64,000 nucleotides of DNA from Fusobacterium varium. GTDB lineage: Bacteria; Fusobacteriota; Fusobacteriia; Fusobacteriales; Fusobacteriaceae. Below the pieces are notes generated by a model, which searched no databases, had not been told where the DNA came from, and saw only the letters and a list, made by a program, of their open reading frames with translations. The stretch lies in assembly GCA_900637705.1 (NCBI GenBank), contig LR134390.1, positions 620,001 to 684,000 on the forward strand, read 5' to 3'. A program made the translations under genes and the position numbers. Positions 1 to 64,000 of the stretch are shown one piece after another; position 1 is the first letter of the stretch; each line of letters opens with the position of its first letter.

Positions 1-2668
1 AAGAGATAACAGAAGGAGCAATAGAAAGATTTCAAGAGGGAGATAAAATAATAGTTTTAGCTCCAGTTGTAAAAGATAAAAAAGGAACACATAAAAATCT
101 TTTTCTTAATCTTTTGAAAAAAGGATATGTAAGAGCAAGAGTAAATGGAACTATTCTCTATCTTGAAGATGATATAGTTTTAGATAAAAATCTTAAACAT
201 AATATTGAAGTGGTAATAGACAGACTTGTATTGAAAAAAAATGATAAAGAATTTCAAAGCAGATTGACACAATCTGTTGAAGCAGCTACAGAACTTTCAA
301 ATGGGAAAGTTATTTTAAATGTAAATAATCAGGATTTTGCATATAGTGAAAATTTTGCCTGCCCAGAACATGATGAAGTGAGCATACCTGATCTTAATCC
401 AAGACTATTTTCTTTCAATGCACCATTTGGAGCTTGCCCTGAGTGTAAAGGGATTGGAAAAAATCTGGAAGTTGATGAAAATAAATTGATAGATAATGAT
501 GAATTATCCATTGTAGAAGGGGGTATGTATATACCAGGTGCCATGGCTAGAAAAGGATACAGCTGGGAGATATTTAAAGCAATGGCAAAACATTTGAAAA
601 TAGATATTAATAAGCCTATAAAAGATCTTTCAGAAAGAGATATGAATATAATATTTCATGGAAGTGATGTTAAGTTTAAATTTGATTATGAAGGTGATGA
701 TTTTCAATTCCATGGATATAAGCAATATGAGGGAGCAGTAAAAAATCTTGAAAGAAGATACCATGAAACATTTTCTGATGCAATGAAGGAAGAAATAGAA
801 AATAAATATATGGTTGAAAGAATATGTAAAGTTTGTAATGGAAAAAGGTTAAAACCAGAAGTTCTTTCTGTAACTGTTGGGGATAAAAATATCATGGAGA
901 TATGTGAATTGAGTATAAAAGATTCACTTAAATTTTTCTTGATTTGAAACTTACTAATAAACAAGAGATGATAGCCAAAGAAATCTTGAAAGAAATAAGA
1001 GAAAGACTTACATTTATGATAAATGTAGGACTTGATTATTTAAATCTTGCTCGTGAAACAAAAACCCTTTCAGGAGGGGAAGCTCAAAGAATAAGACTTG
1101 CAACTCAGATAGGGTCAGGACTTACAGGAGTGCTTTATGTATTAGATGAGCCAAGTATTGGACTTCATCAAAAAGACAATGACAAGCTTCTCGCTACTTT
1201 AGGAAGGCTTAAAGATTTGGGAAATACTTTGATAGTTGTAGAACATGATGAAGATACTATGCTTCAAGCTGATGAGATACTGGATTTAGGACCAGGAGCT
1301 GGAGATTTTGGTGGAGAAATAGTTGCCTATGGAAGTCCTAAAGAAGTGATGGAAAATAAGGAATCTATTACAGGAAAATATCTAAAAGGAGAATTAAAAA
1401 TAGATATACCTGAAAAAAGAAGAAAATGGAAAAAATCTTTAAAAATAATAGGAGCAAAGGGAAATAATCTGAAAAATATAGATGTTGAAATCCCTTTAGG
1501 AGTAATGACAGTAGTTACTGGTGTAAGTGGAAGTGGAAAATCTACACTTATTAATCATACTCTGTTTCCAGCACTTTTTAATAAATTGAATAAAGGAAAG
1601 CTATATCCTTTAGAGTATAAAGAAATAAAGGGAATAGAGGAACTTGAAAAAGTCATAAACATTGACCAGAGTCCAATAGGTAGAACTCCAAGATCTAATC
1701 CAGCTACCTATACTAAGCTTTTTGATGATATAAGAACTATTTTTGCTGAAACAAAAGATGCCAAACTGCATGGATTTACAAAGGGAAGATTCTCTTTCAA
1801 TGTAAAAGGTGGAAGATGTGAAGCATGTCAAGGAGCAGGAATAATCAAAATAGAAATGAATTTTCTTCCAGATGTATATGTAGAGTGTGAAGTGTGTAAA
1901 GGTAAAAGATATAATAAAGAAACACTAGATGTATACTATAAAGGAAAAAATATTTCTGATGTATTAAATATGAGTGTAAGAGAAGCTTATGAATTTTTTA
2001 AAGCAGTACCATCTCTTGAAAGAAAACTTAAAGTACTTATAGATGTGGGACTGGACTATATTAAATTAGGTCAACCTGCGACTACTCTTTCAGGAGGAGA
2101 GGCACAGAGAATAAAACTTGCAACTGAGCTTTCTAAAATGACAAAAGGTAAAACAATATACATTTTAGATGAACCTACTACTGGATTGCACTTTGAAGAT
2201 ATAAGAAAACTTTTAGAGGTGCTGGATAGACTGGTAGAAAAGGGAAATACAGTAGTTATCATAGAACATAATCTAGATGTTATCAAAACAGCAGACCATA
2301 TAATAGATATAGGTCCTGACGGTGGAGATAGAGGTGGAACTGTAGTGGCTTGTGGAACTCCAGAAGAAATATCTGATGTAGAAGAAAGCTATACTGCTGT
2401 ATATATAGACAGAATGTTGAAAGGTGCAGGAAGAAAAGAAAATAAAAAAGTTCAAAAGAAAAAAGCTAAAATAACACCAGTATCTGATGAAACTATGCTG
2501 GAAGTTACAGGAAAAAAGGAAAATAAGAAAACAAAAAAGAAAGCAGCTAAAGTAGTTACAGCATTTGATGAAACTATACTAGAAGCTGCTGAAGAAGTGC
2601 CTGTAATAGATTATGAAGAGAAGCCTAAAAAAAGAGGAAGAAAAAAGAAAGAGGAGCTGGGGAAATAG
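1..2668 (+). CDS. uvrA: Excinuclease ABC subunit A (5' truncated by window edge; apparent frameshift)
   Basis: UvrA is the damage-recognition ATPase of nucleotide excision repair; it works with UvrB and UvrC. The coding frame is already open at base 3, so the N-terminus lies outside the window. Visible: zinc-finger cysteines (CPEC near 433, CKVCNGKR near 835, CEACQGAG near 1820), the ABC signature [14 protein letters not shown] twice (about 1068 and 2088), a Walker A motif [10 protein letters not shown] (about 1520) and Walker [11 protein letters not shown] / [10 protein letters not shown]. The frame breaks at the T5 run 933-937; one more T restores [12 protein letters not shown], so I treat this as one gene. 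After the last conserved block the protein carries a Lys-rich tail of about 80 residues containing a duplicated unit. The stop abuts the ruvA ATG with no gap. Confidence 0.95.
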
Positions 2669-3265
2669 ATGTATGAATATTTGAGAGGAAAAGTAGAATA
2701 TAAGAAACCAGATTATCTGGCATTAGATGTAAATGGTGTAGGTTACAAAGTAAATATATCTTTGAGAACTTATGATTTTATCAATGCTGGAGAAGAGGTA
2801 AAGCTATATATCTATAACTATATAAAAGAAGATGCTTTTAAATTAATAGGTTTTTTAGAAGAAAGAGAAAGAAATCTTTTTGAAATGCTTCTTGGAGTAA
2901 AGGGAATAGGAGTATCTTTAGCTCTTTCAGTAATGTCTACTTTTGATATAGATACAATAAGAGATCTGGTAGCGACAGATGACTATAATAATCTCAAAAG
3001 AGTTCCTAAGCTAGGAGAAAAAAAATCTCAACAGTTAATTTTAGATTTAAAAAGTAAGTTAAAAACATTAGATGCTCTTTCTATAGACACAAGAAATGAT
3101 GATGCAGCAAGACATCTCATGATAGAAGAGGAACTTATTTCTGCTCTGGAAGGATTGGGGTATAGTAAAAAAGAGATAAATACTCTTATCACTAGAGAAG
3201 AACTTAAAAGTTTCAAAACTATTGAAGAAGCTATAAAAGGAGTTCTAAAAAAAGTTAATTATTAA
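2669..3265 (+). CDS. ruvA: Holliday junction branch-migration protein RuvA
   Basis: RuvA binds four-way DNA junctions and recruits the RuvB helicase motor. The 198-residue length is normal for the family. The N-terminal OB-fold (MYEYLRGKVEYK, ALDVNGVGYKV), the helix-hairpin-helix pair (LLGVKGIGVSLALSVM, RVPKLGEKKSQQLILDLK) and the C-terminal RuvB-contact domain (ALEGLGYSKKEI) are all visible. The ATG directly follows the uvrA stop and uses the GAGGAG/GGGG stretch inside the uvrA 3' end as ribosome site, so the two DNA-repair genes are translationally coupled. No ruvB lies downstream in this window. Confidence 0.96.
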   Translation: MYEYLRGKVEYKKPDYLALDVNGVGYKVNISLRTYDFINAGEEVKLYIYNYIKEDAFKLIGFLEERERNLFEMLLGVKGIGVSLALSVMSTFDIDTIRDLVATDDYNNLKRVPKLGEKKSQQLILDLKSKLKTLDALSIDTRNDDAARHLMIEEELISALEGLGYSKKEINTLITREELKSFKTIEEAIKGVLKKVNY

Positions 3266-3283
3266 TTTTGGGAGGTATAAATT

Positions 3284-3775
3284 ATGGAATACAAAGAACT
3301 ATTTGAAACAGGAATGTCATTTGATACTTTTTTTAATATAGCTAGTGCATCTGAAAAGGATAAAATGAAAGAAATAGCTTCAGTAGTAAAAATAAAAGAT
3401 GAGTATATTGAAAGAATAAAGAAAATAGATAAAAAATATAATTTTTTATTAAGTGCAGAATCATGGTGCCCATATGTTCGTGCAACAGTTCCAGTACTTA
3501 TGAAAATGATAGAGTTTAATCCTAATATAAAATTAAGTATAATAACAGAAGGAAGAGGATTTAAATTTTTAAGAGAAAAATTAGGAATACCTGAAGAAAA
3601 ATATGTAGTACCTACTCTAGCTATACTTGATGAAAATTTTAATTTTGCTGCTAGATATATAGGAAGACCAAGTAAATATAGAAATATAGGATTTGAAAAT
3701 GTAAGTAGTGAATATTTTAAAGGACATCGTTCTGATGATATTGTAGAAGAAATATTGGAAAGAATGGGATACTAA
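3284..3775 (+). CDS. Thioredoxin-fold family protein
   Basis: A 163-residue protein with the features of the thioredoxin_9 type: an N-terminal helical lead, then LLSAESWCPYVRATVPVLMKM with one cysteine where thioredoxins have CxxC, and a later cis-Pro-like segment YVVPTLAILDENF. Only the first active-site cysteine is present (CPYV), so a classical dithiol-disulfide reaction is unlikely. It is the last gene before a strong terminator and has a good Shine-Dalgarno (GGGAGG about 9 nt before ATG 3284). Membership of the thioredoxin-like fold is seen in sequence; the physiological role is unknown to me. Confidence 0.75.
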   Translation: MEYKELFETGMSFDTFFNIASASEKDKMKEIASVVKIKDEYIERIKKIDKKYNFLLSAESWCPYVRATVPVLMKMIEFNPNIKLSIITEGRGFKFLREKLGIPEEKYVVPTLAILDENFNFAARYIGRPSKYRNIGFENVSSEYFKGHRSDDIVEEILERMGY

Positions 3776-3798
3776 ATAATTAAATATTTAAATAAGTG

Positions 3799-3831
3799 AG
3801 GAACCTTAAAATAATTAGGGTTCCTTTTTTT
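3799..3831 (+). terminator. Rho-independent terminator after the thioredoxin-fold gene
   Basis: An 11-bp stem (AGGAACCTTAA with TTAGGGTTCCT, one G-T pair) around a short loop is followed by a run of seven T. It separates the uvrA-ruvA transcription unit from the polysaccharide locus. Confidence 0.9.
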
Positions 3832-4249
3832 ATGCCTGAAAATAAATTTTAATAGTATATAAAATTCTTAATATTAATATTATTTTCTTGAATATAAAGA
3901 AAAATATATAGTTTTTTTTAATAAGATAAAAACTAAGAATAAACATTGGAAAAATAATCGTATTTCAACTATGAAATGGAAATGTAATGGTAGAGAAGAA
4001 GGAGGAATAAATATATGAAAAATAACTGTATGAATAAAAAAATAATATATTGTAAAAAATATAAAATGTAGATAAAAAAATAGAAAATTTAAAAAATAAA
4101 AATACAGAAAAAGTATGATTCTATATGTGAAAAAGAAATATTTATAATGAACAAAGACTGGAAATATAAGAAAGGTAGAAAAATAGGAAAACCCTAAAAA
4201 TAAAGGGGCCAAAAAATGACTTCTTAAAAAATAAGAGGTTAAGAGCAAT
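3832..4249. other. Non-coding or decayed stretch before the polysaccharide cluster
   Basis: More than 400 bp of very A-rich sequence (on the + strand) with no convincing full-length gene. A strong Shine-Dalgarno (GAAGGAGG at 3998-4005) precedes an 18-codon reading frame. Beyond its stop, other frames show short coding-like pieces (for example VDKKIENLKNKNTEKV around 4070-4125), which could be remains of a longer frame broken by indels. I cannot assign them. The long minus-strand open frame here is rich in Phe/Tyr/Leu only because of the poly-A/T composition. Confidence 0.5.
4015..4071 (+). CDS. Possible leader peptide or remnant small ORF (18 aa)
   Basis: The frame starts at ATG 4015, nine bases after a near-perfect AGGAGG, and ends at TAG 4069-4071. 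The product is short and Lys/Asn-rich with two Cys. The ribosome site is the only strong argument for it. It may be a leader peptide, the start of a decayed gene, or a gene whose frame is lost through a sequencing indel. The leftward promoter at 4342-4370 would transcribe the opposite strand, so it would not express this frame. Confidence 0.25.
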   Translation: MKNNCMNKKIIYCKKYKM

Positions 4250-4273
4250 AAAAGTTCGCATTATTACAATAAG
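4250..4273 (+). repeat. Left inverted repeat of the invertible element
   Basis: 24 bases, identical to the reverse complement of 4447-4470. The identity stops exactly at both ends: the next bases are G on the inner side here, against A in the reverse complement of the partner. Confidence 0.9.
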
Positions 4274-4341
4274 GCGCCCTGTGAAAATGTTTTTAGATTT
4301 TTAATTCTAAAACTTTTTAGAATTATAGATTAGTATAGAAA

Positions 4342-4370
4342 ATGATACTACTAAAACGGAAGAATGTCAA
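4342..4370 (-). promoter_or_regulatory. Sigma70 promoter inside the inverted repeats, pointing left
   Basis: On the minus strand a perfect -35 box TTGACA (4370-4365) is followed, after exactly 17 bases, by TATCAT (4347-4342), one mismatch from consensus. Transcription would start near 4335 and leave the element through the left repeat into the gene-poor stretch 3832-4249. After inversion the boxes would sit at about 4350-4378 on the + strand, roughly 380 bases upstream of the first cluster gene. I found no comparably good promoter on the + strand between 4274 and 4763. Confidence 0.7.
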
Positions 4371-4446
4371 TACCAAAAAGGGTATAATTTGACATTTTTA
4401 AGAAATGTTAGAACGATTTTACTGAGATTTGGTGGCAAAAAGTTCT

Positions 4447-4470
4447 CTTATTGTAATAATGCGAACTTTT
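4447..4470 (-). repeat. Right inverted repeat of the invertible element
   Basis: 24 bases (begins CTTATTG, ends GAACTTTT), the exact reverse complement of 4250-4273. Confidence 0.9.
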
Positions 4471-4763
4471 CCAAATTTTGTGAAAGTAGTAATTTTTACA
4501 AATTTTTAAAATTGACACTAAATTTTAAAAGTTAGAAAAATATAGAAATCAAAATTTGGAAAATACATAGAATAAAAATGAATATTCGTGAAAAAATATT
4601 GTCTAAATTCAACTATTTTTAATTATTATTACTAAATGTAAGTTTTAGATAAAAAATATTACAAAATATATAAAACTAACAAGTTTAGAACAATAAAAAA
4701 TATAAAGTGAAAAAACCATAAAAAAGAAATAATTTGAAATGAAAGTCGAGGAGCTAGGGGAAA
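4471..4763. promoter_or_regulatory. AT-rich leader of the polysaccharide operon
   Basis: About 290 bp with no gene. A TTGACA box lies at 4512-4517 but no acceptable -10 follows at 16-18 bases, so a constitutive promoter is not obvious. The stretch ends with a purine-rich ribosome site (GGAG and AGGGG, 4749-4760) directly before the GTG start at 4764. Confidence 0.45.
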
Positions 4764-6125
4764 GTGAAAAGACAAAGTCCAAAAATTTTAATGATAGGAT
4801 TACAATTTCTATTTTATTTATTAATAAACAGTTTTTTTAAAGTACCAGCCTACATTGCATATAACACTTTCTTTATCTACCTTCTTTTGAATATTACTAA
4901 AAAAATGCATTCCTTTAAAACTATACTCATTTGGGAGGAAGTTAAGAAACAACTTTATGTACATATAGAGTATTTAGCAATCATGATTATTAATGATATA
5001 GCTTTTTGTGGTGTTGAATATATACCTGTTCATTTAATAATAGGAGTAACATTTACGTTTTTTAATCTTTTGATAATTAGTCTTATAAGAAAAATTTTTA
5101 GAAGAACATTAGAAAAAAGGTTGATAATAATAGGAATAGGGCATACAGCAAGAGAACTTACTCAAGTAATAAAAGAGAATGATTTTACTATGTATAATCT
5201 TTTAGGTTATATAAGTGCAAATACTTTAAAAGGAATAAATCAAGATATTTTAATAGAGAAAAGTAAAATATTGGGAGATTGTAATGATATAGAAAGAATT
5301 ATTATAGAAAATAATGTGAGCGAAGTGATAATAGCCCTTCCATTAGCAGATAATAACCAAATGGCAGAAATAATAAATAAACTTGATGGAAAGGTAGAAA
5401 GAATAAAATTTACTCCAGAATTAAATGGAACATATACTTTCAATTCTGAGATAGAGGATTATGATGGAATAATGCTGATATCTTCATACAATGGAATGAA
5501 TAAAACAATAAATAGATTCCTGAAAAGAAGTTTTGATATTGTAGCTAGATTAGTAGGCTGTATAGTTTTAGGAATACTTTATTTAATATATGCACCAAAA
5601 ATAAAGAAAGATGGAGGAAAAGCAATCTTTTATCATACAAGGATAGGAAAGGATTTAAAGTCTTTTAAGATGTATAAGTTTAGAACTATGTATGTTGATG
5701 CAGAGAAAAGATTGGAAGAGATGTTATCTAAAGATGAAAAACTTAGAGAAGAATATTATAAGAATTTTAAACTTAAAGATGATCCAAGAATAACAGAAGT
5801 AGGAAAATTTTTAAGAAAAACATCATTAGATGAATTTCCGCAATTTATAAATGTAATAAAAGGTGAAATGTCATTTGTAGGACCAAGGCCAGTAGTACAA
5901 AAAGAAGTAGATATGTACTATGGTGAAGAAAATAGCAGAAAGATATTTATGGTAAAGCCAGGGATAACAGGAATGTGGCAGGCAAATGGAAGGTCAGATG
6001 TAGAGAACTATGATGAGAGAATAGCGCTGGATCTTTACTATATAAGAAACTGGTCATTATGGCTGGATGTAACAATAACAATAAAAACAATAAAAAATGT
6101 TATTGGGAAAAAGGGGGCATATTGA
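4764..6125 (+). CDS. Undecaprenyl-phosphate glycosyl-phosphotransferase (WbaP/WcaJ-type priming enzyme)
   Basis: This family transfers a sugar-1-phosphate from a nucleotide sugar to undecaprenyl phosphate and so starts O-antigen or capsule repeat units at the inner membrane. The 453-residue protein has hydrophobic N-terminal segments (about residues 8-110), a central Rossmann-like domain (RLIIIGIGHTARELTQVI, about 120-230) and a C-terminal bacterial sugar-transferase domain with KFRTMYVDAEKR, DPRITEVGKFLRKTSLDEFPQ, GEMSFVGPRP and KPGITGMWQANGRS. The GTG start at 4764 follows a GGAG/AGGGG site. It is the first gene of the cluster, as usual for priming enzymes. The sugar cannot be read from sequence. 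Confidence 0.9.
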   Translation: MKRQSPKILMIGLQFLFYLLINSFFKVPAYIAYNTFFIYLLLNITKKMHSFKTILIWEEVKKQLYVHIEYLAIMIINDIAFCGVEYIPVHLIIGVTFTFFNLLIISLIRKIFRRTLEKRLIIIGIGHTARELTQVIKENDFTMYNLLGYISANTLKGINQDILIEKSKILGDCNDIERIIIENNVSEVIIALPLADNNQMAEIINKLDGKVERIKFTPELNGTYTFNSEIEDYDGIMLISSYNGMNKTINRFLKRSFDIVARLVGCIVLGILYLIYAPKIKKDGGKAIFYHTRIGKDLKSFKMYKFRTMYVDAEKRLEEMLSKDEKLREEYYKNFKLKDDPRITEVGKFLRKTSLDEFPQFINVIKGEMSFVGPRPVVQKEVDMYYGEENSRKIFMVKPGITGMWQANGRSDVENYDERIALDLYYIRNWSLWLDVTITIKTIKNVIGKKGAY

Positions 6126-6975
6126 TGGAAAATAAGAAAATTTCAATAATAGTTCCTATATATAATGGAGAAATTTATATAAAAAATTAGTAGAAAAACT
6201 CAAAGAGCAAAAAGGTAATTTTTCTATTGAGTTAATAGCATTGGTAAGCTTTTCAAAAGATAAAAGTTTAGAAATATCAAAAGAATTATTTGATAAAGTT
6301 TTAGAGGTTAAAAAGTTTAATCATGCTAAAACAAGACATGAAGGAGCATTAATAGCTGAAGGGGATATATTAGTTTTTATAACACAAGATATACTACCTT
6401 ATGATAATAGTTGGTTAAAAGAATTAGTTAACCCCTTAAATGAAAACATAGTTGCAGCTTTTTCAAAACAAATAGCATATCAAGAACATTCAGAAATAGA
6501 GAAAATTATTAGAGAATTTAATTATCTTGATAAAAATAGAATTTCTAATAAGCAAAATGAAAAAGTAAATGGAAGAAAAAATATATTCTATAGTGATGCT
6601 TCTTCAGCAATACTAAAAACAGAATTTTTTAAATTAGGAGGGTATGATTTTTTTACTCCAACAAGTGAAGATGTATATTTAGCCTCTAAAATAATAAAAA
6701 ATGGGAAATCATTTATTTATACAGCTGAAAGTAAAATATGGCATTCACATCAATTATCTTTAAAGGAGACCTATAAAAGATATAAAGATATAGGAAAATT
6801 TGAAAAATTATTTGAAAAAGAAATAGATTTTTCAAAGACAGAGAGTGAAGGGAAAAAATTATTGATATATATGATAAAAGAATTAATAAAAAGAAGAAAA
6901 ATATTTGAATTAATATATCTACCATTTGATATTGGAACTAGATGGATAGGATATAAAGTAGGGAGAAAATTATGA
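6125..6975 (+). CDS. Family 2 glycosyltransferase, rhamnosyltransferase-like (frame broken near 6187)
   Basis: A GT-A fold transferase that adds a sugar from a nucleotide donor to the growing repeat unit. The ATG at 6125 overlaps the previous stop (TGATG). The first 21 codons (KKISIIVPIYNGEIYI) run into a stop; one extra A in the A6 run near 6180-6186 joins them to the rest (KLVEKLKEQ, then ARHEGALIAEGDILVFITQD, YDNSWLKELV, and the SEDVYLASKII region). The HEGA and TQD segments are typical of the rhamnosyltransferase-like branch of GT2. Joined length is about 283 residues. The break matches the homopolymer pattern seen in housekeeping genes, so the gene is probably intact. Confidence 0.8.
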
Positions 6976-8148
6976 AAAAACTTTTATATATATCAACTTT
7001 TTTACCAAGTAAAAAAAATAAATTTCCTTCTGCTGGGTCTAATACAACATTAAGTAATATAAAGAATCTTCATAAAAATGGTTATAAAATTGATTTTTGT
7101 TCTTTAGTTAATTTAAAAGAATATAAAGATAAAATGTTTTATGAAAATGAATGTATAGAAAATTTAATTATATTTAAAATCTCTATTTTTAAAAAATAGT
7201 TAATTTAATTTGGAATTTTCAATTACCAATTTTATGTTCTGTAAGATATGACAGGAGATTAAAAAAATTTTTAAAAGGAAATTCTCAAAATTATGATTTA
7301 ATTATTCTTGATTTTACTCAAAATATTAATTATTTGAAAGATATAAAGGAAACAAAAAAATATTAGTAGAGCATGATGTATCTTTTCAAGCTTTTGAAAG
7401 AAAAATGAATAATGAAAAAATTATTTGAGGAAATTATTTTATAGGTTTGAATATAAAAGATTGAAAAAATATGAAGAAACAATGCTTGGAAAATTTGATC
7501 TAGTTATAGTTCAGAATGATAAAGATTATAAACTTATAGAGGGAAAAAATAGAAATATTAAAATATTGAAACCATTTTTTAATAAATTTCTAATAGAGCC
7601 TAGAAAGAGAAATAAAGAAATAAATATTGGATTTTTTGGTGCTATGAATAGAGTTGAAAATGAAGAAGCAGTTATTTTTTTTCTGGATAAAATTTGGAAA
7701 AAAATTCAAAAAAGAATATTTATTTTTATATTATAGGAGCAAATCCAAGTGAGAAATTAAAAAAAGTAGTTAGTAATTATTCTAATGTTATTTTAACTGG
7801 ATTTATTGAAAAGGTAGAAGAATATTTTTCGATTTTGGATATAGGTGTAATTCCTTTGTTAAGAGGAGCAGGAATAAAAATAAAGACTGTAGAAATGTTG
7901 TATTCAGAAATTCCTATTGTATCGACTAAGATAGGTGTTGAAGGAATTTTAGTAGAAGATGAAAAAGATTATTTACTTGCTAATAGTGCTGAAGAATTTA
8001 TAAAAGAAATAAATTCATTAATAGAAAATAAAAATTTATATGAAAAAATAAAAAATAATCTTAAGGAAAAAAAGAAAAATTAATTATTGGAAAAACAATT
8101 TCTGAATTATTAATGTTTGAGGAGAATAATTATGATAATACGATCTAA
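6972..8148 (+). CDS. Family 4-type glycosyltransferase (several apparent frameshifts)
   Basis: Joining frames gives about 392 residues with a GT-B plan: N-terminal [12 protein letters not shown] and [19 protein letters not shown]; a middle ending [15 protein letters not shown] and [13 protein letters not shown]; the inter-domain [18 protein letters not shown]; and the donor-side [55 protein letters not shown]. The breaks (near 7193, 7360, 7418, 7715 and 8080) all fall in A/T runs. The start overlaps the previous gene by four bases. Five homopolymer breaks in one gene is a lot; real decay cannot be excluded. Substrate unknown. Confidence 0.7.
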
Positions 8149-9163
8149 AGCACCTTTAAGACTTGGGTTAGCTGGAGGAGGGACTGATGTATCACCATAT
8201 TGTGATGAATATGGTGGAGTTGTACTTAATGTGACAGTAGATATGTATGCCTATTGTACAATTGAGCCCACTGATGATAATAAAATAATTTTTAATTCAA
8301 CTGATAGACATGAAATGTTTGAGGGAGAAAGTAAGAATTATTTAAAAATAGATAATAATCTTATACTTCATAAGGGTGTATATAATAAAATTGTTGAAAA
8401 ATATAATTATGGAAAGCCATTATCTTTTAAAATGACAACATATTCAGATGCACCAGCAGGTTCGGGATTAGGGTCATCTTCAACAATGGTAGTAGCTATA
8501 ATAAAAGCATATATGGAATGGTTAAATTTACCATTAGGTGAATATGATATAGCTAATTTAGCATATGAAATAGAAAGAATAGATTTGAACTTAAGTGGAG
8601 GAAAGCAAGATCAATTTTCTGCTACATTTGGTGGATTTAACTTTATGGAATTTTATGAAGAAAATAGAGTTATAGTAAATCCATTAAGGTTGAAAAAATG
8701 GATAAAAAATGAAATAGAAAATTCACTTATTCTGTATTATACAGGAACTTCAAGAGAATCTGCAAAAATAATTGATGAGCAAATCAAAAATGTAAAAGAA
8801 AAGTCTGAAAAAAGTTTAGAAGGAATGCATGAATTAAAGGAATCAGCCATTGAGATGAAAAATGCTATTTTAAGAGGAGATTTTAAGAAAGTTGCTGAAT
8901 GTTTAAAAGAAGGCTGGGTATCTAAAAAAAAGATGTCAAATGCGATTTCCAATGATTTTATAAATGAAACTTATGATTTTATAATGAATAATGGTGGAAA
9001 AGCAGCTAAGGTATCAGGTGCAGGTGGTGGAGGCTTTATGATGATACTCTGTGATCCTAAAGAAAGATATGGTCTTATAGAAAAATTGAGGAAAAGAGAG
9101 GGAAAAGTTATATTAGCACAATTTTCAGAAAAAGGAGCACAGGCTTGGACTTTATATGAATAA
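8132..9163 (+). CDS. hddA: D-glycero-alpha-D-manno-heptose 7-phosphate kinase (GHMP family)
   Basis: HddA phosphorylates D,D-heptose 7-phosphate at C1 to give the 1,7-bisphosphate on the way to GDP-D-glycero-D-manno-heptose. Visible: the N-terminal GHMP segment [20 protein letters not shown], the ATP loop [17 protein letters not shown] (about residues 107-123), [15 protein letters not shown], and the C-terminal motif [15 protein letters not shown]. The ATG at 8132 follows GAGGAG with 7 nt spacing, so I prefer it over the in-frame TTG at 8117. The next two genes give the isomerase and the nucleotidyltransferase of the same pathway; the 7-phosphatase step is not represented nearby. Confidence 0.9.
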
Positions 9164-9176
9164 GAGGTGTATAGAA

Positions 9177-9837
9177 TTGAAAAAATCTACAAAGATATTA
9201 ATAGAAAATTTAATTGTGAGATTTCCTAAATTATCTAAAATTATCTAATTGTAAGGAAGAAATAGAAAATTCAATATTAGAAATAGTAAATTGCTATAAA
9301 AATAAAGGTAAACTGTTAATTTGTGGCAATGGTGGAAGTGCCTCAGATTCTTTACATATAGTGGGAGAACTTATGAAAAGTTTTGTACTTTCAAGAAAAT
9401 TAGAAAATAAATATATAGATAAAATTAAAAATATATTTCCACAAGAAGCAGAATATTTTATAAATAATTTACAAAGTTCATTACCTGCCATAGCTTTAGT
9501 GAGTGAAACTTCATTGATAACAGCTTATAGCAATGATAATAATTCTGAACTTGTTTTTGCTCAACAGGTATTAGGATATGGAAATGAAGGAGATATATTA
9601 ATAGCTATAAGCACATCTGGAAATTCAAAGAATGTTATTTATGCTTCTCAAATATCTAAAGTTAAAGGGATGAAAGTAATTTCCTTGACAGGGAAGCTTG
9701 GAGGAGAATTAAAAGATATATCAGATATAAATATAAATGTTGAAGAAAAAGAAACATATATTATTCAAGAGTATCATTTATCTATTTATCACACTTTATG
9801 TTTAGAAGTAGAAAATGAAATATTTGGGGAGGAATAA
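9177..9837 (+). CDS. gmhA: Phosphoheptose isomerase paralogue (SIS domain), frame broken by a 10-bp tandem duplication
   Basis: This family converts sedoheptulose 7-phosphate to D,D-heptose 7-phosphate, the HddA substrate. The SIS motifs LLICGNGGSASDSLHI and ILIAISTSGNSKNV are present. It is longer than the housekeeping copy at 38890-39465, with an insert carrying LSRKLENKYIDKIKN. The likely start is TTG 9177 after AAGAGGTG. The frame stops at 9250 because a 10-base unit (AAATTATCTA) is present twice in tandem, 9228-9237 and 9238-9247; removing one copy exactly rejoins PKLSNCKEEIENS. This differs from the homopolymer breaks elsewhere and may be a genuine off-mutation. Confidence 0.75.
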
Positions 9838-9840
9838 AAA

Positions 9841-10521
9841 TTGGAAGCAATAGTATTAGCTGGAGGTTTTGGAACAAGATTGAAAGAAGTGGTATCAGAT
9901 GTTCCTAAACCAATGGCTCCAGTGAATGGAAAACCTTTCTTAGAATATTTATTAAAAGATTTAAGTAAAAAAGGAATAAAGCATGTTATTTTAGCTGTTG
10001 GTTATAAAAAAGAAATAATAAAAGAATATTTTAAAAATAAATATGAAGATATAGAAATAACATATTCAGAAGAATTAGTGCCTTTAGGAACAGGGGGAGC
10101 TATAAAGAAAGCTTTAAAATTAGTAAAAGAAGAAGATGTTTTTATAGTTAATGGAGATACTTTCTTTGATGTTGATTTAAAAGGAATGAAAGAATTTCAT
10201 ACTGAAAATAAAAGTATCTTAACAGTAGCAGTAAAAGAAATGGAAAATTTTGATAGATATGGTTCTTTAGTAATAAAAGAAAATAGAATAATAGAATTTG
10301 AAGAAAAAAAGAAGAAAGATAAAGGGAAAATAAATGGAGGAATATATCTAATAAAAAAAGACTTATTGAGTAGGATGGAAAAAGAAAATTTTTCATTTGA
10401 AAAAGAGGTATTAGAAGATAAAAAAGTAGAAAAGTATTCATATGAAAGTGAAGGTTATTTTATAGATATAGGAATACCTGAAGATTATTTTAAAATAAGA
10501 AAGCAATTTGTTGTAATTTAA
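9841..10521 (+). CDS. hddC: D-glycero-alpha-D-manno-heptose 1-phosphate guanylyltransferase
   Basis: HddC makes the GDP-linked heptose from GTP and heptose 1-phosphate. The 226-residue protein has the nucleotidyltransferase loop VLAGGFGTRLKEVVSDVPKPMAPV, the GTGGAI segment and the metal-binding VNGDTFFDVDL. The start is TTG 9841, with a strong GGGGAGGAAT site upstream. Assignment as the guanylyltransferase of the D,D-heptose route rests on the hddA-gmhA-hddC order, which is a known conserved unit; sequence alone supports only the sugar-1-phosphate nucleotidyltransferase family. Confidence 0.85.
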   Translation: MEAIVLAGGFGTRLKEVVSDVPKPMAPVNGKPFLEYLLKDLSKKGIKHVILAVGYKKEIIKEYFKNKYEDIEITYSEELVPLGTGGAIKKALKLVKEEDVFIVNGDTFFDVDLKGMKEFHTENKSILTVAVKEMENFDRYGSLVIKENRIIEFEEKKKKDKGKINGGIYLIKKDLLSRMEKENFSFEKEVLEDKKVEKYSYESEGYFIDIGIPEDYFKIRKQFVVI

Positions 10522-10533
10522 AAGGAGAATTTA

Positions 10534-10590
10534 ATGGATATTTCTATAATAATTATTAATTATAATAAATTCAATAATAGAGAAAACTGA
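10534..10590 (+). pseudogene. Stub of a family 2 glycosyltransferase
   Basis: An ATG behind an AAAAGGAG site opens with MDISIIIINYNKFNN, the characteristic first beta strand of GT2 enzymes, then ends at TGA after 18 residues. No continuation in another frame is visible before the next gene at 10620. It looks like the 5' stub left when the rest of the gene was deleted or replaced. Confidence 0.6.
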
Positions 10591-10619
10591 AAGAATAAAA
10601 TATAGAAAAAGGATAAAAA

Positions 10620-11652
10620 ATGAAATATATATGTTTGTATTTTTGGGTAATTACAATTGGAATATTATATCTGAATAAAAATGATATGAATATAATAAGA
10701 TTAATATTTTTAATATTGACCTTATTTTCTGGGTTTAGATATTATGTTGGAGTGGATTATCCAATGTATATGAAAATATTTTCTTATATAAAAAATAACA
10801 TTAGTAATTATGAAGTCACGAGATTAGAAAAAGGTTATTATTTTTTAACAAAATTTATTGTTAATATAAATGGAACCCAACAACTAGTTTTTCTAATAAT
10901 AGCATTTTTTACAAACTATTTAATATATAAAAGTATAAAAAGAGAATCAAGCAATATATTGATGTCTACATTTATTTATTTTTTGGTAGGAGCGTATTAT
11001 TCTGCTGGGTTCAATTTAATTAGGTAAGTTATGGCAATTAGTATATTTTTTATTCAATTATTTTTATAAAGCAAAAAAAATAATGAAATATTTTTTAGGT
11101 ATAATTTTAGGAGGATTATTTCATAAAAGTTGTTTTTTATTATTACCATTATATTGGATATTAAATTTAAAATATAATAAATTTATAAAAATCATTTTAT
11201 TTTTTATTACAATAGCTTTTAATTTTTTATTGCCTAAACTATATGAAATATTAGGGTATGGTCAATATACAAAATTGAAATATGAAGCAACAACCAATTT
11301 TATAACATTATTTCTATTTTTTATTTTAGCATTATTAATAGAAATATTTTCAAAAAAAATTTTGTTAGATAATGTAAGTAAAAATATAAATTATTTCACA
11401 ATACTCTTAACTTTAACTATTTTTATTAATGAAAAAACATTTCCTACAATGAATCAAGTATTTGTACGAATGAGTTCATATTTTACTTTTTATTATATTA
11501 TTTTAATTCCACAATTATTGAAATCTGCAATAAAAAAATATTCACTAGCATTAAATCTAATTTTTTTTATTTGTATTTCAATTTTATATTTTAAAACCTT
11601 TTTATTACAGCTTCCAATTTATAAATATAATTTTATTTTATTTGAGTTTTAA
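10620..11652 (+). pseudogene. EpsG/Wzy-like polysaccharide polymerase with nonsense codon and frameshift
   Basis: A hydrophobic membrane protein of about 343 codons made of repeated transmembrane segments. Features of the EpsG family of putative polymerases are visible: RYYVGVDYPMYMKIF early, YYFLTKF, and the conserved NLIRQ motif, where the Gln codon is TAA (11025-11027) instead of CAA. In the same frame the protein continues VMAISIFFIQL, then a T5 run near 11065 shifts the frame; the rest (KYFLGIILGGLFHKSCFLLLPLYWIL) continues to 11652. The frameshift fits the homopolymer error pattern; the nonsense codon does not. If real, repeat-unit polymerisation by this gene is off. Confidence 0.7.
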
Positions 11653-11676
11653 TAAAAAAATAAGGAGATAATTTTA

Positions 11677-12746
11677 ATGAAGATAATAACATACTATTTG
11701 CCACAATTTCACGAAATTGAAGAAAATAATCTTTGGTGGGGAAAAGGTTTTACAGAATGGACAAATGTAAAAAATGGGAAAAAATTATTTAAAGAGCATA
11801 GTCAACCATTAAAACCATTAAATAATAATTATTATAATTTGCTAAATAAAGAAACAGTAGAATGGCAGAGTAAACTAGGAAATGAATATGGAATATATGG
11901 ATTTTGTTATTATCACTATTGGTTTAAAGGAAAAAAAATATTAGAGAAACCAGCAGAAAATTTACTTGAATGGAAGGAAATAAAGCAAAATTTCTGTTTT
12001 TGTTGGGCTAATCATTCTTGGAAAAAAACTTGGAATGGATTAAATGAAATCCTTATAAAACAGGAATATGGAGAAGAAGAAGATTGGCAAGAACACTTTA
12101 ATTATTTAGCCCCATTTTTTTTAGATAAAAGATATATAAAAATAGATGAAAAACCAGTGTTTATAATATACCAATCAGAAGATATTTTAAAGTTTGATGA
12201 AATGATAGATTTTTTTAATAAAGCATGTAAAAAAATAGGATATTCAGGAATTTATATAATAGAATCAAAAAATAATTTAAAAAATTTAAATTTTTTTTCA
12301 TCTAAAAGTTCTGCAATGGTGTTAAGGGAGCCTAATTGCTGTCTTAGTAAAAGAAATATTTTTCAAAAAGTTATTCAAAGATTAAAAAATAGTTTTTCAA
12401 AAAATTATTTATACTTTGTTCAAAAGTATAAATATGAAGAGTTTTTAAAAAAGAGTATAGATATATCTAATGAATTTTTAAATAAAAAAATATATCCAGG
12501 AATATTTACTGGTTGGGATAATACTTCAAGACATGGACGAAGAGGATATGTGATTGAAAGAAATACACCAAAGTTATTTAAAAAATATTTATTGGAAGAA
12601 AAAAAAATAATGAAAGAAAAAAATATAGATTATATTTTTTAAACGCTTGGAATGAATGGGCTGAAGGAATGTATCTAGAACCTGATGAAAAATTTAAATA
12701 TGGTTATTTAGAAGCTATAAAAGAAGTTATGGAAACAGAGGTATGA
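11677..12746 (+). CDS. WbsX-like polysaccharide protein (GH99-like domain), frame broken near 12640
   Basis: WbsX-type proteins occur in O-antigen and capsule clusters and are thought to be glycosyltransferases or GH99-like enzymes. The match is clear: an N-terminal [60 protein letters not shown], and a C-terminal [18 protein letters not shown] followed, after a one-base T-run shift, by [18 protein letters not shown] and YGYLEA. Joined length is about 356 residues. The SD is AAGGAG, 10 nt before the ATG. The rmlA ATG follows the TGA by one base. Confidence 0.85.
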
Positions 12747-12747
12747 G

Positions 12748-13611
12748 ATGAAAGGAATAATATTAGCAGGAGGAAGTGGAACAAGACTTTATCCAATAAC
12801 AAAATCAATATCAAAACAGATAACACCAATATATGATAAACCAATGATATATTATCCTCTATCAGTTTTAATGTTGGCTGGGATAAAAGATATCTTAATT
12901 ATTTCTACACCAAGGGATCTTCCTATGTTTGAAGAATTATTAAAAACTGGTTCAGATTTTGGCATATCTCTAAGTTATGCAGTACAGAAGCAGCCTAATG
13001 GTTTAGCAGAAGCATTTTTAATAGGAGAAAACTTCATTGGAAATGATTCATGTGCTCTAGTTCTTGGAGATAATATATTCTATGGTCATGGATTTACAGG
13101 AATGTTAAAAGAAGCTGAAGCAAGGAAAAAAGGAGCAACAATATTTGGATATTATGTACAAAATCCTAAAGATTTTGGAGTAGTAGAATTTGATGAAAAT
13201 AATAGAGCAATATCATTAGAAGAGAAACCAGAGAATCCAAAATCTAATTATGCAGTACCTGGATTGTATTTTTATGATAATACAGTAGTGGAAAAAGCTA
13301 AAAAAGTAAAACCTTCAAAAAGAGGAGAGCTGGAAATAACAACACTAAATGAAATGTATCTTAATGAAGGAATTCTAAATGTAACAAGCTTAGGAAGAGG
13401 GATGGCCTGGCTTGATACAGGAACACATGAAGCGCTTTTAGAAGCAGCAAACTATGTAAAAACAATTCAAAGTAGGCAAGGAGTAATGGTAGCCTGTCTT
13501 GAAGAAATTGCATATAGAAATGGTTGGATAACAAAAGAAAAAGTATATGAACTAGCAAAGCCATTGCTTAAATCTAAATATGGAGAATATTTGATGGATC
13601 TTATCAAATAG
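12748..13611 (+). CDS. rmlA: Glucose-1-phosphate thymidylyltransferase
   Basis: RmlA makes dTDP-glucose from dTTP and glucose 1-phosphate, the first step to dTDP-rhamnose. The 287 residues match the family length, with [22 protein letters not shown] at the N-terminus, [52 protein letters not shown] and [15 protein letters not shown]. It is followed 14 bases later by rmlC. rmlB is absent from the window and rmlD is only a remnant, so the dTDP-rhamnose route must be completed elsewhere or is defunct. Confidence 0.95.
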
Positions 13612-13625
13612 ATGAAGGGAAAGAT

Positions 13626-14237
13626 ATGAGTAAATTTAAAAAGATAGAAACAGGAATAGAAGGTCTATACATATTAGAACCAACTGTATTTGGTGATGAA
13701 AGAGGATTTTTTTTAGAGACATATAATAAAAAAGAATTTGAGGAAATTGGGATATTTGAAGAATTTGTACAAGATAATCATTCTAAATCTAAAAAAGGGG
13801 TATTAAGAGGGCTTCACTTTCAAACTAAACATTCTCAAGGAAAGCTTGTAAGAGTAATAAAAGGAGCCGTATATGATGTAGCTGTGGATATTAGAAAAGG
13901 CAGTCCTACATATGGAAAATGGTATGGAATAGAATTAAACGCAGTAAACAAGAAAATGTTTTTCATCCCAAAAGGATTTGCTCATGGATTCTTAACATTG
14001 GAAGATGAAACAGAATTTCAATATAAATGTACAGACTTATATCATCCTGAATATGATTCAGGAATAATGTGGAATGATAAAGATATAAATATTAATTGGA
14101 ATTTTGAAAAATATGGACTAAAGGAAGAAAATATGGTTCTGTCAGAAAAAGATAAAAAACATCAATCTTTTAAAGAATACACAAAAAAAATAAAAGAAAA
14201 TATATTGCTTATAGGAACAAATGAGCAGTTAGGTTAG
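13626..14237 (+). CDS. rmlC: dTDP-4-dehydrorhamnose 3,5-epimerase running into an RmlD remnant
   Basis: RmlC epimerises dTDP-4-keto-6-deoxyglucose at C3 and C5. The cupin is complete: PTVFGDERGFFLETY, FVQDNHSKSKKGVLRGLHFQ, GKLVRVIKGAVYDVAVDIRKGSPTY, FIPKGFAHGFLTL and the C-terminal YDSGIMWNDKDINI. The catalytic His sits in RGLHFQ and the Tyr in EFQYKCTDLYHP. After about residue 188 the frame reads directly into NILLIGTNEQLG, which resembles the first strand and glycine loop of RmlD, then stops at TAG. Either rmlC was fused to rmlD and the second half decayed, or the junction is a deletion scar. Confidence 0.92.
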   Translation: MSKFKKIETGIEGLYILEPTVFGDERGFFLETYNKKEFEEIGIFEEFVQDNHSKSKKGVLRGLHFQTKHSQGKLVRVIKGAVYDVAVDIRKGSPTYGKWYGIELNAVNKKMFFIPKGFAHGFLTLEDETEFQYKCTDLYHPEYDSGIMWNDKDININWNFEKYGLKEENMVLSEKDKKHQSFKEYTKKIKENILLIGTNEQLG

Positions 14238-14317
14238 GACTTTCAAAGCTTTTTGATAAGTTAGGTATAAAGTATACAGCTAAGATTTTAAGAAATGTAA
14301 AAAAGGAGAAAATAAGT
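14195..14317 (+). pseudogene. rmlD: Remnant of rmlD (dTDP-4-dehydrorhamnose reductase) N-terminus
   Basis: Codons for ILLIGTNEQLG, an in-frame TAG at 14235-14237, then DFQ and, one frame over, KLFDKLGIKYTA resemble the start of RmlD (Rossmann strand, glycine loop, first helix, second strand). The similarity ends about 40 codons in, and a different gene starts at 14322. Both a stop and a frame change are present within this short piece, so it cannot be active. Confidence 0.55.
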
Positions 14318-14321
14318 AGCT

Positions 14322-15624
14322 ATGGATAGTTTTCAAAAATTTTTTGAAAAAGAATATAGTAAAGCTCTCTGCTATAAAAAAGTTAATATTGCAGGAATTT
14401 TATTTATAGATTATTTTCAAGATTATTATGGAATTTGGGAAAGGGATGAGTTAAAAAAAAGAATAAAAAATATTATAAAATTTTTTTTGATATTATTACC
14501 CTTTAAAAAAAAATAAGATATAACATTTTAAATGAAAACAAATATTTTAAATTGTTATTCTTATTAAATAGCGATGTTGAAGCAATAAATAATAAAACTA
14601 AAATATTAGAAAGTTTAATTCCAAAATTTAAAAAAATGATATTTTACTAATTACTTTTAGCAAAAAAATATATTTAAAATATAAAAATCAAGATTTTAAT
14701 ATCATATATATAAGTTTTTGGAAATGGACATTAAAGTTCCAAATAATAAAAAAAGTTAAGTTTAAATATTTAATTAAGGCTTTAAATATATGCCATACAA
14801 TAGATGTTTATGAGAATATTTTAGAAAAATATAAAATTGACTTGGTTTTAACTACTCAAGATCATGAACCACTAGATTATTCTTTAACGATGTTAGCCAA
14901 AGAAAAAAAAATAAAGACAATTAGTCATCAACATGCACTTTTTATAGAGGATGCAGGATATGAATACTATTATTCAGATTATTTAATGCTTTGGGGAGAA
15001 AGAAGTATTGAATTTTTAGCTAGAAAAGCTATAAAAAAAAATTGTTTTATAGTTGGGACAAATAAATATAATTTTCTTCTACAATATAGGAAAATAAAAA
15101 AAAGAAAATTAGTTCTATGTATGACAAATAATGGAAATGAATATGCAGAGATGAAGTTAATAAATAAATTTAATGATTTACCTTTTGAAAATGGAGAAAA
15201 AGTAATAAAACTTCATCCTTCTATTGATAAAAAAGATTTTATTAAAAAATATAAAAATATAAAAAATAATATAAAAATTTCAATGGGATATAGTGAAATA
15301 ATAGAAGCAAAATATTTATTAACTTATCAAACTACTGCATTTTTAGATGGATTATTTTGTGGAGCTTCTGTTTTGAATATTTGCATTGATGAATTAAAAG
15401 AAAATAAAATTCCTTGTAAGATTAAATATGAAAATATTGATGAAGAATTATTAAAAAGAGAAAGTGACAAAATATACTTTGATAAAATTTTGAGATTACA
15501 AGAAGAAGAATTGAAAAAACAAATATTATATACAAACTCAGAAATAAGAGAGAAAAAAATTATTGACCAAATATTAGAAAAAAATTATATTAATTTTGAG
15601 GAGGAAAAAGAAAATGTTAAATAA
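14322..15624 (+). CDS. Polysaccharide-cluster protein, possible GT-B transferase (frames broken)
   Basis: I do not recognise a precise family. Joining frames across A runs (near 14515, 14637 and others) gives about 434 residues. The C-terminal half has a GT-B-like flow: DLVLTTQDHEPLDYSL, KIKTISHQHALFIEDAGYEYYYSDYLMLWGE, FIVGTNKYNF, LVLCMTNNGNEY, VIKLHPSIDKKDF and YLLTYQTTAFLDGL. This arrangement (returned name tag, HP motif, late TAFLD segment) resembles CDP-glycerol or polysialyltransferase-like capsule transferases, but that is an impression, not an assignment. The 3' end overlaps the pseB start by 11 bases. Confidence 0.55.
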
Positions 15625-16624
15625 TTTAACAATACTAGTAACAGGGGGAACAGGTTCTTTTGGAAATAAATTTATAGAAAGAGTTTTAGAAGATTATGAA
15701 CCTAAAAAAATAATTATATATTCAAGAGATGAATTTAAACAAGATTTGATGAAGAAAAATTTTATAGCTAAATATGGAGAAGAAAAAACTAATAAATTAA
15801 GATTCTTTATTGGAGATGTAAGAGATAAAGAAAGATTATATAGAGCCTTCAAAGATGTGGATTATGTAATACATGCAGCAGCTATGAAACAAGTTCCAGC
15901 TTGTGAATATAATCCTTTTGAAGCAATAAAAACTAATATACATGGAGCAGAAAATATAATAGAAGCGGCAATAGATAGAAAAGTAAAAAAGGTGGTAGCA
16001 CTTTCAACAGATAAATCGGTAAATCCTATTAATCTTTATGGAGGAACTAAATTAGTATCAGATAAACTTTTTATATCCGCCAATGCTTATTCAGGAGATA
16101 AAGGAACAATATTTTCAATAGTAAGATATGGTAATGTAGCAGGAAGCAGAGGATCAGTTATTCCATTTTTTAAACAATTATTAGCTCAAGGGAAGAAAGA
16201 ACTTCCTATAACAGATATTCATATGACTAGATTCTGGATGATATTAGATGATGCAGTAGACTTAGTGTTTAAAGCATTAGAAGAAGCAAAAGGAGGAGAA
16301 ACATTTGTATTTAAAAACCCTTCATTCTTAATTACAGAATTAGCTGAAGCATTAAATCCAAATGGAAGCATTAAAGAAGTAGGAGTAAGAGAGGGAGAAA
16401 AAATTCATGAAGTAATGATAACTAAAGATGACTGGAGAAATACTTACGAATATGAAGATTATTATATAATCTATCCTCATTTTGAATGGTGGGATAAGAG
16501 TAAATTTAAAGATGGAGGAAAATTAATAAAGGAAAATTGGGAGTATAGTTCAGGAGAAAATGAAATATGGCTAGATGCAGAGGAATTAAGAAATAGAATA
16601 GAGAAATTAAATATAAAATATTAA
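15614..16624 (+). CDS. pseB: UDP-GlcNAc 4,6-dehydratase/5-epimerase-like (PseB/CapD family)
   Basis: The family makes UDP-4-keto-6-deoxy-HexNAc, the first step to pseudaminic acid or related 6-deoxy sugars. Visible: the NAD loop VTGGTGSFGNKFIERVL, YSRDEFKQ, GDVRDKERLYRAF, HAAAMKQVPACEYNPFEAIKTN, the STDKSVNP motif, the Tyr-x3-Lys pair in LYGGTKLVSDK, and the C-terminal GVREGEKIHEVMI. The ATG at 15614 follows GAGGAGG with 9 nt spacing and replaces an in-frame upstream candidate. Length (336) is normal for the soluble PseB type. Whether the end product is a pseudaminic acid type sugar depends on genes that are broken nearby. Confidence 0.88.
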   Translation: MLNNLTILVTGGTGSFGNKFIERVLEDYEPKKIIIYSRDEFKQDLMKKNFIAKYGEEKTNKLRFFIGDVRDKERLYRAFKDVDYVIHAAAMKQVPACEYNPFEAIKTNIHGAENIIEAAIDRKVKKVVALSTDKSVNPINLYGGTKLVSDKLFISANAYSGDKGTIFSIVRYGNVAGSRGSVIPFFKQLLAQGKKELPITDIHMTRFWMILDDAVDLVFKALEEAKGGETFVFKNPSFLITELAEALNPNGSIKEVGVREGEKIHEVMITKDDWRNTYEYEDYYIIYPHFEWWDKSKFKDGGKLIKENWEYSSGENEIWLDAEELRNRIEKLNIKY

Positions 16625-16635
16625 GAGGGAAGAAA

Positions 16636-17474
16636 ATGAATATAGTCTGTATAATTCAAGCTAGAACAACTTCAAGTAGATTACCGAATAAGGTGTTATT
16701 AAACTTGCCATATAATGGAGATAAAACAGTTTTAGAACAAGTAATTAATAGAGTTAAAGAATCAAAATATATAAATAAAATTGTTGTGGCAACAACCATT
16801 AATGAGACAGATAATAAAATTGAAAAATTGTGTGAAAGTTTACAAATAAGTTGTTTCAGAGGTTCAGAAGATAATGTTTTATCAAGATATTATGAGGCTG
16901 CTACTAAATATAAAGCTGATTTAATAATAAGAATCACAAGCGATTGTCCATGTATTGATTATGAAATAATGGATAAATTAATAGAATTCCACTTGAATAA
17001 TAATAATGATTTTAGTTCTAATAATCAGATTCATAGTTTTCCGCATGGCTTAGACTGTGAGATAGTTAACTATAATGTTTTGGTAGAAGCTTTTAAAAAT
17101 GCTACTGAAAAATATGAAAAAGAACATGTAATGCCATACATATATATAAGTAATCCTAATAAATATAAACTAGGAATATTAAAAGATAAAAATAATAATC
17201 ATGATATAAGAATTACTTTAGATACAAAAGAAGATTATATACTTTTATGTCTAGTATATGATTTTTTATATGAAAATGATAATTTTTTTAATAAGGATAA
17301 AATAATAAAATTATTTCAAGAAAAAAGTTATTTATATGAAATTAATAAAAATATTGAACAAAAAAAGTATGTAAAGATTTAATTGAGGAAGTTGAAGAAG
17401 CTAAAAAGTTATTAAAAAAACAAGATTTAAATAAAGCATATAATTTTCTAATAGAAAATTGGGAGAAAAAATGA
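16636..17474 (+). CDS. Cytidylyltransferase of the SpsF/PseF type (C-terminal frame shift)
   Basis: The protein activates a sugar acid or related sugar, usually with CMP. It begins IVCIIQARTTSSRLPNKVLLNL, has TVLEQVINRVKESKYINKIVVATT, CFRGSEDNVLSRYYEAATKY and IRITSDCPCIDYEIMD, all typical of the family. The frame stops at 17380 but continues one frame over as DLIEEVEEAKKLLKKQDLNKAYNFLIENWEKK to TGA 17472-17474, overlapping the next ATG, so an indel near 17360-17372 is likely. Its place between PseB-like and NeuB-like genes suggests it activates a nonulosonate; CMP specificity is inferred. Confidence 0.8.
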
Positions 17475-18339
17475 AAAAAATTTGTATACTAGGCACAGAA
17501 GGAATGCTTGGAATGGAATTAGTTAATAATTTTATTTATAAATATAAAATAGTAGGAATAGATAAAATAATAACTAAAAATGAAAAAATTCAATTTTATT
17601 GTTTGGACTTATTAAAATTTGAACAATTGGAAAAGATATTTCAAATAGAAAGACCAGATGTAATTATAAATGTAGCAGCAATAGTTAATTTAGATATTTG
17701 TGAAAGAAATTTTGAATTAGCTAAAAAATTACATTGGGATTTAAGCAGATTTATAAGTGATTATTGTCAAAAAACAGAGTGTAAATATATTTATATATCA
17801 ACAGACTCTATTTTTGATGGAAAAATTGGAAATTATAGAGAATGTGATTCACCTAACCCAATAAATAATTATGCAAAAACTAAGTATTTAGGGGAACAAG
17901 AAGCTTTAAAAACTCCAGAGTCAATAATAATAAGAACAAATATTTATGGATATTCAAGTAACCAAAATTCTCTATTAAAATGGGGATATGATTCTTTGAA
18001 GAATGGAATAAAAATAAAAGGCTTTACAAATGTTATATTTAATCCTGTTTCAATAAAACAGTTAAGTGATGCAGTAGATATTTTATTAAAAAAGAGTTTA
18101 AAGGAATAATCAATATTGGAAGCAATTTAAATTTAAGTAAGTATGAATTTTTAATGATAATAGAGAAATTTTTGCAACTTGAACAAAGAGTAGAAAAATC
18201 AGAGTTAAATGATAATTCTTCATTTCTAAAACGTCCTAAAATTACTACTTTAAACACAGAAAAAATGAGAGAAATTTTAGGAAAAGAATACAAGTGTGAA
18301 GATGGAATTTATGATATTTTGAAGGAAGTGAAAAAATAA
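17471..18339 (+). CDS. RmlD-like SDR sugar reductase/epimerase (frame broken near 18100)
   Basis: An extended short-chain dehydrogenase with RmlD-like substrate-binding domain. It shows the nucleotide loop ICILGTEGMLGMELVNNF, RPDVIINVAAIVNLDICE, YIYISTDSIFDG, and the Tyr-x3-Lys pair in NNYAKTKYLGEQEAL, then IIIRTNIYGY and NVIFNPVSIKQLSDAVDIL. A stop after KKSLKE is followed one frame over by FKGIINIGSNLNLSKYEFLMIIEKF and a C-terminus ending at TAA 18337-18339; the shift lies in an A-rich run. Joined length is about 289. The true ATG is 17471 with a GGGAG site. Sits in the nonulosonate-like block; reaction unknown. Confidence 0.78.
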
Positions 18340-18340
18340 A

Positions 18341-19402
18341 ATGATGAAAATAAAAATTGGAAAAGAGATAATAACTCAAACCTCGAGGCCATATTTTATA
18401 GCTGACATAGCAGCAAATCATGATGGTAGCTTAGAAAGAGCATATAAATTAATTGAATTAGCAAAGGAAGCAGGAGCGGATGTAGCAAAATTTCAAAACT
18501 TTAAAGCTAAAACAATAGTAAGTAAAAAAGGTTTTGAAACAATGAAAGGGCAAATATCTCATCAATCTAATTGGAAAAAAACAGTATATGAAGTATATGA
18601 AGATGCTAGTATAGATACTACTTGGACTGAATTATTGAAAAAGAAATGTGATGAAGTAGGTATTGAATATATGACAAGTCCGTATGACTTTGAGTCAGTA
18701 GATTCAGTAGAAGAATATGTGAATGCCTATAAAATAGGTTCTGGCGATATTACTTGGATAGAAATATTAAAATATATAGCAAGGAAGAATAAACCAATAT
18801 TATTAGCAACAGGAGCTTCAACTTTAGAAGATGTAAAGAGAGCAATGGAAACTTTAAAAAATAATAAAATAATTTTAATGCAGTGTAATACTAATTATAC
18901 AGGAGAAAAAGAAAATTTTAATTATATTAATTTAAATGTTTTAAAAAAGTATAGAGAATTATATCCAGAAATTATTCTTGGTTTATCAGATCATACTCGT
19001 GGTTATGCTACAGTTTTAGGCGCAATAGCCTTAGGTGCAAATGTTATAGAAAAACACTTTACTGATGACAATAATAGAATTGGACCAGATCATAAATTTG
19101 CAATGAATCCTCAAAATTGGAGAGAAATGGTAGAAGCTTCAATGGATTTATATAACGCTTTAGGAGATGGAGAGAAAAGAATAGAAGAAAATGAGAAACA
19201 AACAGTTATAGTTCAAAGAAGAGGATTATATTTAAAAAAAGATATAAAGAAAGGTAAAAAAATAAGAAGAGAAGATTTGATAGCATTAAGACCAATGAAG
19301 AAAGATGGAATAGAACCATATCGAATGGAAAAAATCTTAGATAAAAAGGTAAAAAAAGATTTATATGAAGATAATTATTTAAAATGGGAGGATATTGAAT
19401 AA
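18341..19402 (+). CDS. N-acetylneuraminate/pseudaminate synthase family (NeuB/PseI/SpsE)
   Basis: The family condenses phosphoenolpyruvate with a 6-carbon amino sugar to make a nonulosonic acid. The 353 residues carry the NeuB TIM barrel: FIADIAANHDGSLERAYKLI, GADVAKFQNFKAKTIV, GIEYMTSPYDFESVD, YKIGSGDITWIEIL, ILLATGASTLEDVKRA, MQCNTNYTGEKENFNYINL, LGLSDHTRGYATVLGA, VIEKHFTDDNNRIGPDHKFAMNP. A C-terminal SAF (antifreeze-like) domain follows (RGLYLKKDIKKGKKIRREDL). Complete and uninterrupted. Whether it makes Neu, Leg or Pse cannot be told here; the PseB-like neighbour favours the 6-deoxy types. Confidence 0.88.
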   Translation: MMKIKIGKEIITQTSRPYFIADIAANHDGSLERAYKLIELAKEAGADVAKFQNFKAKTIVSKKGFETMKGQISHQSNWKKTVYEVYEDASIDTTWTELLKKKCDEVGIEYMTSPYDFESVDSVEEYVNAYKIGSGDITWIEILKYIARKNKPILLATGASTLEDVKRAMETLKNNKIILMQCNTNYTGEKENFNYINLNVLKKYRELYPEIILGLSDHTRGYATVLGAIALGANVIEKHFTDDNNRIGPDHKFAMNPQNWREMVEASMDLYNALGDGEKRIEENEKQTVIVQRRGLYLKKDIKKGKKIRREDLIALRPMKKDGIEPYRMEKILDKKVKKDLYEDNYLKWEDIE

Positions 19403-19404
19403 TA

Positions 19405-19946
19405 ATGATCTCTGGAAGAAAAATTGGATTAAAAGCTATTGAAAAAACGGATCTTTCACTTTTATTAGAGTGGAGAAATAATGAAAATTATAGAAAATTC
19501 TTTAGAGAATATAGAGAACTAAACTTATATAATCAAGAAAAATGGTTTGAAGAAAAAGTAGTCAATGGCAAAGATACTTTAATGTTTTCAATAATAGATT
19601 TAAAAACTTTAGAGATTATAGGTGTGTGTGGATTATGTTATATAAATTGGATAAATGGAAGTGCTGATTTATCTTTATATATTGGAAAAGATAATGTTTA
19701 TATAGATGAAGTGGGATATGCAGAAGAAAGTTGTCAATTATTGTTTAAGTATGGATTTAATGAATTAAGGCTAAATAAAATATGGACAGAAATATATTTG
19801 ATAGATGAAAAAAAATAAAATTATATAAAAAAATTGGAATGAAAATTGATGGTATTTTGAGAGAAAATTATTTTTATGAGGGGAAATACATAGATTCTTA
19901 TATATTTTCTATACTTAAATCAGAATTTAAAACTAAAATTTTATAA
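19405..19946 (+). CDS. GNAT acetyltransferase (PseH-like), frame broken near 19815
   Basis: A small N-acyltransferase of the GNAT fold. RKIGLKAIEKTDLSLLLEWRNNENYRKFFREYRE is the usual N-terminus of sugar-modifying GNATs; IIGVCGLCYINWINGSADLSLYIG, GYAEESCQLLFKYGFNELRLNKIW follow. At an A8 run near 19809-19816 the frame stops; one base restores IKLYKKIGMKIDGILRENYFYEGKYIDSYIFSIL to TAA 19944-19946 (about 180 residues). Its place right after the NeuB-like gene fits PseH, which acetylates the 4-amino group before condensation. This is inferred from context. Confidence 0.75.
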
Positions 19947-20059
19947 TAATAAATAATTAGAAGATTATTAATTAATAAAAGGAATACTTTTAATTTTATA
20001 AATATAGCTAAGGATTAAAGATTTAAAAATGAAACAAAAAAATTAAAATTATATTATTT

Positions 20060-20225
20060 ATATATATTTAATGCCATATTATAAAAAAATTATGGTTATA
20101 AAAAAGGAGATTTTCCAGTAGCAGAAGATTATTATTCAAGAGAAGTAAGTATTCCTATGTATCCAACATTAACTAAGAAAGAGTTAGATTATATAGTAAA
20201 AACAATAAAGAATTTCAAAAAATAA
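20060..20225 (+). pseudogene. C-terminal remnant of a PseC-like aminotransferase
   Basis: No start codon or upstream body remains. Codons from about 20060 read PYYKKNYGYKKGDFPVAEDYYSREVSIPMYPTLTKKELDYIV (one indel in the A run near 20085), ending at TAA 20223-20225. This is the standard end of DegT/DnrJ/EryC1 aminotransferases, and the PYY...GYKKGDFPVAE wording is close to PseC. The catalytic lysine and cofactor regions are absent, so the gene is dead. The stretch 19947-20060 before it is AT-rich and shows nothing else. Confidence 0.7.
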
Positions 20226-20236
20226 GGAGATTAACT

Positions 20237-21363
20237 ATGAAATATTGTAAAAAATGTCTTCAACCTGATACAAGACCAGGAATAAAATTTAATGAAGAAG
20301 GAACATGTTATGCTTGTCTTTATGAAGAAGAAAAGAAAAATATAGATTGGATATCAAGAGAGAAAGAACTAAAAGAAATTGCAGAATGGGCTAAAAAAAC
20401 AGCTAAAGGAGCATATCATTGTGTAATAGGAGTAAGCGGAGGAAAAGATAGTAGTTTTCAGGCAGTATATGCTAAAGAGAAATTAGGATTAAATGTTTTA
20501 TTGGTAAATAGTGAACCAGATAAAATAACAGAAATTGGAAAACACAACATTGAAAATTTAATAAATCAAGGTTTTGATATTATAAAGATGAGACCTAATC
20601 CTAAAATAATAAAAAAATTGGTAAAAGAATCATTTTATAAATATGGAAATCCTATAAAACCTACAGAATATCCTTTGTGGACATCAGCATATATTATAGC
20701 AGACAAGTTTGATATTCCTCTCATTATTCAAGGAGAAAATGCAGCTTTAACTTTAGGAGTTGTTAATACTGGATTAGGAAATGATGGAAATGCATTAAAT
20801 GTAAATGAGGGAAATACACTAGCAGGAGGAAATGCAAGTGATTGGGTAGATGAAGATATTAGTTTAAATCAATTATATATGTATCAATTTCCTGATAAAA
20901 AAGATTAATAGATAAAGGAATAAAAGCAATATATTTACAATATTATGTAAAGGAATGGTCTCAAGTATATAATGCAGATTTTTCTATAGCCAGAGGATTA
21001 TTTGGAAGAGCAACAGAAGACTTGCATGATATAGGAAGATACAGAAGATATACAGCATTAGATTCAGATATGCAAATAGTTAATCAAATGATTAAATATT
21101 ATAAATTTGGATTTGGGTTTGCAACAGATGAAGCTTGTTATGATATAAGAGAAGGAAGAATATCAAGAAAAGATGCAATATGGCTAGTCAATGAATATGA
21201 TGGTAAGTGTGGACAAAAATATATAGAAGAATTTTGTAAATATATAGATATAACATTGGAAGAATTTTGGAAAGTAGTAGATAAACATGTAAATAAAGAG
21301 TTATTTGAAAAAGATGAAAATGGAAAATGGATACCTAAATTTAAAATTGGAGAAAATATGTAA
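20237..21363 (+). CDS. N-acetyl sugar amidotransferase (WbpG/PseA-like), frame broken near 20898
   Basis: These enzymes place an amidino group on a sugar acid, as PseA does for acetamidino-pseudaminate or WbpG for acetamidino-mannuronate, using an ATP pyrophosphatase fold. The N-terminus CKKCLQPDTRPGIKF with a second CYAC forms the usual zinc-like cysteine set; VIGVSGGKDSSFQAVYA is the PP-loop. The segment LIIQGENAALTLGVVN and the C-terminal DLHDIGRYRRYTALDSDMQIVNQMI, EACYDIREGRISRKDAIWLVNEYDGKC are family features. A missing A in the run near 20893-20899 breaks the frame; joined length is about 375. No glutamine-amidotransferase partner (HisH-like) is beside it. Confidence 0.85.
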
Positions 21364-23027
21364 TGCTAAAAAAAATAAAAAACTATTAGGAATAACAGTT
21401 TTTTCAATAATAATTTCTTTAAGTGAAGTAGTAGGATTATCTATAATAGTTCCATTTATGGCAATGGTAACAAATCAAAATATAATATTTGAAAATAAAT
21501 ATTTAAAATTGATATATAATTTTTTTTATTTTGAAAGTACTAAAAATTTTATATTTTACTTTGGAATAACAATAATAATGATATTTCTAATAAAGAATAT
21601 TTTAAATATATTTTTTAATTATATTTTAGTTTCTTTTTCTCGAAATTCTTATTATCAATTTACATGTAAGTTAATGGAAAATTATTTAAAATACCCTTAT
21701 CAAAATTTTGTGAAAAAAAAATTCTAAAGAAACAAGTATGCTTGTTAATTTAATTCAAAGTTTATTAATGTTAATTAGTGAAATATGTGTAGCATTTTTT
21801 ATATATTTAGTAATGTTATATGTTAATTTAAAAATAACTTTGTTTGTTTCAGTATTTATGGGAACAAATATACTTCTTATAAAATATCTAATCTTAAATA
21901 AAACAAAAAAATGGGGGGAAGAAAGAAGTAAAGCTATAGGGGAATATTATCAAATAATAGGGTCAACATTTGGGAATTATAAGTTTGTAAAATTACAATT
22001 TAATGGTGAAAAAATAATGAATAATTTTTAAAATTCTTGTAATAAATATATAAAGGTTGATAAAAAGTATATGTCTTCTCAACCAATACCAAGATTAATA
22101 TTAGAGTTTTTAGGATTTTTTATAGTGGTAGTATTAATAATATTTTCTGTAATGATTTATGATGAAAATGGATTAGCTAAAATAATGCCAGTAATATCAA
22201 TATTTTTTATAGGGTTATACAGAATTCTTCCATCAGTAAATAGAATTATTATGTATTATCAAACAATTCTTTTTTATAGAAATTCTCTTGATATCATAGT
22301 TAATGAGTTAGAAAGTGAAGTGGAAAATATTGAAAATAATTCTATAGAGTTTAATAAAAAAATAGAATTAAAAGATATATGTTTTGAATTTGAAGAAGGG
22401 AAAGAAGTTTTAAAAAATATAAATTTAAATATTTTTAAAGGAGAAAAAGTAGCCTTTGTAGGAGAATCAGGTTCAGGAAAAACAACACTTGTTGATTTAA
22501 TAATAGGACTATATAAGCCTAAAAATGGAAATGTATATTTAGATGAGATTAAATTAGAAGATAAAAATATAGGATATTGGAGGAAAAATATAGGATATAT
22601 TCCACAGGAAGTATATCTTTTTGATGGAACAATAGCTGATAATGTTGTATTTAATAGAGAATATAATGAAGAAAGATTAATAGAATCATTAAAAAAAGCA
22701 AAAATATGGGAATTTTTAAAGAGAAAAGAAGGAATAAAAACAATAGTAGGAGATAGAGGAATAATGCTTTCCGGAGGACAGAAACAAAGAATAGCAATAG
22801 CTAGAGCTCTTTATGACAATCCAGAAGTATTGGTACTAGATGAAGCTACTTCAGCATTAAATAATGAAACAGAAGAAGAAATAATGAAAGAGATATATGA
22901 TGTATCAAAGGGGAGAACTTTAATCATAGTAGCCCATAGACTTACAACATTAAAAGATTGTGACAGAATATTTGTTATAAATAATGGAGAAATAGAAAAA
23001 ATAGTAAAATCAGTAGAGGAGTTGTAA
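21363..23027 (+). pseudogene. ABC transporter (flippase-like), copy 1, degraded
   Basis: A fused membrane-ATPase half transporter of the MsbA/PglK type. It shows the ATPase core: Walker A FVGESGSGKTTLVDLI, Q-loop IGYIPQEVYLFDGTIADNV, signature LSGGQKQRIAIARAL, Walker B VLVLDEATSAL and H-loop IIVAHRLTTL. Compared with the copy at 36171-37884 it has one A fewer at the start (M-LKKIK), one extra A in the run 21713-21721, a 24-nt deletion just after it, and a C-to-T change turning Gln CAA into TAA at about 22029. The last two are not homopolymer errors. The ATG overlaps the previous stop (TAATG). Probably a decaying duplicate. Confidence 0.8.
21383..23027 (+). repeat. Long direct repeat, copy 1 (ABC transporter gene)
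   Basis: About 1.65 kb that aligns with 36218-37884 almost from end to end, starting with the shared CTATTAGGAATAACAG. By eye the identity is high, with scattered mostly synonymous changes. Both copies lie in the same orientation 14.8 kb apart, so recombination between them would delete or duplicate the intervening module. Confidence 0.85.
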
Positions 23028-24043
23028 TGGAAGACAGAGAAATATTATTAAGTTTTTGTATCCCAACATATAAAAGGAAAAAAAGAGTGATTGAGTGTAT
23101 TAATGAAATTCAAAAAATTCAAGATGGAAGAATAGAAATAATGATATGCGATAATCATTCAGAAGATGGAACGAGAGAAGCAATATTAGAATTACAATTA
23201 AAAGATAAAAGAATTAATTATATAGAAAATCAAGAAAATATAGGTGCAGTTGCAAATATATCAAAAGTTTTATCAGAAGGAAATGGAAAATATCTTTATT
23301 TAATAAGTGATGAGGACTTTATAAATATAGAATTTATATTAAAACTTTTAAATGAAAAAATATTAGAAAATGAGAAATATAATATTATTTTAGGTTCTGT
23401 ATATGATATTGTTAAAAATAAATATTATCAGAAGTATACCACTAGATACGAAAAAAATATTTCAGAAGTTGGAATAAAAATATTAACTGAAAAAAACTAT
23501 ATGTCTGGAATTATTTTTAAAAAAAATAAAATAAATTTTAATATTTTAAATAAATATGAAAAAGAAAATGCAAATCTATATCCAAATATACTAGCGTTAT
23601 TAACTATGATAATTGAAGGGGAGTTAAAAGTTTTTTCTGAAAATATATGTTTTATGAGAAATGAAGAAAAAACAACAGCAACTCAAAAACTTGGAAATAA
23701 TGAAATAAAATATTGGTCACCTAAAGGTAGGATTGAACAATTAAAATTTATGAATATGTTTATACAAAATGAAATTCAAAGTAGTAAAGTTCAAAAGATT
23801 TTATATAAAATTTATGCTCAGAAATATTCAGTGATGCATAATGGGGATTTATTTAAAGGTAATTTTATGGGTGCAGATTATAGAAATCAAAAAAAATATT
23901 TTTATAATGAAGTGATTAAAATAGAAAAAATAAAAAATTATTTTATTTTATATAATTATATAAATTCCGGAAAAAATATTTTGAAAAAAATATTGCCTAA
24001 TAGTGTAATCAATTACTTAAAAAAAATAAAAAGAGGTTATTGA
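23027..24043 (+). CDS. Family 2 glycosyltransferase
   Basis: A complete 338-residue GT-A enzyme. The N-terminus LLSFCIPTYKRKKRVIECI, the acidic ICDNHSEDGTREAI, and the metal site LYLISDEDFINIEFI are visible; TRNE-type C-terminal features are weak. The ATG at 23027 overlaps the stop of the ABC gene (TAATG). The C-terminal part is Lys/Asn rich with no clear domain. Donor and acceptor cannot be predicted. It is the first gene of the module lying between the two ABC copies. Confidence 0.85.
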   Translation: MEDREILLSFCIPTYKRKKRVIECINEIQKIQDGRIEIMICDNHSEDGTREAILELQLKDKRINYIENQENIGAVANISKVLSEGNGKYLYLISDEDFINIEFILKLLNEKILENEKYNIILGSVYDIVKNKYYQKYTTRYEKNISEVGIKILTEKNYMSGIIFKKNKINFNILNKYEKENANLYPNILALLTMIIEGELKVFSENICFMRNEEKTTATQKLGNNEIKYWSPKGRIEQLKFMNMFIQNEIQSSKVQKILYKIYAQKYSVMHNGDLFKGNFMGADYRNQKKYFYNEVIKIEKIKNYFILYNYINSGKNILKKILPNSVINYLKKIKRGY

Positions 24044-24705
24044 TGGAAGAAAAAATAATTATTTAAAACAAGAAATACTAGGAAAAGTAAAAGAATATCA
24101 TAACACAAAATTTGGAGATAAAAAAGACTTTAATGAGGGGGAAACAGATGTCAACTATGTAGGAAGATTCTTTGATGAGCAGAAAATGGTAAATCTTGTT
24201 GATTCTTCTCTTTATTTTTGGCTTACTTCTGGGCCTTGGGTTAAGAAGTTTGAAACTAAAATGGCTGAATATCTTAATATAAAATACTGTTCTCTAACTA
24301 ATTCAGGTTCATCAGCTAATCTTCTTGCATTTATAGCTTTAACTGTTCAAGAATTAGGTGGTAGAAGAATAAAAAGAAGAGATGAAGTAATAACTGTATC
24401 TGCTGGATTTCCTACTACAGTTATTCCAATTATTCAATATGAAGCAGTTCTTGTATTTGTAGATGTAACAGTTCTAGTATATAACATAGATGTAAATATG
24501 TTAGAAGATGTATTAAGTGAAAAAACAAAAGAGTACATACATTATTTAATGAAATGAGAAAAAGTTAGGAAGGATTTAGAGTAATAGGAAATTAAAAAAT
24601 ACAATTCATAATCAATAATACTCTTTAGATATGGGGAATATCTTAGAATGATAGATGAAATACAAAACTTTACAATAAAGAAAATATATTTGATGGAGAG
24701 GATAA
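24043..24705 (+). pseudogene. rfbH: Remnant of rfbH (CDP-4-keto-6-deoxyglucose 3-dehydrase) with large internal deletion
   Basis: RfbH removes the C3 hydroxyl in CDP-3,6-dideoxyhexose synthesis. The first ~165 codons match it well: KQEILGKVKEYHNTKF, FNEGETDVNYVGRFFDEQ, LVDSSLYFWLTSGPW, YCSLTNSGSSANLLAF, DEVITVSAGFPTTVIPIIQ, VFVDVTVLVYNIDV, up to SEKTKEY. The frame then ends at 24557. About 24569-24690 still shows scraps of the RfbH C-terminus (GFRVIG, then MIDEIQNF in another frame), so roughly 230 codons including the catalytic region are missing. An A-run shift also breaks the start (codons 5-8). The enzyme cannot be active from here. Confidence 0.8.
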
Positions 24706-24708
24706 AAG

Positions 24709-25482
24709 ATGAAAGCAGTAATATTAGCAGGAGGATATGGAACAAGACTTAGCGAAGCAACAAACCTTATCCCTAAACCTATGGTGGAGATAGGAGGAAA
24801 ACCTATTCTATGGCATATTATGAAAACTTATTCTCACTATGGAATAAATGAATTCATCATCTGCTGTGGATATAAAGGATATATCATAAAAGAATGGTTC
24901 TCAAATTATTTTCTTCATACAAGTGATGTAACATTTGATCTGCAAAATAATGAAATGACAGTACACGACTGCCATTCAGAAAACTGGAAAGTAACTCTTG
25001 TAGATACAGGGCTTGAAACTATGACAGGTGGAAGAATTAAAAGAATAGAAAAATATATAAGAAATGAAACTTTTCTTTTAACATATGGTGATGGGGTAAT
25101 AGATTTAAATATAGATGAAAGTATAAAATTCCATAAAGAAAGTGGTAAAACTTTGACTGTTACAGCATATAAGCCACAAGGAAAATTTGGTTCTTTAGAT
25201 ATAGATGAAGAGGGAAATGTAAGAGCTTTTACAGAAAAACCAGCAGGAGATGGAAGCTGGATAAATGCAGGATACTTCATATGTGAGCCAGAAGTATTTA
25301 ATTATATAACTGAAGGAGATTCAACTATATTTGAGAGAACTCCTCTTGAAAGTATAGCTAAAGATGGAAAAATGAATTCATTTAAACATACAGGATTCTG
25401 GAAACCTATGGATATATTAAGAGACAATAAAGAACTAAATGATATGTGGGATAGTGGAAAAGCTCCATGGAAAGTGTGGTAA
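24709..25482 (+). CDS. rfbF: Glucose-1-phosphate cytidylyltransferase
   Basis: RfbF makes CDP-glucose from CTP and glucose 1-phosphate, the entry to CDP-dideoxyhexoses. The 257 residues are full length, with AVILAGGYGTRLSEATNLIPKPMVEIGGKPILWHIMK, the family-typical FIICCGYKGYIIKEWF, DTGLETMTGGRIKRI, LTYGDGVIDLNID, GSWINAGYFICEPEVF and FWKPMDILRDNKELN. Good SD (GGAGAGG) before ATG 24709. The base composition is less AT-extreme than the genes around it, as is that of rfbG. Confidence 0.96.
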   Translation: MKAVILAGGYGTRLSEATNLIPKPMVEIGGKPILWHIMKTYSHYGINEFIICCGYKGYIIKEWFSNYFLHTSDVTFDLQNNEMTVHDCHSENWKVTLVDTGLETMTGGRIKRIEKYIRNETFLLTYGDGVIDLNIDESIKFHKESGKTLTVTAYKPQGKFGSLDIDEEGNVRAFTEKPAGDGSWINAGYFICEPEVFNYITEGDSTIFERTPLESIAKDGKMNSFKHTGFWKPMDILRDNKELNDMWDSGKAPWKVW

Positions 25483-25493
25483 TTGGAGGAAGA

Positions 25494-26555
25494 ATGAAAA
25501 ATTTTAATAATGTATATAAAGGAAAAAAAGTTTTGGTAACAGGTCATACAGGGTTTAAAGGTTCATGGTTATCAATATGGCTTAGAGAATTAGGTGCTGA
25601 AGTAATAGGTTATTCATTAGATCCATATACAGAAAAGGATAATTTTGTTTTATCTCATTTATCTGAAAAAATAGTTGATATTAGAGGAGATATAAGAGAC
25701 AGAAAACATTTAAAAAAAGTATTTGATAAATACCAGCCAGAGATAGTATTTCATTTAGCGGCTCAGCCATTAGTAAGACTATCATATGATATTCCAGTGG
25801 AAACATATGAAACTAATCTTATGGGAACTATAAATATATTAGAAGAGATAAGAAACTGTAAGAATACTAAAATAGGAATAATGATAACAACAGATAAATG
25901 CTATGAGAATAAAGAACAGATATGGGGATATAGAGAAAATGAGGCTTTTGGTGGATATGATCCTTATTCGTCATCAAAAGGAGCTTGTGAAATAGCTATA
26001 CAATCATGGAGAAAATCATTTTTTAATCCTAAAGATTATGAAAAACATGGAAAAAGTCTAGCAAGTGTGAGAGCAGGAAATGTAATAGGTGGAGGAGACT
26101 GGGCAAAAGACAGAATAGTACCAGATTGTATAAGAGCTTTGGAAGCTGGAAAAGATATAGAAATAAGAAGTCCTAAATCAATAAGACCATGGGAACATGT
26201 ACTTGAGCCATTAAGTGGCTATCTTTTATTAGGGCAAAAGATGATGGAAGATCCAATAAAATATTGTGAAGGATGGAACTTTGGACCTAATCTAGATGCA
26301 ATAGTAAATGTATGGGATGTAGCAGAAAAAATAGTAAAAAATTATGGAAAAGGAAATTTAAAAGATATTTCTAATCCAAATGCTTTGCATGAGGCTAAAC
26401 TGCTGCTTTTAGATATAACAAAGTCAAGATTTGAACTAGGATGGAAACCTACATTAACTATAGATGAAAGTATAGAATTGACTATTGAATGGTATAAGAG
26501 ATATGTAAATGAAGATGTATATAAACTTTGTGTAGAACAAATAAAAAATAGATAA
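25494..26555 (+). CDS. rfbG: CDP-glucose 4,6-dehydratase
   Basis: RfbG converts CDP-glucose to CDP-4-keto-6-deoxyglucose. The 353-residue SDR shows VLVTGHTGFKGSWLSIWL, GDIRDRKHLKKVF, IVFHLAAQPLVRLSYDIPVETYETN, TTDKCYENKEQ, the Tyr-x3-Lys pair in GYDPYSSSKGACEI, SVRAGNVIGGGDWAKDRIVPD and RPWEHVLEPLSGYL. The ATG at 25494 has GGAGGAAG just upstream, 11 bases after rfbF. Its product needs RfbH for 3-deoxygenation, and rfbH here is deleted, so either another RfbH acts in trans or this branch is interrupted. Confidence 0.96.
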   Translation: MKNFNNVYKGKKVLVTGHTGFKGSWLSIWLRELGAEVIGYSLDPYTEKDNFVLSHLSEKIVDIRGDIRDRKHLKKVFDKYQPEIVFHLAAQPLVRLSYDIPVETYETNLMGTINILEEIRNCKNTKIGIMITTDKCYENKEQIWGYRENEAFGGYDPYSSSKGACEIAIQSWRKSFFNPKDYEKHGKSLASVRAGNVIGGGDWAKDRIVPDCIRALEAGKDIEIRSPKSIRPWEHVLEPLSGYLLLGQKMMEDPIKYCEGWNFGPNLDAIVNVWDVAEKIVKNYGKGNLKDISNPNALHEAKLLLLDITKSRFELGWKPTLTIDESIELTIEWYKRYVNEDVYKLCVEQIKNR

Positions 26556-26568
26556 AAGGAGAATGAAT

Positions 26569-27693
26569 ATGAAATGTCCAATATGTAATGAAGAAATGAA
26601 TTTAAAAGAAATATTAAAAGGAAAAACAAATACACCTAATATTTTACTAAATAATGAAAAAAATATAGAAAAAGTAAATATTCCTTTTTATGTGTGTTCT
26701 AATTGTCAACATGGAATGATAGAAAATATTCTTAATGATGATTTTTATCAAGAATTTTCAGTTGCACAAATAGAAGAAACTACATTATCTAGAGATAATA
26801 CAAGGTTAAAAATATTTGATAAAACTATAGAAAAATTAAAAGAATTAAATAAAGATGATGAGAGTATTATTGAAATTGGTTCTGGATGTGGATATTTTTT
26901 AAAAAGAGCTTCAGAAAAATATAAATATGCTTTAGGGATAGAACCATCAAAAACAGAAGCAGAATTTTCTAAAAATATGGGACTAAATATAAGAAATAGT
27001 TATTTTAGTAAAAATTTAAATCTTGAAATAAAATTTTCTGCATTTGCTTGCACTATGGTATTAGAACACGTACCTTTTCCCAAAGATGTATTAATGTATG
27101 CATATGAAATTTTAAAAGAAAAAGGTGTTGGAGTAATACAAGTTCCTAATGCACAAAGAACACAGATAAATTCAGTATATTTTGATATTTACCCCCAACA
27201 TTTACATTATTTTACTCCATTAAGTTTAGTAAAATTAGCAACTGATTGTGGATTTGAAATTATATCTATTGCAGAAATAAGTGATAAAAATTATTTGGAA
27301 ATATATATAAAAAAACCACAAAAAATTATTACTTTTATGGATAAAGAAAATGAAGATAAAAAGATATTTAATCAAACATTAAATAAGTATTCTTTGATAG
27401 GTTTATGGGGAGCTAGTTATGCAGCAAGAAGTTGTATTTATTTGTTAGAAAATAATAAAAATATAAAATATTTATTTGATGTGGGAAAAAATAAAATAGG
27501 TAGCTTTATTAATGGATGTGATTTAAAAATTGAATATCCTGAAGTAGACAAAGTAAAAAAATGTGATCTTATATTTATATTAGCAAACGAATATACTCAA
27601 GAAATTATAAAGATTTTAAAAGAAATCTATAAATATCAAGGTGATATTTTAATATTTGATGATTCATGTGATTTAAAACTATTAAAATGTTAG
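26569..27693 (+). CDS. SAM-dependent C-methyltransferase-like protein with zinc-binding N-terminus
   Basis: Three parts are visible: an N-terminal zinc site with CPICNEEMN and CSNCQHG; a class I methyltransferase fold (SIIEIGSGCGYFLKRASEKY, GIEPSKTEAEFSKNMGL, ACTMVLEHVPFPKDVLMYAYEILKEKG, VIQVPNAQ); and a C-terminal Rossmann-like domain (YSLIGLWGASYAARSCIYLL). This is the plan of sugar C-methyltransferases such as those of branched deoxysugars. I prefer ATG 26569 (8 nt from AAGGAG) over 26563. Together with the YerE-like gene two genes on it suggests a branched-chain sugar, though a ThDP enzyme and a C-methyltransferase would normally be alternatives. Confidence 0.8.
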   Translation: MKCPICNEEMNLKEILKGKTNTPNILLNNEKNIEKVNIPFYVCSNCQHGMIENILNDDFYQEFSVAQIEETTLSRDNTRLKIFDKTIEKLKELNKDDESIIEIGSGCGYFLKRASEKYKYALGIEPSKTEAEFSKNMGLNIRNSYFSKNLNLEIKFSAFACTMVLEHVPFPKDVLMYAYEILKEKGVGVIQVPNAQRTQINSVYFDIYPQHLHYFTPLSLVKLATDCGFEIISIAEISDKNYLEIYIKKPQKIITFMDKENEDKKIFNQTLNKYSLIGLWGASYAARSCIYLLENNKNIKYLFDVGKNKIGSFINGCDLKIEYPEVDKVKKCDLIFILANEYTQEIIKILKEIYKYQGDILIFDDSCDLKLLKC

Positions 27694-27704
27694 GGAGTTT
27701 ATAA

Positions 27705-28615
27705 ATGAAAACTATTGTTATTACAGGAGCGAGTAGCTTCATAGCAATTTCTTTAATAAAGATGTTAAAAAAAGAATACAATATAATAGCAGTTATTAGA
27801 AAAGGAAGAAAAGGAATAGAGTTTAATCAAAAAAATACTATAGTAATAGAAGAAAATATGGACAATTATAAATTTTTAGATAAAAAGATAAAAAAATGTG
27901 ATATTCTAATGAATTTTGCATGGCAAAATACAAAAGGAAAATTAAATGAAGATGAAGAAATTCAGAGAATAAGCTATAAAAATACTTTAGAATTATGTAA
28001 TTCTTTAATAAAAATTGGGTGTAAAAAGATTATTCAAATAGGTTCAATTGCGGAATACGGATTAATTGAAAATAAAATAACAGAAAATACTCTTTGTAAT
28101 CCAATAAATAAATATGGAAAATATAAATATAAAGCTTATTTAGAAATAAAAAAATATGTCAGAAAGAAAATATAAATTTTATAGAAGCAAGATTAGGTTC
28201 TGTTTATAGTACTGATATGTCATGTAAATCTTTAATAACACAAATCATAAAAAATATTATTGAAAATAAAAAAATGAAAATGACAGATTGTACACAATTA
28301 TGGGAGTTTATACATATTGATGATGTAAATTTTTTATTAAAATATATGATAGAAAATGAAATGAAATATTCAGAATATAATTTAAGTACTGGTAAAACAA
28401 AAGTTCTTAAAAGTTTTGTTGAAGTCATTATTAAAAATTTAGAATATAAAGATAATATTACATTTGGAAAAATTCCACAGAATAATTTTGGATGTTTTAA
28501 TATTTGTTGTGATATTGAGAGATTAAAAACTGAAATGAATTTTAAACCTAAAAAAACATTTGAAGAGAATGTTAAAGAGATGATTAAGTACTATAAAAAT
28601 AAGGTGGGAATATGA
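27705..28615 (+). CDS. NAD-dependent epimerase/dehydratase family protein (frame broken near 28150)
   Basis: An extended SDR with TIVITGASSFIAISLIKML, ILMNFAWQNTKGKLN, IIQIGSIAEYG and the Tyr-x3-Lys of INKYGKYKYKAYLEI. The frame stops at 28175 and resumes one frame over as ENINFIEARLGSVYSTDMS and LWEFIHIDDVNFLLKYM, to TGA 28613-28615; joined length is about 303. It overlaps the ATG of the ThDP enzyme. In Yersinia a reductase (YerF) follows the YerE product; this SDR is a candidate for such a 4-keto or side-chain reduction, by position only. Confidence 0.72.
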
Positions 28616-30348
28616 AAATTTCAGACTATATAGTTAAATTTTTAGAAGAAAAAGAAATAAAATATGTATTTGGTTATCAAGGAGGAATGATTACTCACTT
28701 GATAGATTCAATTTCTAAGAGTAATAAAATTAAATTTATTCAAACTTATCATGAACAAAGTGCTGCTTTGGCAGCAGATGGGTATGCAAAAGAAAGTGGA
28801 AATATAGGAGTAGCTATTTCATCAAGTGGTCCAGGAGTTACCAATATGATAACAGGAATAGCAAATTCTTATTTTGATTCTACCCCAGTAATTTTTATTA
28901 CAGGTCAAGTAAATACTTATGACTATAAATATGATAAGCCTATTAGACAACAAGGTTTTCAAGAAATGGATGTGATATCATTAACACAATCTATAACAAA
29001 GTATTCTAAACTTATAGATAAAGCTGAAGAATTACCTAGTGAATTAGAAAAAGCATTTAATATAGCAACTAGTGGAAGAAAAGGACCAGTTATTTTAGAT
29101 ATTCCTATGAATATTCAAAGAGCAGATATAGAAATAAGAATAAAAAATGAAGAAAATATTCTTGTTTCTAATTATTTAAAAAAAGAACTTGAAAATTCTA
29201 TAAAAATATTAAAAAAATCAAAAGCACCAATGTTTTTATTGGGATCAGGCTTTTTAAGTGAGGATGTTAAAGAAACATTTGAAAAAATAATTCATATTAC
29301 GCAAATACCAGTAGTTAATTCATTATTAGGTAAAGGTGGATTTTCAGAAGTTAGAAAAGAACATTTAGGAATGGTTGGAAGTTATGGAAATAGATGTGCA
29401 AATATAGCAGTATTTAATTCAGATTGCCTTATAGCATTAGGAAGTCGTTTAGATAATAGGCAAACAGGTAATCTATTAGAAAATTTTTCTGAAAATAAAA
29501 AGATAATTCAAATTGATATAGATGAAAAGGAACTTGAAAATAATAAATTAAATAACAGAATAAAATTAAATATAACTGTAAAAGAATTTTTAAATTATTT
29601 GGATAAAGAATTAGGCAAATTTAAAATTTCAAAAAAATGGAGTGAATACTTACTGGAAATAAAAAGAAAATATAATCAAAAAGAAGAGATAAAAAATAAT
29701 GTGGAAAATGTTTTCCCTTATGAAGTTATTGATTTAATAAATAAATATTCAAAAGAAAAAGATACAATAGTAGTAGATATTGGACAAAATCAAATGTGGA
29801 GTGCTCAATATATAAAAATTAGAGAAAATCAGAAATGGTTTACTAGTGGTGGACTTGCTCCAATGGGATATTCACTTCCAGCAGCTGTAGGGATAGCATT
29901 TGCTAATGAAAATAAACAAGTTTTTTCATTAATGGGGGATGGAGGTTTTCATATAGCTCTTCAATCGTTATTATTAATTTCTCAATATAATTTGCCTATC
30001 AAAGTAATTGTACTAAATAATGAAGCGTTAGGATTAATAACTCAATTCCAAGAACTCTATTTTAATAATAATATGGTTGGAAGTACTAAAGAAGGAGGAT
30101 ATTTAGTACCTGAAATTAGTAAAATAGCTGAGTCATATGGATTAAAATATTTTAAGATTGAAAAGGAAAACATTAAGGATAAAAAATTAATGGATGAAAT
30201 ATTTAATGAAAGAAATGGAATTGTAGAAGTAAAAATAGAAGGTAAAACAAAAGTATATCCTAAATTAGAGTTTGATAGTTCAATAGAAAATACAAGTCCA
30301 AAACTTTCAAATGAAGAATTAAAAAAAACTGAGTTTACTCTTGATTAA
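28612..30348 (+). CDS. ThDP-dependent enzyme of the acetolactate-synthase family, YerE-like
   Basis: A complete 578-residue three-domain ThDP enzyme: catalytic Glu in IQTYHEQSAALAADGYA, VAISSSGPGVTNMITGIANSYFDSTPVIFITGQ, the central domain, and the ThDP motif SLMGDGGFHIALQSLLLISQYNLPIKVIVLNNEALG. In amino-acid metabolism this family makes acetolactate. Within a CDP-sugar cluster the precedent is YerE, which adds a two-carbon unit from pyruvate to CDP-3,6-dideoxy-4-ketohexose to make yersiniose. Its place after rfbF-rfbG-(rfbH) and an SDR fits that. No ilvN regulatory subunit or branched-chain genes lie nearby. The ATG overlaps the preceding TGA. Confidence 0.85.
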   Translation: MKISDYIVKFLEEKEIKYVFGYQGGMITHLIDSISKSNKIKFIQTYHEQSAALAADGYAKESGNIGVAISSSGPGVTNMITGIANSYFDSTPVIFITGQVNTYDYKYDKPIRQQGFQEMDVISLTQSITKYSKLIDKAEELPSELEKAFNIATSGRKGPVILDIPMNIQRADIEIRIKNEENILVSNYLKKELENSIKILKKSKAPMFLLGSGFLSEDVKETFEKIIHITQIPVVNSLLGKGGFSEVRKEHLGMVGSYGNRCANIAVFNSDCLIALGSRLDNRQTGNLLENFSENKKIIQIDIDEKELENNKLNNRIKLNITVKEFLNYLDKELGKFKISKKWSEYLLEIKRKYNQKEEIKNNVENVFPYEVIDLINKYSKEKDTIVVDIGQNQMWSAQYIKIRENQKWFTSGGLAPMGYSLPAAVGIAFANENKQVFSLMGDGGFHIALQSLLLISQYNLPIKVIVLNNEALGLITQFQELYFNNNMVGSTKEGGYLVPEISKIAESYGLKYFKIEKENIKDKKLMDEIFNERNGIVEVKIEGKTKVYPKLEFDSSIENTSPKLSNEELKKTEFTLD

Positions 30349-30631
30349 GAAAGATAAAATGAAAAAAATAAATTAAAATTAAATATAGTATCTAACTTTT
30401 TTAAAAGGCTTTTCAATACTAATAAGTTTTTTTACACTATATTTAGTGTTTGATCATTAAATTCATTAATTTAAAATTAAAACTAATCTGAAAAAAAGGG
30501 AGAAAAGTATAAAGGTGCAAAAGAACATTATCAAAAGATGTAGTTATCTTTTCTATTAGAGGGATTATATCTTAAGGTTTGGAAGTTGTTTATATAAATA
30601 GAAACAAATTTTTAGTATGGAGGTCAAAATA
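30349..30631. promoter_or_regulatory. Intergenic gap before the phosphoramidate-like module
   Basis: Nearly 280 bp without a gene, very unlike the tight spacing upstream. A short inverted pair (TAAATATAGT near 30380 and ACTATATTTA near 30437) could form a hairpin. A TATAAA near 30592 could be a -10 box, but no good -35 is present. The AGGAGG-like GGAGGTC at 30620-30625 is the ribosome site of the next gene. The gap probably marks the join between two gene modules. Confidence 0.4.
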
Positions 30632-31851
30632 ATGAAATTATTATTTATTTTTTTAGATGCTGTAAGAGGAGATTTGAGTAATCTGAAAAATAATAAAATA
30701 GCTGAAACTGAATTAGAGGTTTTTTTAAAAAAAATAGGTGGGAATTATTATAAAAATGCTTATACTGTGGCTCCAGATACTATAAGATCTTTTGCTACAA
30801 TTAGAAGTGGTATGTATCCTAAAAAAAATGGTTGTACTATAACTTCTACAAGTCATAGTTTGTTTTTAGAAAGTAAGCTAGAATTATTTAATTATTTAAT
30901 AAAAAAAGAATTCAATATATATATATTAACAAATAGATATTTAGAAGAAAGAGAAACTTTTAATAACTTAACAAGAACTAAATTATTTTATGAAATAGAT
31001 AATTTAAAAAAGGAATATAGAGAGGATATCTCTGAAAATAAAGTGTTCTTTATACATTGCTTTGATTATCATGAATCAGCATTATGCGAAAATACAGTTT
31101 TTCAAGAAAAAAAAGCAAGAAATAAAATTGGAAATATAATGAATAACTTAGTTAAAGATATAGAAAAAGAATTTGATAAAGTAATAATATTTTCAGACCA
31201 TGGATTTACATTAGAAGAAGAAGAGAAAAAAGGATATCGTTCTTTAAATTTAGGAAGAACTAATGTTATTTTACAAATAAGAACTAATAAAGAAGAAAGA
31301 AAAAAAATAATAATTAAAGAAGAGTTAGTTTCACTATTAGATATTTTTCCAACTATTGTGTCTTGGTTTGAGAGTGAAGCTAAATATAAATTTGATGGAA
31401 CATCACTTGATAAAAAATACGAAAAAACTTTATATATAGAAGATGGATTTACTGATTTTTCTGGAAAAATAAATAATATATTTACATGTACTGAAATGTA
31501 CAGAATAAAAATTATAAATAAAGAGTATGAAAAGAATTTAATTTAAAAGAATTGAATGATTTAAGATTAAAAAATAGAAATTTTTATGATGAAATAGAGA
31601 GTAAAGTTTGTCATTTGAAAATAGCTATTCAACTATATAATATTTATTTACAAAAATATAAATATAGAAAATTTTCTATTTCTAATAATGAGGTAGAGGA
31701 TAATACTATTAAGAGATATGATTGTAATGGAAATGCTATATACTATATTGATGGAAGTAAAATAGAAAAAAAAGATTATTATGGGAAGATTAGTTACAAA
31801 AGACAGTGTAAATTAAATATGGTTGAAATTAAAAAGATAAAAAAAATATGA
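30632..31851 (+). CDS. Alkaline-phosphatase/sulfatase superfamily protein, possible phospho-group transferase
   Basis: The N-terminus KLLFIFLDAVRGD carries the metal-binding Asp of the sulfatase/phosphoglycerol-transferase superfamily; TVAPDTIRSFATIRSGMYPKKNG is the nucleophile region with Thr/Ser candidates; VFFIHCFDYHES and KVIIFSDHGFTLEEEEKKGYRS hold the second metal site. No membrane segments are evident. The frame shifts near 31546; continuing one frame over (ELNDLRLKNRNFYDEIESK) extends it to 31851, about 406 residues. Enzymes of this fold transfer phosphoethanolamine or phosphoglycerol onto glycans, and its position right before the glutamine-kinase gene makes it a candidate phosphoramidate transferase. 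That role is inferred. Confidence 0.7.
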
Positions 31852-31941
31852 AAATTGAGATAAAAATTTAATAAAAATAATTTTGCTATACTTATGTTTA
31901 CTTAATTTTTATATTAAATTAAGAAATAAATGGAGAAATAA

Positions 31942-34729
31942 ATGTGGAAAATGAAAATATCATATAGTTTTGGAATAATAGATTTCTTACATTTTGGACA
32001 TATACAGATGTTAAAGAAAGCAAAAATAACTTCTGATTATCATATTTTTGGTATTGTAGATGAGGAATCAGCTAAGGAATGGATAGGAGTTCTAATATCT
32101 TCTTTTGAAGAAAGAAAAAAAGTACTAGAAGGAATAAAATATATAGATGAAGTTATTTTACAAATTGGAATGAATCCGACTAAAAACTTATTAAGTCTAC
32201 ATGAAAAATATCCAAATGGTGAAATAGAAATATATTGTGATGAAAAATCAGCTGTTACAATTCCAGAAGAATTTTTGAAAAAGATAAATGGAAAATTAAA
32301 CATTGTAGAATATTATGAAAAAATGGCTCCTGAAAACATAGCAGAAGCTTTAAAAAATAAAGAAAAAAAACAGAAAAAATATGGAAATATAATATCAACA
32401 AAAGCTAATACTTTGCTAGCTTTGAAGTCTAGATTAAAGTTATCAAGAATAGAAGATATATATATTGTTACTGAAGAAGAATATATTAAAAATAATTTAA
32501 AAATATTAAAAGAAATTTCCCAAAATATAGTGGGAAAAAAATAGTAGTAAGAAGTTCATGTTCAAATGAGGATAACTATAGATCTTCTAATGCAGGGCAT
32601 TATGATAGTTTTTTAAATATCAATTCTAATAATATGGAAGAAATAAAAAAAGCTGTAGAAAATGTTTTTGAATCATATAAAAAAGATATAGAAAATATAG
32701 ATAAAGAACAAGTATTAATTCAAGCGCAGACAGAAAATGTAATGATAAGTGGAGTAATTTTTACAAGAGATATAAATTATAACAGGCCATTTTATCTGAT
32801 AAATTATGATGATAATGGTTCTACAGATTCAGTAACAAGTGGAAGTGGAGGAAAATCTCTTTATATATCTTACGATTCAAAAAAAGAAGAATTACCTGAA
32901 ATATGGAAGAGATTGATAGAATCGGTAAAGGAAATACAAAATCTATTAAAAGGATTAGTTTTAGATATTGAATTTGCAGTAAATGATAAAGAGGAAGTTA
33001 TAATATTTCAAGTAAGGCCATTAGCAGCTAACTATAAATTTAAAGATAATTTAGATGATGATGAAAAGTTTTTTGAGTTGAAAAATAAGAATAGAAATAA
33101 GTATTTAACTTTAGAAAATATGTTTGAAGAAAATAACATAATATTATCTGATATGGCTTTTTGGAATCCTTCAGAAATAATAGGGTCAAATTCTAAACCA
33201 TTGGATTATTCATTATATAGAGAAATAATAACAAGTAGTTCATGGAATAAAGGACTTGTACCATTAGGATATAAGGAAGCAGACAAAGATTTAATGCATA
33301 AATTAGGTAATAAACCATATATTTCTGTAGATGATTCTTTTTATTCTTTGATTCCAAATCAAATAAGTGAAAATATTTCAAAGAAGTTGGTGGAATTTTA
33401 TAAAGAAAAATTAAAAAAGAACTTAAAATTGCATGACAAAATAGAATTTGAAATAGTTCTTAGCTGCTATGACTTTAATACTGAAAATTCTTTGAACGAA
33501 TTATTAAAAAATGGTTTTTCTAATAGAGAAATACTAGAAATAAAAGGAGCGCTATTTAATCTAACTAAAGAAAGTATGAATAACTATTTTAAGATTTTAA
33601 AAAAGGATTTAAAAGATTTAGATGAGTTAAAAAAAGTAAGAGAAAAAATAGAAAATAAATTAGAAAAGAAAGACTATATTTTCTATATAGAGAGTATAAA
33701 AGAACTACTTGATAGCTTAAATAATTATGGAACTCCTCATTTTTCAAGGCAGGCAAGATATGCTTTCATTGCTAAATCTATATGTAAGTCATTGATAGAT
33801 AATAGATATGCTTCTGAAGAAGAAATAGAAGAGTTTATGTTATCAATAAGGACAATAGCTACAGAATTTAAAGAAGATTTTGACTTATATTTAAATGGTG
33901 AGTTATCTAGAAAAGAATTTGATAGTAAATATGGCCATTTAAGATCAGGTACTTATGACATAAGAACTGATAGATATGATAAATTAGAATTTAATATTTC
34001 TAAAAAAGAGATTCAAAAGAAAAGTTATAAAGAAGAAAAAATAGTAGATTTTAGTTTTAAAAATAAATTAAAAGATTTAAATTTTGAAATAGAACCAGAA
34101 GAATTTATTGAAATCTTAAGAAAATGCATAGAAAATAGGGAATATTTTAAATATGAATTTACCAAATCTCTAAGTCTAGTTATAGAAATAATAATTTTAT
34201 TAGGTAAAGCTCTTGAAATACCAAGAAATAGTTTATCATATTTAGAAATAAATGATATCTATTCTATAGAGCTTTATAATAAAAAGAAGAAGCAAAAGAA
34301 TTTGCCGAATTGATAATGGCTGAGAGAAAGAATAGATATGATTTAAACAGCAAGTTAATTTTTCCAGAGGTAATAACTAAAGATAAAGATTTAGATTTTA
34401 TAGAAATATCAGAATCAAAACCTAATTTTGTTACAAATAAAAAATTAAGTGGAGAAATAGTTCTATTAGAAGAAGATATAAATCAAGATATTTCAGGAAA
34501 AATAGTTGTAATATCAAAGGCAGATCCTGGTTTTGATTGGATATTTGCTAAAAATATAAGTGGACTTATAACAAAATATGGTGGAGTGGCATCTCATATG
34601 TCAATAAGATGTGCTGAATTTGGAATTCCAGCAGCCATTGGATGTGGAGATAAAATATATGATTTTATTTGTAGTTGTCAAAAAATAGTTTTAGATTGTA
34701 GAAATGAGAGAATATATGATGAGATATAA
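31942..34729 (+). CDS. Cytidylyltransferase-like domain fused to an L-glutamine kinase-like (PEP-synthase family) protein
   Basis: Joining frames (A-run shifts near 32536 and 34290) gives about 929 residues. Residues 1-140 form a TagD-type nucleotidyltransferase with SYSFGIIDFLHFGHIQMLKKAK (HxGH as HFGH). Then an ATP-binding PPDK/PEP-synthase domain starts at KYGNIISTKANTLLAL and has VVRSSCSNEDNYRSSNAG, VLIQAQTENVMISGVIFTRD, TSGSGGKSLYIS and VLDIEFAVNDKEEVIIFQVRPLA. The C-terminal swivelling domain keeps the phospho-histidine motif LITKYGGVASHMSIRCAEFGIPAAIG. In Campylobacter Cj1418 this architecture is L-glutamine kinase, making the P-N bond of the capsule phosphoramidate. The N-terminal fusion is unusual. 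ATG 31942 follows GGAG by 7 nt. Confidence 0.75.
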
Positions 34730-35373
34730 AGCGCTGATAACACAAAGAGAAGAAATAGATTCTTATGGAACTTTAATAGATAAGATGGAATCAAACTATA
34801 TAAATTATTTTGAAGAGTTAAATATTGATTTAAGAGTAGTATCTAATTTTCAAAAAATATTGTAAAGGATATAAAAAATGAAAATATGGATTTAATAATT
34901 TTTACTGGTGGAGGAACTGTTGCCACTGAATATTTATTAACTCCAACTAACGAATTTATTCAAAAAAATAGGGACAAAATGGAGAAAGAATTATTTGAAT
35001 ATGGAATAGAAAATAACATTCCTATTTTAGGTATATGTAGAGGTATGCAGTATATAAATGGACTATTAGGAGGAAAAATTTCAAAGTTATCACAGGAAAG
35101 AAAAATAGCTTTAGATCATGAAGTAACTTTTTTTGATGAAATTATAAAAGTGAACAACTATCATAATGATGGAATATATTTAAAAATTTAGCAAAAGAAT
35201 TGGATATTATATCAAAAGGTAAGGATTATAACATAGTAGAGGCTTTTTATTTCAAAAATAAAAAAATATTAGGTATACAATGGCATCCAGAAAGAAAATT
35301 TGAAGATATTAAAGGATATTTAAAAACAAGAGAATTAATAGAAAAGTTCATAAAAACAGGGGGAATTATTTAA
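34716..35373 (+). CDS. Class I glutamine-amidotransferase-like hydrolase (peptidase C26), Cj1417-like
   Basis: In the Campylobacter pathway Cj1417 releases glutamate from gamma-glutamyl-CDP-amidate. Two A-run shifts (near 34855 and 35187) split the frame; joined length is about 218. Visible: RYKALITQREEIDSYG, a substrate segment MDLIIFTGGGTVA, the nucleophile elbow ILGICRGMQYINGLLGG (Cys), DHEVTF, and the His-Glu pair in ILGIQWHPERKF. No synthase domain is attached, so it is a free-standing hydrolase. The start overlaps the kinase gene's 3' end and the TAA abuts the ATG of the next gene, so the three genes are translationally linked. Confidence 0.78.
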
Positions 35374-36159
35374 ATGAAAGTAATTATTTTAGCTGCTGGA
35401 GAAGGAACAAGATTAAAAAAATATACACAAAATCTACCAAAAGGAATGCTTGAATTTAAAGGAAAAACAATAATTGAAAGACAAATAGAAATCTTTAGAG
35501 AATGTGGGCTGGAAGATATAATAATAGTAAAAGGATTTGCAGAAGAAACAATAAACTATGAAGGAATAAAATACTATATAAACAAGAAATATCATGAAAC
35601 TAATATGGTAGAAACTTTAATGGAAGCTAAAGAAGAATTTAATGATGACATAATTGTAAGTTATTCAGATATTCTATTTGATAAAGAACTAGTGGAAAAA
35701 ATGAAAAATAACAATGCAAAATTTTCTGTTGCAGTAGATATGAACTGGAAGGAATATTGGCAGGAAAGATATGGAAAAGTAGATTTTGATACTGAAAGTT
35801 TAAAACTTGATACTAATGGTAATATAATTTCTTTAGGAAAAGAAAATCCTAAACTAGAAGATATAGATGCTAGATATATAGGACTTTTAAAATTTTCAAA
35901 AGAAGGATTAGAAAAAATAGTAGAAATATTAGAGAGAGATTATAAAAACTATGAAGACAGGCCATGGAAACAATCAGGAAAAACAATAAGAAAAGCATAT
36001 ATGACAGATTTGATTCAAGCATTGATAGAGTCAAATGAAGAAATAAAAGCAGAAAAATTTAATAATGGATGGGTAGAGTTTGATACAAATGAAGATTATG
36101 AAAAAGCACTAGAATGGAGTAATAGTCATAAAATAAATAAGTTTTTAAAAAATATATAG
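35374..36159 (+). CDS. Nucleotidyltransferase, CTP:phosphoglutamine cytidylyltransferase-like (Cj1416-like)
   Basis: A complete 261-residue NTP-transferase: VIILAAGEGTRLKKYTQNLPKGMLEFKGKTIIERQ, ETNMVETLMEAKEEF, the metal site IIVSYSDILFDKELVEKM, VAVDMNWKEYWQERYG, and a C-terminal WVEFDTNEDYEKAL. The family includes LicC-type choline-phosphate cytidylyltransferases; Cj1416 of Campylobacter, which couples CTP to glutamine phosphate, is in the same group. The order kinase, hydrolase, cytidylyltransferase mirrors Cj1418-Cj1417-Cj1416, which is my main reason for this call. LicC-like activity is the alternative, but there is no licA/B/D here. Confidence 0.78.
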   Translation: MKVIILAAGEGTRLKKYTQNLPKGMLEFKGKTIIERQIEIFRECGLEDIIIVKGFAEETINYEGIKYYINKKYHETNMVETLMEAKEEFNDDIIVSYSDILFDKELVEKMKNNNAKFSVAVDMNWKEYWQERYGKVDFDTESLKLDTNGNIISLGKENPKLEDIDARYIGLLKFSKEGLEKIVEILERDYKNYEDRPWKQSGKTIRKAYMTDLIQALIESNEEIKAEKFNNGWVEFDTNEDYEKALEWSNSHKINKFLKNI

Positions 36160-36170
36160 TGGAGAACAGC

Positions 36171-37884
36171 ATGTTTAAAAAAATAAAAAAACTTTTTTCA
36201 AAGAAGAAATAAAAAAACTATTAGGAATAACAGTTTTTTCAATAATAATTTCTTTAAGTGAAGTAGTAGGGCTATCAACAATAGTTCCTTTTATGGCAAT
36301 GGTAACTAATCAGAATATAATATTTGAGAATAGGTATTTAAAATTAATATATAATTTTTTTAACTTTGAAAGTACTAAGAATTTTATATTTTATTTTGGA
36401 ATAACAATAGTAATAATATTTCTAATAAAAAATATTTTAAATATATTCTTCAATTATGTATTAGTCTCTTTTACAAGAAATAATTATTATAAATTTACAA
36501 ATAGATTGATGAATAATTATTTGAAATATCCATATCAAAATTTTGTGAAAAAAAATTCTAATGATCTTATGAAAAATATAACAACAGAAACAAATATGCT
36601 TGTTAATTTAATTCAAAGTTTATTAATGTTAATTAGTGAAATATGTATAGCATTTTTTATATATTTAGTAATGCTATATGTTGATTTAAAAATAACTTTG
36701 TTTGTTACAGTATTTATGGGAGCAAATATACTTCTTATAAAATATCTAATCTTAAATAAAACAAAAAATGGGGTGTAGAGAGAAGTAAAGCTATAGAAGA
36801 ATATTATCAAATAATAGGGTCAACGTTTGGGAATTATAAGTTTATAAAATTACAATCAAATGATGAAAAAATAATGAATAATTTTCAAAATTCTTGTAAT
36901 AAATATATAAAAGTTGATAAAAAATATATGTCATCTCAACCAGTACCAAGATTAATATTAGAGTTTTTAGGATTTTCAATAGTGGTAGTGTTAATAATAT
37001 TTTCTGTAATGATATATGATGAAAATGGACTAGCTAAAATAATGCCAATAATATCAATATTTTTTATAGGATTATATAGAATACTACCATCAGTTAATAG
37101 AATCATTAATAATTATCAAACAATTCTTTTTTATAGGAAATCTTTAGATACTGTAGTTGATGAATTAGAAAGTGAAATTGAAAATATTGAAAATAATTCT
37201 ATCGAATTTAATAAAAAAATAGAATTAAAAGATATATGTTTTGAATTTGAAAAAGGAAAAGAAGTTCTAAAAAATATAAATCTAAATATTTTTAAGGGAG
37301 AAAAGGTAGCATTTGTAGGAGAATCAGGTTCTGGAAAAACAACACTTGTAGATTTGATTACGGGGTTATATAAACCTAAAAATGGAAATGTATATTTAGA
37401 TGATATTAAATTAGAAGATAAAAATATTGGATATTGGAGACAAAGTATAGGATATATCCCACAAGAAGTATATCTTTTTGATGGAACAATAGCTGATAAT
37501 GTTGTATTTAATAGAGAATATAATGAAGAAAGATTAATAGAATCATTAAAAAAAGCAAGAATATGGGAATTTTTAAAGAAGAAAGAAGGAATAAAAACAA
37601 TAGTAGGAGATAGAGGAATAATACTTTCTGGAGGGCAGAAGCAGAGGATAGCAATAGCTAGAGCTCTTTATGACAACCCAGAAGTATTAGTACTAGATGA
37701 AGCAACATCAGCCTTAGATAATGAAACCGAAGAAGAGATAATGAAAGAAATCTATAATGTATCAAAAGATAGAACTTTGATTATAGTAGCTCATAGACTT
37801 ACAACATTAAAAGATTGTGACAGGATATTTGTTATAAATAATGGAGAAGTAGAAAGAATGGTAAAATCAGTAGATGAATTATAG
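36171..37884 (+). CDS. ABC transporter, flippase-like (MsbA/PglK type), copy 2
   Basis: A fused transmembrane and ATPase half-transporter that would flip lipid-linked oligosaccharide across the inner membrane, as PglK does. N-terminus MFKKIKKLFSKK, then hydrophobic segments (LGITVFSIIISLSEVVGL, FILYFGITIVIIFLIKNIL, SLLMLISEICIAFFIYLVML, LEFLGFSIVVVLIIFSVMIY), and an ATPase with GESGSGKTTLV, YIPQEVYLFDG, LSGGQKQRIAIA, VLVLDEATSALDNETE and IIVAHRL. Two single-base breaks (near 36205 and in the A run at 36763-36768) match the homopolymer error pattern. Unlike copy 1 it has no nonsense codon or internal deletion, so it is probably the working copy, about 571 residues. Confidence 0.85.
36218..37884 (+). 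repeat. Long direct repeat, copy 2 (ABC transporter gene)
   Basis: Counterpart of 21383-23027 in the same orientation. The alignment begins at the shared CTATTAGGAATAACAG and runs to the stop codon. Copy 2 keeps 24 bases (36562-36586 region, encoding NDLMKNIT) that are lost in copy 1. Confidence 0.85.
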
Positions 37885-37896
37885 AAAGGAAATAAA

Positions 37897-38208
37897 ATGA
37901 CAGAAAAAGAGTTTTTAACCTTATACAAGGAAAGAAGGAATCTAAAAAGCATAAGAGAAGCAAAAGAAAGATTAGATTCTTTCTGGAAAGCTCTTTTTGA
38001 TGTTTTAGAAGAAGAAGATAAAGTAATAATAAAAGACTGGGGAATATTTGAAAAGAAAGAAGTAAAACCTAGAAAAATATTAAATCTGGCAACTAGGAAA
38101 ATGATGATGACAGAAGAAAAGAAGGTTATTAAGTTTAAACCTAGAATGAAAATGATAGATAAAGTAAATGAGCTCAATACTCTCATAGAGGAGGAATATG
38201 AACACTAG
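37897..38208 (+). CDS. HU/IHF-like DNA-binding protein
   Basis: A 103-residue protein with the HU pattern: MTEKEFLTLYKERRNLKSIREAKERLDSFWKALFDVLEEEDKVIIKDWGIFEKKEVKPRKI, then a Lys-rich arm and VIKFKPRMKMIDKV in place of the usual PxFKPGKALKxxV. The GxGxF turn is DWGIF. It is more divergent than a housekeeping HU. It starts 12 bases after the ABC gene with an AAAGGA site and overlaps the next HU-like gene by 11 bases. It may affect local DNA architecture or recombination; that is inference. Confidence 0.7.
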   Translation: MTEKEFLTLYKERRNLKSIREAKERLDSFWKALFDVLEEEDKVIIKDWGIFEKKEVKPRKILNLATRKMMMTEEKKVIKFKPRMKMIDKVNELNTLIEEEYEH

Positions 38209-38479
38209 AGAATTTGTATCATATTACAAAAGATTGAGAAAAGAACAAGATGAAACAATAGAATATGAAGAAGCAAGAGAGGAAAGAGAAGAGATATTTA
38301 ACCTTATAGCAGAAGTAATAGCTATGGATGAAGAGGTAAAATTTAAAAATAAGGGAACATTTTCACTTTTAAAAAGAAAAAAGAGAAGGATAGGAAGTCC
38401 AACATCAAATGAAGTGAGGGAAATAATCCCTAAAAAAACAATAAAATTTGTACAATCAAAAGTATTGGAAATAAATTAA
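38198..38479 (+). CDS. Second, divergent HU-like protein
   Basis: A 93-residue protein with the same plan as its upstream neighbour: MNTREFVSYYKRLRKEQDETI, a helical EEREEIFNLIAEVIAMDEEVKFKNKGTFSLLKRKKRRIGSPT, and a closing KKTIKFVQSKVL. The NKGTF turn matches the HU GxGTF beta hairpin and RKKRRIGSPT the start of the DNA-binding arm. The SD (AGAGGAGG) lies inside the end of the previous gene, so the two are coupled and may form a heterodimer like HU alpha/beta or IHF. Confidence 0.6.
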   Translation: MNTREFVSYYKRLRKEQDETIEYEEAREEREEIFNLIAEVIAMDEEVKFKNKGTFSLLKRKKRRIGSPTSNEVREIIPKKTIKFVQSKVLEIN

Positions 38480-38510
38480 AAGACAATTATAAGAAATTTT
38501 TGGAGAAAAG

Positions 38511-38765
38511 ATGAGTAAATGGATAATGATTTATGATAAATGTTATCAAGAGCTAATTTGGGAAATAAAAAATATAAGAGTAGAAAAATATACTCAAAAA
38601 GAATTTTCAAAAGAATTAGGAGTAACACAAAAGACTGTAAGTCATTATGAAAATTGTAGAAGTGAGATAAATCTAAAATTATTAATAAAAATATGTAAAA
38701 TATTGGATATAAATTTTATAAAAATGATGAAAAAATTTTTAAAACAAAATGATAATGAAAAATAA
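38511..38765 (+). CDS. XRE-family helix-turn-helix protein
   Basis: An 84-residue Cro/CI-type regulator. The helix-turn-helix is clear in YTQKEFSKELGVTQKTVSHYENCRSEINLKLLIKICKILDI (about residues 25-68). The N-terminal stretch IYDKCYQELIWEIKNIRVEK is the first helix. It is the last + strand gene of the cluster, 31 bases after the HU-like pair, and is followed by a bidirectional terminator. A GGAG ribosome site lies at 38502-38505. A role in regulating the cluster is possible from position only. Confidence 0.85.
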   Translation: MSKWIMIYDKCYQELIWEIKNIRVEKYTQKEFSKELGVTQKTVSHYENCRSEINLKLLIKICKILDINFIKMMKKFLKQNDNEK

Positions 38766-38850
38766 TAAGACCCTGTGGACCCTGTGAAGAGAGTGTGAAA
38801 CAATTTCTGTAAATCATAACTTTCTATGATAAAACTTATTTTTTAAATCA

Positions 38851-38886
38851 AAAAAGAGCTTGAATACATTCATTCAGGCTCTTTTT
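38851..38886. terminator. Bidirectional terminator between the polysaccharide cluster and gmhA
   Basis: A 15-bp stem (AAAAAGAGCTTGAAT paired with ATTCAGGCTCTTTTT, one T-G pair) with a 6-base loop. It has A5 on the left and T5 on the right, so it can end transcription from both the + strand HTH gene and the - strand gmhA gene that converge here. Confidence 0.93.
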
Positions 38887-38889
38887 GTA

Positions 38890-39465
38890 TTAGTAGTTCT
38901 CAGGGAACATTATTCTTTCTACACCTTCTATAATGATATGAAGTATCATCATATGTATTTCTTGCACTCTGTCAGAAGTTTTTCCAGGAATGATAAATTC
39001 ATAATCACACATTCCTTTAAGTTTTCCTCCATCTTTTCCAAGAAGTACACAAGTTTTCATTCCTATCTTCTTAGCAGCTTCTACAGCTTTAATTACATTA
39101 CCAGAGTTCCCACTGGTAGAAATACCTATAAACATATCTCCAGGCTTTCCATAGGCTTCTACACCTCTTGAAAAGACATAATCAAATCCATAGTCATTCC
39201 CTACACAAGTTATATGAGATGATTCTGATATTGCTATAGCAGGAAGAGCTCTTCTGTCACCTCTGAATCTTCCTGTAAATTCTTCTGCAAAATGTAAGGC
39301 ATCACAGTTGCTTCCGCCATTACCACAGATTAATACTTTATTTCCATTGTTGAAAACCTCTGCCAAAGCTTTGGCAACTTTTTCAGTTTCTTTTCTTTTT
39401 TCTTCCTCTTTGATAAAATTCTCAAGAAGTACAAGTTCTGTCTTGTACGAATCTATTAAGTTCAT
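38890..39465 (-). CDS. gmhA: Phosphoheptose isomerase
   Basis: Converts sedoheptulose 7-phosphate to D-glycero-D-manno-heptose 7-phosphate for heptose of the LPS core. 191 residues, normal for GmhA, with LLENFIKEEEKRKET, VLICGNGGSNCDALHFAEEFTGRF, RRALPAIAISESSHITCVGNDYGFDYVFSRGVEAYGKPGD, ISTSGNSGNVIKAVEAAKK and the C-terminal RVQEIHMMILHIIIEGVE. Intact, in contrast to the shorter-similarity paralogue at 9177-9837. Runs from the LysR gene with 8 bases between; an AGGAGG-type site precedes the ATG. Confidence 0.95.
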   Translation of the reverse strand: MNLIDSYKTELVLLENFIKEEEKRKETEKVAKALAEVFNNGNKVLICGNGGSNCDALHFAEEFTGRFRGDRRALPAIAISESSHITCVGNDYGFDYVFSRGVEAYGKPGDMFIGISTSGNSGNVIKAVEAAKKIGMKTCVLLGKDGGKLKGMCDYEFIIPGKTSDRVQEIHMMILHIIIEGVERIMFPENY

Positions 39466-39473
39466 TCAACCTC

Positions 39474-40346
39474 CTAATATTGAATCTTATAATCTTGGAT
39501 AAAGTTGATGAATTTGATAATTTGAATAAGACTTTTTTTATCTTTAGTGATAACTACCTGATATCCATCTTTTACTTCATTAACTTTATAGATTATTTTA
39601 AATTCTCCTCTTTCGATCTCTTTATGAACTGCATAATAAGGAAGGATTACATTTCCTATCTCTTCTCTTACCATTCCTTTTATTACCTCAAGGTTTCCAA
39701 GTACAGATATTTTTGTATCAAAAGATATTCTGTATTTATCTTCAATTACAGCAATAGCTTCATTGTTGTTAGGAATAGTTTTTCTAGTGATAAGTGGATC
39801 TTTAGATACACTTTCCATACTATGATACTCTTTTTTACTTACAAGAACATAAGGCATTTTTTCAATAGTTAAAACTTCAAGGTTAGAGTCAGTGATATGT
39901 TCCTCATCTATGATAAGTATATCAAGATCTCCTTCTTTTAAAAGTTTTAAAAGCCATGCCTTATCAGCAATAGTTACATCATACTCAATTTCTTCATGAG
40001 CTTTAGAAAATCCTTTCATTAATCTAGGAATAAGAGGCTCACCAATAACAGATGTAGCTCCTATAGAGATTCTAGCTCTATCCAGATCAATAATTCTAGA
40101 TATTTCCTTTTCTGCTCTTTTAACTTTATCAAATATATCTTCAGCCATTTTATATAAAGCTTCACCAGTATAAGTAAGCTTGATTTTTTTAGAACTTCTG
40201 TCAAAAAGTTTTGCATTTAAAATCTCTTCAAATTTTTTAACTTGAATAGATACAGCTGATTGATTGATATAAAGTTTGCTTGCTGCTTTAGTAAAACTTT
40301 TCTCTTTTGCCACTTCATAAAATATTTTTAAATAATGTAAATCCAT
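39474..40346 (-). CDS. LysR-family transcriptional regulator
   Basis: The N-terminal winged HTH is typical: MDLHYLKIFYEVAKEKSFTKAASKLYINQSAVSIQVKKFEEILNAKLFDR. The following ligand-binding domain shows ARISIGATSVIGEPLIPRLMKGF, DLDILIIDEEHITDS and VLGNLEVIKGMVREEIGNVILPYYAV. I chose ATG 40346, with GGGGAG 8 nt upstream; an in-frame start 15 bases earlier would lie within the ribosome site. 290 residues. It is transcribed with gmhA. The ligand is unknown. Confidence 0.92.
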   Translation of the reverse strand: MDLHYLKIFYEVAKEKSFTKAASKLYINQSAVSIQVKKFEEILNAKLFDRSSKKIKLTYTGEALYKMAEDIFDKVKRAEKEISRIIDLDRARISIGATSVIGEPLIPRLMKGFSKAHEEIEYDVTIADKAWLLKLLKEGDLDILIIDEEHITDSNLEVLTIEKMPYVLVSKKEYHSMESVSKDPLITRKTIPNNNEAIAVIEDKYRISFDTKISVLGNLEVIKGMVREEIGNVILPYYAVHKEIERGEFKIIYKVNEVKDGYQVVITKDKKSLIQIIKFINFIQDYKIQY

Positions 40347-40639
40347 TTGACCACTCCCCAAAGAAATATATATGTAATAAATAACTATGCGTATATCTAT
40401 TTTATCATAAAATTCTTATAATTCATAATTTTTTTATAAAAAAATTAAAATATTTTATTTTATTTTTGAGAAAAACAGGATAATGTCTTTATTTAATACA
40501 ATAAGTTTTAAAAACTAAAATAAAAAGTTCAGTTACATAAATTTTTATATATTGAACTTTATTTTTAGAAATGATACAATAATAAAAAATTAATAAAAAG
40601 AATTTTTTTAATATATTTAATATGAAAAATTGTATATTT
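40347..40639. other. AT-rich intergenic region with a terminator for the HAD gene
   Basis: About 290 bp without genes between the LysR start and the end of the HAD gene. It includes a terminator-like hairpin near 40524-40560 and, close to 40350-40420, the promoter region of the LysR-gmhA unit, where I see no clear consensus boxes. Confidence 0.5.
40518..40560 (-). terminator. Probable terminator downstream of the HAD-family gene
   Basis: On the minus strand AAAGTTCA pairs with TGAACTTT (40560-40553 with 40531-40524) around a 21-base loop, followed by TTATTTT. The loop is long, so confidence is moderate. Confidence 0.55.
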
Positions 40640-41422
40640 TTATATGATAGAAAAATGTTTAAGAGCTTTAAAAATACCATCATTATCCACTGTATCAGTA
40701 ACATAATCAGCAATTAATTTTACATTTTCATTAGCATTTCCCATGGCAACGCCTATTCCTACATTTGAGAGCATAGTAATATCATTTCCACCATCTCCAA
40801 AAGCCATAGTTTCTTCCTTGGAAAACCCATAGTATTCTCTTATTTTCTCTACAGCTACATGTTTTCCACCACCAGCTGGAATAATATCTAAAAATAATGG
40901 ATTCCATCTTGTAGCTTCACAATTTTTTAAAGCATTCATAAAAATATGTTCTTCTTCAGGAGATACATAAGGATTCAATTGAAATACTTCATTGTTTAAA
41001 GCTCTTGAAATATCTTTAACAGGCAGCATAGGAAGGTTTACAGCTTCTAAAACAGTTCTAACATTATCATTTATATGATTAATATACATTCCTCCTTCAC
41101 CTTCTACAAAACCACAAGGATGAGGATAGTCTTTTAAAAATTCAATAAGACTTTTTATATCTTCAGGGGATATACTATTTTTATAGATTATTTCTTTATC
41201 ATTAAAACAATATTGTCCATTAAGAGTTACATAACCATCAAATTTTAATTGATCAAGATTATTACCTAATGACATGATTGAAGGATGTCTTCCTGTTGCA
41301 ACAAATGTTTTTATTCCTTTTTCATGAAGCAGTTCAAAAGCTTTCATTGTACTTTTAGGAACTTTATGAGTATTAAAACTAACAAGAGTTCCATCAATAT
41401 CAAAAAATATAGCTTTTATCAT
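40640..41422 (-). CDS. Cof-type HAD-IIB hydrolase (sugar-phosphate phosphatase-like)
   Basis: A 260-residue member of the Cof subfamily that dephosphorylates small phosphorylated metabolites. HAD motif I KAIFFDIDGTLVSFNTHKVP, motif II VATGRHPS, a C2 cap domain, and motifs III/IV VEKIREYYGFSKEETMAFGDGGNDITMLSNVGIGVAMGNA are present. It is not a GmhB-type heptose bisphosphatase, so it does not fill that gap. AGGAGG precedes the ATG. Substrate unknown. Confidence 0.92.
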   Translation of the reverse strand: MIKAIFFDIDGTLVSFNTHKVPKSTMKAFELLHEKGIKTFVATGRHPSIMSLGNNLDQLKFDGYVTLNGQYCFNDKEIIYKNSISPEDIKSLIEFLKDYPHPCGFVEGEGGMYINHINDNVRTVLEAVNLPMLPVKDISRALNNEVFQLNPYVSPEEEHIFMNALKNCEATRWNPLFLDIIPAGGGKHVAVEKIREYYGFSKEETMAFGDGGNDITMLSNVGIGVAMGNANENVKLIADYVTDTVDNDGIFKALKHFSII

Positions 41423-41449
41423 TTAATCCTCCTTAAATAAAAATAAAAT

Positions 41450-41487
41450 AATAGGCTGGTCAAAATTAATATTTGAGCCAGCCCTAT
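41450..41487 (-). terminator. Terminator downstream of the 104-aa gene
   Basis: On the minus strand AATAGGGCTGG-C-TCAAA pairs with TTTTGACCAGCCTATT around a short AT loop with one bulge, followed by ATTTTATTTTTAT. It ends the long minus-strand operon just before the HAD gene's own ribosome site. Confidence 0.75.
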
Positions 41488-41506
41488 TCCTCAAAATAAA
41501 ATGATT

Positions 41507-41821
41507 TTATCCTTCTAAGAACTCTTCTAAATCACATTCACTATTAAGAAGTTCATAGAAGTTAACACCAGTAGTAGTAGTAACTATTCTAGCTTTTATG
41601 AAGTCTTTTTCTACAAGACTTTGTACAGCTTTATTAATCTCATCTAAAGTGTAATCTTTGAATTTTTCTTTTAATTCAATAGTGTTTAGAAACTTTCTTA
41701 CAGTTTCCATTTCACTTCCATTTGCCATACAACCAAGTGTTACTTTTTCTTTTTCTATATATATTTCCCCTTGAGCTTCGTAGTCCAAAAGGGCTCTGAA
41801 AACCATCTCTTGTAAATTCAT
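41507..41821 (-). CDS. Uncharacterised small protein (104 aa)
   Basis: I do not recognise this protein. The chosen ATG (41821) has AGGAGG nine bases upstream. It reads MNLQEMVFRALLDYEAQGEIYIEKEKVTLGC..., helical and acidic, with LDEINKAVQSLVEKDFIKARIVTTTTGVNFYELL and an acidic tail CDLEEFLEG. There is no signal peptide or membrane segment. It follows valS by 79 bases in the same direction and ends at a terminator. The wHTH-like rhythm (DEINKAVQSLVEKDFIKARIV) suggests a small winged helix, a weak impression. Confidence 0.75.
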   Translation of the reverse strand: MNLQEMVFRALLDYEAQGEIYIEKEKVTLGCMANGSEMETVRKFLNTIELKEKFKDYTLDEINKAVQSLVEKDFIKARIVTTTTGVNFYELLNSECDLEEFLEG

Positions 41822-41899
41822 AGAATCTACCTCCTTAAAAAAGCCTCTTACAATTTTATTATACAACTTTCTTAAATTTTTTAAAATAGATTTTTAATA

Positions 41900-44560
41900 T
41901 TACATAAAGTTCTTAAGATTTTCAGTAAGTTTATCCATTTTATCTTGGTATTCTTTTTGAATTCTTCTTTCTCTTTCTAAAATATGGGCAGGAGCTTTAG
42001 AAGTAAATCTTTCATCAGAAAGTTTTGCATTAACTTTATCAAGATCTTTTTGGACTTTTTCTATTTGTTCCTGTATTTTTTTGATTTCAACTTCAGCATT
42101 TAAAAGTCCAGTAAGTATCATATACACTTCAGAATTTCTAGCTACTCTAAATCCACTTTGTTCAGGTTTTGTCATATCTTTTCCATATTTAAGTTCTTCT
42201 ATTTTAGCCAATTTAGTTATGAAGATATAGTTATCTTCAAGAGTTTTTAATTCCATCTCATCAGAAGTTTTAATAACTACTTTTACTTCTTTAGCTGGAG
42301 AAATTCCCATTTCAGCTTTTATATTTCTTAAAGAAGAAATAACCTCTTTGATATATTCAAACGAATTTTCAATATCTCTGTTGATTAGTGATTCATCAGC
42401 CACAGGATATTGCTGTATCATGATAGAATCTCCTTTAACTTTAATTTTTTGCCAGATTTCTTCTGTTATAAATGGCATAAATGGATGAAGCATTCTAAGT
42501 CCAGATTCTAGTACTGTCCAAAGTACATATTGAGCAGTTACTTTAGAAGCTTTTCCAGCTTCATCATCATTGTATAGTCTTACTTTTGCAAGTTCAACAT
42601 ACCAGTCACAGAAATCTCCTCTCAAAAATTCATAAACAGCTTTAGCAGCATCATCTAATTGGAATTTATCAATATAGTCAGCCACTTCTTTAGAAGTTTC
42701 ATTCATTCTAGAGAATATCCATTTATCGACTAATTCAAGTTTAAGCTCTTCTTTATTTACAGATTTTACATCAAATCCTTCAAGGTTCATGATAACAAAT
42801 CTTGCGACATTCCATATCTTATTAGCAAAGTTTCTTCCCATTTCAAGAAGTTTCTCTGAGAAATGTACATCCTGTCCTTGAGATGTGTTATATATCATAG
42901 AGAATCTGATAGCGTCTGCACCAAATTCATCTATTAGATTTAATGGATCTGGAGAATTTCCTAAAGACTTAGACATTTTTCTTCCAATTTCATCTCTTAC
43001 AATTCCATGGAAAAATACATCTTTAAAAGGAATTTCTTTCATTTCATATAATCCAAACATGATCATTCTAGCTACCCAGAAGAAAATTATATCTGCTCCT
43101 GTAACAAGTGTAGATGTAGGATAGAAAGTTTCAAGCTCTTTAGTTTTTTCAGGCCATCCCATTGTAGAGAAAGGCCATAATGCAGAAGAAAACCAAGTAT
43201 CAAGAACATCTTCTTCTTGGATTAAATCAACTTCTTTTCCATAATGTTTAACAGCCATTTCTTTAGCTTCATTTTCATCTCTTGCTACAAAAATGTATTT
43301 ATCAGGACCATACCAAGCTGGGATTCTATGTCCCCACCAAAGTTGCCTTGAGATACACCAATCTCTTATATTTTCAAGCCAATTATAATAGATTTTTTCC
43401 ATTCTCTTAGGCATGATTTTTATTTCACCATTTTTTACTACTTCTAAAGCTTTTTGAGCTAGAGTTTCAGTTTTAACAAACCATTGTTTAGAAACCCTTG
43501 GTTCAACTACAGTTTGACATCTATAGCATTGACCTACATTATGTTTTATATTTTCTATTTTAACAAGTGCTCCAGTTTCTTTTAATTCTTCAACCATTAC
43601 TTTTCTAGCTTCAAATCTATCTAAACCAGCATATTTAGGAAACTCATCAGTAACTGTAGCTTCCTTTGTAAGCATATTTATTATAGGGAGATTATGTTTT
43701 TTTCCAACATTAAAGTCATTAGGGTCATGAGCAGGAGTTATTTTTAAAGCTCCAGTTCCAAACTCTCTATCTACATAATCATCAGCTATTACAGGAATTT
43801 CTCTTCCTACTAGAGGAAGAATAAGTTTTTTTCCTATAAGATGTTTGTATCTGTCATCTTCAGGATGTACAGCAACTGCTACATCAGCAAGCATAGTTTC
43901 AGGTCTTGAAGTAGCTATTATTATAAATTCATCAGAATCTTTTACTGGATATTTTACATGCCATAAATGACCATCTTTTTCCACATGTTCAACTTCATCA
44001 TCAGCAAGAGCAGTACCACATCTTGGACACCAGTTTACCATGTATTCACCTTGATAGATAAGTCCATCATTGTATAAGTGAACAAATATTTCTCTTACAG
44101 CTTTTGAAAGTCCTTCATCCATTGTGAATCTTTCTCTGTCCCAATCAAGAGAAGCTCCAATTTTTCTTAATTGAGTAGTTATGATTCCACCATGCTTTTC
44201 TTTCCATTTCCAAGTTTCTTCAATGAATTTATCTCTTCCTAAATCTTCTTTTTTTAATCCTTCTTCAGCAAGTTTTCTTTCAACTTTATTTTGAGTAGCT
44301 ATTCCAGCATGATCACATCCTGGAAGCCATAAAGTATTATAACCACACATTCTCTTGTATCTTACTAGAGTATCTTGGATAGAGTTATTAAGTATATGCC
44401 CCATATGAAGTATACCAGTGACGTTTGGAGGAGGAATAACTATTGAATAGCTTTCTTTTCCTTCTTCCATTTTTCCTGCAAAGTATTTAGAATCTTCCCA
44501 GATCTTATACCATTTTGACTCTATTTCCTTAGGGGAATAAGTCTTATTAAGTTCTTCCAT
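41900..44560 (-). CDS. valS: Valine--tRNA ligase
   Basis: Class I synthetase that charges tRNA-Val and edits misactivated threonine. 886 residues, full length. HIGH motif as PPPNVTGILHMGHILNN, the GCDHAGIATQ block, editing-domain TSRPETMLADVAVAVHPEDDRY and GTGALKITPAHDPNDFN, WCISRQLWWGHRIPAWY, KMSKS as GRKMSKSLGNSPDPLNLI, the anticodon domain and a C-terminal coiled coil (AEVEIKKIQEQIEKVQKDLDKV). No frame breaks. An AGGAGG-type site precedes the ATG. Confidence 0.98.
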   Translation of the reverse strand: MEELNKTYSPKEIESKWYKIWEDSKYFAGKMEEGKESYSIVIPPPNVTGILHMGHILNNSIQDTLVRYKRMCGYNTLWLPGCDHAGIATQNKVERKLAEEGLKKEDLGRDKFIEETWKWKEKHGGIITTQLRKIGASLDWDRERFTMDEGLSKAVREIFVHLYNDGLIYQGEYMVNWCPRCGTALADDEVEHVEKDGHLWHVKYPVKDSDEFIIIATSRPETMLADVAVAVHPEDDRYKHLIGKKLILPLVGREIPVIADDYVDREFGTGALKITPAHDPNDFNVGKKHNLPIINMLTKEATVTDEFPKYAGLDRFEARKVMVEELKETGALVKIENIKHNVGQCYRCQTVVEPRVSKQWFVKTETLAQKALEVVKNGEIKIMPKRMEKIYYNWLENIRDWCISRQLWWGHRIPAWYGPDKYIFVARDENEAKEMAVKHYGKEVDLIQEEDVLDTWFSSALWPFSTMGWPEKTKELETFYPTSTLVTGADIIFFWVARMIMFGLYEMKEIPFKDVFFHGIVRDEIGRKMSKSLGNSPDPLNLIDEFGADAIRFSMIYNTSQGQDVHFSEKLLEMGRNFANKIWNVARFVIMNLEGFDVKSVNKEELKLELVDKWIFSRMNETSKEVADYIDKFQLDDAAKAVYEFLRGDFCDWYVELAKVRLYNDDEAGKASKVTAQYVLWTVLESGLRMLHPFMPFITEEIWQKIKVKGDSIMIQQYPVADESLINRDIENSFEYIKEVISSLRNIKAEMGISPAKEVKVVIKTSDEMELKTLEDNYIFITKLAKIEELKYGKDMTKPEQSGFRVARNSEVYMILTGLLNAEVEIKKIQEQIEKVQKDLDKVNAKLSDERFTSKAPAHILERERRIQKEYQDKMDKLTENLKNFM

Positions 44561-44596
44561 TTAAAATTCCTCCCAATAAACTTATATATAAAATAT

Positions 44597-45187
44597 TTAA
44601 TCTTTATTTTCCAGCATAGTTTCTATAAAATTAAGAATATCTTCTTTTCCATTATCTGAAAGTGAAGAGTGAAAGAAAACATCCTCATTGTGAAACTCTA
44701 TTTTTTTCTTTATTTCTTTCATTATTTTAAATTTTTCATTATTTGAAACCTTATCCATTTTAGTAAAAATTATTTTAAAAGGAATATCATGATGATCAAG
44801 GTATACAAGCATTTCTATATCTTCTTGACTAGGGATTCTTCTTATATCTAAAAGGACAAAAACCAGTTTTTTTCTTGGACTGGCAATATATCTGTCCATT
44901 GTTTTTCCCCATTCAGCTTTCATTTCTTTAGGCACTTTGGCAAATCCATATCCTGGAAGGTCAACTATAAAGAATTCATTATTTATTTTGAAATAATTTA
45001 TAAGTTGAGTCCTTCCTGGAGTTTTACTTGTTTTTGCTAGTTTTTTTCTGCCAGTGATGCTATTGATCAAAGAGGATTTTCCTACATTAGATCTTCCCAC
45101 AAAAGCAAATTCCATATTATTTAATTGCTCAGGGTAATCTTTTTCATAAACTGCCGATTTAACAAAATCTGCCTGTTTTATATTCAT
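44597..45187 (-). CDS. engB: Ribosome biogenesis GTP-binding protein EngB (YsxC/YihA)
   Basis: A small GTPase needed for large-subunit assembly. 196 residues. G1 FVGRSNVGKSSLINSI, G2/switch TPGRTQLINYF, G3 IVDLPGYGFAKVPKEMKAEWG, G4 IIFTKMDKVSN are clear. The downstream order lon-engB is common in bacteria. It lies 20 bases after lon on the same strand. Confidence 0.96.
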   Translation of the reverse strand: MNIKQADFVKSAVYEKDYPEQLNNMEFAFVGRSNVGKSSLINSITGRKKLAKTSKTPGRTQLINYFKINNEFFIVDLPGYGFAKVPKEMKAEWGKTMDRYIASPRKKLVFVLLDIRRIPSQEDIEMLVYLDHHDIPFKIIFTKMDKVSNNEKFKIMKEIKKKIEFHNEDVFFHSSLSDNGKEDILNFIETMLENKD

Positions 45188-45207
45188 AAATCTTCCTCAC
45201 TTAAAAA

Positions 45208-47517
45208 TTATTTGTCTGCAAAAACTAATTTTTCAACATCGTCATATGTTTTAGCAAAGTGAATAGTCATATTTTTTGCTACTTCAGAAGGAATATCACT
45301 TTCATCCATTCTATTGTCATCAGGAAGAATAACTTCCCTAATACCAGCTCTATGGGCTCCTATAACTTTTTCTTTTACTCCTCCTATTGCAAGAACATCT
45401 CCTGTAATAGTAACTTCACCAGTCATTGCTATATCCTGTCTTACTTGTCTTCCTGTAAGAACAGAAAGTATAGCTGTAACAATAGTTATACCAGCAGAAG
45501 GACCATCTTTAGGTGTTGCTCCCTCTGGGAAGTGAAGATGTATATTTTTCTTTTCAAAAAATTCTGGATTTTCTAATTTATATTTATCAAGGTTAGCTTT
45601 TACATAAGTAAATGCTACTTGAGCTGACTCTTTCATTACATTTCCTAATGTTCCAGTTAGAGAAATTTCTCCTTTACCAGGGATAGAAACTCCTTGTACT
45701 TCAAGAGTAACTCCACCAACAGAAGTCCATGCTAATCCATTTACAACTCCTTGTTTAGGCTGTTTTTCTTTCATTTTTTCAGGTCTGAATTTAGGTTTAC
45801 CTAAAAGTTTTTCAAGGCTTGAACTTTTTATAGTAAATTTCTTTTTCTTTTGTTCTACAACCTCTCTAGCTATTTTTCTGCAAAGAGTTATAATTTCTCT
45901 TTTTAAACTTCTTACTCCAGCTTCTCTAGTATATTCATCGATAATTTTTAAAATGACATTATCAGGAATATGAATATCATAATCTTTTAGACCATTTTCT
46001 TCTTTAGCTTGTTTGATAAGATAATTTTTAGCTATATGAAGTTTTTCAAATTCAGTATACGAAGAAATATTAATTATTTCCATTCTGTCTCTTAAAGGAG
46101 GTGAAACTGTTCTAAGATCATTTGCTGTAGCAACAAAGAATACTTTTGAAAGGTCAAAAGGCATGTCAATATAATGATCTTCAAAATGACTGTTTTGTTC
46201 AGGATCAAGAACTTCAAGCATAGCCGAAGCAGGATCACCTTTATAATCATTAGACATTTTATCAATTTCATCTAAAAGAATAACAGGATTTTTAGTTCCA
46301 GCATCTTTCATGGCTTTAATAAGTTTACCAGGCATAGAACCAATATATGTTCTTCTATGTCCTCTGATTTCAGCTTCATCTCTCATCCCTCCAAGAGAAA
46401 CTCTTACAAATTTTCTTCCCATTGCATCAGCAATAGATTTAACAAGAGATGTTTTACCTATTCCAGGAGGTCCTGCAAGACAAAGAATTCCTCCTTTCAT
46501 ATTAGGATTAAGTTTTTTTACAGCAAGGTAATCTAAAACTCTATTTTTAGCATCTTTTAATCCATAATGATCTCTTTCTAAAATATCATTAGCTTTTTTT
46601 AAGTCAAGAATATCTTTAGTACTCTTTTCCCATGGAAGATCAAGAACAGTTTCAATATAGTTTCTTGATACTGTTGCTTCAGCTGAAAATGGAGGCATTT
46701 TAGAAAGTTTTTTCATTTCAACATCGAGTTTTTGTTTAACTTCTTTAGGAAGTTTAGCTTTCTTTAATTTTTCAACAAGATCAAGCATATCATCATCTTG
46801 TGAATAATCTCCTAACTCTTCTTTCATAGCTGTTATTTTTTCTTTTATGTAGTAAGCTTTTTGAGCTTCATTCATTTTAGTTTTTACTTTATCATCTATT
46901 TTCTTTTCAAGAGAAGCTATTTCCATTTCATTAGTAAGAAGTTCTAATAGCTTGTATCCTCTTTCTTTGATATCAAATATTTCTAAAAGTTCCTGTCTTA
47001 ATTCGCTTTTTACAGGAAGATTAGATGAAATAATATCAAAAGCATTATTAATATCTTTGATACCCTTTAGATTAACTAAAAGTTCTGAAGATATCTTTCC
47101 AGTTAAACCTACATATTTTTCAAAGTAGCTTAAAACTTTTCTATATACTGCTTCAGTTTCTTTAGTTTTCCCATTAGTACATTTTAAGATTTTATATGCA
47201 ACTTTATATTCTGTTTCTCCAACTTCTATATCTTCTATTGTAACTCTGTCTTCTGCTTCTACCAATACTTTTATATTATTATTTGGCATTTTTACTATTT
47301 GAAGTATGTTGACTATTACTCCAATATTATATATATCTTCAGGAAGATCAGGATTTTCTTTAGCTGGATCTTTCTGCATTCCTAGTACTAATTTACTTTT
47401 GCTGTTTACAGCTGATTCTAATGTATTGATACTTTTTACCCTACCTACATATATAGGTGTTACTATACCTGGGAAGATAACTAAGTCCCTAGTAGGTAAA
47501 AATAGTGTTTTACTCAT
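45208..47517 (-). CDS. lon: ATP-dependent protease Lon
   Basis: Cytoplasmic AAA+ serine protease that removes damaged and regulatory proteins. From ATG 47517, 769 residues: N-terminal substrate domain LPTRDLVIFPGIVTPIYVGR, the coiled region, Walker A CLAGPPGIGKTSLVKSIA, sensor and HRRTYIGSMPGKLIKAM, Walker B ILLDEIDKM, and a protease domain with catalytic Ser in TPKDGPSAGITIVTAILS and Lys in GGVKEKVIGAHRAGI. I moved the start 75 bases inward from the longest frame because AGGAGGG lies 8 bases before ATG 47517 and homology begins there. Confidence 0.97.
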   Translation of the reverse strand: MSKTLFLPTRDLVIFPGIVTPIYVGRVKSINTLESAVNSKSKLVLGMQKDPAKENPDLPEDIYNIGVIVNILQIVKMPNNNIKVLVEAEDRVTIEDIEVGETEYKVAYKILKCTNGKTKETEAVYRKVLSYFEKYVGLTGKISSELLVNLKGIKDINNAFDIISSNLPVKSELRQELLEIFDIKERGYKLLELLTNEMEIASLEKKIDDKVKTKMNEAQKAYYIKEKITAMKEELGDYSQDDDMLDLVEKLKKAKLPKEVKQKLDVEMKKLSKMPPFSAEATVSRNYIETVLDLPWEKSTKDILDLKKANDILERDHYGLKDAKNRVLDYLAVKKLNPNMKGGILCLAGPPGIGKTSLVKSIADAMGRKFVRVSLGGMRDEAEIRGHRRTYIGSMPGKLIKAMKDAGTKNPVILLDEIDKMSNDYKGDPASAMLEVLDPEQNSHFEDHYIDMPFDLSKVFFVATANDLRTVSPPLRDRMEIINISSYTEFEKLHIAKNYLIKQAKEENGLKDYDIHIPDNVILKIIDEYTREAGVRSLKREIITLCRKIAREVVEQKKKKFTIKSSSLEKLLGKPKFRPEKMKEKQPKQGVVNGLAWTSVGGVTLEVQGVSIPGKGEISLTGTLGNVMKESAQVAFTYVKANLDKYKLENPEFFEKKNIHLHFPEGATPKDGPSAGITIVTAILSVLTGRQVRQDIAMTGEVTITGDVLAIGGVKEKVIGAHRAGIREVILPDDNRMDESDIPSEVAKNMTIHFAKTYDDVEKLVFADK

Positions 47518-47530
47518 AAAGTTATCCCTC

Positions 47531-48780
47531 CTAATTTTTTTGTTCTTTTTCAATAATAGCCTTTGTTGAATCAAGGACAGCTTCTTCTCCAATTGTAACT
47601 TTAGTTATTGAATCGTCAGAAGGAACCTCATACATTAATTCAAGCATAGTTTGTTCTATTATTGCTCTAAGACCTCTTGCTCCTATTTTTCTTTCAAGAG
47701 CAAGAACGGCGATTTTTTTAGTGCTTCTGGAGTAAATTCCAAATCTACTCCTTCTAAATCGAATAGTTTTTTATACTGTTTAACAATTGCATTTTTAGGT
47801 TCTGTAAGTATTCTGATAAGAGCCTCTTCATCAAGATCTTTTAAAGTTGTTATAACAGGAAGTCTTCCTACTAATTCTGGAATTATTCCTTGTCTTACCA
47901 AGTCTTCAGGTAAAACTTTTACAAATACTTCTCCAACCTTTTCTTCAGTTTCACTCTTTACATCAGCACCAAAGCCTATAACTTTTTTATTAGTTCTTGA
48001 TTTTATTACTTTTTCAAGTCCTTCAAATGCTCCTCCTACTATGAAAAGGATATTTGCAGTATCTATTTCAATAAGCTCCTGATTAGGGTGCTTTCTTCCA
48101 CCTTGAGGTGGTACTTGTGATTTAGTTCCCTCTATTATTTTAAGAAGGGACTGTTGTACACCTTCACCAGAAACATCTCTTGTAATAGATACATTTTCTG
48201 ATTTTCTTGCTATTTTATCTATTTCATCTATATAAATAATTCCTCTTTCAGCTGCCTCAACATCATAATCAGCTGCTTGAAGAAGTCTTACTAATACATT
48301 CTCAACATCATCTCCTACATATCCAGCTTCAGTAAGAGTAGTAGCATCAGCTATTGCAAAAGGTACACTTAAACATCTTGCAAGTGTTTGTGCAAGAAGA
48401 GTTTTACCAGAACCAGTAGGTCCAATCAAAAGGACATTAGATTTTTGAAGTTCTACATTATTATCCTCTTCTCCATAGTTATTTTTATTCAGTATTCTCT
48501 TGTAATGATTATATACAGCAACTGAAAGGATTTTCTTTGTTTCATCTTGCCCAATTACATATTCATCAAGTTTTTCTTTTATCTCCTTTGGTGTCAAAAG
48601 AGAATCTGGTGATATATCTTCTGGAAGTTTTTCTCCCATTTTTTCATTAGAAAGTTCAAGGATATCAAAACAGCTTTCTATACATCTGTCACAGATAAGA
48701 GCTCCATCTATCCCACTGAATAATTTAGAAACTTCATTTTCAGTACTTCCACAGAAGGAACATCTAGCTTTTTTACTCAT
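47531..48780 (-). CDS. clpX: ATP-dependent Clp protease ATPase subunit ClpX (apparent frameshift)
   Basis: The unfoldase that feeds ClpP. N-terminal zinc finger [13 protein letters not shown] and [30 protein letters not shown], Walker [21 protein letters not shown], Walker [14 protein letters not shown], arginine region and [24 protein letters not shown] are all present. The frame breaks at the T7 run 47713-47719 (A7 on the coding strand); an eighth base restores [31 protein letters not shown] to TAG at 47531-47533, about 416 residues. It follows clpP by 11 bases. Confidence 0.95.
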
Positions 48781-48791
48781 ATCATTCTCCT

Positions 48792-49367
48792 TTATTTTTT
48801 AAAGACTTGGTCAATAAGACCATAATTTTTTGCTTCTTCAGCTGACATATAATTATCTCTTTCTGTATCAGTAATGATTTCAGAAAGTGACTTACCTGTA
48901 CAATCAGCCAGTATTTGAGATAGCATCTCTTTCATTCTTAAGATTTCTTTTGCTTGTATTTCTATATCTGTAGCTTGACCTCTTGCTCCACCTAAGGGTT
49001 GATGTATCATTATTCTAGAATGTTCTAAAGCATATCTTTTTCCTCTTGCTCCAGCACCTAAAAGAAGAGCTCCCATGCTTGCTGCCTGACCAATACAAAC
49101 AGTTTGTACATCAGGTTTTATATAATTCATAGTATCATATATAGCCATTCCTGCTGTTACTACTCCACCAGGACTATTTATATACATGATAATATCTTTG
49201 TCAGGGTCTTCAGCCTCAAGAAAAAGAAGTTGAGCAACAATTGCATTTGCAACATTATCATCTATTTCTGTTCCTAAAAATATTATTCTGTCTTTTAAAA
49301 GTCTTGAATATATATCATAGGCCCTTTCTGATCTACCTGTACTTTCTACTACTGTTGGACTATACAT
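48792..49367 (-). CDS. clpP: ATP-dependent Clp protease proteolytic subunit ClpP
   Basis: The 191-residue serine peptidase that forms the two-ring barrel. Catalytic Ser in [16 protein letters not shown], His in [27 protein letters not shown], Asp in the [21 protein letters not shown] region. [24 protein letters not shown] is the family's handle. AGGAGG at 49375-49380 sits between the start codon and a long A/T hairpin, which may influence its translation. Confidence 0.97.
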
Positions 49368-49380
49368 AAATATTACCTCC

Positions 49381-49432
49381 TTAAATAAATAACTAAATGA
49401 TAGATGATTCCATTATTTAGTTATTTATTTAA
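49381..49432 (-). promoter_or_regulatory. 18-bp A/T hairpin directly upstream of the clpP ribosome site
   Basis: Bases 49381-49398 and 49415-49432 are perfect reverse complements, with a 16-base loop. The stem ends one base from the AGGAGG of clpP. Pairing in the mRNA leader could hold or expose the Shine-Dalgarno; alternatively it is a relic of a repeat. Function not known. Confidence 0.6.
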
Positions 49433-49435
49433 GAG

Positions 49436-49465
49436 CTATAGGAAGCAGCTGGCTGCTTCCTATAG
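49436..49465 (-). terminator. Strong hairpin after tig (terminator or RNA-stabilising element)
   Basis: A perfect 13-bp stem CTATAGGAAGCAG with its complement and a 4-base loop lies 18 bases after the tig stop. On the minus strand it is followed by CTCTTAAATAAATAA rather than a clean T run, so it may be a weak terminator or a processing/stability hairpin between tig and clpP. Confidence 0.65.
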
Positions 49466-49482
49466 TATTAAAATAAAAATTA

Positions 49483-50769
49483 TTATTTTGCAGTTTCAAC
49501 TAAAAGATCAATTGCTTTTTGCATCATGCATTCACCTTTTAGTGTATATTTAAAGTTATCATAATTATTGTGTGCTTTTAATTCTTCTTCTAGTTTTGTT
49601 AGATCCATTCCATAGTATCTAGCAACTTCAGTCATTTTAGCAGTAACTTCTTCTTCTGAAACTTCTAAGTTTTCAGCTTTAGCTATAGCCTCAAGTATAA
49701 GATCAACTTTTACTTTTCCAGCAGCCATAGGTGCAATTTGATTTTCTAATTTAGCTCTATCCATTCCAGTCATTTGTAGATACATATCCATTCCTATACC
49801 TTGAGCTGAAAGTTGATTTTCCATTTCAGAAATTCTATTTTTAACTTCAGTAGCTACCATAGAGAAAGGAACTTCTACTTTTGAATTAGCAGCAACTTTA
49901 TCTAGTAATTTACCAATGTACTCATTTTTTATTCTAGCTTCTTCTCTAGCTTTGATTTCTTCAGTTTTTTTAGTTTTAAGATCTTCAACAGATTCAAATC
50001 CTAGTTCTTTAGCCAATTCTTCATTTAATTCAGGAACAACAAGTTTTTTGATAGCGTTGATTTTAACTTTGAAAACAGCAGGTTTTCCAGCAAGATCAGC
50101 AGCATGATATTGCTCAGGGAAAGTTACATTGATTTCTCCTTCTTGACCAGCTGTATAACCAACTAATTGATCTTCAAAATTGTCGATAAACATTTTAGAA
50201 CCTAATTTTAAAGTATGAGATTCAGATTTTCCTCCTTCAAAAGGAACACCATCTACAAAACCTTCAAAAGCAAGATCAACAGTATCCCCCATTTCAGCTT
50301 TATGTCCAGCTTCAGTATCTTCTAACTTAGATTTGCTGTTTACCATAATTTCAAGTTCTTTATTTAAAAGTTCTTCTTTCATTTCAAAAGTTTCTTTCTC
50401 AACTTCTAATCCTTTGTATTCTCCTAATTCAACAGTTGGATATACATCAACTTTGAAAGTAAGATCAAAAGCATCAGTAAGGTTAGTTACTAAACTATGA
50501 ATATAACTAATAGGAGTGATATTTTCAGCTTTCACCACTTCTTCATAGTATTTATGTAAAACTTTCTCAGTAACTTCCTCTTTTAAAGCATCTTTGAATT
50601 GAGCTTCAACTTTGTCTAGAGGAGCTTTCCCTTTTCTAAATCCAGGAACTTCAGCTTTGCTTGCAAGTTCTGCTAATACCTCGTTTTTAATAGGACTTAC
50701 TTCTTCAGTAGTAAGAGAAATTTTAATTTCTACTGCTGAGTTTTCTAATTTTTTGATTTCGTGTTTCAT
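49483..50769 (-). CDS. tig: Trigger factor (ribosome-associated chaperone)
   Basis: Folds nascent chains at the ribosome exit. 428 residues in the usual three domains: ribosome-binding with the signature PGFRKGKAPLDKVEAQ near residue 44, a peptidyl-prolyl isomerase domain (GDTVDLAFEGFVDGVPFEGGKSESHTLKLGSKMFIDNFEDQL), and the C-terminal helical arm. The tig-clpP-clpX-lon order is the common bacterial quality-control unit. Confidence 0.97.
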   Translation of the reverse strand: MKHEIKKLENSAVEIKISLTTEEVSPIKNEVLAELASKAEVPGFRKGKAPLDKVEAQFKDALKEEVTEKVLHKYYEEVVKAENITPISYIHSLVTNLTDAFDLTFKVDVYPTVELGEYKGLEVEKETFEMKEELLNKELEIMVNSKSKLEDTEAGHKAEMGDTVDLAFEGFVDGVPFEGGKSESHTLKLGSKMFIDNFEDQLVGYTAGQEGEINVTFPEQYHAADLAGKPAVFKVKINAIKKLVVPELNEELAKELGFESVEDLKTKKTEEIKAREEARIKNEYIGKLLDKVAANSKVEVPFSMVATEVKNRISEMENQLSAQGIGMDMYLQMTGMDRAKLENQIAPMAAGKVKVDLILEAIAKAENLEVSEEEVTAKMTEVARYYGMDLTKLEEELKAHNNYDNFKYTLKGECMMQKAIDLLVETAK

Positions 50770-50783
50770 TTTTCCTCCTTGAT

Positions 50784-52500
50784 CTATTTAGTAAAAATTT
50801 CATAAAAATCATCTTTTATTTTAATATCTTTTATCCTGATTTGGAAAATTTCTTCTCCTCTATATAAAGTTTTTTCTGGATAATAGACAATGTCAAACTT
50901 TTGAATTTTAGACTCTATTTCATTTATTTTATGCCCTAAGTCGAACGCTACCATATGGTAGTTCTTTCCATTTTTCCTTATTATTCCATTAAAATGCCTT
51001 TCATCTACTCCAAATTTTTTAATATTTTCAAATGAAAGATCTCTATCAATGAATAGTGGGTGTGGATTTTCAAGTCCATATGGAGATATACTTTCCATAG
51101 TTTCGAACATATCTTCATCAATGTTTTCAATAGAATATTCTGCATCTATTTTCAAACTCTTTTTTTCTTTTTCTATTTTTATATTTTCTATACTTGTTTT
51201 AAAAATATTTTTTACTTCTTCAAGATTTTCAGATTTTACTATAAAACCAGCAGCAAGGTCATGCCCGCCAAATCTGACAAGTTTTTCACTCATTTTTTGA
51301 AATATGTTAAAAACGCTTATTCCTTTTACACTTCTACAAGAAGCTTTTCCAATTCCATCTTTAAAGGCAATAAGTGTTACAGGAATATTATATTTTACAC
51401 TCAATCTTGAAGATACAACACCAATTACTCCTGGATGCCATTTTTCAGAACTTAAAAATATACACTTAAGATTTTTAATTCCTATTTTTGCAATTTCTTG
51501 ATTGGCTTCATCATATATATTTTTTTCAAGTTCTCTTCTTTTTTATTTGATTTTTTCATTTCTTCTATTATATTATATATCTCAAAGTCGTCCTCTTTTA
51601 AGAAAAAATCAGCTCCCATTTTGGAAATACCTATTCTTCCAAGCGAATTAATTAGAGGAGATATGAAATAGCTTACATCAGTTGTATTTATAGTCTTATT
51701 TTGAAACTTAAGATATTTTAAAAGATACATAAGACCTTTGACTTTAGTTTTTTTCAAAGCTTTAAGTCCTTGTTTTATTATTATTCTATTTTCATCAGTC
51801 ATAGGAACAACATCAGCAACAGTTCCAATCATTACTATATCCATATACTGGTATAAAGCTTTTATATCTATTTTTAATTTTTGGTAAATTCCTTGAGCTA
51901 CTTTTAAAGCAACTCCAGCGCCAGATAAATATTTAAATTCATAAGTATCACTTAATTTGGGATTTAAGAGAAGGAGATGGTCATCTTCCTCCTCTTTTAT
52001 ACTTTTGTGATGGTCAGTAACTATCACATCTATCCCTAAACTCTCTGCATATTTTACATCTTCTATAGAATTGACACCAGTATCAACAGTGATGACTAGT
52101 TTTCCATTCTTTGTGTTAATAAAGTCAATGGTTTTTTATCTAGCCCATAGCCTTCTTCCATTCTATTAGGAATGTAATAATCTACTTCTATCCCAATGTT
52201 TCTAAAGACTAGAACAAGAAATACAGCTGCTGTTATTCCATCAACATCATAATCTCCATAAATAAAAACTTTTTCCTTTTTTTCTCTTTTTTCTAAAATT
52301 TTATCTACTACTTTTTCCATTTTTTCAAACTTAAAAGGGTCTCTAAAATCAGAAATTTTTGGGCTTATAAATTCATCTGCTTTTTTTTCATCTTCAAAGC
52401 CTCTATTGAGTAATAAGGTAGTAAGTAATCTATTCTTCTTCCATTGAGCAGCCTTAGTATCAATAAGAGTTTGAGGTAGCGAACTATATTCCCAATGCAT
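50784..52500 (-). CDS. recJ: Single-stranded-DNA exonuclease RecJ (two apparent frameshifts)
   Basis: 5'-3' ssDNA exonuclease for recombination and mismatch repair. Three frame pieces join into about 571 residues: MHWEYSSLPQTLIDTKAAQW, the DHH-family motif VFIYGDYDVDGITAAVF, VIVTDHHKSIKEE, ALKVAQGIYQKL, IGTVADVVPM, SPLINSLGRIG, then WHPGVIGVVSSRLSVKYNIPVTLIA and FGGHDLAAGFIVK. The breaks fall at T6 runs 52133-52138 and 51539-51544, each needing one extra base. I place the start at ATG 52500 inside the rbfA end; a GTG nine bases earlier is possible. Confidence 0.93.
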
Positions 52501-52508
52501 TAATATCA

Positions 52509-52856
52509 CTACCTTTTCAAATCATTTAAAAGTTTTGATATTTTTACTGCATGCTCAATAGAGTCATCTATTTTAACTCTTATTTCAGGGATATATCTGA
52601 TTTCAATTTCCTCAGCTACTCTTTTTCTTAAAAATCCTTTGATTTGATTTAATCCTTCTAATACTTCATCAGTATTTATATTTTCTTGACCCATTATACT
52701 GAAAAATACATCTGCAAATTTTAAATCTTCAGTAACATGTACACTTGTAACTGATACAATACCTTTTATTTTTGGATTTTTTACTTCTTCAAGAAGGGCT
52801 TGAGATATAACTCTAGCCATTTCTTTTTCTATTCCTGCTAATCTTTGTCTTTTCAT
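52509..52856 (-). CDS. rbfA: 30S ribosome-binding factor RbfA
   Basis: Late-stage 16S rRNA maturation and cold adaptation factor. 115 residues, single KH-like fold: RQRLAGIEKEMARVISQALLEEVKNPKIKGIVSVTSVHVTEDLKFADVFFSIM, then ELNQIKGFLRKRVAEEIEIRYIPEIRVKIDDSIEHAVKIS. Downstream of infB by 38 bases, the classical position. Confidence 0.95.
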   Translation of the reverse strand: MKRQRLAGIEKEMARVISQALLEEVKNPKIKGIVSVTSVHVTEDLKFADVFFSIMGQENINTDEVLEGLNQIKGFLRKRVAEEIEIRYIPEIRVKIDDSIEHAVKISKLLNDLKR

Positions 52857-52894
52857 TTTACATCACTCTCTTTCTACATGAACTATTGATCTAG

Positions 52895-55128
52895 TTATTT
52901 TAGAGTTCTTTTAATTTCTTGAATTTCAAACGCTTCAACAATATCGCCTTCTTTGATATCATTGAAATTTTCCACTCCAAGTCCACATTCTTGTCCAGCA
53001 ACAACTTCTTTAGCATCATCTTTATATCTTTTCAATGAAGAAAGTTTTCCTTCATACATAACTATTCCATCTCTTAATATTCTGATATTTGAATCATTTT
53101 TAACTTTTCCATCAACAACAACACATCCAGCTATATTTCCAACTTTAGAAACTTTAAATACTTTTTTGATTTCAATTCTTCCAAGATATATTTCTTTAAA
53201 TTCAGGTTCAAGCATACCAGTTAAAGCTTTTTCTATGTCTTCAGTAATATGATAGATTATATTTGAAGTTCTTATTTCTACACCATTAAGATCAGCTTCT
53301 TTTATAGCTTTTGTAGTAGGTCTTACATGGAATCCTATTATAATGGCATTTGAAACTTCAGCAAGTTTAACATCACTTTCTGTGATAGCTCCTGAAGCAG
53401 CTTGAATAATATTAACAGCTACTTCATTAGTAGAAAGTTTCATTAATGATTCTCTTAATGCTTCTACAGAACCTCTTGAATCTGCTCTTAATACAAGATT
53501 AAGTTCTTTAAGATTTTCATGATCAAATTGCTCTGATAATGATTCAAGTGAAATAGTTTTTTTACTTGTTTCAGAAAGTTTTCTTTCTTTAGCAACTTCT
53601 TCAACAATTCTTTTTGCATGTTGCTCATTTTGAATAACATACATAGTATCTCCAGCTTGTGGGACTTGATTGAATCCAATAATTTCAGCTGGTTGAGAAA
53701 GTTCTACTTTTTCTACTCTTTCTCCTCTATCATTAATTAATGCTCTTACTTTACCATAAACTTCCCCAGCAACGATAACATCACCTATTTTTAATGTACC
53801 TTCTTGAACAAGTATATCTGCGATAGGTCCAACTTTAGGGTCAAGTTTTGATTCAAGAACTACTCCCTTAGCTCTTTTTTAGGATTGGCTTTAAGTTCAA
53901 GAATTTCAGCTGTGATAAGTATAGTATCAAGCAATGTATCAAGATTTAATTGTTTTTTAGCAGATACTTCAACAAATTCAGTATCTCCTCCCCATTCAAT
54001 GGAAACAAGTCCATGTTCCATAAGTTCTTGTTTTACTTTTTGAGGATTAGCTTCTGGTTTATCAATTTTATTAACTGCAACAATAATAGGGACATTAGCA
54101 GCTTTTGCATGCGATAGAGCTTCAATTGTTTGTGGCATAACTCCATCGTCTGCAGCAACGACTAATATAGCAATATCAGTAACTTGTGCTCCTCTGGCTC
54201 TCATATCAGTAAAAGCCTCATGACCAGGAGTATCAACAAAAGTAATTTTTTTACCACTTTTAACAACTTGGTAAGCACCGATTTTTTGAGTGATTCCACC
54301 ATCTTCTCCAGATACTACATTACTTGCTCTAATAGCATCAAGTAATGATGTTTTACCATGGTCAACATGACCCATAATAGTTATAACTGGAGGTCTTTCA
54401 ACAAGGTCTTCAGCTTTATCTTCAAGTTCAAGAGCAAACTTTTCTCCAAATTCTAGTTCTACTTCTTCTTCTTTTTCAACTAAGGCATCATAGTCTACAG
54501 CTATTTCTTCAGCCATTTCTATGGATATTGGGCTGTTAATAGTAAGCATCTGACCTTTTAGAAAAAGTTTTTTGATTATTTCAGCACTTCCTACACCAAG
54601 TCTTGATGCAAAATCACCTAAAGTGATTTCTCCTCTTATTTTAATTATTTTTACTCCATCTTCTTCAATGGTTTCAGAACCGACATTATCAATTGTTTTC
54701 ATAACAAAATCAGTTCTTCTTCCTTTTTTCTTTTTATTTTTTTTTGATTTTTCATCTTCATTAGTTTTTTCTCCAGGAGCTGATTTAACTCCCTTCCAAT
54801 TTTTTTTATCTTTTCCAATTTTTATTTGTTGAGATTTTTTACCATTACCTAATCCATCTTCTTCAAATATATCATCTGTTTCAACTTCTACAACCTTTTT
54901 ATTCAAACTATCTCCCTTTCCATTTGAAGTCGTTTTTTCAGGCTTCACAATTACTTCTTCTTTATTATTCATATTTTCAAAATATTTATCTATTTTTTTC
55001 ACATCTTCTTCAGCTAAACCAGATAGATGAGAAGAAACTGTGATTTTAATATCATCTTTTAAGAGATTTAAAAACTCTTTATTTCCCATATCATATTTTT
55101 TAGCTAATTCATGTACTCTTACTTTCAT
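52895..55128 (-). CDS. infB: Translation initiation factor IF-2 (apparent frameshift)
   Basis: GTPase that places initiator tRNA on the 30S subunit. About 744 residues after joining. A short IF2_N domain ([19 protein letters not shown]), a charged linker, G1 [19 protein letters not shown]3 [20 protein letters not shown]4 [12 protein letters not shown], then domain II ([25 protein letters not shown]) and the C-terminal domains. The frame breaks at T6 53875-53880; a seventh base converts NPKKELRE into [13 protein letters not shown]. As IF-2 is indispensable, this break is most likely a base-calling error. Confidence 0.96.
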
Positions 55129-55148
55129 TAATTACCTCCTAAATTAGG

Positions 55149-55676
55149 TTAATTTATGAGGCCACGGGCTATTTTTTTATTTTTGACACCAACAACACTT
55201 ACTTCTTCTTTGCCAAAAATATCTCCAAGTTGATTTTTATTTCCAAAATAAACAAAGTTTATGCTGAGTTCTTTAGCTTTAAGTAAAAGTTTTTTTTCAT
55301 TTTTTTCACTTATATCTTGTGCTAGAACTAAGAAATGAGTATGTTCTATTTCATCTAAAACCATATTCATTCCAAAAGATAAAACTTGTGAATTTTTCAT
55401 TGCTTTCAAAATATTTAAATAGTCCTTTTCTCCCTTTTTTAAAAGATTCAACATCTTCATTAGGTCATCTGTATTCATTTTTATCTTCTTATGCTTGGAT
55501 AGTCTTTGAAGACATTCATGTGTTTTACAGATATAGTAGCCTCTATTTTGTTGCTTCTGTTTTTCATCAAAAACATACTTATCTTCTTTTGTTTTAATCA
55601 ATCTGAATAAATCTTTTTTATCTTTTTTATCCTTACAAATTAAACAAGTTCTTTCTGGAAAATCCTGATTACTCAC
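55149..55676 (-). CDS. YlxR RNA-binding domain fused to a ribosomal L7Ae-like domain
   Basis: In many Firmicutes YlxR (DUF448) and YlxQ (L7Ae-like) are two small genes between nusA and infB; here one 175-residue protein carries both. Residues 1-80 show the YlxR signature ERTCLICKDKKDKKDLFRLIK and GRGYYICKTHECLQ; residues 85-175 show L7Ae-like LNLLKKGEKDYLNILKAMKNSQVLSFGMNMV, FLVLAQDISEKNEKKLLLKAKEL, VYFGNKNQLGDIFGKEEVSVVGV. It overlaps nusA by eight bases. RNA binding is a family inference. Confidence 0.88.
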   Translation of the reverse strand: MSNQDFPERTCLICKDKKDKKDLFRLIKTKEDKYVFDEKQKQQNRGYYICKTHECLQRLSKHKKIKMNTDDLMKMLNLLKKGEKDYLNILKAMKNSQVLSFGMNMVLDEIEHTHFLVLAQDISEKNEKKLLLKAKELSINFVYFGNKNQLGDIFGKEEVSVVGVKNKKIARGLIN

Positions 55677-56754
55677 TTTGTTCTCCTTCTAAAGAATCAT
55701 CTTTAGAACTATTTTCAGTTTTTATATCAACTCTCATACCAGTTAATTTAGCAGCAAGTCTAGCATTTTGACCATTTTTACCAATAGCTAGAGATAATTG
55801 TGAATTATCAACGATTACTCTTGCTGTATTTTCATCTTCAATAACCTCAACACTTTTCACTTTTGCTGGACTTAATACAGCTGAAACAAACTCTTCAACA
55901 GATTCTTTCCAAATAACAATATCTATTTTTTCTCCATTTAATTCATTAACTATGTTTTTTATTCTAAGACCTTTTTGCCCAATACAAGCTCCTACAGTAT
56001 CAATATTAGGATCAGATGAGTACACAGCGACTTTAGCTCTTGATCCAGCTTCTCTTGCAACAGCTTTTATTTCTATTAAGCCAGATGTAATTTCTGGTAT
56101 TTCAAGTTCAAATAATTTCTTTAGTAAACCTTCATGTTTTCTAGAAATAACTATTTTAGGGAACTTATTAGTTTTTTCAACTTCAGCAAGGAAAACTTTA
56201 AGTCTTTCTCCTACTCTATAAGTGTCAGCAGGAGATTGTTCAGTTGTTGGAAGAATAGCTTCTATTCCATCAAATTCAACAAAAATATTTTTCTTTTCAT
56301 CGATTCTTCTAATGATACCATTTATAATATCATTTTCTTTTTCTTTGAATCTATCATAGATATATTGTCTTTCAGCTTCTCTTACTTTTTGAATAACAAT
56401 TTGCTTTCCATTTTGAATAGCATTTCTTCTAAATTCCTCACAATTAATTTCTATTCTTACTATGTCACCAACTTTAGCTCTCTTTTTGATTTCTTGAGCA
56501 TCATCAAGAGAAATTTCAATAGCAGCATCATAAAGGTCTTCAGTTTCTACAACAGTTTTAACTTCATAAAGTTTGACATCACCAGTTTCTCTGTTGATTT
56601 CAACTTCCACATTTTCCTCTTCACCATGATTTTTTTTATAAGCTGCCAACAGAGCCTGTTCAACAGTAAGAAGAAGACTTTCTTTGCTTATTCCTTTTTC
56701 TCTTTCTAATTCATCTAGGGCTTCTAAAAAAACTTTAGCGTCTTTACTTTTCAT
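55669..56754 (-). CDS. nusA: Transcription termination/antitermination factor NusA
   Basis: Binds RNA polymerase and nascent RNA. 361 residues: N-terminal domain ALDELEREKGISKESLLLTVEQALLAAYKKNHG, an S1 domain (DIINGIIRRIDEKKNIFVEFDGIEAILP), and two KH domains (PNIDTVGACIGQKGLRIKNIVNELNGEKIDIV and LSLAIGKNGQNARLAAKLTGMRVDI). The long acidic C-terminal repeats of proteobacterial NusA are absent, as usual outside Proteobacteria. ATG 56754 has an AGGAGGTAAT site. Confidence 0.97.
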   Translation of the reverse strand: MKSKDAKVFLEALDELEREKGISKESLLLTVEQALLAAYKKNHGEEENVEVEINRETGDVKLYEVKTVVETEDLYDAAIEISLDDAQEIKKRAKVGDIVRIEINCEEFRRNAIQNGKQIVIQKVREAERQYIYDRFKEKENDIINGIIRRIDEKKNIFVEFDGIEAILPTTEQSPADTYRVGERLKVFLAEVEKTNKFPKIVISRKHEGLLKKLFELEIPEITSGLIEIKAVAREAGSRAKVAVYSSDPNIDTVGACIGQKGLRIKNIVNELNGEKIDIVIWKESVEEFVSAVLSPAKVKSVEVIEDENTARVIVDNSQLSLAIGKNGQNARLAAKLTGMRVDIKTENSSKDDSLEGEQSE

Positions 56755-56783
56755 ATTATTTTCATTACCTCCTGAAAATTCTA

Positions 56784-57262
56784 TTAAAATTCTTCAAATT
56801 CATAAACAAGATTGGCTTTTCTTACTTCTGAAAAGGGAATTTCTATTATTTTTTCATTTTCTACTTCTAAGTATATAATACTATCTCTACAATCTATAAT
56901 TATTCCTTCAAAGTTTTTATTGTCATTAACTTTATGTTTAAGACTTAATTTAGCTTTTTCTCCCTTAAATCTGATATAGTCGTCAATTTTCTTTAATGGT
57001 CTTTCAATACCTGGAGAAGATACCTCTAAAAAAATCTTTGTTCAATAAGTTTATCTATGTCTTCATCTACTTTATTACTGATAGTTGCACAATCTTCAAG
57101 AGTTATATCCCCTTCTAGATTTTCAACATATATTCTTACATACCAGTAACCTCCATCTTGAAGATATTCAATATCAACAAGAGATAATTTCATTTCATTT
57201 ACTACTGGAGTAACAATGGTTTCAATTTTTTTCAAAATATTTTCCTTGTTATATTTTTCCAT
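56784..57262 (-). CDS. rimP: Ribosome maturation factor RimP (apparent frameshift)
   Basis: Needed for 30S assembly; the first gene of the rimP-nusA-ylxR-infB-rbfA unit. From ATG 57262 (GAGGTG site) it reads KIETIVTPVVNEMKLSLVDIEYLQDGGYWYVRIYVENLEGDITLEDCATISNKVDEDID. The frame breaks at A7 57028-57034; one more base joins to LEVSSPGIERPLKK and KGEKAKLSLKH, and the Sm-like C-terminal domain ends VYEFEEF at TAA 56784-56786. Joined length is about 159, normal for RimP. Confidence 0.92.
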
Positions 57263-57305
57263 AAAGTATATATTCACCTCACTTTCAAGACAACTACTAA
57301 AGAGG

Positions 57306-57329
57306 GAGTGGACCAAAACCCACTCCCCT
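57306..57329 (-). promoter_or_regulatory. 8-bp GC-rich hairpin in the rimP operon leader
   Basis: GGGAGTGG and CCACTCCC flank an 8-base loop. No T run follows on either strand, so it does not look like a terminator. It lies in the probable 5' leader of the rimP-nusA-infB operon, about 45 bases before the start codon. Confidence 0.5.
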
Positions 57330-57343
57330 ACATTAGCTAGCAT

Positions 57344-57829
57344 AATTTATTTTCAAGGTATTATAACATATATTCTTAAAAAATCAAATTTAACTAATGA
57401 GAAGTTCATTGAAAAATATAGATGTACAAAGGTTATTATAAAGAAAAATAAAGGTATTTTTTAATTCAATTAAAAAAGTTTGCTATAAAAAATCATGTGA
57501 ATAGCAAATAAATAAAAAATTAATTAAAAACCCTACCAAATGAATGACTGTTATTTAAACAATAAAAAAGCATATATTTTTTATAATTTTAAAATATATT
57601 TTTTACAATATATAAAGAAGAAATATAAGCTGAAATCTAAAACTGTTAATTAATAATTGAAAAAAATTAACAATTATTTAACAAAATGGTAGAAAATAGA
57701 GAGTTCAATATATTTGATTAAAAAAATAAATTTTTATCATTCATATTATTAATAATGCTTGATTTTTTACAAAAAAGAGGTATATTATTATTAAAGTTTA
57801 AATATCATACACAGAGGAGGCTATTTTTC
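57344..57829. promoter_or_regulatory. Divergent intergenic region between rimP and glmS
   Basis: About 485 bp, over 80% A+T, without a gene. It must carry the divergent promoters of the rimP operon and the glutamate mutase operon. The best boxes I see for the latter are TTGATT (57759-57764) and TATTAT (57783-57788). I see no cobalamin-riboswitch-like structure. Confidence 0.5.
57759..57788 (+). promoter_or_regulatory. Probable promoter of the glutamate mutase operon
   Basis: TTGATT at 57759-57764 and TATTAT at 57783-57788 are separated by 18 bases, about 40 bases before the glmS start. Each box has one or two mismatches to consensus. The region is AT-rich, so chance matches are easy. Confidence 0.45.
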
Positions 57830-58249
57830 ATGGAAAAAAATGGAAAAAAAGTTGTAATTGGAGTTATTGGATCAGACTGTCATGCAGTTGGAAACAAAAT
57901 TATTCATCATGTATTAGAGTCTAATGGATTTGAAGTAGTAAATATTGGAGTTTTATCACCACAAGCTGACTTTATTAATGCAGCTGTTGAAACTAATGCT
58001 GATGCTATAATAGTTTCTTCTTTATATGGACATGGAGAATTAGATTGTCAAGGAATGAGAGAAAAATGTAAAGAAGCAGGACTTAATAATATCCTTCTTT
58101 ATGTAGGTGGAAATATTGTTGTTGGAAAACAAGTTTGGGAAGAAGTAGAAGAAAGATTTAAAGCTATGGGATTTGATAGAGTTTATAGACCAGGAACTCC
58201 TATTGAAGACACAACAGAAGACTTAAAGAAAGATTTAGGAATTGCTTAA
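57830..58249 (+). CDS. glmS: Glutamate mutase (methylaspartate mutase) sigma subunit
   Basis: The cobalamin-binding subunit of glutamate mutase, which turns L-glutamate into L-threo-3-methylaspartate. 139 residues with the B12 motif [22 protein letters not shown] (DxHxxG, with the lower ligand His), [40 protein letters not shown] and [14 protein letters not shown]. The ATG at 57830 has GAGGAGG eleven bases upstream, so the longer in-frame start is rejected. It precedes glmL and glmE in the usual order. Confidence 0.97.
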
Positions 58250-58303
58250 TTTTGATCAATTGAGATTTTCAAAAATACTTTACAATAAAAGAGAGTGGTT
58301 GTT

Positions 58304-59710
58304 ATGAAAGTTTATCTAGCCATAGATTTTGGTAGTACTTATACTAAACTTACTGCTATAGATATGGAAAACGAAGTTATTTTAGCGACAGCGAAGGATA
58401 TTACTACAGTTGAAGAAGATATAATGATTGGATTTAATAAAGCTTACGAAAAATTGAAAGCTGCAATAAATGAAAAAATTAATTTTGATTCTGTGGAGTT
58501 TGTAAGTAAAACAGCTTGTTCATCTGCTGCTGGTGGATTGAAAATGGTGGCTATAGGGCTTGTGCCTGAACTTACAGCTGAAGCTGCTAAAAAAGCTGCT
58601 CTAGGGGCTGGAGCAAGAGTAATAAAGACATATGCTTATGAATTAAATCATAGAGAACTTGAAGAAATTAAAGCTACTCCTCTGGATATAATATTATTGG
58701 CTGGTGGAACAGATGGTGGTAATAAAGACTGTATCATTCATAATGCTAAAATGATTGCAGAGTATAAACTTGATGTACCAGTTGTAGTTGCAGGAAATAA
58801 AGCAGCTATTGATCAGGTGGAAGCTATTTTTAAAGAAACTGGAATAGATTATTTTGTAACAGAAAATGTAATGCCTGTTATAAATAAATTAAATGTTGAA
58901 CCTTCTCGTGAAGAAATCAGAAAAGTTTTTATGAATAGAATAGTAGAAGCTAAAGGAATGAAAAGTGCAGAGGAATTTATAAAAGGGATATTAATGCCTA
59001 CTCCTGCAGCAGTATTAAAAGCTGCTGAAGTGCTTGCTGAAGGAACTGATGATGAGGAAGGAATAGGAGATTTAATAGTAGTGGATATTGGAGGAGCTAC
59101 AACAGATGTTCACTCAATAGCTAAAGGAGAACCTACAAAGCCTTCTATTATGATAAAAGGTTTGGAAGAACCATTTGCCAAAAGAACCGTAGAAGGGGAT
59201 CTTGGAATGAGATATTCATCAGTAGCTCTTTTAGAAGCAGCTGGAACAAGAAAAATAAGAAATTATCTACATGATTCTTTAAAACAGATTGATGTAAAAG
59301 CTGCATGTCAATACAGACATGATCACATTAAAATGGTACCTCAAAGTAATGAAGAAATAAGATTTGATGAAGCAATGGCAATGGTAGCTACTGAAATAGC
59401 AATGACAAGACACTGTGGAGTATTAGAATGTGTTTATACTCCAATGGGAACAATGTTTAATCAAAGTGGAAAAGATTTGACTGATGCACCTTATGTTATT
59501 GGAACAGGTGGAGTTATCATTCATAGCTTAAATCCTCAAGGAATATTGAAAGCTGGGAATTTTAATGAACAAGATCCTGTTCACTTAAAGCCTGTATCGC
59601 CAAAATTTCTTGTAGATAAAACATATATATTGTCAGCAATGGGATTGTTAGCTCAAGATTATCCAAATTTAGCTGTTAGAATAATGAAAAAATACCTAGT
59701 CGAAGTATAA
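58304..59710 (+). CDS. glmL: Methylaspartate mutase accessory protein GlmL/MutL
   Basis: ASKHA-fold ATPase thought to reactivate or assemble the cobalamin mutase. From ATG 58304 it has 468 residues: [19 protein letters not shown] (phosphate 1), [62 protein letters not shown], and [14 protein letters not shown] (phosphate 2). Intact, between the two mutase subunits. Confidence 0.96.
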
Positions 59711-59736
59711 GAAATTATAAGGAGGAATATTTAAAT

Positions 59737-61209
59737 ATGAAACTTAGATTTAAAAAATGGACTGAAGAAGAGTTCTTTGAAATGAGAAAAGAAGTTTTAA
59801 AAGGATGGCCTACAGGTAAAGATGTAAACTTAGAAGAAGCTGTAGCTTATCATAAAGCATTACCAGAATCAAAAAGTTTTTCTAAAAAATTAGTAGATGC
59901 TAAAAATGCTGGAATTACACTAGCTCAACCTAGAGCAGGAGTTGCTTTAATAGAACAACATATAGAATTATTAGACTATTTAGATAAAGTTGGTGGAGCA
60001 GATTTACTTCCAACTACTATTGATTCTTATACAAGACAAAATAAATATGAAAATTGTGAAAAAGGAATAGAGGAATCTAAAAAAGCAGGAAGATCACTAC
60101 TTAATGGATTTCCAGGTGTAAATCATGGAGTTAGTGGTTGTAGACAAGTTGTTGAAGCTATAGACTTGCCTTTACAATTAAGACATGGAACTCCAGATGC
60201 TAGATTACTTTCTGAAATAATGATTGCAGCAGGATATACTTCTGATGAGGGTGGAGGAATCAGTTATAATGTTCCTTATGCTAAATCAGTTTCTTTAGAG
60301 AAAACACTAATTGACTGGCAATATGTTGATAGATTAGTTGGATGGTATGAAGAACATGGAGTATCAATTAATAGAGAACCATTTGGACCATTAACTGGTA
60401 CATTAGTTCCACCATCAATGTCAAATGCTGTTGGAATTCTTGAAGGATTACTAGCTGCTGAACAAGGAGTAAAAAATATTACTTTAGGATATGGACAATG
60501 TGGAAACTTAATCCAAGACGTTGCTGCTATTAGAGCATTAACTGAACAAGGAGAAGAGTATTTCAAAGAATATGGATATAATGATATTGATTTAACAACT
60601 GTATTCCATCAATGGATGGGAGGATTCCCAGAAGATGAAGCTAAAGCATTTGGAGTTATCTCTAATGGTGCTTCTGCTGCTGCACTTGCTGGAGCTACAA
60701 AAGTTATTGTTAAAACTCCACATGAAGCAATTGGAGTTCCTACAAAAGAGGCTAATGCAATGGGAATTAAAGCTACAAAAATGGTTCTTAATCTTCTTAA
60801 AGGACAACAATTATCAATGTCTCCAGAATTAGCAAAAGAAATTGAAGTTATTAAAGCTGAAACTAAATGTATTTTAAATAAAGTATTAGAATTAGGAGAA
60901 GGAGATTGGGCTGTTGGTGTAGTTAAAGCTTTCGAGCAAGGTGTATTAGATGTTCCATTCGCTCCATCTAAATATAATGCTGGTAAAATGATGCCAGCTA
61001 GAGATAATGTAGGTAAAGTAAGATATCTAGCTGTTGGAAATGTTCCATTAAGCAAAGAATTAGTAGACTTTAATTTAGCTCAATTAGAAGAAAGAGCAAA
61101 ATTTGAAGGAAGACCAGTTGGATTCCAAATGACTGTTGATGATATATTTGCAGTAGGAAAAGGAACTCTTATTGGAAGGCCAGAAACTGAACATATGAAA
61201 AACAATTAA
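59737..61209 (+). CDS. glmE: Glutamate mutase epsilon subunit
   Basis: The catalytic TIM-barrel subunit. 490 residues, normal for the family. [155 protein letters not shown] and [18 protein letters not shown] are all family features. Good GGAGGAAT site before the ATG. Confidence 0.98.
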
Positions 61210-61346
61210 TTTTATTATTGAACAAAAAATATAAAAAATACATTGTAAAATTGATAGAATAAATAGAAAATAATTTAGAAAATCAATTTTTAAATATTGG
61301 TTGCAAATATGTTAAAAGTAGATTATATATATAATTAAGAAGTAAA

Positions 61347-61368
61347 GTGGGAATTGAAAAATTCCCAC
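61347..61368 (+). promoter_or_regulatory. 9-bp hairpin with GAAA tetraloop in the mal leader
   Basis: GTGGGAATT-GAAA-AATTCCCAC is a perfect stem with a GNRA loop. The following bases (ACAATTTAAAATC) contain no T run, so it is not a standard terminator. It ends 17 bases before the AGGAGG of mal and may stabilise the mRNA 5' end or modulate expression. The rest of the 61210-61396 gap is plain AT-rich sequence. Confidence 0.6.
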
Positions 61369-61396
61369 ACAATTTAAAATCTTAGGAGGATTAATT

Positions 61397-62641
61397 ATGA
61401 AAATTGTAGATGTAGTATGTTCTGCAGGAAAAACAGGATTCTATTTTGATGACCAAAGAGCAATAAAAGCAGGAGCTGGACATGATGGTATGTTCTATCT
61501 AGGAACTCCAGTTACACCAGGATTCAAATCAATCAGACAAGCAGGAGAAGCTATCTCTGTTTTACTAATTCTTGAAGATGGACAAGTTGCTCATGGTGAT
61601 TGTGCTGCTGTTCAATACTCAGGTGCAGGAGGAAGAGATCCTTTATTCCTAGCAAAAGATTTTATTCCAGTAATAGAAAAAGAAATTGCTCCAAAATTAA
61701 TAGGAAGAGAACTTGATAATTTCAAATCTCTTGCTGAAGAGTTTGATGCATTAGAAGTTAATGGAAAAAGATTACATACTGCAATAAGATATGGAATTAC
61801 TCAAGCTTTACTAGATGGTGTTGCAAAAGCTAGAAAAGTAACTTTAGCTGAAGTTATTAAAGCTGACTACAATACAGGATTAGAAATCACTAAGAGACCT
61901 ATATTTACTCAATCAGGAGATGACAGATATGTTGCTGCTGATAAAATGATAATCAAAGAAGCTGATGTTTTACCTCACGCTTTGATTAATAACGTAAAAG
62001 AAAAATTAGGATTACATGGAGAAATCTTACTTGATTATGTTAAATGGTTAAGAGATAGAATCATTTCTCAAAGAACTGATGCTAACTACTCTCCAATATT
62101 CCACATAGATGTTTATGGAACTATTGGTGCTGCATTTGATTGTGATACTAAAAAAATGGCTGACTACATTGCTACATTAGTAGAAGCTGCAAAACCATTC
62201 AAGTTAAGAATAGAAGGACCTATGGACGTTGAAGACAGAGATAAACAAATTGAAGCTCTTGCTGCTTTAACTGCAGAAGTAGATGCTAGAGGAATTGAAG
62301 TTGAATTAGTTGCTGATGAATGGTGTAATACTTTAGAAGATATTAAATTATTTGCTGATAAAAAAGCTGGACATGTAGTTCAAATAAAAACTCCAGACCT
62401 TGGAGGAGTAAATAACATAGCTGATGCAATTCTTTACTGTAATAAAGTAGGAATAGGATCATACTGTGGAGGAACTTGTAACGAAACTAACAGATCTGCT
62501 GAAGTTACTACTAACATCGGTATGGCATGTGGAGCTCTTCAAGTTCTTGCTAAACCAGGAATGGGTGTTGACGAAGGATATATGATCGTATTTAACGAAA
62601 TGTCTAGAGTTGAAGCTTTAGTAAACAGAAGAAAAAAATAG
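61397..62641 (+). CDS. mal: Methylaspartate ammonia-lyase
   Basis: Deaminates 3-methylaspartate to mesaconate, the second step of glutamate fermentation. 414 residues of the enolase superfamily: KIVDVVCSAGKTGFYFDDQRAIKAGAGHDGMFYLG, GHGDCAAVQYSGAGGRDPLFLAKDFIPVIE, the barrel with HIDVYGTIGAAF, RIEGPMDVEDRDKQIEALA, ELVADEWCNTLEDIKLFADKKAGHVVQIKTPDLGG and GSYCGGTCNETNRSAEVTTNIGMAC. Catalytic Lys is in the VQIKTPD strand. AGGAGG before ATG. Terminator follows. Confidence 0.98.
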   Translation: MKIVDVVCSAGKTGFYFDDQRAIKAGAGHDGMFYLGTPVTPGFKSIRQAGEAISVLLILEDGQVAHGDCAAVQYSGAGGRDPLFLAKDFIPVIEKEIAPKLIGRELDNFKSLAEEFDALEVNGKRLHTAIRYGITQALLDGVAKARKVTLAEVIKADYNTGLEITKRPIFTQSGDDRYVAADKMIIKEADVLPHALINNVKEKLGLHGEILLDYVKWLRDRIISQRTDANYSPIFHIDVYGTIGAAFDCDTKKMADYIATLVEAAKPFKLRIEGPMDVEDRDKQIEALAALTAEVDARGIEVELVADEWCNTLEDIKLFADKKAGHVVQIKTPDLGGVNNIADAILYCNKVGIGSYCGGTCNETNRSAEVTTNIGMACGALQVLAKPGMGVDEGYMIVFNEMSRVEALVNRRKK

Positions 62642-62680
62642 TTTTCTTTTAAAAATATAATTATAATTTATTTTGATTTT

Positions 62681-62714
62681 GGAAAAGGTAGTTATATGAC
62701 TACCTTTTTCCTTT
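62681..62714 (+). terminator. Rho-independent terminator after mal
   Basis: GGAAAAGGTAGT pairs with ACTACCTTTTTCC (one extra T) around a 6-base loop and merges into the T-rich TTTTTCCTTTAATT. It separates the mutase/mal genes from the citD-citE-citF genes, which therefore need their own promoter in 62715-62758. Confidence 0.85.
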
Positions 62715-62770
62715 AATTAGTCCTAATATTTAAAAAATTTTATTTAGAATTTAATAATGAGGTGAATCAA

Positions 62771-63031
62771 ATGACAATAAAGAAAGCTGCTAAATGTGGT
62801 ACTCTAGAATCAAATGATATATTTGTGATTCTAACTCCAGCTGAAAGCGGAATAGAAGTAGAATTAGAAAGTACTGTAGAAAAACAATTTGGAGCTCATA
62901 TAAGAGAAGTTATAAAAAATAAACTTGTAGAACTTGGGATTGATGGTGTAAAAGTTCAGGCTCAAGACAAAGGGGCTCTTGATTATACTATTAGAGCTAG
63001 AATAGAAGCTGCTGTTGCTAGAGGATTATAA
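62771..63031 (+). CDS. citD: Citrate (or citramalate) lyase acyl carrier protein, gamma subunit
   Basis: Small carrier that binds the triphosphoribosyl-dephospho-CoA prosthetic group. 86 residues: MTIKKAAKCGTLESNDIFVILTPAESGIEVELESTVEKQFGAHIREVI, matching CitD, with the prosthetic-group Ser in the TLESNDI region. The ATG at 62771 with GAGGTG at 62759-62764 is preferred over the upstream in-frame GTG. Context of mesaconate production suggests the substrate may be citramalate rather than citrate. Confidence 0.9.
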   Translation: MTIKKAAKCGTLESNDIFVILTPAESGIEVELESTVEKQFGAHIREVIKNKLVELGIDGVKVQAQDKGALDYTIRARIEAAVARGL

Positions 63032-63066
63032 TAATTATATTATTTTTTATATGAGAGGTGTTTATA

Positions 63067-63939
63067 GTGGAATTAAGAAGAACTATGTTATTTATGCCTG
63101 GAAATAATCCAGGAATGCTCCAAACAGCTGCTGTATTTGGTTCAGATGCTGTTATATTTGACTTGGAAGATGCTGTTGCGTTGACAGAAAAAGATGCTGC
63201 TAGATATTTAATAAGTGAAGCTTTAAGAACAAATAAATATGATGATGTAGAAGTTGTAGTAAGAGTTAATCCTTTATCAACTCCATATGCAGAAAAAGAT
63301 ATAGATGTAATAGCAAGATTGAAACCAGATGCTATACTTCTTCCAAAAGCATGTCCTGAGGACATAGCTGTATTAGATAAAAAACTAGATGAAATAGAAA
63401 AAGAAATGGGATTTGAAGCTGGAAGTATAAAAATACATCCATTAGTAGAAACTACTTATGGGGTAGAAACAGTTTACGAAACTATAAAATCAAGTCCAAG
63501 AGTCATTTCAGTTTTACTAGGAGGAGAAGACCTTGCAGTTGATTTAGGAGTAAAAAGAACTAAATCATCAGATGAATTATTCTATGCAAGAACTAAAGTG
63601 GTAAATGCATGTAAAGCTTGTAAAGTAGATGCAATTGACACACCATTTACAGATACAAATGACTATGAAGGATTGATGGCTGACTCATTAAAAGCAAAAA
63701 TGTTAGGATTTACAGGAAAACTTGCTATAAACCCAAGACAAATAGATACAATCCATGCAGCTTACTGTCCATCGCAGGCTGAAATCAATCATGCTTTAAG
63801 AGTAATAGCAGCTAAAGAAGAAGCAGCTAAAGAAGGGCTTGGAGTATTTTCATTAGATGGAAAAATGGTTGACCTTCCAATTATAAATAGAGCTATTCAT
63901 ACATTGGATGTTGCAAGACTTATTGGTCTGATAGATTAA
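63067..63939 (+). CDS. citE: Citrate lyase-type beta subunit (acyl-ACP lyase, CitE)
   Basis: The beta subunit cleaves the 3-hydroxy-3-acyl thioester to an oxo acid and acetyl-ACP. 290 residues of the CitE/HpcH family: ELRRTMLFMPGNNPGMLQTAAVFGSDAVIFDLEDAV, KDAARYLISEAL, VVVRVNPLSTPYAEKDID, ILLPKACPEDIAVLDKKL, IHPLVETTYGVETVYE, VLLGGEDLAVDLGVKRT and KLAINPRQIDTIHAAYCP. I chose GTG 63067, seven bases after GAGGTG. Confidence 0.92.
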   Translation: MELRRTMLFMPGNNPGMLQTAAVFGSDAVIFDLEDAVALTEKDAARYLISEALRTNKYDDVEVVVRVNPLSTPYAEKDIDVIARLKPDAILLPKACPEDIAVLDKKLDEIEKEMGFEAGSIKIHPLVETTYGVETVYETIKSSPRVISVLLGGEDLAVDLGVKRTKSSDELFYARTKVVNACKACKVDAIDTPFTDTNDYEGLMADSLKAKMLGFTGKLAINPRQIDTIHAAYCPSQAEINHALRVIAAKEEAAKEGLGVFSLDGKMVDLPIINRAIHTLDVARLIGLID

Positions 63940-63964
63940 TCAATAATATGTGAGGTGTTTATAG

Positions 63965-64000
63965 ATGAAAAATGTTTTAGGAAGAGAAGTTCCTGATTTT
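63965..64000 (+). CDS. citF: Citrate lyase-type alpha subunit (CitF), 3' truncated by window edge
   Basis: Twelve codons are visible, MKNVLGREVPDF, behind a GTGAGGTG site 25 bases after citE. The wording is the usual start of CitF, the acyl-transferase subunit, and the citD-citE-citF order supports it. Confidence 0.85.
   Translation, partial: MKNVLGREVPDF

What the first reader, a model, noticed from the sequence alone, without database searches (positions are those of the whole stretch)
4250..4470. Candidate phase-variable invertible promoter in the OFF position before the polysaccharide cluster
Perfect 24-bp inverted repeats (4250-4273, 4447-4470) flank 173 bp holding TTGACA-N17-TATCAT on the minus strand, so the only strong promoter in the 930-bp gap points away from the 34-kb cluster. 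Inversion would move it to about 4350-4378 on the + strand, facing the priming transferase gene. The repeats stop sharply and show no target-site duplication. I know of such switches for Bacteroides capsules; I am not aware of one described for this fusobacterial locus. The recombinase would have to lie outside the window.
Basis: partly seen in the sequence, partly recalled or inferred. Interest (0 to 1): 0.88.

Follow-up and report, generated by a model that had tools for sequence, protein, structure and literature searches.

The report
Fusobacterial invertible capsule promoter, HU-linked network
A short piece of DNA in front of a Fusobacterium sugar-coat gene cluster is very probably a genetic on/off switch that flips like a reversible plug, and it is one of at least 24 similar switches in the same genome, most of them in front of surface proteins and linked to unusual HU-type DNA-bending proteins.

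Summary
In detail: perfect 24-bp inverted repeats flank a 173-bp segment with TTGACA-N17-TATCAT on the minus strand, facing away from the polysaccharide (CPS) operon. Whole-genome comparison supports an invertible promoter. The module occurs 11 times, always before CPS-type operons, in four sister species; the promoter is conserved in 11/11, and one copy (G002) has the core flipped between conserved flanks, facing the operon. It belongs to a genome-wide family: at least 24 switches in this genome share a 26-bp site, GTTCNCNTT-overlap-AANNNGAAC, mostly before autotransporter genes. The 6-bp overlaps are identical in inverted sense in 47/48 pairs, never in direct sense, and differ between switches: the signature of a tyrosine recombinase. 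A second flipped copy was found (G007). Best recombinase candidate: a 198-aa catalytic-domain-only tyrosine recombinase 266 kb away, with close orthologs only in the four site-bearing species. New here: CPS and many autotransporter operons carry tandem HU/IHF-like genes (in the window 37897-38479); the species hold 48-58 such genes, relatives 4-15. Almost all surface switches are OFF. Inversion within one strain was not shown; recombinase and HU roles are inferred. I found no published description in Fusobacterium.

The parts
3798..3826 (+). intrinsic-terminator-like hairpin after the upstream thioredoxin-like gene (isolates the CPS operon from upstream transcription)
   Evidence: only terminator-like site found in 3000-6000
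4250..4273 (+). left inverted repeat
4254..4279 (+). left 26-bp recombination site GTTCGCATTA-TTACAA-TAAGGCGCCC; overlap 4264-4269 (extent inferred)
4342..4370 (-). promoter TTGACA-N17-TATCAT, facing away from the CPS operon (OFF)
   Evidence: -35 and -10 conserved in 11/11 copies
4386..4416 (.). conserved block of unknown role (AATTTGACATTTTTAAGAAATGTTAGAACGA); would lie upstream of the promoter in the ON state
4442..4466 (-). right recombination site, 25 bp here (26 bp in relatives); overlap 4451-4456
4447..4470 (-). right inverted repeat
4764..6125 (+). first gene of the CPS operon: priming sugar transferase (Bac_transf, CoA_binding_3)
6241..37884 (+). rest of the co-directional polysaccharide cluster (glycosyltransferase, GHMP kinase, SIS domain, ABC transporter among those tested)
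37897..38208 (+). HU/IHF-like protein, alpha type (103 aa)
   Evidence: PF00216 E 2.7e-14; HU and IHF-alpha hits in PDB; present in 11/11 CPS loci
38198..38479 (+). HU/IHF-like protein, beta type (93 aa), overlapping the alpha gene
   Evidence: PF00216 E 1.9e-8
38511..38765 (+). small helix-turn-helix (HTH_3) protein after the HU pair; membership in the module not tested elsewhere

Best explanation
The 221-bp element is an ON/OFF switch for the downstream polysaccharide operon. Two inverted recombination sites with the non-palindromic 6-bp overlap TTACAA flank a segment holding one sigma-70-type promoter. A tyrosine recombinase acting in trans recombines the sites and flips the segment: in the orientation read here the promoter faces away (OFF); flipped, it faces the priming transferase gene about 0.4 kb downstream (ON). 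It is one of at least 24 switches of the same site type in this genome, insulated from each other in part by switch-specific overlaps; the others sit mostly before autotransporter genes. Shown by sequence: sites, promoter, conservation, flipped copies between related loci, overlap matching. Inferred: promoter activity, flipping within one strain, the 198-aa solo tyrosine recombinase (G000:C1:358177-358773) as the enzyme, and the operon-end HU/IHF-like pair as cofactor or feedback regulator.
For: Perfect 24-bp repeats against a shuffle maximum of 16. Homologous module 11 times in four species, before CPS genes, at different chromosomal positions. Promoter -35 invariant, -10 TATTAT/TATCAT in 11/11. 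G002:C1:912837-913055 has the core reversed between conserved flanks and faces the operon; G007:C1:958543 is the same for an autotransporter switch. Site pattern 50 hits against 2 for the control, 26-37 per site-bearing genome and 0-1 in eight other Fusobacterium species. Overlaps identical in inverted sense 47/48, direct sense 0/48, re-paired 14 +/- 3. Recombinase P0001 orthologs at 75-91% only in the four site-bearing species, next best 51%; active-site motifs present. HU pair at the end of 11/11 CPS operons.
Against: No read data: both orientations at one locus in one strain were not seen; the flips are between related loci or species. 10 of 11 CPS copies and all 18 G000 autotransporter switches with a recognisable promoter are OFF, so inversion may be rare or strongly biased. 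The window's right site lacks one base of an arm. Recombinase assignment rests on co-occurrence in what is probably one clade; plasmid homologs of P0001 showed no such sites nearby.
Confidence: 0.88

Rival explanations
1. A small mobile element (MITE-like) whose terminal inverted repeats happen to carry an outward promoter; the copies are insertions, not switches.
For: The repeat is dispersed at about 24 places in the genome.
Against: Homology continues well outside the repeats (window 4211-4516 in most copies and on into the operon); copies lie before surface-structure operons; overlaps match within pairs and differ between pairs; two cores are flipped in place between conserved flanks.
Confidence: 0.03
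2. Decayed switch: the element was invertible in ancestors but is locked OFF here, because the right site lost a base, a second recombinase is a pseudogene, or the enzyme is not made.
For: Right site is 25 instead of 26 bp; the second P0001-like gene in G000 (1140660-1141127) has five in-frame stops; all CPS and autotransporter switches with recognisable promoters in G000 are OFF.
Against: The missing T may be a homopolymer error (a second homopolymer nearby is also shorter, and uvrA is split in two frames in this window); intact P0001 remains; both arms and overlaps are intact in the other G000 CPS copy.
Confidence: 0.15
3. Both orientations are functional: the leftward promoter makes a regulatory or antisense RNA in the state read here, and the switch chooses between two transcripts rather than between ON and OFF.
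For: Promoter is strong-looking and conserved in the away-facing orientation.
Against: The upstream neighbour differs between loci (uvrA-ruvA-thioredoxin here, proA/proB-like genes at the second G000 copy), so there is no constant upstream target; the left-flank hairpin is weak (z about -1.3 to -2).
Confidence: 0.07
4. Another tyrosine recombinase (the genus-wide 189-aa P0002 beside a canonical HU gene, or a Xer-type enzyme) rather than P0001 does the flipping.
For: Eight tyrosine-recombinase genes above cut-off in G000; P0002 is also a solo catalytic domain and lies beside an HU gene.
Against: P0002 orthologs occur in 10 of 12 Fusobacterium genomes, including species without the sites, whereas close P0001 orthologs occur only with the sites.
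Confidence: 0.3

Closest known systems
Bacteroides fragilis invertible CPS promoters (Mpi system)
   Same: promoters between inverted repeats before several CPS operons, many dispersed switches, recombinase acting in trans from elsewhere (own knowledge; listed by search: PMC3090145, not read)
   Different: Mpi is a serine recombinase with another site (own knowledge); here the site has a tyrosine-type 6-bp overlap, most targets are autotransporters, and operons end in HU/IHF-like pairs instead of beginning with UpxY/UpxZ
Akkermansia muciniphila cps1 inverton (PMC13343947)
   Same: inverton next to a CPS locus with ON/OFF orientations, conserved in the genus
   Different: another phylum; that paper shows both orientations in reads and by PCR, not yet done here
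E. coli fimS / FimB-FimE and related solo recombinases (e.g. the UPEC UpaE element, PMC6083910, abstract only)
   Same: about 200-aa solo tyrosine recombinases flip a promoter for a surface structure, an autotransporter in the UpaE case; IHF assists fim inversion (own knowledge)
   Different: there the cofactor is the housekeeping IHF and enzymes serve one or few switches; here at least 24 switches and many operon-encoded HU/IHF-like genes
Clostridioides difficile switches with RecV (PMC5903667)
   Same: one tyrosine recombinase serves several distant switches
   Different: different sites and targets; no HU genes in the switched operons that I know of

Membership tests
Invertible promoter (inverton) | inverted repeats flanking a promoter next to a target operon | tested here: met
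Invertible promoter (inverton) | segment found in both orientations between conserved flanks | tested here: met
   across related loci and species only: G002:912837 and G007:958543
Invertible promoter (inverton) | both orientations in one clonal population | not testable with these tools
   no reads and no second strain of the species
Invertible promoter (inverton) | transcription of the target depends on orientation | not testable with these tools
   no RNA data for this locus
Tyrosine-recombinase site (two arms around a 6-8 bp overlap) | arms around a short overlap identical in partner sites and non-palindromic | tested here: met
   47/48 pairs
FimB-like solo tyrosine recombinase (P0001) | catalytic domain only, with R, H-x-x-R, H and Y motifs | tested here: met
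   Phage_integrase 78.9 bits; residues 39-194 align to the catalytic part of XerC-like/XerA
FimB-like solo tyrosine recombinase (P0001) | catalyses inversion at these sites | not testable with these tools
   co-occurrence only
Bacteroides Mpi-type CPS switches | serine-type master invertase | tested here: not met
   one PF00239 protein of 456 aa in the genome; sites fit a tyrosine recombinase
HU/IHF family (P0005, P0006) | Bac_DNA_binding profile over its cut-off | tested here: met
   (53.6 and 34.9 bits, cut-off 22.4)

The most novel reading that the evidence does not exclude
The operon-encoded HU/IHF-like pairs are switch-type-specific cofactors or feedback regulators: when a switch turns ON, the HU pair made from the same operon acts on that switch (or on the others), holding it, resetting it or keeping the rest OFF, so that surface structures are shown few at a time.
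Probability: 0.35. Interest if true: 0.88.

Novelty: new variant of a known kind. Interest (0 to 1): 0.78.

Why it matters
If true, gut Fusobacterium of the F. varium group (one relative, G001, is F. varium Fv113-g1 by its plasmids) control capsule-type polysaccharide and their large autotransporter repertoires by DNA inversion, which would help explain why most of these many surface genes look silent in culture. It gives a testable link between one recombinase family, a defined 26-bp site and a puzzling expansion of HU-like genes, and it means that one genome assembly per strain misreports which surface structures are expressed.

Tried and rejected
MITE reading (rejected, see rivals). An IS-end explanation for the dispersed 58-bp matches: rejected after reading them; they are parts of other switches. 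A conserved OFF-transcript terminator in the left flank: folding is weak. Recombinase-site link through plasmid homologs of P0001 in F. varium, F. polymorphum, Cetobacterium and F. hwasookii: no matching sites near the genes. Other copies of the CPS switch in viral contigs or plasmids: none. Rfam over the window: nothing. Structure prediction was not run because the family assignments were already clear.

Full report
Observation. The 24-bp inverted repeats (4250-4273, 4447-4470) are perfect and 173 bp apart; 500 shuffles of the gap never gave more than 16. The best promoter match in 3000-6000 is TTGACA-N17-TATCAT on the minus strand, pointing away from the polysaccharide genes that begin at 4764 with a priming sugar transferase. 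A terminator-like hairpin at 3798-3826 closes the upstream unit.

The same module elsewhere. The window lies in a 3.30-Mb single-contig genome (G000). A second copy lies at 2005096-2005414 (93% identity over the element), and sister species G001, G002 and G007 hold two to four each, 11 in all, with homology that runs from the left flank through the element into the downstream operon. In the alignment of all 11 the -35 is invariant and the -10 is TATTAT or TATCAT. Ten have the orientation of the window. In G002:C1:912837-913055 the core is reversed while both flanks keep their order, so the promoter faces the CPS operon. This is the direct sequence evidence for inversion, between related loci rather than within one strain. 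G001 is F. varium Fv113-g1, since its contigs C2 and C3 give the P0001 matches at the same coordinates as plasmids AP017969 and AP017970.

A genome-wide family of sites. The repeats are parts of a 26-bp near-palindrome, GTTCNCNTT-(overlap)-AANNNGAAC. With up to one mismatch the pattern hits 50 times on each strand in G000 against 2 and 1 for the reversed control (near-palindromic sites count on both strands). Exact matches: 35-37 in G000, 26 in G002, 31-32 in G007, 26-29 in G001, 0-1 in eight other Fusobacterium species. Pairing the sites gives at least 24 switches in G000: 20, the window, and three more. Over four genomes, pairs chosen on arms alone share the central 6 bp in inverted sense in 47 of 48 cases and never in direct sense; re-pairing within genomes gives 14 +/- 3. 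Overlaps differ between switches (TTACAA for CPS; ATACAT, ATAGAT, ATATAA and others elsewhere). This is what a tyrosine recombinase requires of partner sites and would in part prevent recombination between switches. The single mismatched pair (G000:1564473/1564649) looks like a hybrid of two switches.

Targets and orientation. Most other switches lie 40-900 bp before autotransporter genes of 800-1800 aa. All 18 autotransporter switches with a recognisable promoter in G000 point away from their gene. Exceptions in relatives include G007:958543, facing its autotransporter, whose core aligns in reverse with its paralogs while the flanks are collinear. Switches that stand directly before an HU pair with no surface gene and carry an ATATAA-like overlap face the HU genes in all five cases (G000:3056156, G001:719361, G002:1388331, G007:2467943, G007:3341058). 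In F. varium Fv113-g1 44 autotransporters are reported, of which two rose significantly in D-MEM and six showed relatively high expression (PMC5720691); a search of that paper for inversion or recombinase found nothing.

HU/IHF-like genes. The CPS operon in the window ends in two overlapping genes with the Bac_DNA_binding profile (37897-38208, 38198-38479), with HU and IHF-alpha as nearest solved relatives of the first. Near-identical pairs end all 11 CPS operons (alpha mean identity 96%, beta 92%; each type forms a pure clade over four species), and in G007:488180 the switch is followed directly by this pair without CPS genes. Autotransporter operons carry other HU pairs. The four species have 48-58 such genes, three relatives 4, 4 and 15. 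In G000, 16 of 23 non-canonical HU clusters among the listed hits lie within 6 kb of a switch, against 2.1 expected. A role in the switch is inference: IHF assists the fim switch in E. coli (own knowledge), and each switch type travels with its own HU type.

Recombinase. G000 has eight tyrosine recombinases over the cut-off and one 456-aa serine recombinase. P0001 (198 aa, catalytic domain only, 358177-358773) has orthologs of 75-91% only in the four site-bearing species; P0002 (189 aa) occurs also in species without sites. P0001 lies next to adhesin genes in G000, G001 and G002. A second copy of the type is intact in G001, G002 and G007 but broken in G000. Since the four species are probably one clade, this is one evolutionary correlation, not proof.

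Doubts. The right site in the window is one base short; nearby homopolymer loss and a split uvrA suggest sequence error, but a real lesion would hamper the switch. No reads, no second strain and no RNA were available.

Literature. Ten full-text searches found no report of invertible promoters or such HU coupling in Fusobacterium; the library holds only openly licensed papers. The closest cases are Bacteroides CPS promoters, the Akkermansia cps1 inverton (PMC13343947), fim-type switches and RecV of C. difficile (PMC5903667).

Verdict. A real, probably functional invertible promoter, OFF as assembled, and one member of a large network in gut Fusobacterium. Known principle; new phylum-level setting, and a new link to operon-encoded HU/IHF-like pairs.

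Noticed in passing
window 114-2668: uvrA is split into two overlapping frames, suggesting a sequencing indel or a real frameshift; several short adjacent ORFs in the CPS cluster look similar.
   Followed up: no
G000:C1:1140660-1141127 (L046, L077): A second P0001-type recombinase gene with five in-frame stops, next to small lipoprotein/FadA-like genes and an HU pair; intact in G001, G002 and G007.
   Followed up: partly
G000:C1:3056156-3056330; G001:719361; G002:1388331; G007:2467943 and 3341058: Switches directly before a lone HU pair with an ATATAA-like overlap face the HU genes (ON) in all five cases, while nearly all surface switches are OFF.
   Followed up: partly
G007:C1:488180-489074 (L032, L199): CPS switch followed directly by the CPS-type HU pair, the polysaccharide genes missing.
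   Followed up: partly
G000:C1:1564473-1564649: The one switch whose two sites have different overlaps (ATACAT and ATCTAT), perhaps a product of recombination between two switches.
   Followed up: no
G002:C1:271343-271510 and 2372032-2372199: A further switch right after the CPS HU pair, in front of a gene that looks like a membrane O-acyltransferase.
   Followed up: no
G000:C1:885563-885765 and G002:C1:165899-166130: Homologous switches before a chain-length-determinant-like gene; the G002 copy has TTGACA-N17-TATAAT facing the gene, the G000 copy has lost the promoter match.
   Followed up: partly
G003 (whole genome): A Fusobacterium with 15 HU-like genes but without this site type; it may have another switch family.
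   Followed up: no
window 49380-49433: Perfect 19-bp inverted repeat with a 16-nt loop, AT-rich, unrelated to the switch sites.
   Followed up: no
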